From Candidatus Methanoplasma sp. (GTDB taxonomy: Archaea > Thermoplasmatota > Thermoplasmata > Methanomassiliicoccales > Methanomethylophilaceae): 64,000 nt of DNA. Positions 1-64,000 of this stretch are shown piece after piece (the first letter of the stretch is position 1; the number at the start of each line of letters is the position of its first letter). The translations under genes and the position numbers were made by a program. The DNA is taken from positions 97,472 to 161,471 of the forward strand of contig JAIRPP010000008.1 of assembly GCA_031256955.1 (NCBI GenBank), given 5' to 3'. Below the pieces are notes generated by a model. The model was not told the origin of the DNA. It was given only the letters and a program-made list of their open reading frames with translations, and made no database searches.

Positions 1-3
1 ACC

Positions 4-1725
4 GTGGACCCGCACAGCGGCGCCAAGAACATAATCGTAGAGGCGGGGTACGGGCTGGGGGAGGCCATAGTCGGCGGGGAGGTCACCCCGGACATGTACG
101 TCGTGGACAAGTCCAGGATGGACATCGCCAAGAAGCGCATCTCCACCCAGAAGTGGAAGTACGTCCGCGGCGCGGACGGCGGATGCGAGAGGGCGGACAT
201 ACCCGCCGACGCCGAGAAGAGGCAGAAGATCGACGATTCCACGATAATGGAGGTCGCCGAGATCGGAAGGCAGGTCGAGATACACTATCAGAAGCCCATG
301 GACATCGAGTGGTGCGTCGAGGGCGGCAAGGTCTACCTGGTCCAGGCCAGGCCCATCACCGCCGTCGGCGACGCGTCCGGCAACGGGTCCCAGGGCCCCC
401 GCGAGATCGGCGGCGACGTGGTCCTGACCGGGCTGGGCGCCAGCCCGGGGCTGGCGTCAGGCACGGTCCGCATCTACGACGAGGCCATGAGCCTCGACGT
501 CATAAAGGACGGGGACGTGCTGGTCACCAAGATGACCATGCCGGACATGGTGCCCGCCATGAGCAGGTCCGTGGCCATACTCACCGACGAGGGCGGGATG
601 ACGTGCCACGCGGCCATCATCTCCAGGGAGCTGGGCACCCCGTGCATAGTGGGCACCGGGAACGCGACCGAGGTCCTGAAGGACGGGGACGTGGTGACCG
701 TGGACGGCACCACCGGGACCGTCTACAAGGGCGAGATAAAGAAGAGGGAGGACTCCCGCGAGAAGGCGTCGATGCCCGCCGCCTGCGAGTGCGCGCCGGT
801 CACCGGGACCAGGGTCATGGTCAACATGAGCATGCCCACCAAGGCCGAGGAGGTCGCCGCGCTCCCGTGCGACGGGGTCGGGCTGATGAGGAGCGAGTTC
901 CTGTTCACCAACTACATCGGCGAGCACCCGTGCGCCGTGATCGAGGAGGGGCGCGCCGCGGAGCTGGTCGAAAAGCTGGCGGACGGCATATCCAAGGTCG
1001 CCAGGGCGTTCTACCCCAGGCCCGTGGTTCTCAGGACCTCCGACTTCAAGACCAACGAGTACAGGGACATGAAGGGCGGGGCGCCCTACGAGCCCAGCGA
1101 GGACAACCCCATGATCGGGTGGAGGGGGTGCTCCAGGTACATATCCGAAAGCTACCGCGAGGCGTTCATGTGCGAGCTGGCGGCCATCAGGAAGGTCAGG
1201 GAGGGGCTGGGGCTCAGGAACGTCCACATAATGCTGCCCTTCGTCAGGACCGTGTCCGAGGTCGAGAGCATAACCGCCATGATGGCGTCCGCCGGCCTCC
1301 GCAGGGGCCCCGACCTGAAGCTGTACCTCATGGCGGAGGTGCCGGTCAACATATTCATGGCGGAGGAGTTCTGCAAGCACTGCGACGCCTTCTCCATCGG
1401 GTCCAACGACCTCACCCAGCTGGTCATGGGCTGCGACAGGGACTCCGACGTGCTCGGCAAGATGGGGTATTTCGACGAGAGGAACGCGGGCGTGAAGGCC
1501 GCGATCTCACAGCTCATAAGGGTGGCCCACAAGAACGGCAAGGCGGTCGGCATATGCGGCCAGGGCCCGTCGGTGTACCCCGAGTTCGCGGAGTTCCTTG
1601 TGGAGGAGGGCATAGACAGCATCTCCCTCAACCCCGACACGTTCTTCAAGACGAAGGCCAGCATAGCGGCGGCGGAGCAGAGGGTCCTCCTCAGAGGGCT
1701 GAGGGAGCTCAGGGGAAGGCTCTGA
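4..1725 (+). CDS. ppsA: Phosphoenolpyruvate synthase (pyruvate, water dikinase), 5' end outside window
   Basis: PEP-utilizer motif 'GGMTCHAAIISRELGTPCIVGTGNAT' and C-terminal 'GSNDLTQLVMGCDRDS...VGICGQGPS'; ORF open at the window edge. Confidence 0.93.
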   Translation: MDPHSGAKNIIVEAGYGLGEAIVGGEVTPDMYVVDKSRMDIAKKRISTQKWKYVRGADGGCERADIPADAEKRQKIDDSTIMEVAEIGRQVEIHYQKPMDIEWCVEGGKVYLVQARPITAVGDASGNGSQGPREIGGDVVLTGLGASPGLASGTVRIYDEAMSLDVIKDGDVLVTKMTMPDMVPAMSRSVAILTDEGGMTCHAAIISRELGTPCIVGTGNATEVLKDGDVVTVDGTTGTVYKGEIKKREDSREKASMPAACECAPVTGTRVMVNMSMPTKAEEVAALPCDGVGLMRSEFLFTNYIGEHPCAVIEEGRAAELVEKLADGISKVARAFYPRPVVLRTSDFKTNEYRDMKGGAPYEPSEDNPMIGWRGCSRYISESYREAFMCELAAIRKVREGLGLRNVHIMLPFVRTVSEVESITAMMASAGLRRGPDLKLYLMAEVPVNIFMAEEFCKHCDAFSIGSNDLTQLVMGCDRDSDVLGKMGYFDERNAGVKAAISQLIRVAHKNGKAVGICGQGPSVYPEFAEFLVEEGIDSISLNPDTFFKTKASIAAAEQRVLLRGLRELRGRL

Positions 1726-1746
1726 CGCGCCCGGCGGGGGGCGGGG

Positions 1747-2598
1747 TCACGGCCTCGGGCCGTCGGCCTTCGAGCTCTCCATCAGCCTCTCGTTGAGGCC
1801 CGCCGCCTTCTCCTTCGGCAGGAGCATGGTGGTTATCTCCATGAAGGGGTGCTTGGAGCCCTCGATGATGTTCACGTCGTCGAGGGTCCTGAGGCCCCAT
1901 TTCTCCGAGGTCCTCTCCAGCCCCAGCGTCACGTCCAGGTTGTTGGGCTCCAGGACGACCGCCTTGAACTCCGTCAGGCCCATGCGCTTGGCCGCCAGCG
2001 CGCGGTGGTGGCCGTCCACCAAAAGGTACCCGCTCATGCGCTTTATCACTATGAGCGGCTCCAGCAGGCCCCTCTTTATCTCGTACTGCCTCCCGACCAG
2101 CTCGTCCATGTAGACCTCCTTCTGGGTGGGCATCACCATGTCTATCGGTATGACCTCTTCGCGCACCCTCAGCCTGATGCCGTTCTGGTTCTCCATGAAC
2201 CTCTTGACGCTGGCGACCCTGTCCGGCCTCGCCTTGTCTATCTGCGAGCGGACTATGTCTATGTTGGAGATTATCCCGACGATCTTCCTCTCGTCGTCCA
2301 CCACCGGGAGGTTGCGGAGGCCGTAGCGGAACAGGACGCGGGTGGCGTCCTCTATGGACATGGACGGGATGACGCAGATGGTCCCCCGGCTCATGACCTC
2401 CCTCATCTTCGCGCCGGGCCTGTCCATGTGGCTCAGGAGCTCCTTCGCGGTCACGTACCCCAGGAGGTAGTTGTTCTCCACTATCGGGAATCCATGGAAG
2501 TTCGACCTGACGATCTGGTCCCTGACCTGGCTGACGGTCATCTCCGGCGTGACGAATTGCACGTCGCTTATCATGAAGTCTCCGACTGTGCGTGCCAT
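1747..2598 (-). CDS. CBS-domain pair protein with ParB/Srx-like C-terminal domain
   Basis: Two CBS-like repeats (TVGDFMISDVQFVTPEMTVSQVRDQI...; MSRGTICVIPSMSIEDATRVLFRYGLRNLPVVDD) then 'LLVDGHHRALAAKRMG' ParB-like motif. Likely start at MARTVG inside the longer ORF (to 2646). Confidence 0.8.
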   Translation of the reverse strand: MARTVGDFMISDVQFVTPEMTVSQVRDQIVRSNFHGFPIVENNYLLGYVTAKELLSHMDRPGAKMREVMSRGTICVIPSMSIEDATRVLFRYGLRNLPVVDDERKIVGIISNIDIVRSQIDKARPDRVASVKRFMENQNGIRLRVREEVIPIDMVMPTQKEVYMDELVGRQYEIKRGLLEPLIVIKRMSGYLLVDGHHRALAAKRMGLTEFKAVVLEPNNLDVTLGLERTSEKWGLRTLDDVNIIEGSKHPFMEITTMLLPKEKAAGLNERLMESSKADGPRP

Positions 2599-2671
2599 GT
2601 TATCGCCGCTCCATGCCGTCCCGGCGTGAAAAGCTTTTGCAATCATCGATCAGCCCCAGGCTACTTTGGAA

Positions 2672-4078
2672 TCAGCTTTTCCGACCACCTATATCTCCAG
2701 GCACATTTTGAATCTTCACGATCCAGCTACCGCCTCTTCTAGAGCCTACACGATCTATCATGCCCCTTTCTTTAAGATCGCTGATATTGAGTTCTACGTT
2801 CCTCAAAGCGATGCCGATCTCTCTGCCTATATTTTTTGCACTGATGGTCGGGTTTGCGATCATCATCTGAACTATCTTGGATTGAGTCTGGTTTAGACCA
2901 TCGCTTTCACCGATGCTATTACCGATGCTATTACCGATGCCAGGATCGATCTTGAAACCGATCATGACTTCGTTCGGAGAGATCCTATAGAACGGATCGG
3001 GCTTGTTCCATTCCCTGCAGTCCTCGACCATCTTTTCTATCCCGCGGCCCCACGCCTCGATCTGACCGGAGCGGGAGAACGCGTTCGCGATCAGCGGGTT
3101 GCGGGGCTTGGACGTGTGGGGGGAGAACAGCTTGTCGACCGTCCAGCCTTCTGGCAAGCCGCCGTCGTTGTAGATCAGCACTTCGTTCGGATAGATGTGT
3201 ATGTGGATCGGATTCCCGGTGCTGTAGTCTCTATGGATCACTGCGTTCTGCACGGCTTCTCTGAAAGCGTATTTGGGCACGGGATAGTCCTCTATCCTCT
3301 GGATCCCCCTATAGCTTATGAGCCCCTTGAAGTACTTCAGATAGACCAGGTCCACCACCCGGTCCGCTATGGATATGAGCGGGCCGCGGACCTCGTCCTG
3401 ATACAGGATCTCGTGGGCGTTCTCGAACATGCCTATCTTCACATGCGCCCCGAACGCCCATCTGTCAGGGACCTGATGGAAGAGGAGCGGGGCCGCGCGC
3501 TTCATGTATTCCCCTTCGGTGAGCATCAGGTTGTCCAGAAGGACCTCGTCTGTTATCGCCAGATCCTCTGCGGTCAACCTGCCGCTGCCGACGGCCATCC
3601 GGCGGAAATACTTGAATCCGTCGCTCTCGAAATCTGCGAACTTAGCGTGTGGCAGCGGGACTCCGTCCCACGTCTTCCCGAGTATCCTGAGCATGAACTC
3701 GTCCAAAGCGATCCCGGACAGCTCCTGCGTGGTGCTGCCCGAGCGGACATAATACCTTCCGCGACAGCTCACTGGGAAAACGTGCGGCCCTACGGAGATC
3801 GAGATATATTGCATGCCGTCGGATTCCAGCAGATCCACCGCAGGGACTATTCCCGTGACGCTCCTTATCTTGTTAGGGATGTCTTCCAAGAGCTTCTTGG
3901 CGTTCCGGAGCCCGACGATGCGCCCATCGTCGCTGCGACCTATCTCCATGACGCCGCCGGACGCGTTCGCGAACGCGCATATCGTCTCCATGTGTTCTTC
4001 GCGCCAGGACTCCTTCCATTCGAGATTCTGTCTCTCCACCGTATCATCTTCCCTTCCGGCCGGCGCTTTCTCGTTCAT
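2672..4078 (-). CDS. AlbA_2 (Schlafen-like) DNA-binding / RecG-like C-terminal HATPase regulator with C-terminal winged helix
   Basis: 'ERQNLEWKESWREEHMETICAFANASGGVMEIGRSDDG' AlbA_2; 'FREAVQNAVIHRDYS...GGLPEGWTVDKL' HATPase_c_4-like; SD 'ggagggtgg' before ATG at 4078. Confidence 0.8.
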   Translation of the reverse strand: MNEKAPAGREDDTVERQNLEWKESWREEHMETICAFANASGGVMEIGRSDDGRIVGLRNAKKLLEDIPNKIRSVTGIVPAVDLLESDGMQYISISVGPHVFPVSCRGRYYVRSGSTTQELSGIALDEFMLRILGKTWDGVPLPHAKFADFESDGFKYFRRMAVGSGRLTAEDLAITDEVLLDNLMLTEGEYMKRAAPLLFHQVPDRWAFGAHVKIGMFENAHEILYQDEVRGPLISIADRVVDLVYLKYFKGLISYRGIQRIEDYPVPKYAFREAVQNAVIHRDYSTGNPIHIHIYPNEVLIYNDGGLPEGWTVDKLFSPHTSKPRNPLIANAFSRSGQIEAWGRGIEKMVEDCREWNKPDPFYRISPNEVMIGFKIDPGIGNSIGNSIGESDGLNQTQSKIVQMMIANPTISAKNIGREIGIALRNVELNISDLKERGMIDRVGSRRGGSWIVKIQNVPGDIGGRKS

Positions 4079-4251
4079 CCACCCTCCTCTCTTCCCAATG
4101 CGTTCGACGCATGGCCTGTGCGTCTCTTCCAAACGCTCTACGCGTACTAAAGGATGCGTGCAAAGCGCGCCCCAGATCGGATGCGCGTGTTTCCGCATTG
4201 TTTTTCAGTGTTACGATGTTTAATATATGTGTTATAAGATGATCGGATCGA

Positions 4252-5355
4252 ATGAAGCTAATAACAATATCCCTAGTCGCCGCATTGGCTATGGCGTCGT
4301 TCGTCGTGCTCTCGTCCGACGACGCCAGCGCGGCATCGTCGTCCCCCTACGAGATCACGGACGGCACCGGGCAGGTGTTCAGATACGACCGCCCGTCCGA
4401 CCACGTCGTCGTCGCAGGGTTCGCCGCGGCTCTGACCCTGGTCGACCTCGGCCTCGCCTCGAAGATTGTGGGCACCGACACCTACGGCGCGTACGACTAC
4501 TACAAGAACGCGAAGCTGGAAGTCTTGAAGGACAGGCCGAGCATAGGCAGCATCGGGACCGCGGGCAACAACAGCAACGTCGTCGCGACCCTCGCGCAGT
4601 GGGTCGAGGAGGGCAGGATGAGCCTCGACGACACGGTTATCTTCACCACGTACATAACGAACGGGAAGGTCCTCCGCGGGCTTCTTGAAGAGAGGGGGTT
4701 CACCCACGTGCTCATATGGGGGACCATCTCCGAGTACGGCGACATAGCCGACATGGTGGACACGCTGTCCATGGCGATGACCGGGAAGAAGTCGACCGTG
4801 GCGGAGGACATGCGCGCGGTGCAGCGCGAGGTCGCGTCCAAGGTCGCCGGGATCGGCGAGAAAAGCAAGGCCCTGTTCGTATGGTGGACCGCGAGCTCCC
4901 CCAGCGACGTGAAGGTCGGCAGCGGCGGGTCCCTGGCGGTCTCCCTCATAATGGCCGCCGGCGGCGAGAACGCGGGGTACAACCCCCAGGCCAGCGGGAC
5001 CTACGGCGACAAGAACACCATGCTCCAGATACTAGAGGCCAACCCGGGCGCGCTCCTGCTGCTGGACAGCAGCTACGTCAGGGCGCACGGGGTGGAGCAG
5101 TTCAGGCAGGACTTCCTCGGAGGGAAGGCGGACATAAGGATACTCGCGCTGGAGCAGACGTGGAACAACTACTGCCCCGAATCCGCCGACGGGCTGTGGG
5201 CGATCGCCCAGGCCCTGTACCCCGACGTGTTCGGCGGGATGGACAAGCCGCGCTCCGAGGCTCCCGGCGAGAATCCGCTGACGTACGCGGTGGCGGGCGC
5301 GGTCGTCGCGATAATCGTCGCGGGCGGCGCCGTGTGGTTCCTCAGGCGCCCGTAA
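4252..5355 (+). CDS. ABC transporter substrate-binding protein (Fe-siderophore/corrinoid type), C-terminal TM anchor
   Basis: Signal-like N-term; periplasmic-binding-like fold pattern; directly followed by FecCD permease and ATPase; C-terminal hydrophobic helix plus RRP. Confidence 0.8.
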   Translation: MKLITISLVAALAMASFVVLSSDDASAASSSPYEITDGTGQVFRYDRPSDHVVVAGFAAALTLVDLGLASKIVGTDTYGAYDYYKNAKLEVLKDRPSIGSIGTAGNNSNVVATLAQWVEEGRMSLDDTVIFTTYITNGKVLRGLLEERGFTHVLIWGTISEYGDIADMVDTLSMAMTGKKSTVAEDMRAVQREVASKVAGIGEKSKALFVWWTASSPSDVKVGSGGSLAVSLIMAAGGENAGYNPQASGTYGDKNTMLQILEANPGALLLLDSSYVRAHGVEQFRQDFLGGKADIRILALEQTWNNYCPESADGLWAIAQALYPDVFGGMDKPRSEAPGENPLTYAVAGAVVAIIVAGGAVWFLRRP

Positions 5356-5407
5356 ACCTATTATGCCGGAGCCCGCCTCCGGCAGATATAACACCGCGGG
5401 TGCGCAC

Positions 5408-6421
5408 ATGAGAAAGATCCCGAAGACACTGGCCATAATCGTCGCCCTGGCCGCGATGCTGGCCGCGTCCGTGCTCCTGGACCTCTCATGGGCCCCGCGG
5501 CCGCTCAGCCTCGGCGAGGTGTGGGCCGCGCTCTGCGGCAGGGGGACGTGGGCGAACGACATAATCGTCAACGGGTTCAACGCGCCCAGGGTCTTCTTCG
5601 GCGTCTTCGTGGGCGCGGCCCTCGGGGTCACCGGGGGGGTCATGCAGGCCCTCTTCAGGAACCCGCTGGCGTCGCCGTACCTCCTCGGGCTGTCCTCCGG
5701 CGCGTCCCTGGGCGCGACGGTGGCGATACTCTTCTCCATCCCGCTCATACCACTCGCGATAGCCCAGCCCGCGCTGGCGTTCGCGTTCTGCTTCGGGACG
5801 ATGCTCCTGGTGTACTCCCTGTCCCGCGCGTCCGGCGGGGTCAGGACGGAGACCCTGATCCTCGCGGGGGTGGCGGTCTCGTCGCTGATGTCCGCGGCGG
5901 TCTCCCTGTTCACGTACATAGCCCCCAGCGAGAAGATGCAGAGCATAGTGTTCTGGTCCATGGGGAGCCTCGACAGCGTCAGATGGAGCAACGCGTCTTT
6001 CTCGGTCCCCCTGATGATGATCGGGATCGTCGTCATGATCGCCTCGTCCAAAAAGCTCAACGTCATGATGCTGGGCGACGCGCACGCCATGGACCTGGGC
6101 ATCGACGTGAGGGGGACCAGGATATTCCTCCTGGTGATCTCGTCCCTGGTCGTCGCCGCCGCCGTGGCGTTCGTCGGGTCCATAGGGTTCATAGGGCTCG
6201 TGGTCCCCCATATCTTCAGGCTCATGCTGGGGCCCGACAACCGCGTCGTGCTCCCGCTCAGCGCGTTCGGCGGCGCCGCGTTCATCCTGCTGTGCGACTA
6301 CGTCGCCCACACCGCGTCGTCCTTCTACGGCGTGCTGCCCATAGGGGTGGTCACCGCGTTCGTCGGCGCGCCTTTCTTCATATACCTGCTGGCCAGCAGG
6401 AGGAGGGAGATAGGATGGTGA
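5408..6421 (+). CDS. ABC transporter permease, FecCD/BtuC family
   Basis: 'GVTGGVMQALFRNPLASPYLLGLSSGASLGA', 'FIGLVVPHIFRLMLGPDNR' FecCD motifs; start at MRKIPKT. Confidence 0.9.
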   Translation: MRKIPKTLAIIVALAAMLAASVLLDLSWAPRPLSLGEVWAALCGRGTWANDIIVNGFNAPRVFFGVFVGAALGVTGGVMQALFRNPLASPYLLGLSSGASLGATVAILFSIPLIPLAIAQPALAFAFCFGTMLLVYSLSRASGGVRTETLILAGVAVSSLMSAAVSLFTYIAPSEKMQSIVFWSMGSLDSVRWSNASFSVPLMMIGIVVMIASSKKLNVMMLGDAHAMDLGIDVRGTRIFLLVISSLVVAAAVAFVGSIGFIGLVVPHIFRLMLGPDNRVVLPLSAFGGAAFILLCDYVAHTASSFYGVLPIGVVTAFVGAPFFIYLLASRRREIGW

Positions 6422-7203
6422 CCATCGAGGTGGACTCCCTCACGTACAACTACGATTCCAGGGCGGTTCTGGACGCGGTGTCCCTGAGCGTCGGGAAGGG
6501 GGAGATCGTCGGGGTCCTCGGGCCCAACGGCTGCGGGAAGACGACGCTCCTGAAGAACCTGAACCGCAACCTCAGCCCCCACGGCGGGTGCGTCCTCGCG
6601 GACGGATCCGACCTGGAGGCGATGTCCAAGAGGGAGATCGCCAGGAAGATCGCGGTGGTCCCTCAGACCAACGAGATAAGGTTCTCGTTCACGGTGGAGG
6701 ACATAGTCAAGATGGGCAGGATGCCCTTCCAGGAGTCCTTCCGCGGGGAATCCTCCGAGGACATGAGGATAGTCAGGGACGCCATGGAGAGGACCGGGCT
6801 CACCCCTCTGGCGAAGCGCTACATAAACACCATGAGCGGGGGCGAGAGGCAGAGGGCGATCCTGGCGAGGGCGCTCGCCCAGTCCCCGGAGGTCATACTC
6901 ATGGACGAGCCCACCCTGCACCTGGACGTGAACATGCAGTTCGAGGTGCTGGACCTCATCCGCGACCTGTCCAGGGAGAGGTCCCTGACGGTCGTGATCG
7001 TGTCCCACGACCTGCCCATGGCGGCGAGGTACTGCGACAGGGTGGTCCTCATCCACGGCCACAGGGTCCTGGCCGCGGGGCCCCCGGAGGAGGTCCTCAC
7101 AGCGGAGAACATGCGGAAGGTGTTCAAGGTGGACGCGGAGCTCGAGGACGACCCCCGCGGCGGGCGCAAGACTGTGAGGCTCTTCGGGGCCTGCAGGGAT
7201 TGA
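6415..7203 (+). CDS. ABC transporter ATP-binding protein (FecE/BtuD type)
   Basis: 'GVLGPNGCGKTTLLKNL' Walker A, 'MSGGERQRAILARALAQSPEVILMDEP'; start overlaps permease stop (ATGGTGA). Confidence 0.92.
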   Translation: MVTIEVDSLTYNYDSRAVLDAVSLSVGKGEIVGVLGPNGCGKTTLLKNLNRNLSPHGGCVLADGSDLEAMSKREIARKIAVVPQTNEIRFSFTVEDIVKMGRMPFQESFRGESSEDMRIVRDAMERTGLTPLAKRYINTMSGGERQRAILARALAQSPEVILMDEPTLHLDVNMQFEVLDLIRDLSRERSLTVVIVSHDLPMAARYCDRVVLIHGHRVLAAGPPEEVLTAENMRKVFKVDAELEDDPRGGRKTVRLFGACRD

Positions 7204-7315
7204 CCGCAGGCTCGCACGGTTTTGATTGTGCCTAAAATTATAGAGGCATAACTTAGCAAATTCTACAAAAAAGCTATAACGCCGCACCTCCGTGTTGATT
7301 TCAAGGGGGCGTTAG

Positions 7316-8785
7316 ATGACGCTATCATCTAGATCGAAGACACTTGCGTTAGCTGGCATTGTCGCTGTGGCCGCCATGGCCTTCGCCTGCCTGTCCGCGG
7401 GGGCGGGCGATGGGCGGGGGGAGGAGTGCTCCGTGGCGGTCTACAAAGCGGGAGAGGGGGAGGTGACTGGCGAGGGGGCCTACAGGGCGGGGGACACGGT
7501 CCGCCTGTCCGCGGTCCCGGGCGAGGGGCGCCTGTTCGCGGGATGGTACGAGGGGGATTCCCTCCTGTCCATGGACCCGCTGTGCGAGTTCGAGGCCTCG
7601 TCGGACGTGCATCTGACGGCCAGGTTCGAGGAGGCGTCGTACCGCATCGAGGCGCTCTCCGCCGACCCGTCCATGGGCGGCGTGTCCGGGGGCGGGATAG
7701 ACGCCAGGTACGGGGAGGAGGTCGCGCTGAGCGCGGTCCCCGCCCCCGGATACCTGTTCGAGGGCTGGAAGATCGGCGGGGCCACCGTGTCCATAAGCGC
7801 GGACTACTCCCACGCCGTGACGGGGGACGCGGAGATAACGGGGACGTTCGGCCCCGACGGGGCGGCGGCGTTCCTGCTCGTCCTCTCCCGGGACGGTGGC
7901 GGGGCCGTCGTGAGCGCGGTCCCCGCCCACGCCCTGGGCGGGGCGCGCGGGGAGTGGGCGTTCCGAGACTTCGCGACGGGGGAGGAGATCCTCAGGGCGC
8001 AGGCCTCGGACGAGGAGCCTGGCGCGAGCGTGTCGGTGCCGGGCGGCGCCGCGGTGGCGGTCACGTACGCGGTGACCCCCCCTGGCGGCGCGACGGAGGA
8101 GCGCTCCAAGACCGCCGTGATAGACTCGGAGGAGGTCAAGCGGTTCTCCTGGAGGTACCGGGAGGGCGCGTGGTACTCCGCCGTGACGGACTTCCTGCGC
8201 ATCAACAACAAATCCGCCTCGCTGGACCTCAAGATGGAGTTCGGATGGTACTACGGCGCGCTCGCGTCCGGCGTGGCCAGGTCCGAGGGGTACGGCGAGA
8301 TCTCCGGCTACGTGGACGGCGGCCCCGCGGTCGCGGCCCTGGCCCGCGAGCTGTCGGCCCGCTCGTCGGGGATGAGCGACCTGGAGAGGGTCGGGTTCGC
8401 GCTGAGGCTCGTGCAGAGCGTCCCGTACGCCGACGACTGGGAGAAGGGCGCGTCCGACTACTGGAAGCTCCCTGCGGAGACCCTGTGGGAGCAGAGGGGC
8501 GACTGCGAGGACCACGCGTTCCTGTTCGCCGCGCTCATGAGGGAGATGGGGTACGGGGTGGTGGTCCACTACGTGTTCTGCTACGGGTCGGACGGCGGGT
8601 TCAAGACCGCGCACATGGCGGTCGGCGTGGACGTCCCGGGCGGCTCGGGGTCGTTCGCGGAGGTCGACGGGGCGAGGTACTACTACTGCGAGACCACCGA
8701 CACGGGCTCGGCCGGATGGCTGGGCTCGTACGGGGTGGGGGACGTCCCGGGAGGGTACGTGGTCAAGAAGACGTACGTGGTGTGA
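7316..8785 (+). CDS. Secreted InlB B-repeat-like + transglutaminase-like domain protein
   Basis: 'AVPGEGRLFAGWYEGDSLLS' and 'AVPAPGYLFEGWKIGG' repeats; 'ETLWEQRGDCEDHAFLFAALMREMGYGVVVHY' transglutaminase-like Cys motif; N-terminal hydrophobic segment. Confidence 0.8.
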   Translation: MTLSSRSKTLALAGIVAVAAMAFACLSAGAGDGRGEECSVAVYKAGEGEVTGEGAYRAGDTVRLSAVPGEGRLFAGWYEGDSLLSMDPLCEFEASSDVHLTARFEEASYRIEALSADPSMGGVSGGGIDARYGEEVALSAVPAPGYLFEGWKIGGATVSISADYSHAVTGDAEITGTFGPDGAAAFLLVLSRDGGGAVVSAVPAHALGGARGEWAFRDFATGEEILRAQASDEEPGASVSVPGGAAVAVTYAVTPPGGATEERSKTAVIDSEEVKRFSWRYREGAWYSAVTDFLRINNKSASLDLKMEFGWYYGALASGVARSEGYGEISGYVDGGPAVAALARELSARSSGMSDLERVGFALRLVQSVPYADDWEKGASDYWKLPAETLWEQRGDCEDHAFLFAALMREMGYGVVVHYVFCYGSDGGFKTAHMAVGVDVPGGSGSFAEVDGARYYYCETTDTGSAGWLGSYGVGDVPGGYVVKKTYVV

Positions 8786-8903
8786 GCGCGCGATGCGGAT
8801 GCGCGACCCCCTCCCCCCAATCCCACAGGCAACGGGACGCGCCCCCTGCCCTCGGCGGACATGGCCCGATCGTCCCGGCGTCTCTGCGGAAAAACCATAT
8901 AGT

Positions 8904-8935
8904 CGTAAAATACTGTAAATGTACAGTAAATTACG
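8904..8935. promoter_or_regulatory. 32-bp palindrome CGTAA-aa-TACTGTA-aatg-TACAGTA-aa-TTACG, putative operator
   Basis: Read directly: two nested inverted arm pairs (5+7 bp) centred about 30 bp before the ATPase start, downstream of 'ccatata'. Confidence 0.65.
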
Positions 8936-8949
8936 TATGAGGATTGAAC

Positions 8950-10197
8950 ATGGAGATCAGGAGGGACAGATATCTCAACAGGCTGGCGTCCAGAGAGCTG
9001 AACGGCGCAGTCAAGGTGATCACCGGCATCAGGAGGTGCGGGAAGTCCTACCTCCTATTCCACCTCTTCAGAGACCTCCTGCTGAACAGGGGCGTTCCCA
9101 GGGACCGCATCATCGAGGTCGCGCTGGACGACAGGAGGAACAAGAGCCTCCGCGACCCTGACGAGCTTTACAGGTTCGTGTCAGGCTCCGTGGGCGCGGG
9201 CCAGCACTACGCTTTCCTCGACGAGGTGCAGTATGCGGACGAGTTCGAGGACGTGATCAACAGCCTGCACCACATAGAGAACCTGGACATATACGTAACC
9301 GGCAGCAACTCCAAGTTCCTATCGAAAGACATACTGACCGAGTTCAGGGGGAGGGGGGACGAGGTCGAGATCAGGCCACTGTCCTTCTCCGAGTTCGCGT
9401 CCGCATACCCGGGGGACAGGGAGGCGGCCTGGGGCGAGTACCTTACCTACGGCGGGATGCCTGAGATCCTGTCCAAGAAGACCGAGGAGGAGAAGGTCTC
9501 ATACCTGCAGAGGCTCGTGGACGGGGTCTATCTGAAGGACATAATCGAGAGGAACGGCGTCGAGATGGAGGAGATGCTGGGGCTGATAACCGATTCGCTG
9601 TGCTCCGCCATAGGCTCTCTGACGAACCCGCTGAGGATCTGCAACACCCTGGGCACCCTCGGATACAGGGGGGCGGACAACGAGACCGTGTCCAGATACA
9701 TCGGGCACCTCGCGGATTCGTTCCTCTTCGAGAGGTCCAGGAGATACGATGTCAAAGGCAGGAGGTACTTCGACACTCCGTACAAATACTACGCCGCCGA
9801 CGTGGGCCTGAGGAACGCGAGGCTAGACTTCAGGCGGCAGGAGCACGCCCGCATCATGGAGAACATAGTCTACAACGAGCTCAGGTCCAGGGGGTTCGGC
9901 GTGGACGTAGGGGTCATAGAGTCCAGGGACAGGGCGGGAGGGTCTTCCGAGTACGCGCAGCTGGAGATCGATTTCGTAGCCAACATGGGGAGCAGGAGAT
10001 ACTACGTCCAGTCCGCGTACAGCCTCCCGGACGCGGAAAAGAGGGAGAGGGAGATCAGGCCGTTCCTGAAGACGGGGGATTCGTTCAAGAAGATCGTGGT
10101 CACAGGGGACCGCGCGCCGCCCCATAGGGACGAGAACGGGATCCTGACCCTGAACATCCTGGACTTCCTCCTGGACGATGGGAGCCTGGACCTCTGA
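8950..10197 (+). CDS. AAA_14/DUF4143-like ATPase (ITGIRRCGKS subfamily)
   Basis: 'VITGIRRCGKSYLL', 'YAFLDEVQYADEFEDVINSL', 'YVTGSNSKFLSKDILTEFRGRG', C-terminal 'EIDFVANMGSRRYYVQSAYSL'. Confidence 0.88.
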   Translation: MEIRRDRYLNRLASRELNGAVKVITGIRRCGKSYLLFHLFRDLLLNRGVPRDRIIEVALDDRRNKSLRDPDELYRFVSGSVGAGQHYAFLDEVQYADEFEDVINSLHHIENLDIYVTGSNSKFLSKDILTEFRGRGDEVEIRPLSFSEFASAYPGDREAAWGEYLTYGGMPEILSKKTEEEKVSYLQRLVDGVYLKDIIERNGVEMEEMLGLITDSLCSAIGSLTNPLRICNTLGTLGYRGADNETVSRYIGHLADSFLFERSRRYDVKGRRYFDTPYKYYAADVGLRNARLDFRRQEHARIMENIVYNELRSRGFGVDVGVIESRDRAGGSSEYAQLEIDFVANMGSRRYYVQSAYSLPDAEKREREIRPFLKTGDSFKKIVVTGDRAPPHRDENGILTLNILDFLLDDGSLDL

Positions 10198-10217
10198 CGC
10201 GGGGGGCGCGCCCGAGA

Positions 10218-11417
10218 TCACCAGTCGGACAGGAGCCAGTCTACGATGTTCAGGTGCCTTATCCCCCCGGGGGCGGCCCTCCTCACGCGGTCCGCGGTGA
10301 GTATGGTCTTAGGGAAGCTGTCCCCTATCTGCGAGAGGGACCTCGTCTCCCGCTCGTAGGCGTCGTCGGGCGCCATCGTGAGGGCCACTTGGAAATACTC
10401 GCGCCCCGAGCCCCTCTCGGCGGTGAAATCCACCTCCCGGTCCAGATAGCTCCCCACTGACACGGAGTACCCCCTCCTGCGGAGCTCCAGGTACACTATG
10501 TTCTCCATCTGCCTGCCCAGGTCGTCGCCCTTCGACGACCCCAGGACCGCGTTCCTCATGCCGGTGTCCGCCGCGTAGTACTTCTCGAGCGACTGCAGGT
10601 GCCTGTTGCCGACGATGTCGAACCTCCCGGCGTCGTAGAGGATGTACGCCTCCTCCAGGTATCTCAGGTAGCTGCCGACGGTGGAATGGTTCTGGCGGAG
10701 ATGCTTCGATATGGAGCTCCTGCTGGTCACGTTGCCTATGTTGGAGAAAAGGAACCTCATTACCGAGTCTATCGACGCAGCGTCTCTGACGCCGTTCCTG
10801 GCTATCACGTCTTTATTGAGGATCGTGTCGCATATCCCCGCGAGGTGGTCCCTCCTGAACCTCTCGTCCGCATCTGGATCTATCATAGGCATGGACCCCT
10901 TCCAAACATAGTCGCCGAACCTGTCGTCCACGGTCTGCGAGGGGCCGGGGGGGTATAGCTCCAGGTATTCCCTGAACGACAGGGGCAGCAGATCTATCTC
11001 GACGTAGCGCCCGGATATGTAGGTCGACAGCTCGGACGACAGGAGGTACGCGTTCGACCCCGTAACGTACACATCCGCATCGTAATCCACCATCAGGGAG
11101 TTGAGGGTGCGCTCCCATCCCTCCACCCTCTGCACCTCGTCTAAGAACACGTATACGCGCCCGCTCTCGGGCAGCGATTCCGATATCCTGCGGTTGAGGT
11201 CGCGGAAGTCCGATATGTCGTCGGCCGCGCCGGATTCCAGGTTGAGGTAGAATATGTCGGACTCGCGGACGCCCGAGTCCGCGAGGCGCCTCATGAACTG
11301 CCTCATGAGGGTGGACTTTCCGCACCTCCTGATCCCCGTGATTATCTTGGCGACGTCCGTCCTGTCCCTCCCGGCGTCCAGCCTCTCCAGGTCTTTCGCC
11401 CTCAGCACCTCTCTCAT
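10218..11417 (-). CDS. AAA_14/DUF4143-like ATPase (ITGIRRCGKS subfamily)
   Basis: 'IITGIRRCGKSTLMRQFMRR', 'VYVFLDEVQRVEGWERTLNSL', 'EVDFTAERGSGREYFQVALTM'. Confidence 0.88.
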   Translation of the reverse strand: MREVLRAKDLERLDAGRDRTDVAKIITGIRRCGKSTLMRQFMRRLADSGVRESDIFYLNLESGAADDISDFRDLNRRISESLPESGRVYVFLDEVQRVEGWERTLNSLMVDYDADVYVTGSNAYLLSSELSTYISGRYVEIDLLPLSFREYLELYPPGPSQTVDDRFGDYVWKGSMPMIDPDADERFRRDHLAGICDTILNKDVIARNGVRDAASIDSVMRFLFSNIGNVTSRSSISKHLRQNHSTVGSYLRYLEEAYILYDAGRFDIVGNRHLQSLEKYYAADTGMRNAVLGSSKGDDLGRQMENIVYLELRRRGYSVSVGSYLDREVDFTAERGSGREYFQVALTMAPDDAYERETRSLSQIGDSFPKTILTADRVRRAAPGGIRHLNIVDWLLSDW

Positions 11418-11446
11418 AGGGGATGTGACGCGCTCTATGTATTTAT

Positions 11447-11511
11447 TTTTGATACTACATTATCAAAAAACCATTTTATCTGATACTTTTGATGATACAA
11501 TATCAAAAAAC
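11447..11511. promoter_or_regulatory. Two operator-like palindromes TTTTGATA-n6-TATCAAAA and TTTTGAT-n8-ATCAAAA, 40 bp apart
   Basis: 11447-11468 and 11487-11508, just upstream of the TATA-like 'aaaaataaatac' of the minus-strand ATPase. Confidence 0.6.
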
Positions 11512-11575
11512 TGAAGATTCTCGCTCTGATCGCCCGATACCGCCCCGTGTCGCCGAAGATGATCGGGATTAATCA

Positions 11576-11679
11576 GTAATACTAATACATGTTATTAGTA
11601 ATACTAATACTTATTAGAAAATAATCTGTAATACTAATACATGATATTAGTAATACTAATACTTATCAGAAAATAATTA
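11576..11679. repeat. 52-bp tandem duplication carrying four copies of GTAATACTAATAC (spacing 22/30/22 bp)
   Basis: 13-mers at 11576, 11598, 11628, 11650, read directly; upstream of the AlbA_2 gene at 11776. Confidence 0.9.
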
Positions 11680-11775
11680 GAAAATAGCCAGCATACGAAT
11701 ATGATCTGCGAGCACACGAGTCTGCGCTGAAAAATTCAACGCAGAATTGATTAATATGCATGTGCATCGGGAACT

Positions 11776-13215
11776 ATGGCGCTATGCGACGACATACTTC
11801 AGGGCGAAGGAGAGGAGATGGAATTCAAACGCGAGCTCCCTAGAGATGCGACGCATTACGTCAATGCTGCCATAGCCTTCAGCAACGGGTCTGGCGGAAG
11901 GATAATCTTCGGAATCGGAGACGGGGGAGAAATCGTCGGTCTCCCGCCGGAGGACCTGAGGGCAATAGAGGAATCCGTAAACAATAGCATAGCTGATCTC
12001 TGTGTCCCTCGCATAAAGCCCCGCTTCTCTAAAGCCACTGAAGATGGCAAGGTGCTGCTGATTGTCACGATATATTCTGGAGACCGCAAGCCATACCATC
12101 TCGCGAACACTAGCAAAAGAAAAGGGACTTTCATACGCATCGGAAGCAGCAACCGCGAAGCCACTCCGTTTGAGATCAAAGACTTGGAATCGGCATCTAG
12201 AGGAACATACCACGACGAATCCAGATACTGCGACGCCGAACTGGACGAAGACGCCATCGCAAAGCTCTGCTCCGACCTCAGCATCTACGGCAAGAGGGCG
12301 TTCTCCAGGATGGACCTGGTCAACAAGAGGGTGATCAGGAGAGACGCGGGGGGAGAGTATCCCACGCTCGCCTACGCGCTGCTGACCGGCGCGCCCGTGC
12401 CCATGAGCACGATCGAGTGCGCCAGGTTCAGGGGAGTCGAGAAGGGGGAGTTCACCAGCATGAAGTCCTTCGGCGGCCCGATATACGAGCAGCTGGAGAA
12501 GGCGCACGAGTTCGTCCTAGATCGTCTGGACAACGCCGTGACGGTTTCCGAGAGGAGCATATCGAGGACCGAGACGTACGAGATACCCGACGCGGCCGTG
12601 AGGGAGGCGATAGTCAACGCCGTCACTCACCGCAACTATGCGGTAAACAACGCCCGCATATACGTATCCGTGTTCGACGACCGCGTCGAGGTCAGGTCTC
12701 CCGGGACCGTGCCCGTGGGGATGACTCTGAAATCGGCGATGTCCGGCGAATCGGCTGTCAGGAACCGCGCCATAGCCGAAATGTTCAGGTCCGCTGGGAT
12801 CTCGGAGGGCTGGGGGAACGGTATAATCAGGATCAGGTCGCTGTGCATGGAACAGGGGCTGAGGGAGCCGCTGTTCGAGGAGAGGTCGTCGAGCTTCGTG
12901 GTCACCCTGTTCAGGCCCGCTCGCCAAGGCCGGGGGGGAGCCGCCGGCGCGCGCGAGATCCATGAGGGCTGCCGCTCGGCGATAGTGAGGTACATCGCCG
13001 AGAACGGAGGCGCCACCAGGCGCGAGATAGGCTCCCTGCCCGGATGCGCGTTCTCGGATCTTCCGGAGGAGAAGAGGTACGTGAAGGTCAGCAACATAAT
13101 CAGGTCCCTGGTTCGCAGAGGCGAAATATATAACGCGGGATCCGACAGGCGCCCGAGGTACGTTCTGCCGGAGAGGGGGGACGGATCCCCCGCTGACGCG
13201 CCCAGGATTCGCTGA
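11776..13215 (+). CDS. AlbA_2 (Schlafen-like) putative transcriptional regulator with HATPase_c_4-like domain
   Basis: 'GEGEEMEFKRELPRDATHYVNAAIAFSNGSGGRIIFGIGDGGEIVG'; 'IPDAAVREAIVNAVTHRNYAVNNARIYVSVFDDRVEVRSPG'. Confidence 0.85.
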   Translation: MALCDDILQGEGEEMEFKRELPRDATHYVNAAIAFSNGSGGRIIFGIGDGGEIVGLPPEDLRAIEESVNNSIADLCVPRIKPRFSKATEDGKVLLIVTIYSGDRKPYHLANTSKRKGTFIRIGSSNREATPFEIKDLESASRGTYHDESRYCDAELDEDAIAKLCSDLSIYGKRAFSRMDLVNKRVIRRDAGGEYPTLAYALLTGAPVPMSTIECARFRGVEKGEFTSMKSFGGPIYEQLEKAHEFVLDRLDNAVTVSERSISRTETYEIPDAAVREAIVNAVTHRNYAVNNARIYVSVFDDRVEVRSPGTVPVGMTLKSAMSGESAVRNRAIAEMFRSAGISEGWGNGIIRIRSLCMEQGLREPLFEERSSSFVVTLFRPARQGRGGAAGAREIHEGCRSAIVRYIAENGGATRREIGSLPGCAFSDLPEEKRYVKVSNIIRSLVRRGEIYNAGSDRRPRYVLPERGDGSPADAPRIR

Positions 13216-13271
13216 ACCCTATAATACGCTTATATGCTCTGGTCAGCCTATCCTCTCGCGGGGAAGACAAA

Positions 13272-14777
13272 ATGACTTCGTCGCCGAGCGTCAAGATCCT
13301 GGCCGCGATCGGGTTCATCGTCGCACTGGTAGCCGTTGCCGCATTCGCGTCGTCTGCGTCAGATCCCGACGCATCGGGCTCCGATGCCGCGGGCGGACGG
13401 CTTCCCACGTACTCCGTGACCCTGTACAAGGAGGGCGACGGGCTAGTATATGGATCGGGGACCTACAGGTCCGGGGCGAGCGCGTCCCTCGTAGCGACTC
13501 CGAGCGAGGGATACCGCTTCGTCGGATGGTACAGCGGCGGCTCGCTGGTGGGATCCGACGCCACATACAAGCTCATCGTCAAGTCGGACCAAAAGATAAC
13601 CGCCAAATTCGAAAAGGCCACGTGCGTCATCGAAGCGAGGGCCGGCGATCCGAACAGGGGGTTCGTCTCCGGGGGCGGAGCCGCAGTGCAGTATGGAAGC
13701 GCGGTCTATCTAAACGCCTCCCCCGCCTACGGGTACCAGTTCTCTGGGTGGCAGATAGGAGGAGTCACCGTGTCCTCGTCCAGCGGGTACCGCCATGTCG
13801 CGACGGGCGACGCGACCGTGGTCGCCGCGTTCTCCATAATCCATGACGCGTCTTTCTCCGTCTTCCAGCAGTCTTCCGCGTCGCCTTCCGTGATAACCTC
13901 GGACTCGAAGTACAATGTAGATGTGTCCAGCAGGACGTGGGCTTTCTCGGACGCCATATCTGGCGCTACGATGGGTGGCGGAACCTATTTCGGCGGCGGT
14001 CAGCCCAGCTATTCCATGACAGTCTCCGCCTCTGGAGGCAAAGCCGTCAAGGTGACGCAGACGGTGAGGTACTCCGACGGCCAGACTTCGACCAGCTCGA
14101 GCGTAGCGGTCGTCGACGCCACGGTGACCAAGACGTACTCGTGGAGGTATCAGAGCGACGCATGGTACTCCATCATAACCGATCTGATAAACCTCAACAA
14201 CAAATCCGCCAAATGGGACGTGCCTATGAAATTCAGCTGGTACTACAGCGCGCTGTCGTCTAGCCTGCCCAGATCCAACGGGTACAGCGTCATCTCCAGC
14301 TACGTCACTCACTCCGATCCCGTCATAAAATCCATGGCAGACGCATTGTACAGCTATTCTTCAGGCATGAGCAGCATAGACAGGGCCAATTTCGTGCTGA
14401 AGTTCGTCCAGAGCATACCGTATGACGACTACGAGAAGGGTACGCCCGACTACTGGAAGCTCCCCGCGGAGACCCTGTGGGAGCAGAGGGGCGACTGCGA
14501 GGACCACGCGTTCCTATTCGCGGCGCTCATGAAGGCCATGGGATACAGAGTCATCCTCCACTACATTTATTGCTATGATTCGCGGGGGAACCTTACCAAC
14601 GCACACATAGCCGCGGGAGTTGACGTTTCCGGAGGCGGCGGCGAGTACACTACGGTGGACGGCGTCAGGTATTTTTACTGCGAGGCGACCGCGACGCAAT
14701 CCGCAGGGTGGCGGGACTATGCGAGCATAGGCTACAAGCCAACGGGCTTTGTGATAAAAAGCACGTACAAAGTATGA
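13272..14777 (+). CDS. Secreted InlB B-repeat-like + transglutaminase-like domain protein (paralog of 7316..8785)
   Basis: 'ATPSEGYRFVGWYSGGSLV', 'ASPAYGYQFSGWQIGGVTV', 'ETLWEQRGDCEDHAFLFAALMKAMGYRVILHY'. Confidence 0.8.
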   Translation: MTSSPSVKILAAIGFIVALVAVAAFASSASDPDASGSDAAGGRLPTYSVTLYKEGDGLVYGSGTYRSGASASLVATPSEGYRFVGWYSGGSLVGSDATYKLIVKSDQKITAKFEKATCVIEARAGDPNRGFVSGGGAAVQYGSAVYLNASPAYGYQFSGWQIGGVTVSSSSGYRHVATGDATVVAAFSIIHDASFSVFQQSSASPSVITSDSKYNVDVSSRTWAFSDAISGATMGGGTYFGGGQPSYSMTVSASGGKAVKVTQTVRYSDGQTSTSSSVAVVDATVTKTYSWRYQSDAWYSIITDLINLNNKSAKWDVPMKFSWYYSALSSSLPRSNGYSVISSYVTHSDPVIKSMADALYSYSSGMSSIDRANFVLKFVQSIPYDDYEKGTPDYWKLPAETLWEQRGDCEDHAFLFAALMKAMGYRVILHYIYCYDSRGNLTNAHIAAGVDVSGGGGEYTTVDGVRYFYCEATATQSAGWRDYASIGYKPTGFVIKSTYKV

Positions 14778-14936
14778 CCGCAGGGCGTCATCGCCCGATC
14801 GCCCCGCGCCGCGCCCGGATCGCGCGATGCCGGCGATCTCGCCTCCGTGTGGGGGCGCTTGGACCGCGCGCTGGCGCGGAGCGGCCGTTTCAAAAGAAAT
14901 ACCATTAAATATTACCGCTCTTTATCGTGGCTTACT

Positions 14937-15012
14937 GCCCTGGTAGTGTAGCGGCCTATCATGGGGCCCTGTCGAGGCCCCGACACGGATTCGAATTCCG
15001 TCCAGGGCGCCA
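14937..15012 (+). tRNA. tRNA-Asp(GTC), 3' CCA encoded
   Basis: GCCCTGG acceptor, loop CTGTCGA, T arm ACGGA-TTCGAAT-TCCGT, CCAGGGC + G + CCA. Confidence 0.95.
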
Positions 15013-15122
15013 TCCCATTTCATGGCGTTCGGCATTCTCGGGGGCGGGGGGCTTTTCAGAGGTCTGGAACAGGACCTCCCCGACCGTCACGATCATATCC
15101 CTGAAAGGCTTTCCAGCCACAT

Positions 15123-15890
15123 ATGGCGTTCGACGGAAGATGCGGGATAGTCGAGATAGACGAGGAGAACAAGACGGTCGTCTTCGACGCGTACAAGCTC
15201 AAGAAGATCTCCGGGACCAGGCTCGCCCCCATACTCGGGATGAGCTCGTTCTCCACCCCGTTCAAGGCCGCGTGCGAGCTCGCCGGGCTGTACCCCGGGG
15301 ACAAGGCCAACAAATACATAGACGCGGGGAACCTCCTCGAGCCCGTGCTCAGGGACCACCTGGCATCCAACAAGGGGGTCCTGTACGATGCGCTGGGAAT
15401 CCCCGCCGGGACGCCCCTTTCCGTGGACGAGCCCGTGGAGAAGGAGAGGTGCGGTTACGACCACTTCCACGACAACAAGGTCTTCGGCGGGCTGGTCGAC
15501 GGATACATATCCGTCAACGGGAAGAGGGATTCCATACTGGAGATCAAGACCTCCGGCGCCAGGGCCAAGTGGGACGACGGGAGCGGAGGGGACGCCAACG
15601 TGCCCATGGAGTACATGCTCCAGGCGTCCCTGTACGCCGAGCTCTCCGGCCTGGACAGGATAGTCTTCCTGGTGGGGTTCCTGGAGGAGCAGGACTACGA
15701 CCGCGCCTTCCTCTGGCGCCCCTGCGCGGAGAACACCGCGCTGATCGTGAAGGACAAGCTGGAGATGGAGCCGTACATGAGGGAGGCGGAGGCGTGGTAC
15801 AGGGAATACATGAAGAACGGCTACACCCCCGAGTGGACGGACAGGGACGCGGACGTGCTCAAGTACCTGAAGGCTTACAAGAGGAGATGA
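15123..15890 (+). CDS. YqaJ-like / PD-(D/E)XK exonuclease-family protein
   Basis: '[26 protein letters not shown]', '[14 protein letters not shown]', '[16 protein letters not shown]', '[14 protein letters not shown]'. Confidence 0.7.
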
Positions 15891-15934
15891 GGGACCAAAA
15901 CCCTTTTAACAGAGGGGCCTTAATGGGAGATAGC

Positions 15935-16282
15935 ATGCGTTGGATGCTCAGAGGCAAGATACACCGGGCCACGGTCACAGAGACCAGGCTCGACTACGAG
16001 GGAAGCATCACCATAGACGCGGCCCTGCTGGAGAAGGCGGGCATATGGGTGGGGGAGAGGGTGACCATAGCGAACGTCAACAACGGCGAGCGCTTCGAGA
16101 CCTACGTTTTCGAGGGGTCCCGGGAGAGCGGGGAGGTCGCGGTCAACGGGGCCGCGGCGCGCCTCTGCTCCAAGGGCGACAAGATAATCATCATGGGCTA
16201 CGAGCTCACCGACGAGCCTGTGCGCGCCAGGGCGGTGCTCGTGGACGACTGCAACCGCGCGGTCAGAGAGATCGAGTACTGA
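15935..16282 (+). CDS. panD: Aspartate 1-decarboxylase, pyruvoyl type (start could be 15923)
   Basis: '[34 protein letters not shown]...[14 protein letters not shown]...[19 protein letters not shown]'; Gly-Ser processing site retained. Confidence 0.9.
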
Positions 16283-16698
16283 TGCTGCGGGTGTATTCCG
16301 ACGGGGGGTCCCGCGGGAACCCGGGGCCGGCCGCGTTCGCCGTGGTGGCTTCCGAGGGCGGGAGGGTCGTCTTCGAGCTCTCCGAGTTCATAGGGGTGGA
16401 GACGAACAACTGCGCCGAGTACAGGGGGCTCATAGCCGGGATCGCGAAGGCGGTCGAGCTCGGCGCCGGAGAGGCGGAGTTCGTGACCGATTCGGAGCTC
16501 ATGGCGAGGCAGATGAACGGGATCTACAGGGTCAAGAGCCCCAAGCTCAGGGAGCTGCATGAGAACGCGAAGGCGCTGGCGTCCCTGATCCCGAAGGTGT
16601 CGTTCAGGAACGTGAGGCGGGAGGAGGAGCTGATCCCGCGGGCGGACGCGCTCCTGAACATGGAGCTGGACAGGCGCATGGGGCGGCGGCGCCTGTGA
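16282..16698 (+). CDS. rnhA: Ribonuclease H I-like protein
   Basis: 'VYSDGGSRGNPGPAAFAVV', 'TNNCAEYRGLIAGIAKAVE', 'FVTDSELMARQMNG'; 1-bp overlap with panD stop. Confidence 0.85.
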   Translation: MLRVYSDGGSRGNPGPAAFAVVASEGGRVVFELSEFIGVETNNCAEYRGLIAGIAKAVELGAGEAEFVTDSELMARQMNGIYRVKSPKLRELHENAKALASLIPKVSFRNVRREEELIPRADALLNMELDRRMGRRRL

Positions 16699-16740
16699 TG
16701 GCGGCCGGGGCCTTCTAGCCAGAGCGGCGCGGAGCAGTTC

Positions 16741-16805
16741 CTCGATTTGCACAACGGAAACACCCTCAATTTGCACAATGAAAACACCCTCAATTTGCAC
16801 AATGG
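16741..16805. repeat. 24-bp tandem direct repeat, about 2.7 copies (CTCAATTTGCACAATGAAAACACC)
   Basis: Units at 16741-16764, 16765-16788, 16789-16805, abutting 'gtttaaat' TATA-like element and ATPase start at 16837. Confidence 0.9.
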
Positions 16806-16836
16806 TTTAAATCGCTGAAACTCATCCGATCTAACG

Positions 16837-18105
16837 ATGCCTCCTTCAGAGTATATGCCGCGGATGATTGACAGAGAGCTCGAGGAGTTCTTGGAAGTCT
16901 TCGGAGCAGTTCTGATCGTTGGTCCCAAATGGTGCGGAAAGACTACCACGGCTAAACGCCTCGCGAAAAGCGTGCTTAGCCTCCAGGACGAAGATCAGCT
17001 GAAGAACAACAGAGAGATCGCAGAATTCAAGATATCGATTCTCCTGAAGGGGGAGAACCCGCGCCTCCTCGACGAATGGCAGGCGATACCGAGGCTTTGG
17101 GACGCGGTGAGGTTCGAAGTGGATAACAGGGGAGAAACGGGGCTCTTCATTCTAACGGGCTCCGTCACGGTCGACAACAGCCGCATCTCACATTCCGGCG
17201 CAGGCCGCATCGCCCGCCTGAAGATGGGCACCATGAGCCTATATGAGCAGGGGCTCTCCACAGGAGAGGTCAGTCTGGGAGGGCTTTTCGCTGGACAGAC
17301 CGATGTTTCTGGAACATCGAACCTGAGCTATTCAGACATCGCGGAGGCGATCGTGCGCGGAGGATGGCCCGAATCTGTGGGTAAGACGGTGGACCATGCC
17401 CGCAAAATGATAACTGGATACTGCGGAGCGATAGTCGAATCCGACATATCCATGGCCGACGGGAGACAGCGCGACGGAGTCAGAGCGGAATCGATCCTCA
17501 GATCTCTGTCCAGAGGCGTATCGTCGCCCGTCAACGACTCATCCGTCTGGAAAGACGTGTCGAGCGATCCCGACGGCCCGCACAGGAACACGGTCTCAGG
17601 ATACATATCCGCGCTGGAGGCGATATGCGTCGTGGACGACCTCCCCGCATGGCAGCCCAACCTCAGATCCAAGGCGGCCGTGAGGGCAGGCCGCGTCAGG
17701 CATCTGGCCGACCCCGCCATAGCGGCGCATTTCCTGGAGGCGTCTCCCGAGGATCTGGAACGCGACCCGCGCACATTCGGATTGCTGTTCGAATCCATGG
17801 CGGTGAGGGACCTCAGGGCGTACGCACAGGCCATCGGGGGCATCGTGCGCCACTACCGCGACGGGGACGGGTTGGAAGCCGACGCGATCGTCCACCTCCG
17901 CAATGGGAAGTGGGGGGCGTTCGAAGTCAAGCTCGGGCAGCATTCGACGGATGCGGCCGCGGAGAGCCTGAAGAGGCTCCGCGACAAGGTGGACCCCGAT
18001 CGCGAGCATCCGCCCTCTTTCCTAGCGGTCATCACGGGCGCAGAGCACGCATACAGAAGGAGCGACGGGGTGTTCGTCATACCGCTCGGATGCCTGAGAG
18101 AGTGA
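16837..18105 (+). CDS. AAA_14/DUF4143-like ATPase (GPKWCGKT subfamily)
   Basis: 'AVLIVGPKWCGKTTTAKRLAKS', 'RLLDEWQAIPRLWDAVR', C-terminal 'EADAIVHLRNGKWGAFEVKLG' (D...EVK). Confidence 0.88.
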   Translation: MPPSEYMPRMIDRELEEFLEVFGAVLIVGPKWCGKTTTAKRLAKSVLSLQDEDQLKNNREIAEFKISILLKGENPRLLDEWQAIPRLWDAVRFEVDNRGETGLFILTGSVTVDNSRISHSGAGRIARLKMGTMSLYEQGLSTGEVSLGGLFAGQTDVSGTSNLSYSDIAEAIVRGGWPESVGKTVDHARKMITGYCGAIVESDISMADGRQRDGVRAESILRSLSRGVSSPVNDSSVWKDVSSDPDGPHRNTVSGYISALEAICVVDDLPAWQPNLRSKAAVRAGRVRHLADPAIAAHFLEASPEDLERDPRTFGLLFESMAVRDLRAYAQAIGGIVRHYRDGDGLEADAIVHLRNGKWGAFEVKLGQHSTDAAAESLKRLRDKVDPDREHPPSFLAVITGAEHAYRRSDGVFVIPLGCLRE

Positions 18106-18133
18106 CTGCGCTAGGCGGGATCTCATCGATCCT

Positions 18134-19531
18134 TCAGCCGGAGCGGGCGCCCCGTCCCGCCTCCAGGATGTCCTCCATCGAGATCAGTACCGCTCCGTCC
18201 CTCTCCGCCTCCCGGACTAGGTTCTCGTCGAACCCCGACAGCGAGAATATCCCGTAGGTGACCTCATACTCTCTTAGCCTGGCATCCTCCGCGCACTTCC
18301 TTTTCAGACCCTGGTATACGGACAGGGAGACCCTGTTCGCAGAGTATTTGCATTCGGCCGCGAACGCCCTGCGGGACGACGGGTCCAGCGCGACCACGTC
18401 TATCTCCGCGCCCTTCCCCCATAGCCTCCCGACCTTCGTGAACGGGAACCCTATCCTCTCGCGCATGCGGAACGTCGCCGACCTGCATATGTCCTCGAAC
18501 GCGAAGCTGGCGAACCCGTCGCCCAGGTGCTCGTCCAGCATGCGCTCCGCCTCTCCCGTCTCCCCGAGCTCCAGGAACCTCTTGTTCGGAAACACGAACT
18601 TGAACCAGAACGCCGTGAACCCGTCGCATATCGCGTACAGCCCGCTCTTGCTCCTGAGCGGGTTCTCGGTCACCGGCACCGTCCTCCTGACGAGCATCAT
18701 GTCCTCCAGCGCCTTCAGGTACGGGGTGACTGCGCCCGATCCGACCTCCAGCCTGCCCGTTATGTCCCCCAGCTTCGAGTTCCCGGCGGCTATCGCCTCC
18801 AGTATCGCGATGTAGTTCGTCGGCTCCTTCGCCTCCGACCCCAGGAGGAACAGGGGCTCGTCGTGCAGCGCGCCCGTCCTCTCCAGCACGACGCGCCTGA
18901 TGCCCTCCCTCACGGACGGCTCCCCGTGGAACAGCTCGAGGTATCTCGGCACCCCCCCGGTGACGGCGTAGAGCGTCACGAGGTCTCTAGGGCATAGATC
19001 GGGGAATGCCTCGGACGCGTCGCACAGGGACAGGGGGCCGAGCTTCACGTTGGCGGTCCTCCTCCCGTACAGCGGGCTCGAATGGCTCAGCGCGTAGCGC
19101 TCCATCATGCCCATGAACGACCCGCACAGCACGAGCATCAGGCCGCTGTCCTTCATCGCCCCGTCCCATATCCCCTGCAGGATCGACGGGAACCCCGGGT
19201 TGGACCGCGCCAGATACTGGAACTCGTCCAGGACCACGATCGTCTTCCCCCTGCGCCCGATCAGGCTCCCGAACGCGGACTCCCAGCTGTCGAAGGACGC
19301 CCCGGGCGCGCCTATGGCCGCGCCGACCGCCTCAGAGAACCTCTTCCTGTTCTCGCTGTCAGGGAGGTCCCCCGCGAGGAAGTAGACGCTGTCTCTCCCC
19401 CTTATGAACTCGGAGATGAGGGCCGTCTTCCCTATGCGGCGCCTCCCGTAGATCACGACGAAGCTCCCGCTCTCGCGGGCGTATTCCCTCTCGAGCAGCC
19501 TCATCTCCTCCTCCCTGCCGACGAACCTCAT
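18134..19531 (-). CDS. Archaeal-type ATPase with DUF234-like C-terminus
   Basis: 'MRFVGREEEMRLLEREYARESGSFVVIYGRRRIGKTALISEFI'; 'GAEIDVVALDPSSRRAFAAECKYS' (D...ECK). Confidence 0.85.
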   Translation of the reverse strand: MRFVGREEEMRLLEREYARESGSFVVIYGRRRIGKTALISEFIRGRDSVYFLAGDLPDSENRKRFSEAVGAAIGAPGASFDSWESAFGSLIGRRGKTIVVLDEFQYLARSNPGFPSILQGIWDGAMKDSGLMLVLCGSFMGMMERYALSHSSPLYGRRTANVKLGPLSLCDASEAFPDLCPRDLVTLYAVTGGVPRYLELFHGEPSVREGIRRVVLERTGALHDEPLFLLGSEAKEPTNYIAILEAIAAGNSKLGDITGRLEVGSGAVTPYLKALEDMMLVRRTVPVTENPLRSKSGLYAICDGFTAFWFKFVFPNKRFLELGETGEAERMLDEHLGDGFASFAFEDICRSATFRMRERIGFPFTKVGRLWGKGAEIDVVALDPSSRRAFAAECKYSANRVSLSVYQGLKRKCAEDARLREYEVTYGIFSLSGFDENLVREAERDGAVLISMEDILEAGRGARSG

Positions 19532-19550
19532 CCCTGTGCCTCCCAACAAT

Positions 19551-19583
19551 GATAATTTAGATTATCATAATTTGGATTATCAT
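19551..19583. repeat. 15-bp tandem repeat ATAATTT(A/G)GATTATC x2, also palindromic (GATAAT-ttag-ATTATC)
   Basis: 19552-19566 and 19567-19581, between the minus-strand TATA-like 'tttatatag' and the ATPase start at 19531. Confidence 0.8.
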
Positions 19584-19610
19584 TTATCTATATAAATGAG
19601 ATCCTACAGC

Positions 19611-19675
19611 GGGACTTTTTGTAAAAATCTACAATGAGTCCCGAGAACTTGATGCATAAAATTACAATAAGTCCC
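19611..19675. repeat. Three GGGACTNNTTGTA motifs (one inverted; the two co-oriented copies 33 bp apart)
   Basis: GGGACTTTTTGTAA 19611-19624 (+); TACAATGAGTCCC 19630-19642; TTACAATAAGTCCC 19662-19675. Confidence 0.75.
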
Positions 19676-20015
19676 AAATACTGTCTTTTGGGGAAGGGCA
19701 TAGCCTCATCGCACATCGCGCGCCGCGCTCTACTCCCCCCTCCTCCATCGCGCCCGCCCCCATGCTCCGCACCCCGCCCATGAGTGCGCCCTGAGCATAT
19801 CCGACCTAGGATGGGAGGAGGACTATGACATCGCCGTCGCGCTTGAAATCGATCCACCTCAGACGCTCGTAGGGATACATGATGCGCAGATTCGATGAGA
19901 GCATAGACGCGCTCTACGCGGATTTTGCGTAGAATATCTCATTTAATATCGAACTATGTGCGGCAATGAAGCTAAATCCTCCGCCGCTATGGACGGGCAA
20001 GCTTGGGCGCTTGCG

Positions 20016-20091
20016 AAAAAGTAGTGGGAATCTCTCAAAAAACCTGCTAAAAAGTAGTTGAAAATGAGCCGAAAACGTGTGAAAAAGTAGT
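20016..20091. repeat. AAAAAGTAGT x3 at exact 33-bp period, followed by TATA-like tttatatttaaa
   Basis: 10-mers at 20016, 20049, 20082. Confidence 0.85.
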
Positions 20092-20261
20092 TTATATTTA
20101 AAGACGTGCAGGACTGGGTGGTGAAATGCGCTACATTCTTGAAAACTTTTCAATAGGATGAAAAATTTTTGAAAAAAAATACGGAATTTTTCATCGGAGA
20201 GAAATCTTTCGATCTTTAACGATCCCTCTGCTGCGCACCGCATCGTATGCCGGAGCAAGAG

Positions 20262-20332
20262 GATCGACCGCCTGAGGCAACGTGATCCATCTGAACGTCG
20301 TGGACGGGTTCCTGCTATCCGAGGGCTTCTGA
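20262..20332 (+). pseudogene. C-terminal remnant of a DUF4143-type ATPase
   Basis: Frame-broken 'DRPPEAT-(fs)-IHLNVVDGFLLSEGF*' resembles the C-terminus of 10218..11417 (GIRHLNIVDWLLSDW*). Confidence 0.5.
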
Positions 20333-20340
20333 CCGCGGGG

Positions 20341-21594
20341 TCATCCCGCGCGCCGGACCGCCGCCGCCAGATCCCCTATCTTCACCAGCGACTGCTCCCC
20401 GGTCGCCATGTCCCTGACCGTGGCGGACCCCTCCTCCAGCTCCTTCGGCCCGACTATGACCGCGAACCTCGCGCGGACCGCGTCCGCGTGCCTGAGCGCC
20501 TTCGCCATCTTCCTGCCCATGGTGTCGACGTCCGCGGACGCGCCCCCCGCCCTCAGCGCGGCGACTATCTCGAACGCCTTGGCCTTGGCATCGTCGGATG
20601 CGCACACCACGTACGCGTCGATGCCCGCGGGCGAGAACGGTGCGCCCTCCCTCTCCAGAGCCAGGAGGATCCTGTCGAACCCTATCGCGAACCCAGTGGA
20701 GAACACCTTCTCCCCCCCGAACAGCTCCGACAGGGAGTACGACCCCCCGCCGCAGATCTGCTTCTCCGCCCCCAGCGCGGGGGCCTCCGCCTCGAAGACC
20801 ATCCCCGTGTAGTAGTCCAGCCCCCTGACCACCCCGAGGTCCACCTCCACGCCGCCCACGCCCATGGCGTCCAGGACGTCCAGGACCGCCCCGAGGTATT
20901 CCCTCGCGCCCCCGCCGACTGCGTCCAGGACCTCCCTGCCCCCGACCGTGCACGCCAGGCGGACGGCGGCCTCCGCCGCATCCGGGTCCGCGCCCGCGGC
21001 CGCCATGGCCTCCCTCGCCTCGTCCAGCCTCTTCTTGTCCAGCAGCTGGAGGACCCTCGCCTGCGACTCGGGGGGGATCCCCGCGTCCGATATCGCCTGC
21101 CTGAGCACGCCTATGTGCCCGATCCTGATCCTGTACTCCTTCAGCCCGAGCTCCCTTATCATGGCCGCCGCGGCGGCTATCGCCTCCGCGTCGGTCTCGG
21201 GCGCGGCGGACCCTATGATCTCCGCCCCGAACTGGAAGAACTCGCGGTACCTCCCGCTCTGCGGCCTCTCGTACCTGAAGCACTGGCCGAAGTAGAACAG
21301 CTTGATGGGCTTGGGGTCGTTGCTCATGCCGTTGACGAACATCCTTATCGCGGGCGCCGTCATCTCGGGCCTGAGGGCCATGTCCCTGCCGCCCTTGTCC
21401 TTGAAAGAGTAAAGCTCGTTCAGTATGTTCTCCCCGGACCTGAGGACGAAGAGCTCCGCCTCCTCGAACATCGGCGTGGCCGCCTCCCTGAACCCGAACC
21501 TGCGCGCCACGCCCCTCAGGGCGCCCTCGTAGAGCCTCCTCCTCTCCATCTCGTCTGGAAGGAAGTCCCTCGTGCCTCTCGGACACTGAATCAT
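20341..21594 (-). CDS. hisS: Histidyl-tRNA synthetase
   Basis: 'MIQCPRGTRDFLPDEMERRRLYEGALRGVARRFGFREAATPMFEE', 'RPEMTAPAIRMF', 'VEVDLGVVRGLDYYTGMVFEAEA'. Confidence 0.94.
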   Translation of the reverse strand: MIQCPRGTRDFLPDEMERRRLYEGALRGVARRFGFREAATPMFEEAELFVLRSGENILNELYSFKDKGGRDMALRPEMTAPAIRMFVNGMSNDPKPIKLFYFGQCFRYERPQSGRYREFFQFGAEIIGSAAPETDAEAIAAAAAMIRELGLKEYRIRIGHIGVLRQAISDAGIPPESQARVLQLLDKKRLDEAREAMAAAGADPDAAEAAVRLACTVGGREVLDAVGGGAREYLGAVLDVLDAMGVGGVEVDLGVVRGLDYYTGMVFEAEAPALGAEKQICGGGSYSLSELFGGEKVFSTGFAIGFDRILLALEREGAPFSPAGIDAYVVCASDDAKAKAFEIVAALRAGGASADVDTMGRKMAKALRHADAVRARFAVIVGPKELEEGSATVRDMATGEQSLVKIGDLAAAVRRAG

Positions 21595-21704
21595 GCCGTC
21601 TCGATGATCCGCGCCCGTAATAAACCTGTCGCGGGAGGCCTGCCCGCGCGGGCCTCGCCGGAGAGCGGCGCCATCCCAGGTGAACATAAAATACCACTTA
21701 TAGG

Positions 21705-23741
21705 ATGTATCTCCGGATGCGCTCGGACGAGAAAGACACCGCGGCCCCCAAGGGGGAAGGCACGGCCACCGCACACAGGCTGGCGGCCAAGCAGCAGGAG
21801 ATCTCCGTCACGGAGTTCTTCGAGAAGAACAAGCAGATACTGGGGTTCGATTCCAGGTCCAAGTCCCTGCTCATGGGGGTCAAGGAGGCCGTCGACAACT
21901 CCCTCGACGCGTGCGAGGAGTCGGGCTTCCTGCCCGACGTGATCGTCAGGATAGACCGCCTGGCGGAAGAGGATTACAAGGTCTACATAGAGGACAACGG
22001 GCCCGGCATCGTGCACAAGATGATGCCGAACGTCTTCGGCCGCCTCCTGTACGGCTCCAGGTTCCACGCCCTCAGGCAGTCCAGGGGGCAGCAGGGTATC
22101 GGGATCTCGGCCACCGTCATGTACGGGAACATCACCACGGGCAAGCCCGCGCACATACGGTCGAGGATAGAGGGGGAGGACGAGGTCGCGTGGCAGATGG
22201 ACATCGTCATAGACACCAAGATCAACCGCCCGGTGGTGACCAACGACAAGGCGTTCACCTGGGACGGCAAGGAGCACGGCACCAGCGTGGAGTACGTCAC
22301 CAAGGGGAGGTACATCACGGGCAGGCAGTCCATATACGAGTACCTCAGGAACACCGCCATAGTCAACCCCCACGCCCGCATCGAGTTCCGCGACCCGGAG
22401 GGCAAGGTGACCGTCTTCGAGAGGGCCACCGAGCAGATGCCCCCGAAGTCGAAGGAGATCAAGCCCCATCCCGAGGGCATGGAGATCGGGGACCTGCTCA
22501 AGTACGCGCACAACACCGCCCAGAAGACCATGAAGGCGTTCCTCAAGAGCGACTTCTCCAGGATCACGGACCGCATAGCCACGGAGATCCTCGAGCTGTC
22601 CGGGGTGAGCCCCGACGCGAAGCCCTCCGGCCTTGACAGGGACCAGAGCGTCAGGATCATAGAGGCGATAGCGAAGGTGAAGATCATGGCCCCGCCCACG
22701 GACTGCCTGTCCCCCATAGGGGACACGCTGATCAAGAAGGGGCTCATGCACGTCCTGGAGGGGATGCGCCCGGAGTACTACGCCACTCCCGTAACCCGCC
22801 CCCCCAAGTCCGTCAACGGCAACCCGTTCACGGTGGAGGCGGGCATAGTGTACGGCGGGGAGATCCCGTCGGAGGGCCAGGTCACGATACTCAGGTTCGC
22901 CAACCGCGTCCCGCTGCTGTACCAGCAGGGGGCGTGCGCCGTGACGAAGTCCATAATGGAGATCGACTGGAGGAGGTACGGGCTGGAGCAGAGGGGGGGC
23001 AAGGGCATACCGTTCGGCCCCGCCATCATCCTGGTCCACGTGGCTTCCACCAAGGTGCCGTTCACGTCCGAGGGGAAGGAGGCCGTGGCCTCGTACCCCG
23101 AGCTCCAGGCGGAGATATCGCAGGCGCTGAAGCTGTGCGCCAGGAGCCTCAAGAGCCATCTGAACAAGATGGAGAGGAAGCAGAAGACCCACGCCAAGTT
23201 CGAGATCGTGCAGGAGATCCTGCCGGACCTGGCCAAGAAATCCGCCGAGATGCTGGGGCGCCCGGTCCCGGACCTCAGCAGGACGATCACGAAGATCATG
23301 AACGTCGTCTGGATAGAGCCGTCGTCCAAGAGGGTCGACAAGAGGCGCCGCGAGGTCTCCTACGAGATATACAACTACACGGCGCAGGAGCGCACCCTCA
23401 GGCTGCACATGAGGCTCCCCAGGGAGTGCGTCACCCTGGCCATGTTCAAGAACCCGCGCTTCCTGGACATGAACGACGAGGGCAAGGCCAACTGGGAGGT
23501 CTGCGGGCTGGCCCCGTCCACCTCCGCCAGGGTCTCCTTCGAGCTGGAGGGGGAGCTGGCGGACACGTTCGACATCGACGACGTCTACGTCTCCGGCATC
23601 AACCCTGTGCACGTGATGGGCGCGGAGGCCCTGCCAGGGGACTGGGGCATAAAGGGGCTGGAGATAACCGAGACGGACGAGTCCGATCTCGCAGAGGAAG
23701 AGGAAGAGGCGGCGGAGGCTGAAGACCTTGGCGACGAATGA
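21705..23741 (+). CDS. top6B: DNA topoisomerase VI subunit B
   Basis: '[17 protein letters not shown]', '[48 protein letters not shown]'. Confidence 0.96.
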
Positions 23742-24822
23742 GAGGCAGAAGGCCGCGATGGATCAGCTCACGACCGTCGTGGGCAGGGTGTACGACCAGA
23801 TGAGGGACGGGGACATACCCCTGATGAGCCTCCCGCTCAGGTCCAAGAAGAACATAGAGTTCGACTCGAGGCACAGCGTGTGGAAGTACGGCTCGCTGCA
23901 GACCAACCGCACTGCGAAGACCGTGCAGGGGGCGCAGATGATGCTGCGCACGGTGTACACGGCGGACTTCATAAACGCCATGATCCGCGAGAACAAGTCG
24001 TCCACGCTCAGGGAGATGTACTACATCTCGGAGGGCTGGAGCCACGCCAAATTCGATTCGCAGGACGAGAGCAACCTCCTGGCGGAGGACCTGGAGATAA
24101 TCGCGGGGTGCATGAGGGAGGACTTCAAGCTCAGGCCCGAGGAGAGCGGGGCGCACCTCTACGGGAACCTCGACATAAGGACCATGACCAAGAAGGGCAT
24201 GAAGGACTTCAACTGCATCGACGACGTGGCCGAGACCGGCTTCGCGGTGCCGTACAACGTGGAGAGAGAGATATTCGAGATCAGGAAGACGGACGCGAAG
24301 TTCGTTATGGCGATAGAGACGGGCGGTATGTACGCCAGGCTGGTGGAGAACGGGTTCCCGGAGAAGCACGGCGCGATACTGATACACCTCAGCGGGCAGC
24401 CGGGGAGGAGCACCAGGCGCCTCATCAAGAGGCTCAACGAGGAGATGGGGCTGCCGATCACCGTGTTCACCGACGGGGACCCGTGGTCCTTCAGGATATT
24501 CGGGTCCATAGCGTACGGCGCGATCAAGACGGCGCACATATCGGAGTACCTCGCGACCCCGACGGCGCAGTTCATAGGCATAACCCCGTCGGACATCCTG
24601 AACTACAAGCTCCCGACGGACAAGCTGTCCGACCAGGACGTGGGCGCGCTGAACGCGGAGCTGTCCGACCCGAGGTTCGCGGACGCGTTCTGGATCAGCG
24701 AGATACAGGCGATGCTGGACATGAAGAAGAAGTCCGAGCAGCAGGCGCTGGCGAAGTACGGCCTGGACTATGTGACGGACACGTACCTGCCGGAGAAGCT
24801 GACCGACATGGGCGTGCTGTGA
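23728..24822 (+). CDS. top6A: DNA topoisomerase VI subunit A (TTG start, or ATG 23758)
   Basis: '[14 protein letters not shown]', '[14 protein letters not shown]'-like '[39 protein letters not shown]', '[20 protein letters not shown]'. Confidence 0.96.
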
Positions 24823-24872
24823 CGAAAGGGGCTATCGCGGGCCGCAACGGCGATATATGCGCACGGCGCTGC

Positions 24873-25124
24873 ATGGGCGGGGAGGGGGATGTCACGGCGC
24901 TCTTTGAGAACAACCCGAACGGCGCGCTCGCGATGGCGCTGTCTCTGATCGCCATAGCGGCGGTGGTCGCGATGATCGTCGCTTTCGCAGAATGGCCCGA
25001 TTCAGGGCTCATGCTGCTGGCCCTGGCGTTCGCGGCGTCCCCGGTCGCGTGGCGCGCCGCGCGGCGCAGAGCGAGGCGGAGGAACCCGTCGGCGCCTTGG
25101 CGGGATGGGCTCCGGCGCCTATGA
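24873..25124 (+). CDS. Small hypothetical membrane protein
   Basis: In-frame ATG; two hydrophobic segments (ALAMALSLIAIAAVVAMIVAF; GLMLLALAFAASPVAW); Arg-rich tail. Confidence 0.45.
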   Translation: MGGEGDVTALFENNPNGALAMALSLIAIAAVVAMIVAFAEWPDSGLMLLALAFAASPVAWRAARRRARRRNPSAPWRDGLRRL

Positions 25125-25174
25125 AGGCCCCCGCTTCGCCGCGTGGCTAAATCGCCTCTCCGGGAGCGCCCCGG

Positions 25175-25534
25175 TCATTCTTCGAAGACGAGCCTGCCGT
25201 CGCGCAGGAACTCCCTTATGAATGCCAGCCTGTACATAGCCCCCTCGGTCGCCAGGTCCACATTCGGGCCGAAGGCGTCTTCGAGGTCGCACAGGAAAGA
25301 GCCCAGGCGGATCAGACCCATGCCGGCGGGCGTGGAAACCATGAAGTCGTAGTCGCTGTCCGCCCTGTTGTCTCCGCGCGCCCTAGATCCGAACAGGTGC
25401 GCGCGCCTGATCCCATGCTTCCGAGCTATGGGCGCGAATATCTCGCATATCTCCTCGAATGAGAAATCCCTGGCCGCATCGGCTGCCGCATCCATGGGAG
25501 TCGCATCTCTGAAGCGACCTATATCTGTTGCCAT
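25175..25534 (-). CDS. Minimal nucleotidyltransferase (MNT)-domain protein
   Basis: 'RRAHLFGSRARGDNRADSDYDFMV' = GS...DxD motif. Confidence 0.85.
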   Translation of the reverse strand: MATDIGRFRDATPMDAAADAARDFSFEEICEIFAPIARKHGIRRAHLFGSRARGDNRADSDYDFMVSTPAGMGLIRLGSFLCDLEDAFGPNVDLATEGAMYRLAFIREFLRDGRLVFEE

Positions 25535-25574
25535 CGCTCCGCGGGCGGCCGGATCCGATCCTGCGGGGGATCGG

Positions 25575-27128
25575 TCACTCCGACGCCCGTCTGAGGCGCT
25601 CCTCGACGAACGCCCTGTCCATCCCGGCGAGGAACGGCCCCAGCCTGGGCCCGGACGCCTTTCCTATCAGGACGGAGTATATCGCCTTGTACGCGCCCTT
25701 GCTCCCGATGGGCGACGCCTTCCCCGCCTCGGATATGGCGGACCCGATGGATTCGGGGTTCCACTCCATCCCTCCGACGCGCCCGGAGAGGTCCTTGAAG
25801 AACGCCTTCTCCTCCGCGGACAGGGACAGCCCCTCCGGCATCTGAGGGTGCACCTTGAACTTCACGGACTCCGGCGCGAACCCGTCGAGCCAGTACCTGA
25901 CGCAGTCCATCCTGCGCCTGAGCCTCTCCAGGTCCTCCGGGGACGCCTTCGACAGGTCCTCCGTGCGGCCTATGACCTCCATGGCGCCCTCGAAGGAGTC
26001 GGACATCTGGACGACGTTGACGAGGTGCCTGCACGGCACCTGGAACGGGAGCGACGCGGGGACGCGGTTGTGCTGCGCTATCTCGTACGCCCGCACCCCT
26101 CCCTCCTCCGCCTCCGTGAAATCGCCGGAGAAATACGCCCTCTCCATCCTGTCGTACTCGTCCGCCAGGTCGAGCACGCCCAGCTCCGAATCGAAGTCTA
26201 TCGCCCTGCCGGGGTTGACCCTGAGGAAGAAGTAGTTGAGGACCTCGGGAGGCAGCATGCCGAGCGCCTCCACCCCGGAGACCGAGCCGCCGGCGGACTT
26301 GTGCATCTGCTTGCGCGACTTGCCCTCCTTGAGCTGGACGAACTCGTAGGGTATCGGATACGGGGGCTCTATGCCGTAGATCTCCCTGGCGATCCTCTTC
26401 CCGGAATCGTACGAGCCGCCGGCGGACGCGTGATCCTTGCCGAACGGCTCGGCGGATGTGCCGAATATGAGCCACTTCGCGGGCCATTCCAGCCTCCACT
26501 GCAGCTTCCCCTTGCCCTCCCTTATGTCGTCGACCCCGCGGTGCCCGCACTTGCAGCGGTACTCCACGGTCGGGTAAGAGTACGTCTCCAGGACGGGGGC
26601 GGCGAAGCGGCCGCATCTCTCGCAGCGGGGATTGTACGGGGGGCTCCCCTTGCCCTCGTCCTTCCCGGACACTTCGCGGAGGATCCTTGCGATCTCCTCG
26701 TGGTTCCTGAGGCACAGGTCGACGGCCTTCTCGAACTTGCCCTGCCTGTACAGCTCGTGCGTCCAGATTATCTCGCACTTGACGTTCAGCGACTCCGCCG
26801 CGTCGAGGAACGGCTGGATGAAATGGTGGGCGTAGTTGTCGTGCTTCCCGCACGGGCAGGGTATGTCCGATATGGGCATGCCGGGGTACTCCTCGAAGCT
26901 CTCCGGCAGGAACTCGTAGCGCCTCCTGAGCGGGTCGTAGGAGTCTATCAGATAGATCAGCCTGGCCGATGCGCCCTTCGCCTCTACCGCGCTGCGCACC
27001 GACTCCCCGGTTATGGCCTCTCTCAGGCTCCCCACGTGGATTATCCCCGTCGGGCTTATGCCGGTCGCTATGAGGGGCTTGTCGCACGACTTTATCAGCT
27101 CATCCGCTATGACGTCTGCCCAATGCAT
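25575..27128 (-). CDS. lysS: Lysyl-tRNA synthetase, class I
   Basis: 'ATGISPTGIIHVGSLREAITGE' (HIGH region), 'KSRKQMHKSAGG' (KMSKS-like); Cys clusters CERC/CKCG; start MHWADV. Confidence 0.93.
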   Translation of the reverse strand: MHWADVIADELIKSCDKPLIATGISPTGIIHVGSLREAITGESVRSAVEAKGASARLIYLIDSYDPLRRRYEFLPESFEEYPGMPISDIPCPCGKHDNYAHHFIQPFLDAAESLNVKCEIIWTHELYRQGKFEKAVDLCLRNHEEIARILREVSGKDEGKGSPPYNPRCERCGRFAAPVLETYSYPTVEYRCKCGHRGVDDIREGKGKLQWRLEWPAKWLIFGTSAEPFGKDHASAGGSYDSGKRIAREIYGIEPPYPIPYEFVQLKEGKSRKQMHKSAGGSVSGVEALGMLPPEVLNYFFLRVNPGRAIDFDSELGVLDLADEYDRMERAYFSGDFTEAEEGGVRAYEIAQHNRVPASLPFQVPCRHLVNVVQMSDSFEGAMEVIGRTEDLSKASPEDLERLRRRMDCVRYWLDGFAPESVKFKVHPQMPEGLSLSAEEKAFFKDLSGRVGGMEWNPESIGSAISEAGKASPIGSKGAYKAIYSVLIGKASGPRLGPFLAGMDRAFVEERLRRASE

Positions 27129-27240
27129 TGTAACGCATCTGCCGTAGCGTGCGTCTATAAATGATGTTTTCGGTTGTATGGGGGCCGGAGGCATCTAAGG
27201 AGAGTGAACTTTTTTATACGGATCTCCGGTTGTGGCTCTG

Positions 27241-27405
27241 ATGGCCAAGAAAGACAACAACACGTTCGCATCGTCCGCGGGCCTCATGAGGTATTTCGAC
27301 ACTGAGGACGACAGGGGGCTGAAGCTGAGCCCGAAGACGGTGATAGGCGTCGCCATCGCGTTCACCGTGCTGATACTCGTCCTGCCGGTTTTCGTCCCAG
27401 TCTGA
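27241..27405 (+). CDS. Preprotein translocase subunit Sec61-beta (54 aa, absent from the ORF track)
   Basis: Translated by eye: MAKKDNNTFASSAGLMRYFDTEDDRGLKLSPKTVIGVAIAFTVLILVLPVFVPV*; 'SAGLMRYF...LKLSPKTV' + single TM. Confidence 0.85.
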   Translation: MAKKDNNTFASSAGLMRYFDTEDDRGLKLSPKTVIGVAIAFTVLILVLPVFVPV

Positions 27406-27587
27406 TTTCGGGCGGGCGGATCTCGGCGGCGGGGCGGGGCGCATCGCCAGCATGCGCGCCGCTACAGCCAGTTTTATTTTGATTTCGAAACGCCCGCGCG
27501 CGCCGCGGCCGCTCCGTTGGTTTTGATTTGAAAGATGTTCGAGGCGCGCCGTCGTCGCGGCGCGCCTCCCCCCGCGGATCGCGGGGA

Positions 27588-28880
27588 TCACTCGCCCGGC
27601 CTGCACTCCTCGTGCTCCGGGCATCCGCACGGGTACCTCTTGCGGAAGCCCCTCGCCAGGAGCGGCGGGGCGATTATGGTGGTCGCGACGGCCATTATGA
27701 CCACGACGGCGTAGAGCTCGGAGGACATCGCGCCCGAGGCTAGGCCTATCGCCGCCACGATCATGCCGACCTCCCCCCTCGGGATCATGCCCGCGCCGAT
27801 TATGTTGGCGGAGCTCTTGTCCAGGCTCCTGTCGCCGATGCGCGCCCCGAACCCGCATCCGACGAACTTGGAGAACACGGCGATGGCTATCACCGCGGCG
27901 GATACGGCCACGACCGCGGGGTCGAGGAAGTCGCCGACGCTGACCTGCATCCCGACGTTCACGAAGAAGAACGACAGGAACAGCGCGGTTATGGGCTCTA
28001 CGCTGTCCTTGAGGTTCCACTCCACGGCGTAGTCCGCCAGGAGCATCCCCGCGAGGAACGCCCCCACTATGGCCGCCAGGCCCATCGCGTCCGCGAGCCA
28101 CGCCATGGCCAGGCACAGGGCTATGGAGAACACCAGCTTGCTCACGTGGCTCTCGGTCTGGTCCCCCTCCGCCCCGCCCGCCTCTGCCGCGCGGCGGCGG
28201 CGGACGCGCGAGTACGCCCAGGGCGTCACCCACAGGGCGACGGCTATGGCCGCCAGGACGAACGCGGCGGCCTTGCCGGCCACCAGGGCTATGCTGGCGG
28301 GGGACATGTCCCCGGAGGAGGCCGCACCGACGACCAGCGCGAGGATTATCAGGCCGAGGACGTCGTCTATGACCGCCGCGGCTATGATTATCTTGGATTC
28401 GACCGTGTGCAGGACCTTCATGTCCTTGATGACGCGGGCGGTGATCCCGACGCTGGTGGCCACCATCGCCGCCCCCATGAACATGGCGTGGTGCGCGTCC
28501 CCGTCGTAGGCCTGCACGAAGGCGAAGCCCATGACGAACGGGAGGGCCACTCCGAGGAGGGCGACCATCATGGCCGCGCGGCCGACCGACATGAGGCTCT
28601 TGACCCTGGTCTCCAGGCCGACCGCGAAGAGCAGGAATATCGCTCCCAGCTCGGAGAACGCCTCCAGGAGCTCGCGGTTGAAGCTGATGTGGCCGCCCTC
28701 GGAGGACAGGCCGAGCGAGCCCGTGAAGGACCAGTCGCCTATGACCAGGTTGGCCGCGACCACGCCCACCAGGATCTCGCCTATGAGGCCGGAGAGGCCG
28801 AAGCGCTGGAACAGAAGGGACCCCAGGCGCGCCAGCGCTAGGATCACTGCTAGGAATATGATTACAGACCCTATCTCCAT
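27588..28880 (-). CDS. Cation:proton antiporter (CPA2/Kef type)
   Basis: Multi-TM; 'FLLFAVGLETRVKSLMSVGR', 'AAAVIDDVLGLIILALVVG', 'GAFLAGMLLAD'. Confidence 0.88.
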   Translation of the reverse strand: MEIGSVIIFLAVILALARLGSLLFQRFGLSGLIGEILVGVVAANLVIGDWSFTGSLGLSSEGGHISFNRELLEAFSELGAIFLLFAVGLETRVKSLMSVGRAAMMVALLGVALPFVMGFAFVQAYDGDAHHAMFMGAAMVATSVGITARVIKDMKVLHTVESKIIIAAAVIDDVLGLIILALVVGAASSGDMSPASIALVAGKAAAFVLAAIAVALWVTPWAYSRVRRRRAAEAGGAEGDQTESHVSKLVFSIALCLAMAWLADAMGLAAIVGAFLAGMLLADYAVEWNLKDSVEPITALFLSFFFVNVGMQVSVGDFLDPAVVAVSAAVIAIAVFSKFVGCGFGARIGDRSLDKSSANIIGAGMIPRGEVGMIVAAIGLASGAMSSELYAVVVIMAVATTIIAPPLLARGFRKRYPCGCPEHEECRPGE

Positions 28881-28939
28881 GCGCCATGGGAGGGCGAGCG
28901 ATAATTAAAAGCGTTGGTAAGGGGTTTGAGCGCGATCCG

Positions 28940-30274
28940 TCAGATCCGGAACATGGACGCGTGCAGATCCTGCATGTCGTCCGCGGGCGCGTCCGGAGCG
29001 GGCGATTCGAGCATCTCCTCGGCTATGCGCAGCTCCGGCATCGTCAGCTTCAGTATCTCGCCGACCGGGTCCGACACCTCGATGGGCGCGTCCAGGCCTG
29101 TGACGGTCTCGGCCGCGGACGGGACGGGGTCCGCGGGCGGGGCCTCCGGCGCCGCCTCTCTGAAAGAGGCGGGGCGCGGGCTGACGGGCGCCTCCGGGAC
29201 CGCGATCGTCTCCGGCTCCGTTATGAGCGGGGCGGCGGGCGCGACGGCCTCCGAGGACGTGGGCGCGGCCTCCATCGGCGCGCCCCCCGCCAGGGGGTGG
29301 ATCTCGATCTTCGGCTCCCCGCCGGAGAGCGCCGGCTCCTCTGCGGGAGCGGGCGCCTGCTCGGGCGCGGGGCGGCGGGGCGCGAACGGGGGCAGGTCCC
29401 TCTTGACCAGCGCGGGCGCCGCATCCCTCTCCGCCGCGCGGGCCTGGGCCCTGGACGGCATCTTCCCGGAGATGCGCTTGATCTCCTCTATCAGGTCGCT
29501 GTAGCTCTGCGCCTTCCTCTTCGCGGGCGCGGGGGGCTTCTCCCCCCCTATCTCGACCACGTCGTATCCCGCGCCGCCCGTGTACTCGAACGCGGGGGCG
29601 GCCCTGGGCGGGGCGGGCGCCGCGGAAGACGAAGTCATCGCCGGCTCGTTCCTGGAGTTGATGGCGCCCCTGTTGACGCCCAGGATCTCCCCGAAGCCCT
29701 CCGCCTCGTCGACGATCCTGACCTCCTCCGTGAAGGCGGCCCTCCCGCCCTGCCCGGAGACGTCCATCTGGCCGCGTATGCCCTCCGCCCTGGCGGGGGC
29801 CGACTTCTTGACCTTGATCTCGCTGAAATCTATCTCCTCGAAGCGGGGCCTCGGGAGCGCGTTGGAGAACCTGACCGCGGGCTCGCCGTCGAGCGCCGCG
29901 CCGGCCGCCTCCGCCGGCGGGGCGCGGGCGACGGGGGCGGGGGAGCTGTGCCCCCCGACGAACGCGCCCGGCTCCGCCTTCACGGGCGCCGGCGCATCGT
30001 CGTCGAAATAGGCGCTGTCCGGCTCCACGTACACGTACACCTCGTCCTTCTCGTTGACGTTGTATGTGGCGTACCCCTCCCTGTTCAGCCTGCGGACCGC
30101 GGGGGACGATTCCACTCCCCTCTCTGCCTGCGGTCCAGCGCCGAACGCGGGGTGCCTCTGCCTCACGAAGGACTCCTTGGGGTCCCTGCTCAGGCCGTCT
30201 AACCTCACCGCGTTAACCGCGTTAAATATCTTCTGAAAACCTGCCCCGGTTTTCCGTGAGTCTCCGCTCATCAT
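28940..30274 (-). CDS. Large Pro/Ala-rich, probably disordered hypothetical protein
   Basis: Low-complexity acidic/PA-rich sequence; start MMSGDSRKTG. Confidence 0.6.
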   Translation of the reverse strand: MMSGDSRKTGAGFQKIFNAVNAVRLDGLSRDPKESFVRQRHPAFGAGPQAERGVESSPAVRRLNREGYATYNVNEKDEVYVYVEPDSAYFDDDAPAPVKAEPGAFVGGHSSPAPVARAPPAEAAGAALDGEPAVRFSNALPRPRFEEIDFSEIKVKKSAPARAEGIRGQMDVSGQGGRAAFTEEVRIVDEAEGFGEILGVNRGAINSRNEPAMTSSSAAPAPPRAAPAFEYTGGAGYDVVEIGGEKPPAPAKRKAQSYSDLIEEIKRISGKMPSRAQARAAERDAAPALVKRDLPPFAPRRPAPEQAPAPAEEPALSGGEPKIEIHPLAGGAPMEAAPTSSEAVAPAAPLITEPETIAVPEAPVSPRPASFREAAPEAPPADPVPSAAETVTGLDAPIEVSDPVGEILKLTMPELRIAEEMLESPAPDAPADDMQDLHASMFRI

Positions 30275-30387
30275 GCATCCCGAAGAGGGTATGGCCGAAA
30301 GAGTATATAATGGCTTGACCGGGGCGGAAAGAAACCGTCGCGCGCCCGCGGCGGCGGACCGCTCCGCCGGCGGGGCGCGGACGGGGT

Positions 30388-30954
30388 TTAGAGGGGCATG
30401 ACCGCCCTGCCCATCTGGGCGTTCACGACCGCCCCGAGCCCGGAATACATCGCGGCCGCCCCGCAGAACAGGCCTATCGCGCCGGCCGCGTGCGCCAGGC
30501 CCGAGGCGCCGCTCAGGTCCTTGGCCGCGACGACGAAGAACAGGGCGGTCAGGGACAGGAACACTATCTTCAGCGACGCCGCCCCCTTCAGGGTGCCCGC
30601 GAACATGAACAGCGTCATGACCCCCCACACGGCGAAGTACGCCCCCATGGACGCGGCGTCCGCCTGCGCCCCGGGCATCGCGCCCGCCTCGATCGCGACG
30701 AAGGACAGCCAGAAGAACCCGTACGACGTGAACGCGGTCGCCCCGAACGTGTTCCCCCTCTTGAACTCGAATATCCCCGCGACTATCTGCGCCATCCCGC
30801 CGTACAGCAGCCCCATCGACAGCACGGCGGAGTCCAGGCCGTATGCGCCCAGGTTGTGGAGCGACAGGATCGCGGTCGTCATGCCGAACGCGAGCAGCCC
30901 CAGCGGCGCGGGGTCTGCAACTGTATGCGGGCTTGCGCCGCACTCGTCAGTCAT
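30388..30954 (-). CDS. GPR1/FUN34/YaaH (SatP)-family transporter
   Basis: 'ADPAPLGLLAFGMTTAILSLHNLGAY...GLLYGGMAQIVAGIFEFKRGNTFGATAFTSYGFFWLS'. Confidence 0.93.
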   Translation of the reverse strand: MTDECGASPHTVADPAPLGLLAFGMTTAILSLHNLGAYGLDSAVLSMGLLYGGMAQIVAGIFEFKRGNTFGATAFTSYGFFWLSFVAIEAGAMPGAQADAASMGAYFAVWGVMTLFMFAGTLKGAASLKIVFLSLTALFFVVAAKDLSGASGLAHAAGAIGLFCGAAAMYSGLGAVVNAQMGRAVMPL

Positions 30955-31062
30955 GGCGGTCCGATCGACTTATCATTTATAAATGTGTACACCGACGCAT
31001 ACGTCGATCGACGTATGATGCGAGCCTTCGGAAACGCGCCGGACCGGCCCCAGCCGAGGCCG

Positions 31063-31851
31063 TCAGTGGGCGTGGCCGCCCGCGGCGGCCGCCATGAGGG
31101 CCATCGCGACGACGGCCGCCAGCCCGGCCAGCAGGAGCAGGAGGGACCTCACGTCGGTCTCCCTCCGGTGGAACGCCTCCGGGAGCATGTCCATCAGCGT
31201 CACGAACGCGAATATGCCCGCGGACGCGGCGAACGCGATCCAGGTCGCCTCGGCCTCCGCCCCCCTCATGAACATGTACGCCGCCGCCCCGGCGAGGGGG
31301 GTAGCCAGGCAGAACGCCGCCAGGTACCTCGCCGACCTCTTCTTCCGGCTGGACAGCATGAACGCGGACGAGAGCGCGAACGCCTCCACCAGCTTGTGCA
31401 CGCACACGGCGGCGATCACCGCGGCCCCCGCCTCCCCGCCCACGGAGAACGCCGCCGCCAGGGCCACGCCGTCGAAGCAGGCGTGTATGGCGAGGCCCGC
31501 GAACGCGGACAGCGATGCGACGTCGTGGGAGCGCGCATCGGCGCACTGGGAGCAGCCGCACCCCTGGCCCCCGCGGTGCTTGTAAGCGAAGTCGAACAGC
31601 AGGATCCCCAGGAACCCGGCCAGCATGACGTACATGACCTCGTGCGCGTCGCGCCCGGACGATTCCGCCTCCTCGAAGGCCTCCGGGATCAGCACCAGGA
31701 ACAGCACGCCCAGGAAGATCCCCGCGCTGAAGGAGATCATCAGATGGATGCGCCTGTCCGTCGCGCCGATCAGCGCGGGTATCTTGGCCCCCGCGGCCGA
31801 GACCGCGAGGACCGCGGCCATGCATGTGATGAACCAGAGATCTTCGCCCAT
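31063..31851 (-). CDS. ZIP-family metal transporter
   Basis: 'MISFSAGIFLGVLFLVLIPEAFEEA', 'LAIHACFDGVALAAAF', 'VCVHKLVEAFALSSAF'. Confidence 0.9.
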   Translation of the reverse strand: MGEDLWFITCMAAVLAVSAAGAKIPALIGATDRRIHLMISFSAGIFLGVLFLVLIPEAFEEAESSGRDAHEVMYVMLAGFLGILLFDFAYKHRGGQGCGCSQCADARSHDVASLSAFAGLAIHACFDGVALAAAFSVGGEAGAAVIAAVCVHKLVEAFALSSAFMLSSRKKRSARYLAAFCLATPLAGAAAYMFMRGAEAEATWIAFAASAGIFAFVTLMDMLPEAFHRRETDVRSLLLLLAGLAAVVAMALMAAAAGGHAH

Positions 31852-31871
31852 GGGCGCCCGACGGCGATTCC

Positions 31872-31909
31872 GTATTAGAATATTGTTCGCATGTTAATAA
31901 TTTTAATAC
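31872..31909. promoter_or_regulatory. 38-bp imperfect palindrome GTATTAGAATATT...AATAATTTTAATAC between ZIP and nikR-like gene
   Basis: GTATTA 31872-31877 / TAATAC 31904-31909 with inner AATATT/AATAATT arms. Confidence 0.65.
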
Positions 31910-31941
31910 TCCCGGCGCATCTAGATTAATAAGGCGATGGA

Positions 31942-32325
31942 ATGGCGATAATAAGCGTGTCACTGGACGACGAGAGCCTGGCGGCCCTCGACGACATAAA
32001 GGCGACGTACGGCCTCGGCGGGAGGAGCGAGGCGGTCCGCAGGGCGATATGCGCCGCCAGGGCGGAGGCGCAGGACCTCACGGACATGGAGGGCGACGTG
32101 GAGGGGGTGCTTGTGGTGATCAAGAAGGACCATGCGGACCCGTGGATGAGCCTCATACAGGCCAAGCACGAGAAGGACATAAAGACTCAGCTCCACTCCC
32201 ATCTAAAGGACCACAAATGCCTGGAGGTCATGGTGATCTCCAGCAGGGCGGAGGACCTGGCGGAGATGATCAGGGCGATACACTCCGAAGGGAAGGCGGA
32301 GTACGTGAGGCTGGTCCGCGGGTGA
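31942..32325 (+). CDS. nikR: NikR-like nickel-responsive ribbon-helix-helix regulator
   Basis: RHH 'IISVSLDDESLAALDDIKATYGLGGRSEAVRRAI'; Ni ligands 'KHEKDIKTQLHSHLKDHKCLEV' match the H, HxH, C pattern. Confidence 0.88.
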   Translation: MAIISVSLDDESLAALDDIKATYGLGGRSEAVRRAICAARAEAQDLTDMEGDVEGVLVVIKKDHADPWMSLIQAKHEKDIKTQLHSHLKDHKCLEVMVISSRAEDLAEMIRAIHSEGKAEYVRLVRG

Positions 32326-32398
32326 AGTCGCGGAAAGGGCGACAATTGATAAAATAAATAGGCGCGCGGATTGATGCGGAGGCGATGACGTGCCTGGA

Positions 32399-33700
32399 AT
32401 GAGAGAGACCATAGCGGGCGGAGAATCGAACCTGGTGGAGTTCAAACGAGAGCTGCCCTCGGACAGCCGCGGATATCTGAAAACGATAATCGCGTTCAGC
32501 AACACGGCCGGCGGGTCCCTCTTGATCGGGGTGAGCGGCGACGGCGCCGTCTGCGGGGTCCCGGAGGATCGCGTCCAGAGGATCAGGGACTCCATAGCCG
32601 ATTCGATATCGTCCGCGTGCGAGCCCGTCCCCCTGTTCAACATAAAGACGTACTCCATCGATGGCAAGACCGTCTTGGCGGTGACCGTCTATCCCGGGGA
32701 GGACCGCCCGTATCATTTCAGGAACACGCCTCCGGAGAAGACGTGCTTCGTCCGCAAAGACAAGATCACCAGGCTGGCGGACGCGTCTAGATACAGAGAG
32801 CTGACGATGGAGGGCGCGGGGACGTCTTTCGACGCCCAGGTCAACTTCGGCCTGGCCCTGACCGACGAATCCATGGAAAAAGTGTGCTCCGACCTGTCGG
32901 AGATAGGCGGGCGCAGATTCTCGCCGAAGGACCTGAGGAACATGAGGCTGATAGTGAGCGGGGAGGGCGAATCCGTGCCTACGAACGCCTACGCCCTCCT
33001 GGATGGGTCCGTGTTCGTCGCCGCCACCGTCAGGTGCGCCTGCTTCAGAGGGACGTCGAAGCCGACTGACAGGGAGCTGTTCATAGATCAGAGGGAGTGC
33101 GAAGGCCCGGTGTACAGGCAGATAGAGGAGGCACACGCGTTCGTGATGAGGAACATCAGGCTCGCGTCGTATCTGGACGGCACGATCACCAGGAAGGACG
33201 TGCCCGAGATCCCCGCGGACGTGATCAGAGAGGCCGTGACGAACGCCGTCCTCCACAGGAGCTATCTGCGCGGCGACCTGCCGACTTACGTGTCCGTCTA
33301 CGACGACAGGGTAGAGATAAGATCGCCTGGCAAGCTGTACGGGGATCTGAGGGTGGAAGAGGTCATAGACGGGCGCACTGGGCGCAGGAACCCCATCCTA
33401 GCCAAGGCGTTCGCCGCGATCCACGTGTCCGAGGGGTTCGGCCTCGGGATAGGGGGCATGATCTCCAAGTGCGAGAGGTCCGGGCTCAGGGCCCCGTCCT
33501 TCGAGGAGGACGGGGACGATTTCCTGGTGACGATCTTCAGGAGGGATTCGCGCGAGCCCGTCGCGCCGCTCGATCCGCGCGATGCCGATGCGGAGGCCCC
33601 CATGCCTGCCCGGGGCCACAGGGGCGGGTCGCGGGGGCCCGTGGCGCGCGCATCTCCGCGGAGGGGGGGCGGAGGGGCGATCCTCTGGGCCCGCGGGTGA
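32399..33700 (+). CDS. AlbA_2 (Schlafen-like) regulator, atypical C-terminus without recognisable winged helix
   Basis: 'GGESNLVEFKRELPSDSRGYLKTIIAFSNTAGGSLLIGVSGDG'; 'IPADVIREAVTNAVLHRSYLRGDLPTYVSVYDDRVEIRSPG'. Confidence 0.8.
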   Translation: MRETIAGGESNLVEFKRELPSDSRGYLKTIIAFSNTAGGSLLIGVSGDGAVCGVPEDRVQRIRDSIADSISSACEPVPLFNIKTYSIDGKTVLAVTVYPGEDRPYHFRNTPPEKTCFVRKDKITRLADASRYRELTMEGAGTSFDAQVNFGLALTDESMEKVCSDLSEIGGRRFSPKDLRNMRLIVSGEGESVPTNAYALLDGSVFVAATVRCACFRGTSKPTDRELFIDQRECEGPVYRQIEEAHAFVMRNIRLASYLDGTITRKDVPEIPADVIREAVTNAVLHRSYLRGDLPTYVSVYDDRVEIRSPGKLYGDLRVEEVIDGRTGRRNPILAKAFAAIHVSEGFGLGIGGMISKCERSGLRAPSFEEDGDDFLVTIFRRDSREPVAPLDPRDADAEAPMPARGHRGGSRGPVARASPRRGGGGAILWARG

Positions 33701-33764
33701 CGCTGAACAAGACGCTGGAAAACCCCATTAAAGCGAGGCGATCCTCTGGGCCCGCGGGTGACGC
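33676..33764. repeat. 28-bp direct repeat GGCGATCCTCTGGGCCCGCGGGTGACGC (33676-33703, 33737-33764)
   Basis: Exact repeat by eye; first copy is the 3' end of the AlbA_2 gene including its stop. Confidence 0.9.
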
Positions 33765-33841
33765 GCGCGGGCGGCGTGCGACAACATAAATATCTCTTGC
33801 AACGTATGCGACACTGTCCCTGGGAGGGCGGAGACCGCGAA

Positions 33842-34963
33842 ATGAACCAGCAGAAAGCGTCAATGATGTCCGTATTGATCGTCATCTCCCTGATCGCGGT
33901 GGCGGGTTCCGGAATCGCGGCGATCGCCGTCGCCCATGGCGCGGAGCCCGTCGAAGAGGCCCGCGCCACGATAAAGGACATGCGCGGGAGGGACGTGCCC
34001 CTGCCCGACAAGATAGAGTCCGTGCTGGCGATAAAGTCGTGCTCTCTGGAGCTGGTGTCATTCTTCGCCGCGCTGGACCTGGTCAAGTACCTGGACGTGA
34101 ACGAGAGCTTCGACGACGACGACCGCACGCACACCTTCGTCAACAAGGAGAAGCTCAGGGATCTGCCGAGGGTCGATCCCAGCGACGCGGAGGGGGTCAT
34201 ACTCGCCGCGCCGGACATAATCATATCGTCGACCGTCAGCGTCTCCAAGCTGGACGAGGACCAGGAGAGGTACGGCATACCGGTGTTCGCCATCAACGCG
34301 GACCTGGAGTTCGGCGAGGAGTTCGACAGGCAGCTCAGGGCGGTGGGCGCGCTGTTCGGCGAGAGGGAGAGGGCGGAGGAGCTCGTCGCCTCCATCAACG
34401 GGTTCATCTCCGACGTGAGGGTCGGCAAGGTCGCCCCCAGCAGCGACACCCCCGCCAGGGGCTTCGTCACGGCCTACGCCTGCGGGATGAGCTTCTACGG
34501 CGCGGGCGGGTTCCTGAAGACCTCCGGCGACTACCTCCCGTTCACGTACTCCTTCGTGCAGAACATCTCCCCGTCCAGCGTCGCGGGGGTCGGGAAGCAG
34601 CCTTACAACATAGACATCGAGCAGGTCATCGGCGGCAACCCCAGATACATATTCATAGACGGCTCCGGGCTGGACGAGACCCTGAAGTTCATGCGCGATA
34701 ACGAGAGGGTGATGGGGCTCTCGGCGGTGGCGACGGGGGACGTCTACAGCGTGATGGTCTACAAGTCGTGGGGCACCAATTGGGTCAACCAGATGATAAA
34801 CGTGTATTACGTCGCCCACGTGGTCAACGGGGCCAAGCTCCTTTGGGACTTCGAGGACAAGGCGAACGAGGTCATACAGGCGTTCTACCCTTCGACGAGC
34901 GTCACCTACGCGGACCTCGCGGCGGCGCAGTCCGGCGGGGGCTGCGCGAAGGTCGGGGTATGA
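33842..34963 (+). CDS. ABC transporter substrate-binding protein (Fe/corrinoid type)
   Basis: 'TIKDMRGRDVPLPDKIESVLAIKSCSLELVSFF'; followed by FecCD permease and ATPase. Confidence 0.85.
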   Translation: MNQQKASMMSVLIVISLIAVAGSGIAAIAVAHGAEPVEEARATIKDMRGRDVPLPDKIESVLAIKSCSLELVSFFAALDLVKYLDVNESFDDDDRTHTFVNKEKLRDLPRVDPSDAEGVILAAPDIIISSTVSVSKLDEDQERYGIPVFAINADLEFGEEFDRQLRAVGALFGERERAEELVASINGFISDVRVGKVAPSSDTPARGFVTAYACGMSFYGAGGFLKTSGDYLPFTYSFVQNISPSSVAGVGKQPYNIDIEQVIGGNPRYIFIDGSGLDETLKFMRDNERVMGLSAVATGDVYSVMVYKSWGTNWVNQMINVYYVAHVVNGAKLLWDFEDKANEVIQAFYPSTSVTYADLAAAQSGGGCAKVGV

Positions 34964-36075
34964 CCGGCCCAGCCGGGGATGCCCTCCCGGAGGGGCGCGA
35001 CCCCTACGACCTCTACGGCGCGGCGGACTCCGCGGGGGACGCGGGCGCGCGGTACTCGGAGCACGTGCGCCGCAAGAAGCTGATCCTCATAGCCGGGTTC
35101 GCGCTGCTCGCGGCGATGGTCCTGGCGGCCTCCTGCATGGGGGCGATACGCATCCCCGCGGCGGACGTGTTCAGATACATTATCCTGTTCGACGACGGCG
35201 GGATGGGGCGCATCGTGTGGGGCGTGAGGCTCCCCCGGATAATCGCCTGCGTCCTGGTCGGCGCGGGGCTGGCGGTGTCGGGGGCCGTCATGCAGTGCGT
35301 CCTCCGGAACCACCTCGCGTCCCCGTACACCCTGGGCATATCCGGGGCGGCCGCGTTCGGCGCGTCGTTCGCCATCATATTCCTCCAGGCGGGGTCCGGG
35401 GCCTCGTCGTCCGTGTCGGTGTCCAACCCCTACGTCGTCACCCTGTGCGCGTTCGCGTTCAGCCTGGCGGCGACGGGCGCGGTGCTCCTGCTGGCGCGGG
35501 TCGCGGGGGCGTCGGCCGAGGCGATGGTGCTCGCCGGGATCGCCATAAGCGCGATGGCCGCCGCCGGGCTCTCGTTCATGCAGTACATAGCCACCGACTC
35601 GCAGCTGGCCAACATCGTGTCGTGGTCTTTCGGGGACATGGGGAGGGCGACGTGGCGCTGGAACCTGATGGTCCTGGCGGTCCTGGCGCCGTCCGCGCTG
35701 TACTTCGCGTACCGCAGGTGGGACTACAACGCCATGGACTCCGGCGAGGAGACCGCGAAGGGGCTCGGGGTGAACACGGGCAGGGAGCGCATGATAGGCA
35801 TGGTCCTGGCGTCCCTCGCGTCCTCCGTCATCGTATCCTTCTTCGGCATAGTCGCGTTCATCGGCCTCCTGGGGCCCCACATCGCCAGGATGATCCTGGG
35901 GAGCGACCACAGGTTCCTCATCCCCGGCGCGATGATCTTCGGCGCGGCGATGCTCCTGGCGTCGGACAAGGTCGGGATGGCCGTCCTGTCCCCCGCGGTG
36001 GTCCCGGTGGGGATAATAACGTCCGCGCTGGGTGGGCCGCTTTTCATATATCTGCTCGTAAGGAGGCGGGGCTGA
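34960..36075 (+). CDS. ABC transporter permease, FecCD/BtuC family
   Basis: 'GLAVSGAVMQCVLRNHLASPYTLGISGAAAFGA', 'FIGLLGPHIARMILGSDHR'. Confidence 0.92.
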   Translation: MTGPAGDALPEGRDPYDLYGAADSAGDAGARYSEHVRRKKLILIAGFALLAAMVLAASCMGAIRIPAADVFRYIILFDDGGMGRIVWGVRLPRIIACVLVGAGLAVSGAVMQCVLRNHLASPYTLGISGAAAFGASFAIIFLQAGSGASSSVSVSNPYVVTLCAFAFSLAATGAVLLLARVAGASAEAMVLAGIAISAMAAAGLSFMQYIATDSQLANIVSWSFGDMGRATWRWNLMVLAVLAPSALYFAYRRWDYNAMDSGEETAKGLGVNTGRERMIGMVLASLASSVIVSFFGIVAFIGLLGPHIARMILGSDHRFLIPGAMIFGAAMLLASDKVGMAVLSPAVVPVGIITSALGGPLFIYLLVRRRG

Positions 36076-36827
36076 CGCTTCTGAAGGTGGGCGGAGTGTC
36101 GTTCTCGTACCGCGGGTCCCCCGCGCTTGACGGCGCGTCCCTGGAGGTCGGCGCGGGGGAGATGCTGGCCGTGCTGGGCCCCAACGGGTCCGGGAAGACC
36201 ACCCTGCTCAGGTGCCTCTGCGGGATCCTGGAGCCCAGCGGCGGGGCGGTATCCGTCAACGGGGCGGACCTCCTGGGCATGGGCAGGGCGGAGGCGGCGA
36301 CGCGCATGGGATACGTCCCGCAGCACGGCGACGCGCCCGGCTCCACCGTGTTCGACGCCGTCCTGCTGGGCAGGAAGCCGCACATGGGCTGGACGGAGGG
36401 CGAGGCCGACCGCAGGATAGCGGAGCGCGCGCTGGAGGTGGCGGGCCTGAGCGAGATGGCGCTCAGGCGCGCGGACGAGCTGAGCGGGGGGGAGAGGCAG
36501 CTGGTGCACGTGGCCAGGGCCCTGGCGCAGAGGCCCGAGGTCCTGCTCATGGACGAGCCCACTGGGAGCCTGGACATGGCCAACCAGCACCGCGTCATGC
36601 GCCTGGTGAGGGGCGTGATAGCCAGGAACGGCATGGCCGCCGTGGTCACCATGCACGACCTCAGCCTAGCGGTGAGGCATGCGGACAGGTTCGTCATGAT
36701 GCGCTCCGGGCGCGTCCTGGCGGCCGGGGGGGCCGAGGCGGTCACGCCCGAGAGCATAAAGGAGACGTACGGCATCGACGCGTACGTGGAGACGGTGAGG
36801 GGGATACCCACCGTGATACCGAAGTGA
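36072..36827 (+). CDS. ABC transporter ATP-binding protein; start probably CTG at 36072
   Basis: 'AVLGPNGSGKTTLLRCLCG', 'LSGGERQLVHVARALAQRPEVLLMDEPTGSLD'; AAGGAGG at 36060-36066. Confidence 0.9.
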   Translation: MTLLKVGGVSFSYRGSPALDGASLEVGAGEMLAVLGPNGSGKTTLLRCLCGILEPSGGAVSVNGADLLGMGRAEAATRMGYVPQHGDAPGSTVFDAVLLGRKPHMGWTEGEADRRIAERALEVAGLSEMALRRADELSGGERQLVHVARALAQRPEVLLMDEPTGSLDMANQHRVMRLVRGVIARNGMAAVVTMHDLSLAVRHADRFVMMRSGRVLAAGGAEAVTPESIKETYGIDAYVETVRGIPTVIPK

Positions 36828-36837
36828 GGTGGCCGAC

Positions 36838-37458
36838 ATGGATAGGAGAGAGCATGCGAGGATGGAGAGGGAGTTCTTCGACGGGCTGGCGGACGGATGG
36901 GACGAGATGTACGCCGGGGACGCGCGCAAGGCGGAGTACGTGGCGGAGGCGCTCGGGCTGAGGGAGGGCGACAGGGTCCTGGACGTGGGCGCGGGCACGG
37001 GGGCGATGATCGCCCCCTGCCTGAGCCGCATAGGGGCGTCGGGCTCCATAACGTCGATAGACGCCTCCGAGAGGATGATATCCGTCGCCAGGCGGAAGTT
37101 CCCGCCGGGGGAGAACCCCAACGTGACGCTGCTCGCGATGGACGCGTACGACCTCGAGCCGGGGGGCGGCTTCGACGCGGCGGTCTGCCACTCGTGCCTC
37201 CCGCACCTCTACGACAAGCCCCTGGCGGTGAGGATAGTCTCGGGATGCCTGCGCGACGGGGGGAGGCTGGCGATCTCCCACTCGTGCTCCATGGAGTGCA
37301 TCAACCGCGCTCACTCCTGCCACGGATCGGTGATCCGCCGCGACATGGTCCCGTCCATAGGGGAGATATCCGCCATGATGGAGGCGTGCGGGGTCCGCCC
37401 CTCGTTCAGCCGCAGCGACGAGGAGTGCCACATGGTCGTCGGCGTCAAGGGCGCGTGA
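36838..37458 (+). CDS. Class I SAM-dependent methyltransferase (Cys/His-rich), linked to ABC importer
   Basis: 'GDRVLDVGAGTGAMIAPCLSRI...ITSIDASERMISVARRKF'; 'CHSCLPHLYDK'. Confidence 0.87.
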   Translation: MDRREHARMEREFFDGLADGWDEMYAGDARKAEYVAEALGLREGDRVLDVGAGTGAMIAPCLSRIGASGSITSIDASERMISVARRKFPPGENPNVTLLAMDAYDLEPGGGFDAAVCHSCLPHLYDKPLAVRIVSGCLRDGGRLAISHSCSMECINRAHSCHGSVIRRDMVPSIGEISAMMEACGVRPSFSRSDEECHMVVGVKGA

Positions 37459-37515
37459 AAAAAAAAGGTAAGGGGTTTGTTCCGGATTCCGGGAGGAAGG
37501 GATCCGGCGTAAGCG

Positions 37516-40500
37516 TCACTTCGCGCGCATGGCCGCCTCTCTCCTCTTCCACATGGCTATGGAGAGGACCGCCAGCGCGATCACGGCGAGCGCGATCAGC
37601 GCGGCCGCCGCCAGCCCGCGCCAGGCGGGGTGGCCCATGCCTACCTCCTCCAGCTCGGCTATGAGCCCCACGCTGCCCGATTCGGACACGGTGAACTGGA
37701 TCTCGGCGCTCTCCGATTCCACCGTCCCCCTCCACTCGAGGAACCTGTATCCGCTGTCGGGGGTCACGCGGACCGATACGGTGTCCCCCCTGCTCATCGG
37801 CACGCGCTCGCCGTAGACGTACTTGACGTACGCCCCGCCGCCTATGCGGTACTCTATCGACCCCTTCTCGTCGGGGTTGGTGTGTATCACCATGAACGAC
37901 GAGTACGTCATGATCGACAGCACCTCTATGGAATGGTCGCCGCGGACGTTGCTGAACGTGTACGTCCCGCTTTCCGACGGGACGATGCTCGCCCCGTCCA
38001 CTATCACGTCGCGCAGCTCCCATCCCTCGCGGGGCGAGAACTCGAACGTCGCGTCCCTGCCCGCCCTGACGGACACGGAGCCGGACGGCGATATCGTCGA
38101 CCCCTGGTCGGACGAGGCCGTTATGGTGTACGTGACCACGGGATCCGACGGCCCCACGGGCGGCGGGGTGTACGTGGACTCCGCGCCGAACGACGCGGAC
38201 AGCGCATAATCGGACTCTATGGCGACGGAGAACGACGCCGGCTTGCCGGCCGCGTCCCCCGCCCATCCCTCGAAGCGGCTCCCGGCGGCCGCGACCGCCT
38301 CGAAGCAGACCGTCGCCCCCGCCTCCACCCATATCTCCCCGTCGACCGGGGAGGGCGAGAAGCCCTCCGGGCCCGCGGCCACGTAGCCCTGCCCCGTATG
38401 GGACACCGCGACCTTCTTGAGGTCCGAGCCCTGCGCGAAGACGGCGCGCACCGCGTACGAATCCCCGGATGCCCCGGCGAGCTCCATGGAATCCCCGAAC
38501 GAGACGGCCTGCCCGTCCGCGCTCGTGACGGAGAAGAACAGCAGGCGCTGGCCGCCGGGCGCGCCCTTCAGGGACAGCGCCTCGCCCGACCCGATCTCCA
38601 GCGACCATCCGTCTCCGGAGTACTTCCCGCTGACCCCGTTGCCGAGGCTGTACTCTATCTCCCCGCCGGAGGTCGACAGGAGCGCCTCGTACGGGTCCGC
38701 CCCGGAGAACCATACGGCGACCGAATGGCTGCCTCCGTTCGCGTCGTAGGTCTTGGACTGCACGGCCTCGACGGCGCCTCCCGACACGAACGCGTTGAAC
38801 CACCCGTTGGCCCTGCCGACGGTGACCACGGTGTCGGAGTCCATGTAGATCGCGCGGGACGGCTCCGATTCCGACGAGCGGAACCTGGCGGACCCGGGGA
38901 TCCCGGATATCTCTATGATGGCGTCCCCGTCCCCTATGGTGGAGACCTCCACGCGCTCCGCGGACGAGCCGTCGGTGAAGTAAGCGGTGGCCTCGCAGGG
39001 CGACCCCAGCCGCATGGATACGGAGTCCGACAGGTAGAAGTAGCGGTCGAGGCTCGTCTCGATCCCGACGAAGCGGCCCTCGCCGTCCCCCTCCCCGCCC
39101 AGGACCACCTTCTCGTGCGTATCGATCTGGACGACGTACTCCGCGCGCTCCCCGGAGGAGAACGCGAGGGATTTGCCCGTGCCCATGGAGTCCAGGCGGA
39201 GCGTGACGTAGCCGGACCCGACCGTCCTCAGCGCAAGGGCGTGCGTGCCGGCGGTCTTGGAGAAGGAGGCGGCTACGGAATGGCCGCCCGTCGTCGCGCC
39301 GCTGAAAGACAGGGACTCCATGGCGACGGGGTCCCCGTCGACCTCGAAGTACTGGAAGCGCCCGGACTGGGCTATCTCCACCGATTCGCCCGCGCTCAGG
39401 CGCAGGAGGTACGGCGAATCCCCGGCGCTCTCCACGGAGACCTCGCTCCCGGACCCTATCCTGAACGTCAGGCGGCCCAGGCCCTCCCTCGAGAGGCTGA
39501 GGCTGTACCCGCCGCCCGGCTCCGAGAAGGAGGCCGCCGCCAGGTACTCGGATCCCGCCGCGGGCGGGTCTATCCTGAACCCGGAGGCCCTGGGCTCCTG
39601 CGCCGATCCGTCGACGGATACGTCGAAGTAGCGGAACCCGCCGCCGTCCTCGGCGTAGCCTATGCGGGAGGCCCATTCCCGGGATACGGGCACCGTGAGG
39701 CGGTCGCCCGGGGACTGGCTCTTGTACGCCAGCGTCCCGTACTCGCCCAGCGTCAGGGTTATGCTCCCGGAGCCGGAGGTCCCCAGGACGACGTCGAACG
39801 TCTCGGACGGCGAGAAGACCGCCTCTATCCTGTGGCTCTGATGGCTGAGCGGGCCCGAGACGTCGCTCTCCAGGCGGACCCCCTCTCCGAAGAACTGGTA
39901 CCATACGAACGTGCCGTCGCGCATGGCCCTCTGCCCTATGGCTATGTCGGAGCCCCTGTCCACGAACAGGGTCTTGGAGTGGAACCCGGACGCCTCCCCC
40001 TCGGGGTCGCCGTCCACCCTGTACGTTATGGACCCGCCGAGCGTGGAGCTCAGCTCCACCGCGTAGGCGTCGCGCCCCGAGAAGCGCGCGGTCGCGCTAT
40101 GGGACGTGCCTGCCGCCACCTGCGAGGACGAGGTGGACACCGTCAGGGACGAACCGTCCGCCAGCCCGCCGTTGTAGATGAAGTACATGAAATGCCCGTC
40201 GCAGGACATCGCCCCGACCTTCAGGCCGGTGTTCACGTCCAGGACCAGATCGAGCCTGCTCCGGGATTCCCCGTCGCCGGCGCTGGAGTACTCGGCCCAC
40301 TCGTAGTTGCCTATCTTGTACTCTATGATGCCGGGGCCGATGGTGGACAGGTCCGCGGAATAGGAGGTCGAGGGGTCCGCGAAGTACGCGCTGACGCGGA
40401 CGTCGTAGGCGTTCCCGGGGGCGAGGGCTATCTCGCCCGCGCCCGGGACGGGGACGTAGTCCCTTATCAGGAACCGGAGCTGCGCCCCCTCCGCCCTGAC

Positions 40501-43500
40501 CGTCGCGGAATCCGCGCGGTTGAGGTGGATCGGGCGCTCGGTGGACCCCTTGTACCATATCGTCGGGTTGGGGTAGGCCCCGAAGGTCACCCCGATCCTC
40601 CCGTCGGTCATGACGGACCCGGCGACGCTCAGATAGAGGTCGTAGCTCTCGCCCGCCGTGAAGTGCGCATCCACGCGGCGGGACTCCCCCGCCGCCCCGG
40701 AGACCTCCACCCATTGGGTGGAGGGGTCGGAATACGTCACGGACCCGTCGGTCCTGGACGGCAGGAGGAACTGGAACAGCCCCGATCCCGTCTCCACCGG
40801 CTCGATCCTGACCGAGGTCCCGGCGTCGAATGGCATGGGCGGGACGTCCCCGCGGGATCCGTCCATCAGCGGCCTCCACGGGGCCGACACCAGGCGCACC
40901 GAGCCGTCGCCCGCGAACCCGAGCGCGACGGAGTACGTGTTCTTGGTGTACGTGAAGCTGGCGTAGACGTCGTGGTCCGCGCCGGCGACGCTCTCCTTTA
41001 TGAGGTGCTTCCCGTCGACGAACGGGGAATAGGCGTCGTTGTCTATGAGGTACTGGAGCTTCCCGGTGGATTCGGAGGGATAGAGCAGGACCCCCTTGCC
41101 GACGTCGATCGGTATGCGGCCCATGTAGCGGGGGGCCACGAACACCCTGTCGGGGTCGCCGTCCATGCTGAAGTGTATGAACCCGCCCCCGGAGACGTTG
41201 AGGTCTATGTAATAGACGGACGGGCCGCTGGTGAAGTATATCTCCACGTAGACGTCCGATCCGGGCGCCACCGTGCCCGCGGGCATCGCGTACGTCCCCG
41301 CCCCTCCCGTGGCGTAGCCGTCCATCCAGCTGCCGTTCCTGTCGACGATCCCCTGGAACCGCCCGTCGGCGTGCGCGACGGCGGTTATGGTCGCGTTGGA
41401 CCCGGCGTGCGCCTGCAGGGTGTACTCGCTGATCCCGGACGCCCTTCCCGCGCCGATGGGGCTGGAGAGGGTGCCATTGGAGAACGCCGCCTCCCCGTCG
41501 CCGTAGATCTTGACATGGAGCGTGAATATGTCTCCCGCGTACTCCTCCTCGAACACGGCGACCAGCTCGTGGTCGCCGTCGCCTGCGATGGAGACGGTCG
41601 CATCGTGCACGTCCGAGCCGTCCAGGCGGAACAGGACGAGGTTTCCGTAGCTTTCTCCCGCGGAGAAGCCGCTCCCGTCGTCCAGCCAGAACGCGCGCGG
41701 AGGCCCGCTGTACTGGCCCGCCGCGTAGCCTATGAGGCCTCCGAAGCTGAACTCCACGCTGCCTATCCCCTCGGTGGACACGTCCACCCTGTGAACAGAC
41801 GCGGGATCCTTCGCCGCGGTGAAGTGCGCCTTCACCTCGAAGGAGGACGCGCCCGCCTCGACGGAGTCCCTTATCTGGTCCGAGAGCCTCTGCGGGGATA
41901 TGGCGAGGATGTCGGTCCCCGCCGACTTCAGCCTGTAGGTCTGGAAGTATCCGTCCGAAGGCCCGGACTCGTCGTAGTCGAAGTGTATGGATTCGTGCGG
42001 ATCGATGTATAGGCTCCACGGGGAGCCGCGGTCCATCTCGGCCCACGGGTCCCCCCCTATCTGGAACCTCAGCGCCCCCGAACCCTCCACGGACATGTCC
42101 ACGAGGTACACCTCGTCGAACGTGTCGGTGAACAGGGCGCGGACGCGCTTGCCGTCATAGCTCGGGCCTGTCGCGAACCCGGTCACGCCGGGGGGCGAGG
42201 ACGCGTCTCCCTTGGCCACCGCGCTCCTCTCGCTCTGCCCCTCCGCCCAATCGAGGCGGAAATATTGGAAGTACCCGCCCGCCTCCAGCGCGTCCACCGC
42301 CATGGGCTTGTCGGAATCGGCGCAGATCTCGATCTCGGCCGCGTACCCGGAGTGCGACAGCCTGTTGCCCCACTGGTCCGTGACGACGATCTGCCCGCTG
42401 CCGGCGGAGCTGATGTATATTGAATACGTGTCGGCGGTCTCGGTGAAGTACGCCTTTGCGGAATGGCTCCCGGACCCGCTCACCCTGGCGGACGGGGCCC
42501 CCGGGAAGTCGAACGCGAACTCGCCGTCTAAGACCAGGTACTGGAAGCGGCAGCCGTCCTCGACGTAGCCCATCTCCACGGACTCGTCCGCGTCCATCGG
42601 TATGGCGCGGGAGGCCCCGGGAGACGGGCTGGAATACGCCCCGACCGGGCCGTCCCCGAATCTGAACGTTATCTGCCCCGCCCCCTCCGTGGCCAGGGTC
42701 AGGTAGTTGGGGCTGGCGGCTATGGCGAACGCCGCGTCTATCGAGAGGTATCCCGACAGCGACGACACGGGCACCGTGTCGCTCAGCACGACCGACGGCT
42801 CCGAGACGCCGTCGGAAACGGAGAAGTACTTGAAGTTGCCGCCGTAGCGGCCTATGACCGCGACGTCGTCATCGTCCATGGGCATGGCGCGGGGGACCTG
42901 CCCCCCGTACCTCACGGGGTCGCCGCCGTTGAGGCTCAGAGTGATGTATCCGGCGCCCGTCGCGGAGAGGTACAGGAACCCGTCGGCCTGGTCGGCGTAA
43001 TATATGTCCAAGACGTATTCGGTCCCCGCGGCCGAAGCCCCCCTGCTGAACCCGTCTCCCATGAAGTCGTTCTCGGGCTGCCCCCCGTCCGCGGTCAGGG
43101 AGGCGTATTGGAACTTGTGCAGTATGCTCTCGTAGGCGACGCTGAATGAAGAGTTCAGGTTGACGTACAGGTCCCTGGGCCCCTCCACACTCTCGTCCGG
43201 GTAGCTGGACGTGGAGAGGCGCGCGACCCCCGTCCCGTGGATCCTGACCTTGACGGCGTACACGTCGACCTTGTTGGCGGTGAACAGGGCCTGCACGAAG
43301 TGGTCCGCGTCGTCGTCCAGGGTCAGGGACGGCCCCGGGAAGGACTCGGCGTCGTCCAGGACGAACTGGCGGAAGTATCCCGCGTTCTCGCGCTGCGAGA
43401 GGACCGTCGCCACGCCCCTGTCCACCTTCAGGGCGTACTCGCCGGTGACCTCGAACGCCTCGGAGCCGCCCAGGGAGTACGTGGCGAAGCCGCTCTCGGT

Positions 43501-45096
43501 GGTCTGCATATCCACCGTGTATACGTCGCGCCCCTGCGTGAACCTGACCGTCAGCTCGTACGACCCCGACGCGCCGGGCGCGATCGAATAGGACCTCTCG
43601 TGCACGTACGACGCCGAGCCGTGCACCGCCTTCATGTTCTGGAAGAGGCCCGCCGCGTCCGCCGCCTCCACCGAGGCGGGGGAATCCCTGTCGACGCGCA
43701 GCCTCACCTCCTTGGACGGGGTCGCGTACAGGACCCCCCATCCGGGCACGCTCACTCCGGCGCGGCCGCCGCCCTCGACCTTCACGGAGAGCTCGTAGGT
43801 GTCCGCGGCCGAGGAGAAGTACGCCGCCTCGTCCCAATCCCGGTCTATGCCTTGGATCGATATCTCCCTGACGGGGTCGAAGACGTTCTCCGTGCCCGCG
43901 AACATGGAGTACCTGCCGGAGAGGTCGACGGCCGAGAGGGTTATGGAATCGCCCCTCGTGAGAAGCACCTTGTCGACCGACCCGGGGATGACTGGAGTGG
44001 CGGTGGGGAGGTCGTTGATCGAGATGTCCACGCGGCCGCCGACCGTGGCGGCGACCGTCACCGTGTGCGATTCGGAGGCCTTTGCGAAATACGCCTCCAT
44101 CTCCGTGTCGCCGCCGGCGGTCACGGCGACGTCCTCGTAGTCCCCTATCCCGAGCCACAGGCTGAACGCGTACCCCTGGCTCGCGACCGCCCTGACGTGG
44201 ACGCGGGTCCCGTCCAGGACGGTTATGCCTGATGCGGGGGAGTAGCTGTACCCCCCGTCGGTGGAGAACTCGAAGGATCCTCCCGAGGCGGGATGGGACG
44301 CGGCGGTTATGCGGGAGCCCTTGACGAAGCTCGCGGCCGCCTCCCTGTCCGCGTCCATCTTGAAGGTGGCGCGGGAGTCCTGAGAATTGTCGTATCTGGC
44401 GGCCCAGGAATCGAAGAGATACCCGGACTCCTCGTCCGCGGCGGGGGTGGCGCGGGCGTATATCCCGCCCGGGAGCAGGATCCCCGCGGACGGGTCGGAC
44501 GGCGCGTACGGGACGCCCTTGGCGATCCACGCGCCGTTGGTCACTGCGATGTCTAGAAGGAACGCCCCCGAGCCCGCGGGGGACTCGGTGAGCTTCAAGC
44601 GGTGAGAAGACTGGTCGGAGAACACCGCGCACACGGTGGAGTCGTCGTCCAGGATGAGCTCTCCGGAAACGGGCGACTGCGCCCATCCGAGCCCCGTGGC
44701 CCACAAGGAGAAGGAGTATGATTCGGCGGAGGATGCCGCTATGGTTACCTTGGAGCCTCTCGGCAGCTCTACGGGGCCCTCGTATGCGAAGGCCCCCGCT
44801 ACGCCCGCGACGGAGTATTCGAACGATCCCGAGCCCTCGGGGACGGCGATTATCTTCAGCGTCCTTTTTTCGGACGCGGCGCCTATGAAATCTGACAGGC
44901 CCGCGGCGCCGGCTGACGGAGAGCCCTGGCCCGGCGGATCGGTCGCATCGCCCGCGCCCGCCGAGAGCGCGAGCCCCAGCGCGGATACCGCGAGCAGAGC
45001 CATGGCTATTATCAGCACGTTGCCTTTAGAAAGAGCGGAGAGCGGGCCCAGCCTGCTTTCCGCGTCCCTCCTCCCCCTGATGGAGCGACCTACCAC
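37516..45096 (-). CDS. Giant (2526 aa) repeat surface protein, N-terminal signal/TM and C-terminal TM anchor
   Basis: About two dozen degenerate 85-105 aa repeats (pattern '[ST]xGxGxIxF...G.FQYF...A.F'); last modules like InlB B-repeats ('ASSDQGSTISPSG', 'SGYRFLEWRG'); C-term 'GLAAAALIALAVIALAVLSIAMWKRR'. Confidence 0.85.
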   Translation of the reverse strand: MVGRSIRGRRDAESRLGPLSALSKGNVLIIAMALLAVSALGLALSAGAGDATDPPGQGSPSAGAAGLSDFIGAASEKRTLKIIAVPEGSGSFEYSVAGVAGAFAYEGPVELPRGSKVTIAASSAESYSFSLWATGLGWAQSPVSGELILDDDSTVCAVFSDQSSHRLKLTESPAGSGAFLLDIAVTNGAWIAKGVPYAPSDPSAGILLPGGIYARATPAADEESGYLFDSWAARYDNSQDSRATFKMDADREAAASFVKGSRITAASHPASGGSFEFSTDGGYSYSPASGITVLDGTRVHVRAVASQGYAFSLWLGIGDYEDVAVTAGGDTEMEAYFAKASESHTVTVAATVGGRVDISINDLPTATPVIPGSVDKVLLTRGDSITLSAVDLSGRYSMFAGTENVFDPVREISIQGIDRDWDEAAYFSSAADTYELSVKVEGGGRAGVSVPGWGVLYATPSKEVRLRVDRDSPASVEAADAAGLFQNMKAVHGSASYVHERSYSIAPGASGSYELTVRFTQGRDVYTVDMQTTESGFATYSLGGSEAFEVTGEYALKVDRGVATVLSQRENAGYFRQFVLDDAESFPGPSLTLDDDADHFVQALFTANKVDVYAVKVRIHGTGVARLSTSSYPDESVEGPRDLYVNLNSSFSVAYESILHKFQYASLTADGGQPENDFMGDGFSRGASAAGTEYVLDIYYADQADGFLYLSATGAGYITLSLNGGDPVRYGGQVPRAMPMDDDDVAVIGRYGGNFKYFSVSDGVSEPSVVLSDTVPVSSLSGYLSIDAAFAIAASPNYLTLATEGAGQITFRFGDGPVGAYSSPSPGASRAIPMDADESVEMGYVEDGCRFQYLVLDGEFAFDFPGAPSARVSGSGSHSAKAYFTETADTYSIYISSAGSGQIVVTDQWGNRLSHSGYAAEIEICADSDKPMAVDALEAGGYFQYFRLDWAEGQSERSAVAKGDASSPPGVTGFATGPSYDGKRVRALFTDTFDEVYLVDMSVEGSGALRFQIGGDPWAEMDRGSPWSLYIDPHESIHFDYDESGPSDGYFQTYRLKSAGTDILAISPQRLSDQIRDSVEAGASSFEVKAHFTAAKDPASVHRVDVSTEGIGSVEFSFGGLIGYAAGQYSGPPRAFWLDDGSGFSAGESYGNLVLFRLDGSDVHDATVSIAGDGDHELVAVFEEEYAGDIFTLHVKIYGDGEAAFSNGTLSSPIGAGRASGISEYTLQAHAGSNATITAVAHADGRFQGIVDRNGSWMDGYATGGAGTYAMPAGTVAPGSDVYVEIYFTSGPSVYYIDLNVSGGGFIHFSMDGDPDRVFVAPRYMGRIPIDVGKGVLLYPSESTGKLQYLIDNDAYSPFVDGKHLIKESVAGADHDVYASFTYTKNTYSVALGFAGDGSVRLVSAPWRPLMDGSRGDVPPMPFDAGTSVRIEPVETGSGLFQFLLPSRTDGSVTYSDPSTQWVEVSGAAGESRRVDAHFTAGESYDLYLSVAGSVMTDGRIGVTFGAYPNPTIWYKGSTERPIHLNRADSATVRAEGAQLRFLIRDYVPVPGAGEIALAPGNAYDVRVSAYFADPSTSYSADLSTIGPGIIEYKIGNYEWAEYSSAGDGESRSRLDLVLDVNTGLKVGAMSCDGHFMYFIYNGGLADGSSLTVSTSSSQVAAGTSHSATARFSGRDAYAVELSSTLGGSITYRVDGDPEGEASGFHSKTLFVDRGSDIAIGQRAMRDGTFVWYQFFGEGVRLESDVSGPLSHQSHRIEAVFSPSETFDVVLGTSGSGSITLTLGEYGTLAYKSQSPGDRLTVPVSREWASRIGYAEDGGGFRYFDVSVDGSAQEPRASGFRIDPPAAGSEYLAAASFSEPGGGYSLSLSREGLGRLTFRIGSGSEVSVESAGDSPYLLRLSAGESVEIAQSGRFQYFEVDGDPVAMESLSFSGATTGGHSVAASFSKTAGTHALALRTVGSGYVTLRLDSMGTGKSLAFSSGERAEYVVQIDTHEKVVLGGEGDGEGRFVGIETSLDRYFYLSDSVSMRLGSPCEATAYFTDGSSAERVEVSTIGDGDAIIEISGIPGSARFRSSESEPSRAIYMDSDTVVTVGRANGWFNAFVSGGAVEAVQSKTYDANGGSHSVAVWFSGADPYEALLSTSGGEIEYSLGNGVSGKYSGDGWSLEIGSGEALSLKGAPGGQRLLFFSVTSADGQAVSFGDSMELAGASGDSYAVRAVFAQGSDLKKVAVSHTGQGYVAAGPEGFSPSPVDGEIWVEAGATVCFEAVAAAGSRFEGWAGDAAGKPASFSVAIESDYALSASFGAESTYTPPPVGPSDPVVTYTITASSDQGSTISPSGSVSVRAGRDATFEFSPREGWELRDVIVDGASIVPSESGTYTFSNVRGDHSIEVLSIMTYSSFMVIHTNPDEKGSIEYRIGGGAYVKYVYGERVPMSRGDTVSVRVTPDSGYRFLEWRGTVESESAEIQFTVSESGSVGLIAELEEVGMGHPAWRGLAAAALIALAVIALAVLSIAMWKRREAAMRAK

Positions 45097-45225
45097 GAAT
45101 GATTCCCCCCTGATGAGCGCAGGACCTCTGCGCCGCCCTCTGCGGACGGCGCCCCCGACCAGTCTCGGATTGAAAACGAATCATCAGTATTTAATGCATC
45201 GTCCCGCCCGATGGCGCGGCCGCGA

Positions 45226-46617
45226 TCAGGGGGGGCGGGGGGCCGCGAGGCCCCTCTCCAGGACCTCCCCCTTGTCCACGAGGACGACGCTCCCGTCTCC
45301 CGAGAGGCTGTCGTCGAACCCGGAGACGGAGAACAGCCCGAACCTCACGTCGTACCCGTCTAGCTCCCCGACCGACGCCGCCTTCCTCCTGAGATCGTCG
45401 AGGGCGCGGCGGCCCACGGGCCTGTCCCTATGGTACGCGCACTCGGCGACGAACGCCTTCCTCTCCTCCATATTCAGCGCGACCACGCCTATCTCCATAT
45501 CCCTGTTCCAATATCTCCCGACCCTCTCCGGTGCGAACCCGATGCGCTCGCCCATGCGCCCGGCCAGATCCCTGCAGATCGATTCGAACGCCGGCTGGAC
45601 GTGATCCTCCGCGAAGCGCTCGTCGAACCGGGCCATCGCCCCGCCCGCGTCCCCCAGGGAGAGCTCGGACAGGTGCGGGGAGGCGAAGCGGAGCCAGAAG
45701 AGGGAGAACGCGTCGATTATCTCGTACGACCCTGTCTTGCTCTTCTCGGGGAGCCTCTCCGTGACGGGGACCTCCCTGTTCACGAGGCGCATGTCCGCGA
45801 GCCTCTTGAGGTACGGGGTGACTGTGGTGGCCGGGATCCCGGCGGCGGACGATATGGAGGATATCCTGTCGCGGCCCCCCGCCATCGCGCCCAATATGGA
45901 CATGTACGCCGCCGGCTCCCTGACCTCGCCCCTCAGGAGGGACACGGACGCGTCGAACAGGATCGATCCGGGATCCATGACGTTCGCCTCCACGTTCTCC
46001 CTCAGCGTGGCGCGGTCGAAGCGGGCCATGCGCCCCGGGACCCCTCCGTGGACCGAGTACTCCTCCACGGCGTCCGCATAGCCCCTGCCCCTGCGGGCCT
46101 CCTCGAAGGAGAGCGGGCGCAGCTCGATGCGCTTGTCGAACCTGCCGCACATGGGGCTGTCGTGCCTCTTGTCCACGGAATCCATCCCAGACACGTCGGA
46201 CCCGCACAGGATCAGCATGACGTTTTCGGAAGACAGGGATCCGTCCCATATGCCCTGGAGCCGCGAGAGGAAGGATCTGCTCGAGCGGAACATGTTCTGG
46301 AACTCGTCGATGACCAGGACTTTCTTCCCCTCTCTGGAATCGCAGAAGGCGGAGAAGGCCCTCTTCCAGCCGTCGAATCTGGCCCCCTCCCTGCCTGCGT
46401 ACCTGGACACCGCTTCGGAGAAGCGGGAGAGCAGCATCGGCTCGGTGTGCTCGGAGGCGTAGAAGTACAGCGCGTCCTTGTCGGCTATGAATTCCGTGAT
46501 GAGCCTCGTCTTGCCGACCCCGCGCCTGCCCGTGATCAGGACGAGGGAGCTCTTCTTAGAATACTCCCGGTTAAGGGCCTTCATCTCGAAAGACCTGCCT
46601 ATGAATCCGGGAGCCAT
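45226..46617 (-). CDS. Archaeal-type ATPase with DUF234-like C-terminus (degenerate nuclease motif)
   Basis: 'VLITGRRGVGKTRLITEFIADKDALYFYASE'; 'MEIGVVALNMEERKAFVAECAYH'. Confidence 0.85.
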   Translation of the reverse strand: MAPGFIGRSFEMKALNREYSKKSSLVLITGRRGVGKTRLITEFIADKDALYFYASEHTEPMLLSRFSEAVSRYAGREGARFDGWKRAFSAFCDSREGKKVLVIDEFQNMFRSSRSFLSRLQGIWDGSLSSENVMLILCGSDVSGMDSVDKRHDSPMCGRFDKRIELRPLSFEEARRGRGYADAVEEYSVHGGVPGRMARFDRATLRENVEANVMDPGSILFDASVSLLRGEVREPAAYMSILGAMAGGRDRISSISSAAGIPATTVTPYLKRLADMRLVNREVPVTERLPEKSKTGSYEIIDAFSLFWLRFASPHLSELSLGDAGGAMARFDERFAEDHVQPAFESICRDLAGRMGERIGFAPERVGRYWNRDMEIGVVALNMEERKAFVAECAYHRDRPVGRRALDDLRRKAASVGELDGYDVRFGLFSVSGFDDSLSGDGSVVLVDKGEVLERGLAAPRPP

Positions 46618-46647
46618 GCGCTTCAGATGAGGCGTGGCTATTTAATT

Positions 46648-46690
46648 ATTATCTAAATAATTAATAAATATTATCTTAATTATTATAAGT
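46648..46690. promoter_or_regulatory. ATTATCT(A/T)AA(T/-)ATT-type repeats, period 22 bp, upstream of ATPase
   Basis: ATTATC at 46648 and 46670 in an AT-rich divergent promoter. Confidence 0.45.
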
Positions 46691-46891
46691 TTTCTTATTA
46701 TAATTTTCATTATATTGGCGTCTGTAGAGACCCATCGCATGGACCCAGCGCGTGCCCGCGGCGAGCCGACGGCGCTGAAATCGTAAGAAGCGGATCCAGG
46801 CGGCGCCTCGCGGGCCTTGGCACAATTGAATTATAGGCATGGGGCGATCCAGGCGCGTGCCGGGCGCAGCCCGGCGGGAGAGGGCAGGGAC

Positions 46892-49800
46892 ATGGAGTTC
46901 GCAGACGTTTTGGAGAAGTACCGCATCGAGTCCCGCTCCGAGAGGGACAAGGGGGCGAGGTTCGAGGAGCTGATGGCCAGGTATTTCATGACCGATCCCG
47001 CGTACTCCTCCCGCATAGAGCATTGCTGGACGTGGATGGGCTTCCACGCCCGCGGCGAGTTCGGAGGGCGCGACATAGGCATAGACCTCGTCGCCAAGAC
47101 CAGGGACGGGGAGTACTGGGCGATCCAATGCAAGCTGTACGCCGAGGGGCACACGGTGTCCAAGGCGGACGTGGACACGTTCCTGGCCACCTCGGGAAAG
47201 AGGTTCCGCGACGAGGGCGGAAGGGAGACGGGGTTCTCGCACTGCCTCATAGTGGCCACCACCGATTCCTGGAGCGCGAACGCGAGGGAGGTCTCCGAGA
47301 ACCGCTCCGTGCCCGTCCAATTCATAGGCAGGAGCATACTGGAGGGGGCGCAGGTCGACTGGGGGCTGATGGAGGAGGGGGTCCACGGGCGCGAGGCGAG
47401 GACCGCGAAGCACGAGCTCCGCCCGCACCAGAGGGAGGCGGTGGACAGGGCGCTCGCACACTACTCGATTCGCGACAGGGGGACCATGGTCATGGCCTGC
47501 GGGACCGGGAAGACGTTCGCATCGCTGAAGATAGCCGAAGCCCTCGCCGGAGGGGGGGGGGGCGGAGGGGACTCGGGCCCGAGGGGCGGGTGCGTCCTGT
47601 TCCTGGCCCCGTCCATATCCCTCGTCGGGCAGACGCTGAGGGAGTGGGCCTCTAACTCCGACTTCGTTTTGAACCCCATATGCGTCTGCTCGGACCCCGG
47701 AGTGTCCAAGAAGCGCACGGAAACGGACTTCGGCGAGAGGATAGAGGACCTCGGGATGCCCGCCACCACCGATCCGAAGAGGATCGCGGAGCAGCACGGG
47801 CGCGGGGAGGGGCTGACCGTGGTGTTCTCCACGTACCAGTCCCTGGACGCGGTGGCCGCGGCGCAGGCGATGGGGCTCCCCGAATTCAGCCTGGCGGTGT
47901 GCGACGAGGCCCACAGGACCACCGGCAAGATAATCGAGGGCGAGGACGAGAGCAGCTTCACGAAGATCCACAGCGACTCATCCGTCCGCGCCCGGAAGAG
48001 GCTGTACATGACCGCCACCCCGAGGATATACGGGGTCAAGGGGAAGGAGGACGCTAGGAAGGCCTCCGCGAGCAAGTCCGTCACGGTCGCCCTCTGCTCC
48101 ATGGACGACGAGGAGATCTACGGGGGGGAGTTCTACAACCTGTCCTTCGGGAAGGCGGTGGAGATGGGGCTGCTGTCCGACTACAAGGTGCTGATCCTGA
48201 CCGCCATGGACACGGACGTGCCCGAGCCCATAAGGAGGCAATGGGGCGGCGGCAAGGACATAGACGTGGATTCGGGCTGCAAGATCTGGGGGACCCTCAG
48301 CGCGCTGGCGAAGATCATAGCCAACGACGACTCGGTAAGAGCGGAGGACCCGGGGCCGATGAGGTCCGCGGTGTCGTTCTGCCGCACCATCAGCGATTCG
48401 AAGAGGTACGCGGAGAGGTTCAACGAGATCGCGAAGGCGAGCGGGAGCCCCATCGCGCTGGAGATGAGGCACATAGACGGCGGGATGAACGCGATGGCGC
48501 GCGACGGGCTCATGGGCTGGCTCAAAGGGGGCGGCGAGGGGTGCCGCGCGCTGACGAACGTGAGGTGCCTGAGCGAGGGCGTGGACGTGCCCGCCCTGGA
48601 CGCGGTGGTCTTCATGAGCTCCAAGGGCTCGCTGGTGGACGTGGTCCAGTCTGTGGGCAGGGTCATGAGGAGATCGGAAGGGAAGAGGTTCGGATACGTG
48701 GTGATACCCATAGTCGTGGAGGAGGGGCGGGACGCGGAGGAGGCCCTGGACGACAACAAGATGTACAAGGAGGTCTGGCAGGTCCTGCGCGCGCTCAGGT
48801 CCCACGACGAGAGGATCGAGGCGGAGATCAACGCGATCCAGTACAGGACGGACAACGCGGGCGGGCGCATACGCATAGGCAGGGCCGGCGGGGGCGGGGA
48901 GTGGGGGGGAGACCGCCCATGGGCGCGGGACGGGCAGTGGACGCTGGACGACTTCTCCGGGAAGCTGTACGCGAAGCTGGTCCTGAAGGTCGGGGACAGG
49001 GAGTACATAAGGAGCTGGATGAGCCAGATCTCCGAGGTCATGCCGTCCCTGATCGAAAAGCTGGAGGGGCTGTGCAAGGGGGCGAAGGGGGCAGCGTTCA
49101 AGGAGTACATGGCCGGGCTCAGGTCGTGCGTCAACTACGGCGTGTCCGAGAAAGACGGGATAAACATGCTGGCCCAGCAGATAGTCACCGAGCCCATATT
49201 CGACAGGCTGTTCGGGTCCGACGGGTTCTCGGCGCAGAACCCGGTGTCCAGGACGATCAAGGCCATGCTGGACGGCCTGGGCGGGGAGAGCCTGGGGGAG
49301 ATAGAGAAGGCGCTGGAGAGCTTCCACAGGAGCGTGGAGGACACGCTGGGCAGGATAGACACCGCCCAGGGCAAGCAGAAGGTCGTGACGGAGCTGTACG
49401 AGGGGTTCTTCAAGAAGGCCTTCGGGAAGGACCAGCAGATCAACGGCGTGGTGTACACCCCGCAGGAGATAGTCGACTTCATAATCAGGTCCGCGTCAGA
49501 CGCGCTGAGGAGGGAGTTCGGCATAGACGTGAACGACGCGGGGGTGAACGTGCTCGACCCGTTCACGGGGACGGGGACGTTCATAGCCAGGCTCATAGAG
49601 TCGGGGGCGATATCCAAGGAGAGCCTGGAGAGGAAGTACAGGGAGGAGCTGTTCGCCAACGAGATCACCCTGCTGGCGTACTACATAGCCGCGGTGAACA
49701 TAGAGAACGCCTACGCGGGCGCGATGGGGCTCGGGCAGGGGGAGTACGTTCCGTTCGAGAACATAGTGCTGACGGACACGTTCAACATAGAGGAGATATG

Positions 49801-51727
49801 CAGGCAGAAGACGAGCCAGGCCAGCCTCCTGAGCGACGACGAGGTCCCGTTCAAGATCAACAGGGACAAGATCGTGAGAGGGCGCAAGAAGCCCATCACG
49901 CTGATCGTCGGGAATCCGCCGTATGGCGCCAATCAGAAGTCCGCAAACGATGACGCAAAGAGAAAAAGATATGAGAACGGAGTCGACGGGAGGATAAGGG
50001 AGACTTATCTCGATAAGGATCTGTTCACAGAGACCGTGAAAAATGTCAACTCCACGCACGACGGCTATGTCCGCGCCTTCAGATGGTCCACTGACCGCAT
50101 AGGAGACAGCGACGGGGCGATCGCGTTCGTCACCCCCAGCGGATGGCTCAGCGGAAGCGCGTTCATAGGGTTCCGCAAGTGCATCGAGTCGGAGTTCTCT
50201 AAGATCTATATCTTGGACCTCAGGGGAGATGCGACTACGCAAGGGGAAGCGAGGAGGAAAGAGGGAGATGGCGTATTTGGAGACGGCTCTAGGACAGCCA
50301 TCACCATAACGCTCTTGATCAAAAGGAAAGGCTTCAAAGGCAAAGCCAAGATCAGATACTACAAGGTCGCAGACCGCATGAAGAGGGGGCAGAAGCTGGA
50401 TCTCCTCGGACGGCTGGACACGTTCGGCGACATGGAGAAGAGCGGGCTGATGGAGGCTCTAGATCCGAAAGAGAACGGAGACTGGATCATCCAGAGGAAA
50501 GAAGGATTTCAAAAGCTCATTCCCCTCGCTGGAGACAGCGGCAAGAGATTCGACAAGCATGTGGAAAACACTCTGTTCTCAGGATATACGCGCGGATATT
50601 GTACGTCTAGAGATTCCTGGGCATACAATTTCTCCAAAATGAATCTCAACAACATCAAATTGGGATTAGTGGAAGGATTTAACGAGCAGATAAAATCGGG
50701 CAAGATGGATTTCGGAGACTCTAGAGTTAAATGGACCGCGCCGCTGAGGAAAACATTCGACGGAAAGAAGACCCTGTCTCTGGACTCCTCCACCCTCTGC
50801 ATCGCAGCATACAGACCGTTCACAAAAATGTTTTTCGACAACGATCCGAATCTGAATGAGAGATCGTACCAGATGCCTCGCCTGTTCCCCACGCCAGACG
50901 CTGAGAATCTGGTCATCTGTATCTCCAGCATCGGAGACAAGAAGGATTTCTCCTGCCTAATAGTAGATCTGGTGGCCGATCTACACATAACTGGATCCAC
51001 ACAGTGTCTTCCGCTCTATTGGTACGACAACCTGGGCGAGCTTCGCGCCAAGCGGAAGCAGAAGAGCCTCGACGATTCCGAGTCCATAGTGAGGCACGAC
51101 GGGATCAGCGACTACGCCCTGAGGCTGTTCCGCGAGAGGTACGGCGGAGACGTTGCGAAGGAGGACGTCTTCTTCTACGTCTACGGATACCTCCATTCCC
51201 CCGAATACAGGGAGGCGTACGCGGAAGACCTGAAGCTGTCCCTCCCCAGGATCGGGCTGGTCGGATCGGGGGAGGACTTCTGGGCGTTCTCCAGGGCGGG
51301 GAGGGCTCTCGCCGACCTGCACCTGAACTATGAAAGGGTCGATCCCCCGGAGAGCCTGGTCTTCTCGGGGAGCGTCGGGATAGAGGACGCGCTGGGAGAC
51401 GATGGGAAGGGATTCTGCCGCGTGACCAAGATGAAGCTGTCCCCGGAAGAGAGGAGTCTCGTATACAACCAGCACATAACGATCGAGAACATACCGGAGG
51501 AGGCGTTCGAGTACAAGGTCAACGGGCGCGCGGCGCTCGGATGGATCGTTGACCAGTACCAATGCTCCACGGACAAGTACTCAGGGATCGTGAACGACCC
51601 GAACGAATACGCTGGCGGAAGGTACGTGCTGAAGCTCGCCCTGTCGGTTATCGGAGTGAGCGTGAAGACGATGGAGATCGTGAAAAATATGCCGAGGTTG
51701 GATTTTGATCCTGACCTCGATAGTTAA
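46892..51727 (+). CDS. Single-polypeptide restriction-modification enzyme (Type ISP-like: Mrr-like nuclease + SF2 helicase + N6-adenine methylase + TRD)
   Basis: 'GGRDIGIDLVAKTRDGEYWAIQCKLY'; 'MACGTGKTFASLKIAEAL', 'VCDEAHRT'; 'DPFTGTGTFIARLI' and 'NPPYGANQKS'. Start MEFADVLEKY. Confidence 0.9.
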   Translation: MEFADVLEKYRIESRSERDKGARFEELMARYFMTDPAYSSRIEHCWTWMGFHARGEFGGRDIGIDLVAKTRDGEYWAIQCKLYAEGHTVSKADVDTFLATSGKRFRDEGGRETGFSHCLIVATTDSWSANAREVSENRSVPVQFIGRSILEGAQVDWGLMEEGVHGREARTAKHELRPHQREAVDRALAHYSIRDRGTMVMACGTGKTFASLKIAEALAGGGGGGGDSGPRGGCVLFLAPSISLVGQTLREWASNSDFVLNPICVCSDPGVSKKRTETDFGERIEDLGMPATTDPKRIAEQHGRGEGLTVVFSTYQSLDAVAAAQAMGLPEFSLAVCDEAHRTTGKIIEGEDESSFTKIHSDSSVRARKRLYMTATPRIYGVKGKEDARKASASKSVTVALCSMDDEEIYGGEFYNLSFGKAVEMGLLSDYKVLILTAMDTDVPEPIRRQWGGGKDIDVDSGCKIWGTLSALAKIIANDDSVRAEDPGPMRSAVSFCRTISDSKRYAERFNEIAKASGSPIALEMRHIDGGMNAMARDGLMGWLKGGGEGCRALTNVRCLSEGVDVPALDAVVFMSSKGSLVDVVQSVGRVMRRSEGKRFGYVVIPIVVEEGRDAEEALDDNKMYKEVWQVLRALRSHDERIEAEINAIQYRTDNAGGRIRIGRAGGGGEWGGDRPWARDGQWTLDDFSGKLYAKLVLKVGDREYIRSWMSQISEVMPSLIEKLEGLCKGAKGAAFKEYMAGLRSCVNYGVSEKDGINMLAQQIVTEPIFDRLFGSDGFSAQNPVSRTIKAMLDGLGGESLGEIEKALESFHRSVEDTLGRIDTAQGKQKVVTELYEGFFKKAFGKDQQINGVVYTPQEIVDFIIRSASDALRREFGIDVNDAGVNVLDPFTGTGTFIARLIESGAISKESLERKYREELFANEITLLAYYIAAVNIENAYAGAMGLGQGEYVPFENIVLTDTFNIEEICRQKTSQASLLSDDEVPFKINRDKIVRGRKKPITLIVGNPPYGANQKSANDDAKRKRYENGVDGRIRETYLDKDLFTETVKNVNSTHDGYVRAFRWSTDRIGDSDGAIAFVTPSGWLSGSAFIGFRKCIESEFSKIYILDLRGDATTQGEARRKEGDGVFGDGSRTAITITLLIKRKGFKGKAKIRYYKVADRMKRGQKLDLLGRLDTFGDMEKSGLMEALDPKENGDWIIQRKEGFQKLIPLAGDSGKRFDKHVENTLFSGYTRGYCTSRDSWAYNFSKMNLNNIKLGLVEGFNEQIKSGKMDFGDSRVKWTAPLRKTFDGKKTLSLDSSTLCIAAYRPFTKMFFDNDPNLNERSYQMPRLFPTPDAENLVICISSIGDKKDFSCLIVDLVADLHITGSTQCLPLYWYDNLGELRAKRKQKSLDDSESIVRHDGISDYALRLFRERYGGDVAKEDVFFYVYGYLHSPEYREAYAEDLKLSLPRIGLVGSGEDFWAFSRAGRALADLHLNYERVDPPESLVFSGSVGIEDALGDDGKGFCRVTKMKLSPEERSLVYNQHITIENIPEEAFEYKVNGRAALGWIVDQYQCSTDKYSGIVNDPNEYAGGRYVLKLALSVIGVSVKTMEIVKNMPRLDFDPDLDS
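47552..47562 (+). repeat. 11-bp poly-G tract inside the R-M coding sequence
   Basis: 'gccgga ggggggggggg cggagggg' encodes AGGGGGGGD just after Walker A. Confidence 0.9.
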
Positions 51728-51791
51728 TCGGGTTTTTGTAGGGGCGGATCGCACCATGCTGAAAGCAGGAAGAGTCTCAGCGGGATTGGAT

Positions 51792-53027
51792 TTATGAAAC
51801 CCGACCTCGCCGCCGCTCCGTCAGGAAATCTATGACGTTCGCGATCCTGATCCCGTCGATGTTCTTGACCGGATACCTGTCCAGCGTCACGACCGTCTTC
51901 GGATGGTTGTCCCTTATCGCCCTCAGCGCCCCCAGCTCCCTCTCCCTCGTCTTCGCGTCCGCGATGCTCACGGCGACCTGGAAGTACCTTATGTCGTCTC
52001 CGTCGACCGACATGAAGTCCACCTCCCTCCCTCCGACGGACAGCACGGACGCGTTCCCGTGCCTGTGCATCAGCTCCATGAACACTATGTTCTCCAGGAT
52101 CCCGTCCATGTCCCCGTCGCGGAGGCCTATCCTCTCGTTCCTGACCCCTATGTCGCTCGCGTAGTATTTGTCCGATGTGCGGAGGTACTCCTTCGCCTCT
52201 GCGTCGAACCTCTTCGCCCTGTAGAAAAGGAACGCCGACTCCAGGAGCCCGATGTATCCGTCCACCGTCTCCGCGGAGGTCTTGATCCCCTTGCTCCCCA
52301 GATACCCCACGATGTTCTTCACCGAGGTTCTGTCACCTATGTTCTTCATGAGGAAGCGCGACACGTTCGACAGGAGCGCGGCGTTCCTGACTTCGCTCCT
52401 CTCGATCACGTCCTTCTCGTACACCGTGGCGTACGTCCCCGACAGCACCATCGACGCCAGGTCCCTCCTCTCCCCCGCCATGACCGCTATCGCCGGGAGC
52501 CCCCCGTATCTGACGTACTCGTCGAACTTGGACTCCACGCCCGCCTCCGGCCCGTACGTCTCCCTGAACAGGAGGTACTCTCCGAAAGTCAGGGGATAGA
52601 CTGGGATCTCGATGCACCTGCCCGAGAGCCTGGTCGCTATCTCCGACGAGAGCATCTTCGAATTGGATCCCGTGACGTACACGTCCGCGCCGGAGATGCG
52701 GAGCGATTCTATCGCCCTCTCCCATTCGGGGACGTTCTGAACCTCGTCTATGAAGACGTACGTCCCCTTCTCGGGTCTCATATGGCTTTTCACCGCCTCC
52801 ATCAGCTGGGGGCTCGTCTCTATCGCCTTTTCGGTTTCGTCGTCCAGATTGGCGTAGAATATCTTTTCCGGAGGTACGCCGGAAGACGCGACCTCGTCTC
52901 TGAACATCTCCATGAGCGTTGATTTCCCGCATCTCCTCATGCCCGTTATCGCTTTTATAACGGGAATCTCACGGGCAGATCGGAGCATGTCCAGGTAGTG
53001 GTCTCTCGGGATTCGTACATCTTTCAT
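51792..53027 (-). CDS. AAA_14/DUF4143-like ATPase (ITGMRRCGKS subfamily)
   Basis: 'AITGMRRCGKSTLMEMFRDEV', 'YVFIDEVQNVPEWERAIESL', 'EVDFMSVDGDDIRYFQVAVSI'. Confidence 0.88.
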   Translation of the reverse strand: MKDVRIPRDHYLDMLRSAREIPVIKAITGMRRCGKSTLMEMFRDEVASSGVPPEKIFYANLDDETEKAIETSPQLMEAVKSHMRPEKGTYVFIDEVQNVPEWERAIESLRISGADVYVTGSNSKMLSSEIATRLSGRCIEIPVYPLTFGEYLLFRETYGPEAGVESKFDEYVRYGGLPAIAVMAGERRDLASMVLSGTYATVYEKDVIERSEVRNAALLSNVSRFLMKNIGDRTSVKNIVGYLGSKGIKTSAETVDGYIGLLESAFLFYRAKRFDAEAKEYLRTSDKYYASDIGVRNERIGLRDGDMDGILENIVFMELMHRHGNASVLSVGGREVDFMSVDGDDIRYFQVAVSIADAKTRERELGALRAIRDNHPKTVVTLDRYPVKNIDGIRIANVIDFLTERRRGRVS

Positions 53028-53035
53028 TATATTCT

Positions 53036-53092
53036 AAAGTATAGTTGATATAGTATATAAATAAATCATATTTAATCAAAGTATAATTTGAT
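53036..53092. promoter_or_regulatory. AAAGTATAnTTGAT direct repeats (42 bp apart) incl. palindrome ATCAAA-gtataa-TTTGAT
   Basis: 53036-53049 and 53078-53092, flanking the minus-strand TATA-like element. Confidence 0.6.
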
Positions 53093-53224
53093 CTTTTTAC
53101 CTTACTTCATCTCTAGTTCCCGTGTTCGCACACGCGTCGCGGAGCGTTTTGCAAAGGAAGAGCGATGGATCGTCTTCACCCCGCGAACACGATGCCGTCT
53201 ACTGAATCAACATCACGGTAAGGA

Positions 53225-53270
53225 GTGAAACATTGCCAAAGTCGGAAGTGAAACATTGCCAAAGTCGGAA
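53225..53270. repeat. 23-bp exact tandem repeat GTGAAACATTGCCAAAGTCGGAA x2
   Basis: 53225-53247 and 53248-53270, abutting 'attaataatatatt' and ATPase start at 53303. Confidence 0.92.
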
Positions 53271-53302
53271 ATTAATAATATATTTCAAAACATCTGGAAC
53301 AT

Positions 53303-54568
53303 ATGGGCAAAACTTATTTCAAAAGGGTCATAGACAGCCATATCAAAAAGCTCCTCAGATCGTCTGGAGCCGTACTGATTGAGGGACCCAAATGGTGCGG
53401 CAAGACCCGCACCGCCAGAGAGATCGCCGCCAGCGCCGTTTTCATGCAGGATCCGCAAAAGGGGCCAGCCTACCGGAAATCCGCGGAAGTTATGCCGTCG
53501 AGCCTTCTGGAAGGCCCGACCCCCAGGCTCATCGACGAGTGGCAGATCGCGCCCGTGCTGTGGGACGCCGTCAGGTTCGAAGTCGACGAGCGCGGAGAAA
53601 TGGGGCAGTTCATATTGACGGGGTCCGCCGTTCCGGGCGACGACAAAGCCCGCCATTCGGGCACCGGCAGGATCTCTCGCGCGCTCATGAGGCCCATGAG
53701 CCTGTTCGAGTCCATGGAGTCCAACGGATGCGTTTCGCTGAGGTCTCTGTTCGACGGCGCAGCCGACGTGCGCGGCGAATCGAGCCTGTCCATCAGAGAC
53801 CTCGCCTTCGCGCTGGTCCGCGGGGGATGGCCTGGAGCGGTCGGCATGAGCGGGGACGACGCGCTCGGGCAGATCAGGAACTATGTCGAGGCGACGGTCA
53901 ACGCAGACGTTTCCGAAGTGGACGGGGTCAGGAGGAACCCCGCCGCCGTGCGCGAGCTCATGAGGTCCATATCTAGGAACGTATCCTCTCCCGCCAACAT
54001 GTCCACGATAAGGGGCGACATGTCGGGAGACGGCGGCGCCGTGTCCGATAAGACCGTCTCGGCGTATATGAACGCCCTCAGGCGCATCTACGTGGTCGAA
54101 GACCTCCCCGCGTGGAACCCCAGCCTGCGCTCGAAGACCGCCGTGCGCTCCTCGCCCAAGAGGCACTTCGTGGACCCCTCCATAGCGGCCGCTTCCCTGC
54201 GCATATCCGACAAGGGGCTGATGCAGGACTTCGACACGTTCGGGCTGATGTTCGAATCCCTCTGCGTGAGGGACCTGAGGGTGTACGCCCAAGCCCTGGA
54301 CGGAGACGTGTACCACTATCGCGACCGCAACGGCCTGGAGGCGGACGCGGTGGTGCACCTGAGGGACGGCAGATGGGGGGCGATAGAGGTCAAGATGGGG
54401 TCGAGGGAGATAGAGGAGGCCGCGGCGAACCTGATAAAGCTGAGGGACATGGTCGATGCGGAGAGGTCCGGGGCGCCGTCCTTCCTGATGGTTCTGACCG
54501 CGGAGGACCGCGCGTACAGGCGCGCGGACGGGGTCCTGTCGGTCCCGATAGGGTGCCTCAGAGACTGA
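53303..54568 (+). CDS. AAA_14/DUF4143-like ATPase (GPKWCGKT subfamily)
   Basis: 'AVLIEGPKWCGKTRTAREIAAS', 'RLIDEWQIAPVLWDAVR', 'EADAVVHLRDGRWGAIEVKMG'. Confidence 0.88.
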   Translation: MGKTYFKRVIDSHIKKLLRSSGAVLIEGPKWCGKTRTAREIAASAVFMQDPQKGPAYRKSAEVMPSSLLEGPTPRLIDEWQIAPVLWDAVRFEVDERGEMGQFILTGSAVPGDDKARHSGTGRISRALMRPMSLFESMESNGCVSLRSLFDGAADVRGESSLSIRDLAFALVRGGWPGAVGMSGDDALGQIRNYVEATVNADVSEVDGVRRNPAAVRELMRSISRNVSSPANMSTIRGDMSGDGGAVSDKTVSAYMNALRRIYVVEDLPAWNPSLRSKTAVRSSPKRHFVDPSIAAASLRISDKGLMQDFDTFGLMFESLCVRDLRVYAQALDGDVYHYRDRNGLEADAVVHLRDGRWGAIEVKMGSREIEEAAANLIKLRDMVDAERSGAPSFLMVLTAEDRAYRRADGVLSVPIGCLRD

Positions 54569-56252
54569 CGCCTCGGAGGCCGCTCCCGGGCGCGTCGAGC
54601 CTCTCCGACGCGATGCACGGGGTCTTCCCGTGGAACGCGACCCCGTACGCGAGCGTCGGGCCATCCAGCCCGTGGGCGTAGCGCTTGTCCTTTATCTGCC
54701 TGAGCGCGGCCTCCGCCGCTTCGCGGAGCGATTCTGCGCCCCTCCCGGCGGACCTTTTGATCTCTATGACTATGTTCGGGCCGCTCCCCCTCTTGCGCCG
54801 GAGCATTATATCGTAGTACCCGTCGCCGTTCTCGTAGTCCGCCTTCACCTCGTATCTGCCAGATAGGTGCATCAATGCGCCGACCAGGAACGCCTGGTAC
54901 GCGTGCTCGCTGTCCAGCACGCGGGAGCTCACGACCCTGGACAGTAGGGACCCGATGCATTCGCACATGGAATCCTGATCGCCCTCGGACACGGCGTACG
55001 CCAGAGCCCTGAGGCCGTCCGCCACCGCGTCGCTGGCCGCGTGCCTCGAGACGAGGTCCGCGAACACGGAGTACAGCTCCGCGTTAGGGATGGACAGCCT
55101 GTGCAGCGCTCCTTCCGGGACCGCTTTGAGGTAGCCGGACACGGCCATCATGGAGTATATCGCTCCCGCGTCGTCGCCCAGGTCGGAATAGGTCACGTGC
55201 GCCTTCACCCCTGTGGCGAAGCTCTCTCCGGAGCCCAGAAGCCCGAGGTTGTCCAGAGTCTCCTGATCCGACCTGGATAGAAGGTCCGCTATTATCGAGT
55301 TCCCGCTAGTGTTCGCCCAGTACGGCGCGGGCCTGAACCCGCTGTCCGCATAGCTGAGGATGCTCCAGGGGTTGTATATCTCCGCGTTGCCGAACCGGTA
55401 TCCGTCATACCATTCCCTCGCCTCTTCGAACTTGTCCGGGCGGCCGTATTCGTCGCAGATCCTCCTGACCTCCGGCTCGGTGAAGCCGTACATCTCGTCG
55501 AAGTCCGCGCTGAGGATGTTGTTGACTTTCAGATTGTTGAGCCCGCTGAATATGCTCTCCTTCGCCATCTGCAGGACCCCCGTGACCACCGCCAGCTGGA
55601 GGGACCCGCTCCCTTTGAGGGCGGACGACAGGAGCGTCCTCATGAACCTCGTCACGTCTCCCTGGACCTCCGTGCCGTATGCGCCCTGCATGGGGCTGTC
55701 GTATTCGTCGACGAGTATGACCGCGGGGGCGCCGTGATGCGCGCGGAGCATATCGCTCAACATAGCCAGGGAGTTCTCCAGATCGACCTCCCCCGCTTCT
55801 GACCCTGCGATGCTCGCATAGATCTCCCTGTCCCTCCTGTCCGTCTTCTCGCTGCCTTCGAGATACGAGAACGGCCTGTACGCGCGCCTGATCCTCTCCC
55901 CCATGGACGCGAGGAAGTTCTCGCGGCAGCCGAGATTGAGGTCTTTGAAATCGATTGATATCACGGGAAACGCGTTCCTGTATCCGTCGAACTCGCTGTG
56001 GCTCGAGATCTCCAGGCCGTCGAACCACCTGTTCCCCTTGTATTCGAGGTTCAGGAACGCGTCGATCATGCTGAGGTTGACCGACTTTCCGAAGCGACGC
56101 GGCCTTGTGTATAAATAGACCCCGCGATCGTTGCTTTTCAGGATCCGGCCTATGAGCATGCTCTTGTCCACGAAGTATTTGTCCCCTTCGCGGATGACCT
56201 TGAAATCCTGGATGCCGATCGGGATCTGCTTCACGGTCGCGTATCTCCGCAT
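54558..56252 (-). CDS. AAA-ATPase-like / PDDEXK_9 (DUF1703-type) protein
   Basis: 'IPIGIQDFKVIREGDKYFVDKSMLIGRIL...YTRPRRFGKSVNLSMIDAF'; 'YDIMLRRKRGSGPNIVIEIKRS'. Confidence 0.9.
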   Translation of the reverse strand: MRRYATVKQIPIGIQDFKVIREGDKYFVDKSMLIGRILKSNDRGVYLYTRPRRFGKSVNLSMIDAFLNLEYKGNRWFDGLEISSHSEFDGYRNAFPVISIDFKDLNLGCRENFLASMGERIRRAYRPFSYLEGSEKTDRRDREIYASIAGSEAGEVDLENSLAMLSDMLRAHHGAPAVILVDEYDSPMQGAYGTEVQGDVTRFMRTLLSSALKGSGSLQLAVVTGVLQMAKESIFSGLNNLKVNNILSADFDEMYGFTEPEVRRICDEYGRPDKFEEAREWYDGYRFGNAEIYNPWSILSYADSGFRPAPYWANTSGNSIIADLLSRSDQETLDNLGLLGSGESFATGVKAHVTYSDLGDDAGAIYSMMAVSGYLKAVPEGALHRLSIPNAELYSVFADLVSRHAASDAVADGLRALAYAVSEGDQDSMCECIGSLLSRVVSSRVLDSEHAYQAFLVGALMHLSGRYEVKADYENGDGYYDIMLRRKRGSGPNIVIEIKRSAGRGAESLREAAEAALRQIKDKRYAHGLDGPTLAYGVAFHGKTPCIASERLDAPGSGLRGVSL

Positions 56253-56258
56253 AGCCCA

Positions 56259-57752
56259 TTAACGCTTCGCGGCGCCGCTCGACGCGAGCCTCTCGGATCT
56301 CCGCATCTGTTCCGGAGACCGCCCGATAGCGGCGGAGACGTACCTCTGTGCGCTGCTGTTCGGCTTGTCGGGGATCGTCATCTCCAGCGCGCCCGAGATC
56401 AGGAGGGGCTTCAGCACGCCCTTGCGAAAATGCTCCCTGTTCGCCATGCCGAGGCGGATCTGCATCTCCTCGCGGGACCGGGGCACTGAGCAGTACTCCA
56501 GGAGCGCGGCCGCGCGATCCCCGTCGGGGGCCCTCGCGCCCGGGCCGCCGCGCAAGCTACCACGCAAGTCGCCACGCAAGTCGGCGCGAGGCGACCCCTC
56601 CGGTGCCCCGCTGGGATCGGGGCGGTAGAATATCGCGGAGAATCCCATCTTCCCCGTCTCGAACCCATAGCGGACCCCCGCCCCCTCGCATTCCGTGGCG
56701 ATCTTGCGGAGCCCCGTGCCGAAGCTCTCGATGTCCTTGGAATAATACAGGATCTGCGAGAGCAGGGGGTTCCTGCGCACGGATCTGCCTGACCCGTCTA
56801 TGAAGTCCTGCGGGGTCAGGCCTTCCGGGAAGGTCCCAGGGTTGTAGATCTCGATGCGGTCCGAGAATATGGCGATCTCGTTGGTCTGGGGAATGCGCCA
56901 GTCCCTGTGCGCGTAGCTGTTCAAGAGTGCCTCGCGCACAGCCTCGATGGGCACTTCGGGAACCTCCGTGCGGGACGGGGACCCGTCGCGCACCACGCGC
57001 CAACGTATGTTGCGCCGGATGTACTGCGTCCCCGCGTCCACCATCTCCGCGATCGTCCCTCTCTTGCGATCTATGTCTATGAACGTGTGTTTGACGTCCG
57101 TAGCGAATATCGCCATCTGTATCTCCGCCGGCGCGCTCTTGCCGAACATCGCCAGCGCCGCGTTCCTGATCTCCCCTCCCTCCATGAGGTCGAGCCTCCG
57201 CAGGATGTCGTCGCGGTTGGTGAAGCGGTACTCGAGCCTGCCGCTCTCGTTCGCCTTCTTCGTGTACGACCTCAGGGCGTTCGCGCTCACGTCTTCCGGA
57301 GTCTTTCCCGACGGGGCCGAATCCCACGTCGACGCCTGGCCGCGCTTGCGCTCGAATAGCCTCCCTATCTCCGCGGGGGAGAGCTTCTTGCTCTCGTCCG
57401 CCACGCGCATGTAGGCGCACCCGTATGCGAAGTAAGGCTGATCGGATCCCTCGAAGCGCATGCGGACGCACTGCTTGCTGTCTATGACCACGACATCTAT
57501 CTCGGGATATATCTGAGGCTTCAGGTTATCCGTGACGGCGCGGGCGACGTCGCGGAGAGATGACGCGGAGACCGTCTGTCCGACGACGGTGCCGTCGTCT
57601 TTTATGCCGAAGTAGATCTCGCCGCGACCGTGCATATTGAGGATTGCGGCTGCGTCAGCGACCGCCTCTCTGGCCTCCGCGGTGGTCTTCTTGAACTCCA
57701 TCGTCTCAGATTCCCGACCGAATATCAAGACTAGCGCCTCCTGACTGCACAT
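56259..57752 (-). CDS. AlbA_2 (Schlafen-like) regulator with HATPase-like and winged-helix C-terminus
   Basis: 'GRESETMEFKKTTAEAREAVADAAAILNMHGRGEIYFGIKDDGTVVG'; 'VPIEAVREALLNSYAHRDWRIPQTNEIAIFSDRIEIYNPG'. Confidence 0.85.
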   Translation of the reverse strand: MCSQEALVLIFGRESETMEFKKTTAEAREAVADAAAILNMHGRGEIYFGIKDDGTVVGQTVSASSLRDVARAVTDNLKPQIYPEIDVVVIDSKQCVRMRFEGSDQPYFAYGCAYMRVADESKKLSPAEIGRLFERKRGQASTWDSAPSGKTPEDVSANALRSYTKKANESGRLEYRFTNRDDILRRLDLMEGGEIRNAALAMFGKSAPAEIQMAIFATDVKHTFIDIDRKRGTIAEMVDAGTQYIRRNIRWRVVRDGSPSRTEVPEVPIEAVREALLNSYAHRDWRIPQTNEIAIFSDRIEIYNPGTFPEGLTPQDFIDGSGRSVRRNPLLSQILYYSKDIESFGTGLRKIATECEGAGVRYGFETGKMGFSAIFYRPDPSGAPEGSPRADLRGDLRGSLRGGPGARAPDGDRAAALLEYCSVPRSREEMQIRLGMANREHFRKGVLKPLLISGALEMTIPDKPNSSAQRYVSAAIGRSPEQMRRSERLASSGAAKR

Positions 57753-57908
57753 TATTTGTGCGGATGTGATCCGGACTGGACCTGCGGTCTTCTAGCGACG
57801 GGCGACGCGCACGCGTCGCGCCAGCCGGCGATGTCGCGATTCATGATGCGTACAGATAGATGTCTTGCTTAATCTTCCTTGCGCGAGCCGCGCCCGCTAC
57901 AAGAGGCG

Positions 57909-58376
57909 TCATTCCGGCGCAGAGCCGTGCCGCGAGTGGCAGCTGGGGTACCTCATGACCAGCGCGACCTTCCCGAACCCGCCTTTCTCGAGGCATACCG
58001 TCTCCGCATCGGGCTGGGTCCCCAGGTAGCCCCCCGTGGACCTCGCCCTGACCTCCACCGCCTTGGAGTCTTCGAATAGGCTCCAGGAGAAGTCGCACGT
58101 CAATGAGGCCGCGCCCATCTCGCCGAGCCTCAGGGACCCCATGTCCCTCCCGTCCAAGTACAGGGTGACCTCCGTCTCGACCAGGAGGTCCGACCTGACC
58201 TCGATCTCCAGCGTGGCATGGCTCCCCTCGGGCACGATGAGGAAGGCCGCTCCCCCGGCGGCGGCGAGGACGGCTATCGCCGCGACCGCGATCGCGACGG
58301 CCCTCCGAGACGGCTCGCGGGACGGGGGCTCGCGCTCCTGCTCTGAACTTGGGTGCGGCTCGGGGGTCTCGTCCAT
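57909..58376 (-). CDS. Single-TM hypothetical protein
   Basis: Charged N-terminus, TM 'AVAIAVAAIAVLAAAGGAAFLIV', beta-rich extracytoplasmic domain. Confidence 0.55.
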   Translation of the reverse strand: MDETPEPHPSSEQEREPPSREPSRRAVAIAVAAIAVLAAAGGAAFLIVPEGSHATLEIEVRSDLLVETEVTLYLDGRDMGSLRLGEMGAASLTCDFSWSLFEDSKAVEVRARSTGGYLGTQPDAETVCLEKGGFGKVALVMRYPSCHSRHGSAPE

Positions 58377-58472
58377 GTATCTAGATCCATGCGCGTGCGC
58401 CCTATTTATCCTTAATCCCTATGGGAATGTATGAAATAAATATCCCGCCTGCCGAAGCGCACATGCAAACGA

Positions 58473-58913
58473 TCACCGCTTTTTGATCCTGTACTGCCTG
58501 TTCTTGTTTTCTCCGCGCATCTCCAGCACGCCTTTGTCTGCGAGGCCGCGCATGATCTTCTTCACGCTCTCCGCCGATTTCCGGTGGCTTCTCTCGCCCC
58601 CGCGTTTGTTACCGTTCCCTAGTGCCGAACACGCGTAGGAGGACGTCTATGAAGCCCTTCTCACCCAGCGTGATTTTATCGGTAACTTTATCGGCGGCTT
58701 TTCCAAGGATATCGGCGGCTTTTCCAAGGATATCGGCAGCTTTTCCCGTTATCGACACGGGCGCGTTGCGCCCAGCAGGATGTGCCCCCCGTAGCGGTTG
58801 GAGAAGGCGCACACCGTCTCGAAGACGCTCTTGCTGAGCTCGTTGACGCACTCCTTGAACTCTACGGCGATGCCCTCGCCCTCTGACAGCAACCTGGTTA
58901 TCCGCTCAGACAT
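58473..58913 (-). pseudogene. Decayed AlbA_2/RecG-like regulator (N-terminal AlbA_2 and C-terminal winged helix remain, centre lost)
   Basis: MSERITRLLSEGEGIAVEFKECVNELSKSVFETVCAFSNRYGGHILLGA then a frame break; C-terminal 'GERSHRKSAESVKKIMRGLADKGVLEMRGENKNRQYRIKKR*'. Confidence 0.75.
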
Positions 58914-59091
58914 GTATCCGCGCCGCTCCGATCGCCGGGACGCCTCGGCTCGCAGGCCCTCTGTCCCCGCATACCTCCTACAAACTACCGGATATACGGC
59001 TCAAGCGTGAACTCGCACATCCGCCACATCTTCATGAGCTTGCTCTCTTCTTCCCTGATCCCGTCGAATCCCCATGCGCCTCTTTCGCCCG

Positions 59092-59128
59092 CTATGGTTT
59101 TTTCAGGTTCCTCACTATGGTTTTTTCA
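59092..59128. repeat. CTATGGTTTTTTCA x2 at 23-bp period
   Basis: 59092-59105 and 59115-59128, followed by 'taaatctag'; no intact gene follows. Confidence 0.85.
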
Positions 59129-59244
59129 TAAATCTAGATCTGACCGTTTAAATCCCAGTCGGCAGAGGACTCCGGCCTGCGTACTCCGCACCGATCCAAA
59201 GAGGGCGACGCGGACCTGAGGTTTTTCTCGATGATCTTTTGATC

Positions 59245-60528
59245 TCAATTCCTCAGACATCCTATCGGGACGACCGATACGCCGTCGGGCCTCGAATATG
59301 CGATGCCTCCCGCGGTGACGACCATCTTGAAAGACGGCGGTCTGAAGCCCGCGTCGCGCAACAGCCCCTCCAGGGCGAGCAGGTTGTCCGCGCCCTCTCT
59401 CACGCCGTCTTCCCACAGCTTGACCTCCACCAGCCCGTACCTCCCGTCGTCCAGGGTTATGACGGCGTCCGCCTCCAGCCCGTACCTGTCGCGATAATAG
59501 CTCATCTTGCCTCCCAGCCCTTGGGCGTAAACCTTCAGGTCCCTGAGGCACATGCTTTCGAACAAAAGGCCGAACGTCTTGAGATCGCCGGCGAAGCTGT
59601 CTGGGGTTACTCCGAGGTATAGCGCGGCGATGGAGGGATCGGCGAGGTCTCTCTTAGGGCTCGCCCTCATCGCCGTCCTCGACCTCACGGACGGGTTCCA
59701 TGCGGGCACGTCGTCTATTATGTACGCGCCCTTCAACGCGCCCACGTAATCATAGAACCTTGATTCAGGCATCGATATGTCTTCCTTCAAAACGTCGTCC
59801 AATATCGTCTTCATGCTCGCCGTGGACGATATGTTCCTAGAGTACGAGCGCACGATATCCCTTGCCGCGCTCGAGTCTTTGATGTATTTTCCCAGAGACA
59901 CGTCGTCGCTCGCGTACGTCAGATCCATGTAGCTCCTTATCTTCAGAGCGCACCTGCGATAGTCCAGGCCCATGTTGTCCGGCCATCCCCCGCGGCATAG
60001 GCAATAAGCGATATCGTCCATGGACAGGGGGGACGGCTTCCAGCCCGAATCCCCGGACCCGGAGAACATGCCTCCCAGGGACACCGATCCGTTGGAATCC
60101 CCGGATTCGAACAGGCTCATCGTGCGCATGAACAGGACTCCTATCCTTCCCGCGCCGCTGTGCATGTATCCCTCTCCGAAGAGATCTCTGGAGCCCGTGA
60201 GTATGTACGATCCCGCGCGACCGGTCTCGTCCACATCTGTGCGGATCGCGTCCCATATCGAGGGAACCACTTGCCACTCGTCGATGAGCCTGGGCTTCTC
60301 CCCTCTGAGTATCATCGAGGGTTGCGATCTGGCGGCCGCTAGGTTCTCTTGGGATTTTCCCACGCTCTGCATCTTTATGACGCTCTTTGCGTGATTCATC
60401 GCAGTGGTGGTCTTTCCGCACCACCTCGGCCCTTTCAGAAGTACCGCGCCGAAAGTCTCCAGATACAGATCCAACTCGTCATCTGCGATTCTCCTGAGGT
60501 ATTCCGTCATTGCGATTCTGATACCCAT
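59245..60528 (-). CDS. AAA_14/DUF4143-like ATPase (GPRWCGKT subfamily)
   Basis: 'AVLLKGPRWCGKTTTAMNHAKS', 'RLIDEWQVVPSIWDAIR', 'EADAVITLDDGRYGLVEVKLW'. Confidence 0.88.
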   Translation of the reverse strand: MGIRIAMTEYLRRIADDELDLYLETFGAVLLKGPRWCGKTTTAMNHAKSVIKMQSVGKSQENLAAARSQPSMILRGEKPRLIDEWQVVPSIWDAIRTDVDETGRAGSYILTGSRDLFGEGYMHSGAGRIGVLFMRTMSLFESGDSNGSVSLGGMFSGSGDSGWKPSPLSMDDIAYCLCRGGWPDNMGLDYRRCALKIRSYMDLTYASDDVSLGKYIKDSSAARDIVRSYSRNISSTASMKTILDDVLKEDISMPESRFYDYVGALKGAYIIDDVPAWNPSVRSRTAMRASPKRDLADPSIAALYLGVTPDSFAGDLKTFGLLFESMCLRDLKVYAQGLGGKMSYYRDRYGLEADAVITLDDGRYGLVEVKLWEDGVREGADNLLALEGLLRDAGFRPPSFKMVVTAGGIAYSRPDGVSVVPIGCLRN

Positions 60529-60551
60529 CTGTCGTAGCGTACTTATTTTTT

Positions 60552-60590
60552 TGCAAGAGATTTGTGGCATTTCCTGCAAGAGATTTGCGG
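60552..60590. repeat. TGCAAGAGATTTG x2 at 23-bp period upstream of minus-strand ATPase
   Basis: Copies begin at 60552 and 60575; minus-strand order is repeats, then 'aaaaaaataag', then start. Confidence 0.88.
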
Positions 60591-60830
60591 TCGAAAGGAG
60601 CCTCTCTATGCGAAGCGGCCTCAAAGGCTGCGATCGATAGCGGCCAGACCCTCCATCGACTGCGGGAGGGCGCTATGGGCTTTGCGGCCGCGACCCGCTG
60701 ACGGGGGGCGAAGCGATTCGGAGGAGGCCGTCGCGAGGCAATGGGGCGTGATCGCGGAATCCTCGATACCCGTTCAAAGAGCCAGGGAGATCTGGAAACG
60801 CCCGCCTGGAAGAGAGGTAGAATGGTAAAG

Positions 60831-60851
60831 GGGCGGTCGGAGACCGCCCCC
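60831..60851 (-). terminator. Perfect 9-bp stem hairpin GGGGCGGTC-tcc-GACCGCCCC just 3' of tRNA-Glu
   Basis: Read directly; followed on the minus strand by 'tttacc'. Confidence 0.4.
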
Positions 60852-60856
60852 GATAG

Positions 60857-60929
60857 TGCTCCCAACGGGATTTGAACCCGTGTCGAAGCCTCGAGAGGGC
60901 TTCATGATTGGCCGCTACACTATAGGAGC
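60857..60929 (-). tRNA. tRNA-Glu(CTC), CCA not encoded
   Basis: GCTCCTA acceptor, loop CTCTCGA, T arm CGGGTTCAAATCCCG, TGGGAGC + A. Confidence 0.95.
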
Positions 60930-61016
60930 TTGTCACGGTTGATTACAGGGATGCTAATAAAACTTTCGCAGGCCCGGCCGCTCTCCGCGAGCGTCGTCGG
61001 GGGCCGAACCCCCCCG

Positions 61017-61808
61017 TCAGCCCCTCGGACAGGGCGGCGCGGGGGGAAGGACCCTCTTGTGCTCCATCTTCGCGACCCGCGCCCTGAACTCCGCGACCTT
61101 GGCCTCCGGCGCGCCCGAGCGGGCGGATATCTCGCCGTCGCCCATGGATCTGTCCAGCCCGTCCAGGATCAGGTCCAGCTCGCGGTACGTTATGCCCATC
61201 TCCCCCTCGTCCGTCTGCCCCTCCCACAGGCCCGCCGTGGGGACCTTGTCTATGACCTCCCTCGGCACGCCTATGTGCGCGGCCAGCTGCCTGACCTGAG
61301 TCTTGTAGAGGCCCGCTATGGGGGCGAGGTCGGACGCGCCGTCCCCGTGCTTGGTGAAGTACCCCGTCATGAGCTCGCTCCTGTTGGACGTGCCCGCGAC
61401 GAGGTAGTTCGCCTTCTTGGCCCTGTTGTACAGGACGACCATCCTGCATCTGGCGGATATGTTTCCCTTCTCGAGCGGGGCGGGGACCTTTGAGAACAGC
61501 ATCCCCGTGAACGCGTCCACGGCGGGCTGTATGTCCGTTATCTTGTACTCCGTGCCCCACATGCGGCTGAGCTCCTTCGTGAGCCTGTAATCGTCCGCCG
61601 GGGTTACGGAGGTCGGCATGAACACGTTCAGGACCCTCTTGGGGCCGAGCGCGTCCGCGCACAGCTTCGTGACCGCGGCGGAGTCCAGGCCTCCGCTGAT
61701 CCCCACGACCGCGCCCTTGCATCCCGCGGCCGCGACGGCCGACGATATGTACTCCCTTATCTCTCCAGCCAGCTCTGGGGTCGCCTCCGCGAGACCGTTT
61801 CCCGTCAT
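61017..61808 (-). CDS. nadE: NH3-dependent-type NAD+ synthetase
   Basis: 'GAVVGISGGLDSAAVTKLCADALG', 'NYLVAGTSNRSELMTGYFTKHGDGASDLAPIAGLYKTQVRQLA'. Confidence 0.94.
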   Translation of the reverse strand: MTGNGLAEATPELAGEIREYISSAVAAAGCKGAVVGISGGLDSAAVTKLCADALGPKRVLNVFMPTSVTPADDYRLTKELSRMWGTEYKITDIQPAVDAFTGMLFSKVPAPLEKGNISARCRMVVLYNRAKKANYLVAGTSNRSELMTGYFTKHGDGASDLAPIAGLYKTQVRQLAAHIGVPREVIDKVPTAGLWEGQTDEGEMGITYRELDLILDGLDRSMGDGEISARSGAPEAKVAEFRARVAKMEHKRVLPPAPPCPRG

Positions 61809-61897
61809 GCTGCTTCGTATCCCCCGCGCCCGTATTAACCATTCGCAGGGGCGGGCGCGAGGATAGGTTAATCCGCCGGCCGCGCCATGCGCCGGGC

Positions 61898-62665
61898 ATG
61901 GGCTTGAGGATAGCCGTCTGCCAGGCGGCGGCGGTTCGCGGAGACGTGGGGGCCAACCTGTGCAGGGCCTCCAGCATAGTGTCGCAGACGAGGGCGGACA
62001 TGTACGTGTTCCCGGAGATGTTCCTAGCGGGGTACGGAGCGGACTGCTCGGGCCTGCGCGACGACGTGGAGGCGGCTCTGAACCGCTTGCGCTCGATCTG
62101 CCTGGAGACGGGGTCCGCCATATTGATCGGGGGGCCCTGCCATCTCCCGGGCGGGATCCGCAACTCGCTCTATTTCCTATCCCCGTCGGCGGAGGAGAGG
62201 TACGACAAGATGCACCTGGCGAACTTCGGGGTCTATTCGGAGGGCGGCTTCGCCGCAGGAGGCGAGCCCGTGGCGGTGGACTTCGGGGGGATGAGGTTCG
62301 GGCTCTCGATATGCTACGACCTGTTCTTCCCGGAGCTGTACAGGCGCTACGCGTCCCTCGGGGCGGACGCGAACGTCTGCATATCCGCGTCCGCCTCGCC
62401 GTCCAGGAAGTACCTGGAGAGGGCGCTGCCCGCCAGGTCCCTGGAGAACGTGGCGTACACCGTGTTCGTGAACAACGCCCCCAACGGGGGGGACGTCGAC
62501 TTCTACGGCGGGTCCCGCCTGGTGGGCCCGCTCGGGGACACCCTCGCCGAGGCGGGAGGGGGGGACGAGGTGGTTTGCGTCTACGTGGACGGGGAAGTGG
62601 TCTCCAGAGCCAGGTCGGAGAGGAGGCACCTCTCCGACATGCGCCGCGACGTGTTCAGCCTGTGA
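61898..62665 (+). CDS. Carbon-nitrogen hydrolase (nitrilase superfamily)
   Basis: E-K-C triad context: 'YVFPEMFLAGY', 'RYDKMHLANFG', 'LSICYDLFFPELYR'. Confidence 0.9.
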   Translation: MGLRIAVCQAAAVRGDVGANLCRASSIVSQTRADMYVFPEMFLAGYGADCSGLRDDVEAALNRLRSICLETGSAILIGGPCHLPGGIRNSLYFLSPSAEERYDKMHLANFGVYSEGGFAAGGEPVAVDFGGMRFGLSICYDLFFPELYRRYASLGADANVCISASASPSRKYLERALPARSLENVAYTVFVNNAPNGGDVDFYGGSRLVGPLGDTLAEAGGGDEVVCVYVDGEVVSRARSERRHLSDMRRDVFSL

Positions 62666-62725
62666 CCCGCCCGGCCGTCGAATAATCCGAAAGTATTAAT
62701 CTGAGAACCAGTTTGTAGGCGCACG

Positions 62726-62812
62726 GCCGAGGTAGTCCAGCCCGGTAAGGCGCGAGCCTGGAAAGCTCGTGGGGACCTCCCCTCGGGAGTTCAAATCTCC
62801 CCCTCGGCGCCA
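62726..62812 (+). tRNA. tRNA-Ser(GGA) with long variable arm, CCA encoded
   Basis: GCCGAGG acceptor, loop CTGGAAA, class II variable arm, CCTCGGC + G + CCA. Confidence 0.95.
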
Positions 62813-62897
62813 TTTGACTCTTTCTCGCAAAGATCGAACCTGGCATCAAAGTCGTGTTTTGATGGTGGTCCCACTTGCAATGGCATCCACTTGCTCT

Positions 62898-63953
62898 TTA
62901 TTTGGGAGGTTTTCTCCCTGATTCCATCACTCTCCAATAACCCGACTTATCTGAGCCTACACGCTCCACTATCTTCTGGTCCTTCAACTTTTTTATCTCG
63001 CGTTTGACCGTAGCGAGACTCATATTCGCTCTTTCTGCGATCTGGCTTCTCGTTATTTTGGGATCGCTCCTCAACAAGGACAGCACGACTCCGTTTACAG
63101 GCTCATTTACAGGCTCATTTACAGGCTCATGCTTTTTATCTTTGTCTAGCTCAACCCTTAGCTCACGGTTTTTGAGGATGTTGTCCTCTCCGAAAATGAG
63201 GTTGCGGAAAAAGCGGTTCAGGTATTCCGTCGTCGCATAGACGCCGTTTCTATAGTCATTGTAGTTAGCTCTAACTAGGGCGTTTCTGAAATACCACGAA
63301 TTATCTGCAAACAGATCGTTAGTTGCATGGAATCCAATAGTGCGGAGATATTTTATGGCAAACACAGCGGTAGATCGAGTGTTTCCCTCCCCGAACGGGT
63401 GTATCTGCCATATGCCAGATATGAACTTTGAGATGCGATCGATCATCTGGTCTTTGGAAGCCCCTTTGTAGCTGACCGCCCTCTCCTGTTTAAAATCATA
63501 ATCTAGCGTCGCTCTGATGCTGTCCGCGCTCGCATAATATACGGATTCGCCGTTCAGGACCCATTCCCTTTTCGAGATATCGTAATCTCGGATCTTTCCG
63601 GCATGGCTGTATATCCCCGTGAACAGGCGCCTATGTATCGCGACATACTCCTCCGGGCTAAAGCTGAACGACTTCTCAGAGAGGATCTCGGCTATGCGCG
63701 CGGAAACCTTGTCCGCCTCCTCCGTGCGGTCACCGGACGCCTTTTCGGGCTTGGAATCGTAATACCCGTTCAAAAGGTCCTTTACCTCTCCTATGGTTAT
63801 GTCCCCCTCGATGTTCCTCCTGGCCGCGTCTATGAGATAAGCGGAGGGGGTCAACCCATCCACCTGCTGAAGACCGATAGCAGTCCGCCAGACCTCGCCC
63901 CGCTCTCTTTTATCTGGTTCGCCCACCCGCTTATATTCATCAAATTCGCCCAT
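62898..63953 (-). CDS. Fic-family protein with C-terminal winged helix
   Basis: 'IWQIHPFGEGNTRSTAVFAIKYLRTIGF' = HPFxxGNxR; C-terminal HTH 'ITRSQIAERANMSLATVKREIKKLKDQKIVERVGSDKSGYWRV'. Confidence 0.92.
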   Translation of the reverse strand: MGEFDEYKRVGEPDKRERGEVWRTAIGLQQVDGLTPSAYLIDAARRNIEGDITIGEVKDLLNGYYDSKPEKASGDRTEEADKVSARIAEILSEKSFSFSPEEYVAIHRRLFTGIYSHAGKIRDYDISKREWVLNGESVYYASADSIRATLDYDFKQERAVSYKGASKDQMIDRISKFISGIWQIHPFGEGNTRSTAVFAIKYLRTIGFHATNDLFADNSWYFRNALVRANYNDYRNGVYATTEYLNRFFRNLIFGEDNILKNRELRVELDKDKKHEPVNEPVNEPVNGVVLSLLRSDPKITRSQIAERANMSLATVKREIKKLKDQKIVERVGSDKSGYWRVMESGRKPPK

Positions 63954-64000
63954 TTTGTCCTCAGTTCCAGTATGCGTTTGGCACGTTTATATCTCACGTT

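What the first reader, a model, noticed from the sequence alone, without database searches (positions are those of the whole stretch)
47552..47562. G11 homopolymer in frame inside the Type ISP-like R-M gene: candidate phase-variable switch
Eleven consecutive Gs directly after the helicase Walker A segment encode most of a Gly7 run. The other G runs I noticed by eye are about 7. A +/-1 slip would truncate the 1612-aa enzyme early (OFF). Established: poly-G tracts phase-vary R-M genes in Campylobacter and Helicobacter. I do not know of a well-established archaeal example.
Basis: partly seen in the sequence, partly recalled or inferred. Interest (0 to 1): 0.74.

Follow-up and report, generated by a model that had tools for sequence, protein, structure and literature searches.

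The report
Slippage ON/OFF switch in archaeal restriction enzyme
A run of eleven Gs inside a DNA-defence gene of a gut-type methane-producing archaeon behaves like a slippage-driven ON/OFF switch: the same spot carries different repeats in related species, mostly in the OFF frame, and the same genome has about a dozen other genes built this way, a strategy known so far almost entirely from bacteria.

Summary
In detail: G11 at 47552-47562, in frame, in a 1611-aa Type ISP restriction-modification gene (46892-51727), in the disordered loop after the Walker A helix. The phase-variation reading is well supported, though no read-level or strain-level test was possible. (1) In all three species of the genus whose gene covers this site, the same loop holds a slippery repeat: G11 in frame, G13 out of frame, and (AG)18 out of frame (the only AG array this long in that genome). 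Eight homologues from other genera of the order have none. (2) The cultured methanogen Methanomicrobium mobile BP carries (AG)14, the only such array in its genome, in another loop of its homologue, also out of frame. (3) The tract belongs to a genome-wide set: 37 G-tracts of at least 10 form a separate length mode beyond a cut-off at 7. Twelve tracts of 9-14 join a start to a gene body (surface proteins, a glycosyltransferase, a Pycsar-type effector, this enzyme), 5 in frame and 7 shifted. The best reading is translational phase variation by replication slippage, turning nuclease, translocase and methylase on or off together. In bacteria this is known; an archaeal phasome and repeat-switched Type ISP enzymes were not found in the open literature searched.

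The parts
46892..51727 (+). Type ISP restriction-modification gene, 1611 aa, in frame (ON) in this assembly
   Evidence: Open frame; Pfam domains; PADLOC PDLC03597, 1693 bits, residues 2-1605; LlaBIII 4xqk residues 5-1604
47552..47562 (+). G11 homopolymer, the candidate slippage switch (in frame at 8, 11, 14; truncated at other lengths)
46991..47377 (+). Mrr_cat_2 nuclease domain (residues 34-162), the only complete catalytic domain upstream of the tract
   Evidence: 1.9e-37
47411..48025 (+). ResIII / SF2 translocase domain (residues 174-378) interrupted by the tract
   Evidence: 1e-19
47495..47515 (+). Walker A motif ACGTGKT (residues 202-208)
   Evidence: invariant in the 14-sequence alignment except T205
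47552..47581 (+). Low-confidence loop (residues 221-230) between helix 207-219 and strand 234-239 that holds the Gly run
   Evidence: AlphaFold2 model, pLDDT below 50 at 221-230; loop length differs among homologues
49004..49372 (+). ISP coupler domain (residues 705-827), lost in OFF frames
   Evidence: 3.1e-24
49379..49978 (+). N6 adenine methyltransferase domain (residues 830-1029), lost in OFF frames
   Evidence: 1.6e-06
50573..51613 (+). Type ISP C-terminal specificity domain (residues 1228-1574), lost in OFF frames
   Evidence: 2.2e-92

Best explanation
The G11 tract is a contingency (phase-variation) switch. Slipped-strand mispairing during replication changes the tract by one or two G. 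At 8, 11 or 14 G the full Type ISP enzyme is made; at other lengths translation ends at about 250 aa, after the nuclease domain and before most of the translocase, the methyltransferase and the specificity domain. Because all activities sit in one polypeptide, restriction and modification go off together. The population thus holds restricting and non-restricting cells, as a hedge between virus defence and DNA uptake or self-restriction. The tract is one of a genome-wide set of such switches, mostly in surface proteins. Shown: the tract, its frame, the enzyme family, the orthologous repeats and their frames, and the genome-wide set. Inferred: that the tract changes length in living populations, that full-length and truncated products are made, and the benefit.
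For: Same-genus orthologues: G015 has G13 in the same loop, out of frame (in frame at 11 or 14), and G003 has (AG)18 there, out of frame. All three genus members covering the site have a repeat, against none of the eight homologues covering it in seven genomes of other genera of the order: G098, G031, G345, G346, G352, G021 (two copies), G023. The G003 array is the only (AG)10 or longer in its 1.6 Mb. Methanomicrobium mobile BP, a cultured isolate: (AG)14, the only (AG)7 or longer in 1.7 Mb, in a different loop of the homologue, out of frame. Chance placement of both unique AG arrays in this one gene family is about 1e-5. Genome set: 37 G tracts of 10 or more with a gap at 8-9; 12 tracts joining a start to a gene body, 5 in frame and 7 shifted, all G on the coding strand; 5 of 12 in BspA-type LRR surface genes, P about 4e-6. 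Two near-identical paralogues hold G9 and G11, one base either side of the same in-frame length. The Gly run lies in a low-confidence, length-tolerant loop. No NucS mismatch endonuclease was found in 17 genomes of the genus.
Against: No within-species or read-level length variation could be examined. Most host genomes are metagenome assemblies, where a homopolymer can be off by one; G015 at G13 could really be G14, in frame. Most long G tracts in this genome (roughly two thirds) lie between genes, where slippage may be neutral. G143 (G9, shifted) also has a second frameshift and a stop, so it may simply be decaying.
Confidence: 0.84

Rival explanations
1. The tract is a neutral microsatellite. 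A genome with poor repair of replication slips accumulates long G runs, one happened to sit in a Gly-tolerant loop, and the gene tolerates or is losing function.
For: About two thirds of the genome's long G tracts are intergenic and enriched there, about 27 found against 2 expected. No NucS was found in the genus. Decayed remnants of the gene exist in G001, G002 and G037.
Against: Coding G runs are purged beyond 7, yet the same gene holds a repeat at the same loop in three species with two different units, and elsewhere in M. mobile. In the shifted orthologues the frame downstream of the repeat stays open for 1000-1300 codons with no stop, which is not expected of a gene long dead.
Confidence: 0.1
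2. Assembly or sequencing error: the out-of-frame lengths are artefacts of homopolymer calling.
For: Most genomes are metagenome assemblies, and several tracts lie close to contig ends (C2, C3, C9, C10, C11, C15).
Against: The AG arrays are not homopolymers, and M. mobile BP is a cultured isolate. Error does not create a separate length mode at 10-16 or place tracts at gene starts.
Confidence: 0.03
3. Recoding rather than switching: programmed ribosomal frameshifting or transcriptional slippage at the repeat makes a fixed mix of full and truncated enzyme from any allele.
For: Homopolymers can drive recoding; poly-A runs in magnesium chelatase genes, including archaeal ones, gave 10-63% frameshifting in E. 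coli tests (PMC3711429).
Against: Repeat units G and AG in the same slot share no slippery heptamer, and the required shift differs between alleles. Such a mechanism does not explain the genome-wide tract set.
Confidence: 0.05
4. The Gly-rich loop is a structural linker kept for protein function, and the DNA repeat is incidental.
For: The tract encodes Gly in a flexible loop of the translocase domain.
Against: Homologues have short loops without Gly; G003 encodes an Arg-Glu run instead, and LlaBIII has no Gly run. The pure GGG codons and the out-of-frame alleles do not fit.
Confidence: 0.02

Closest known systems
Poly-G phase-variable Type IIG enzymes of Helicobacter pylori and Campylobacter (e.g. 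JHP1272 / HP1353-HP1354)
   Same: Single-polypeptide restriction-methylation enzyme with a homopolymer that turns the gene on or off (PMC3936762)
   Different: Bacterial; Type IIG without a translocase domain; the JHP1272 tract encodes prolines in or near the target-recognition region, not a translocase loop
Type ISP enzymes LlaBIII and LlaGI
   Same: Same domain order; full-length sequence match
   Different: No Gly run at the aligned loop in LlaBIII; archaeal chromosome rather than Lactococcus (plasmid-borne by my recollection, not checked)
H. pylori Type ISP locus HP0667-HP0669
   Same: Type ISP gene inactivated by frameshifts in sequenced strains
   Different: Its frameshifts are stated not to be due to sequence repeats (PMC3936762)
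[quoted passage not shown]
   Same: Repeat slippage switches a methyltransferase and so the methylome
   Different: Separate subunits; bacterial; regulon control not tested here
Contingency-locus sets (phasomes) of Neisseria, Campylobacter and Helicobacter
   Same: Many tract-bearing genes, mostly surface proteins plus glycosyltransferases and R-M, in mixed ON and OFF states
   Different: Here in an archaeon, with tracts typically just before or after the N-terminal membrane segment of BspA-like and List_Bact-repeat proteins

Membership tests
Type ISP restriction-modification enzymes | Nuclease, SF2 translocase, coupler, N6-adenine methylase and specificity domain in one polypeptide, in that order | tested here: met
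   Pfam order Mrr_cat_2, ResIII, ISP_coupler, N6_Mtase, Type_ISP_C; LlaBIII aligned over residues 5-1604
Type ISP restriction-modification enzymes | Translocation-coupled cleavage and single-strand methylation of an asymmetric site | not testable with these tools
   Needs purified enzyme or methylome
SSR-mediated phase-variable genes | Repeat long enough to slip, outside the normal length distribution | tested here: met
   G11 in a separate length mode
SSR-mediated phase-variable genes | Unit change alters the reading frame and truncates the product | tested here: met
   Only lengths 8, 11, 14 open; others end at 248-254 aa
SSR-mediated phase-variable genes | Repeat at the same site in related genomes with differing lengths and ON and OFF frames | tested here: met
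   G11 in frame, G13 shifted, (AG)18 shifted in three species. Between species, not strains
SSR-mediated phase-variable genes | High-frequency reversible length change within a population | not testable with these tools
   No reads or same-species strains available
Phasevarion | Switching changes expression of many genes through methylation | not tested
   Needs methylome and transcriptome of both states

The most novel reading that the evidence does not exclude
Methanogenic archaea of animal guts have evolved a full bacterial-style phasome: surface proteins, glycosylation, a cyclic-nucleotide defence effector and Type ISP restriction-modification switched by replication slippage, with Type ISP genes acquiring slippery repeats more than once and in different loops.
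Probability: 0.7. Interest if true: 0.85.

Novelty: new variant of a known kind. Interest (0 to 1): 0.77.

Why it matters
Slippage-driven phase variation is described almost entirely in bacteria. A 2025 review leaves its spread to archaea as an open matter (PMC11868660), and a survey of archaeal restriction-modification systems names phase-variable systems only in citing bacterial work (PMC10609329). If right, gut methanogens diversify surface and defence as host-adapted bacteria do. Methanomicrobium mobile BP is culturable, so the switch can be tested directly. It would also mean that archaeal methylomes and virus resistance differ between sister cells.

Tried and rejected
Fragments of the gene in G001, G002, G005 and G037 are remnants that do not inform on the site. 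The frame break in G031 is a run of N, not a repeat. G145 is broken without a repeat. mcrA was not found in this 88%-complete genome, so methanogeny rests on the archaeal SSU and pyrrolysine elements of methylamine methyltransferase genes. A simple composition test was rejected as proof, because a codon shuffle alone predicts long runs. An intergenic promoter role for other tracts was not pursued. The winged-helix label for C8:76475 is by eye; Pfam gave no hit.

Full report
Observation. The window holds a G11 tract at 47552-47562; no other G or C run in the 64 kb exceeds 7. It is in frame in a 1611-aa open frame, 46892-51727. Changing the tract by one or two G ends the product at 248-254 aa; only 8, 11 or 14 keep it open.

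The gene. Pfam finds, in order, Mrr_cat_2, ResIII, ISP_coupler, N6_Mtase and Type_ISP_C. The best PADLOC model, a Type IIG class, covers residues 2-1605 with 1693 bits. The solved Type ISP enzymes LlaBIII (4xqk, residues 5-1604) and LlaGI (5ffj) match. It is a Type ISP enzyme by architecture. In an AlphaFold2 model of residues 1-680 (mean pLDDT 76.6) the Gly run sits in a segment of very low confidence (221-230) between the Walker A helix (207-219) and the next strand (234-239). That loop differs in length among homologues.

The host. The window lies at C14:97472-161471 of its genome. A full archaeal SSU rRNA lies on the same contig at C14:184668-186137, and pyrrolysine insertion elements of methylamine methyltransferases lie on C5. 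This points to a methylotrophic methanogen of the Methanomassiliicoccales type; mcrA was not found in the 88%-complete assembly.

Orthologues in the genus. A protein search over 102 genomes of the family gave two further genus members covering the site. In G015 the same loop holds G13 and the frame shifts across it; it would be in frame at 11 or 14. In G003 the loop holds an AG array of 18 units instead, again shifted. That array is the only (AG)10 or longer in its genome; the only other one among 17 genomes of the genus lies upstream of a surface protein gene in G009. Homologues of other genera in the order (G098, G031, G345, G346, G352, two in G021, one in G023) have a short loop without a repeat. 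In a tree of residues 310-1200, G003 and G015 are sisters (support 1.0) and G000 joins them (0.83), so the kind of repeat at this site has changed within the clade.

A second archaeal lineage. Methanomicrobium mobile BP, a cultured isolate of another order, has a homologue with (AG)14 at query residue about 305, in the loop between helix 295-304 and strand 308-314 of the model. The frame shifts across it and stays open for 1328 codons. It is the only (AG)7 or longer in that genome. Of 232 genomes of that order, six have the gene; G129 and G208 are intact without repeats, G145 is broken without a repeat, and G143 has G9 with a frame shift in the specificity region but also other damage.

A genome-wide set. 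The genome has 37 G tracts of 10 or more. In the 1.02 Mb read, G/C runs number 307 at length 7, 11 at 8, 4 at 9, then 13, 11, 6, 3, 3 and 1 at 10, 11, 12, 13, 14 and 16. Within genes, coding-strand G runs of 8-9 are purged (6 found against 155 expected by codon shuffle), so the few of 10-14 stand out. Between genes, runs of 10 or more are enriched, 27 against about 2. Twelve tracts of 9-14 join a start to a gene body, all with G on the coding strand. Five are in frame: this enzyme, three BspA-type LRR surface proteins and a 1120-aa List_Bact-repeat protein. Seven are shifted: two BspA-type paralogues with G9 and G11 (both in frame at G10), a transglutaminase-like surface protein, a 1241-aa List_Bact-repeat protein, a GT87 glycosyltransferase, a PycTM-type Pycsar effector split exactly at the tract, and an unassigned protein. 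Five of the twelve are in LRR_5 genes, which are about 37 of an assumed 1600 genes, P about 4e-6. Tract load varies widely between genomes of the family and is highest in this genus. No NucS was found in 17 genomes of the genus, although the control search finds it in other archaea.

Mechanism. The best reading is slipped-strand mispairing at the tract, giving translational ON/OFF switching of the whole enzyme. Truncation leaves the nuclease domain but removes the methylase and specificity domains, so restriction and modification stop together (inference from the domain map). Slippage, expression and benefit are not shown here.

Known ground. Homopolymer switching of restriction-methylation enzymes is known in H. 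pylori and Campylobacter. The H. pylori Type ISP locus is broken by frameshifts that are not repeat-based (PMC3936762). A scan of 18 archaeal genomes reported mainly A and T tracts (PMC2831843). I found no report of an archaeal repeat-based phasome or of repeat-switched Type ISP genes in the open-access papers searched. Subscription papers and preprints are not held, so absence is not proof.

Limits. No strains of the same species and no reads were available. Most genomes are metagenome assemblies. The gene finder used was a simple codon-bias script.

Noticed in passing
G000 C16:198642-198652 (L083:8643-8653, minus strand): G11 splits a PycTM (Pycsar effector) gene between profile positions 38 and 45; the gene is out of frame, a second defence gene with a tract.
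   Followed up: partly
G000 C14:82313-82321 (minus) and C5:93538-93548: Two close BspA-type paralogues carry G9 and G11 at the same position, both one base from the in-frame length G10.
   Followed up: yes
G000 C13:50150-50161: G12 near the start of a GT87 glycosyltransferase gene, out of frame; a second tract (C13:51615) lies before the next gene with a similar leader peptide.
   Followed up: partly
L149 (G009:C158), AG array from locus position 1074: An AG/CT array lies just upstream of a surface protein gene on the minus strand, the only other long AG array in the genus.
   Followed up: no
G000 contig ends: C2:29, C3:32690, C9:441, C10:30337, C11:425, C15:33545 and 33705: Several contigs end within a few hundred bases of a G tract, some with duplicated N-terminal sequences, so more tract genes are probably cut by the assembly.
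   Followed up: no
window 37516-45096 (-): A 2526-aa repetitive surface-type protein with an InlB-like repeat domain lies close to the restriction gene.
   Followed up: no
window 45226-57752: The enzyme is flanked by a cluster of ATPase genes (DUF234, two AAA_14/DUF4143, AAA-ATPase_like with PDDEXK_9) and an AlbA_2 Schlafen-type gene.
   Followed up: no
G000 C14:13796, 204374, 251409, 313555, 319231, 319355 and others: About two thirds of the long G tracts are intergenic, some within 25-125 bases of a gene start; whether they affect promoters is open.
   Followed up: no
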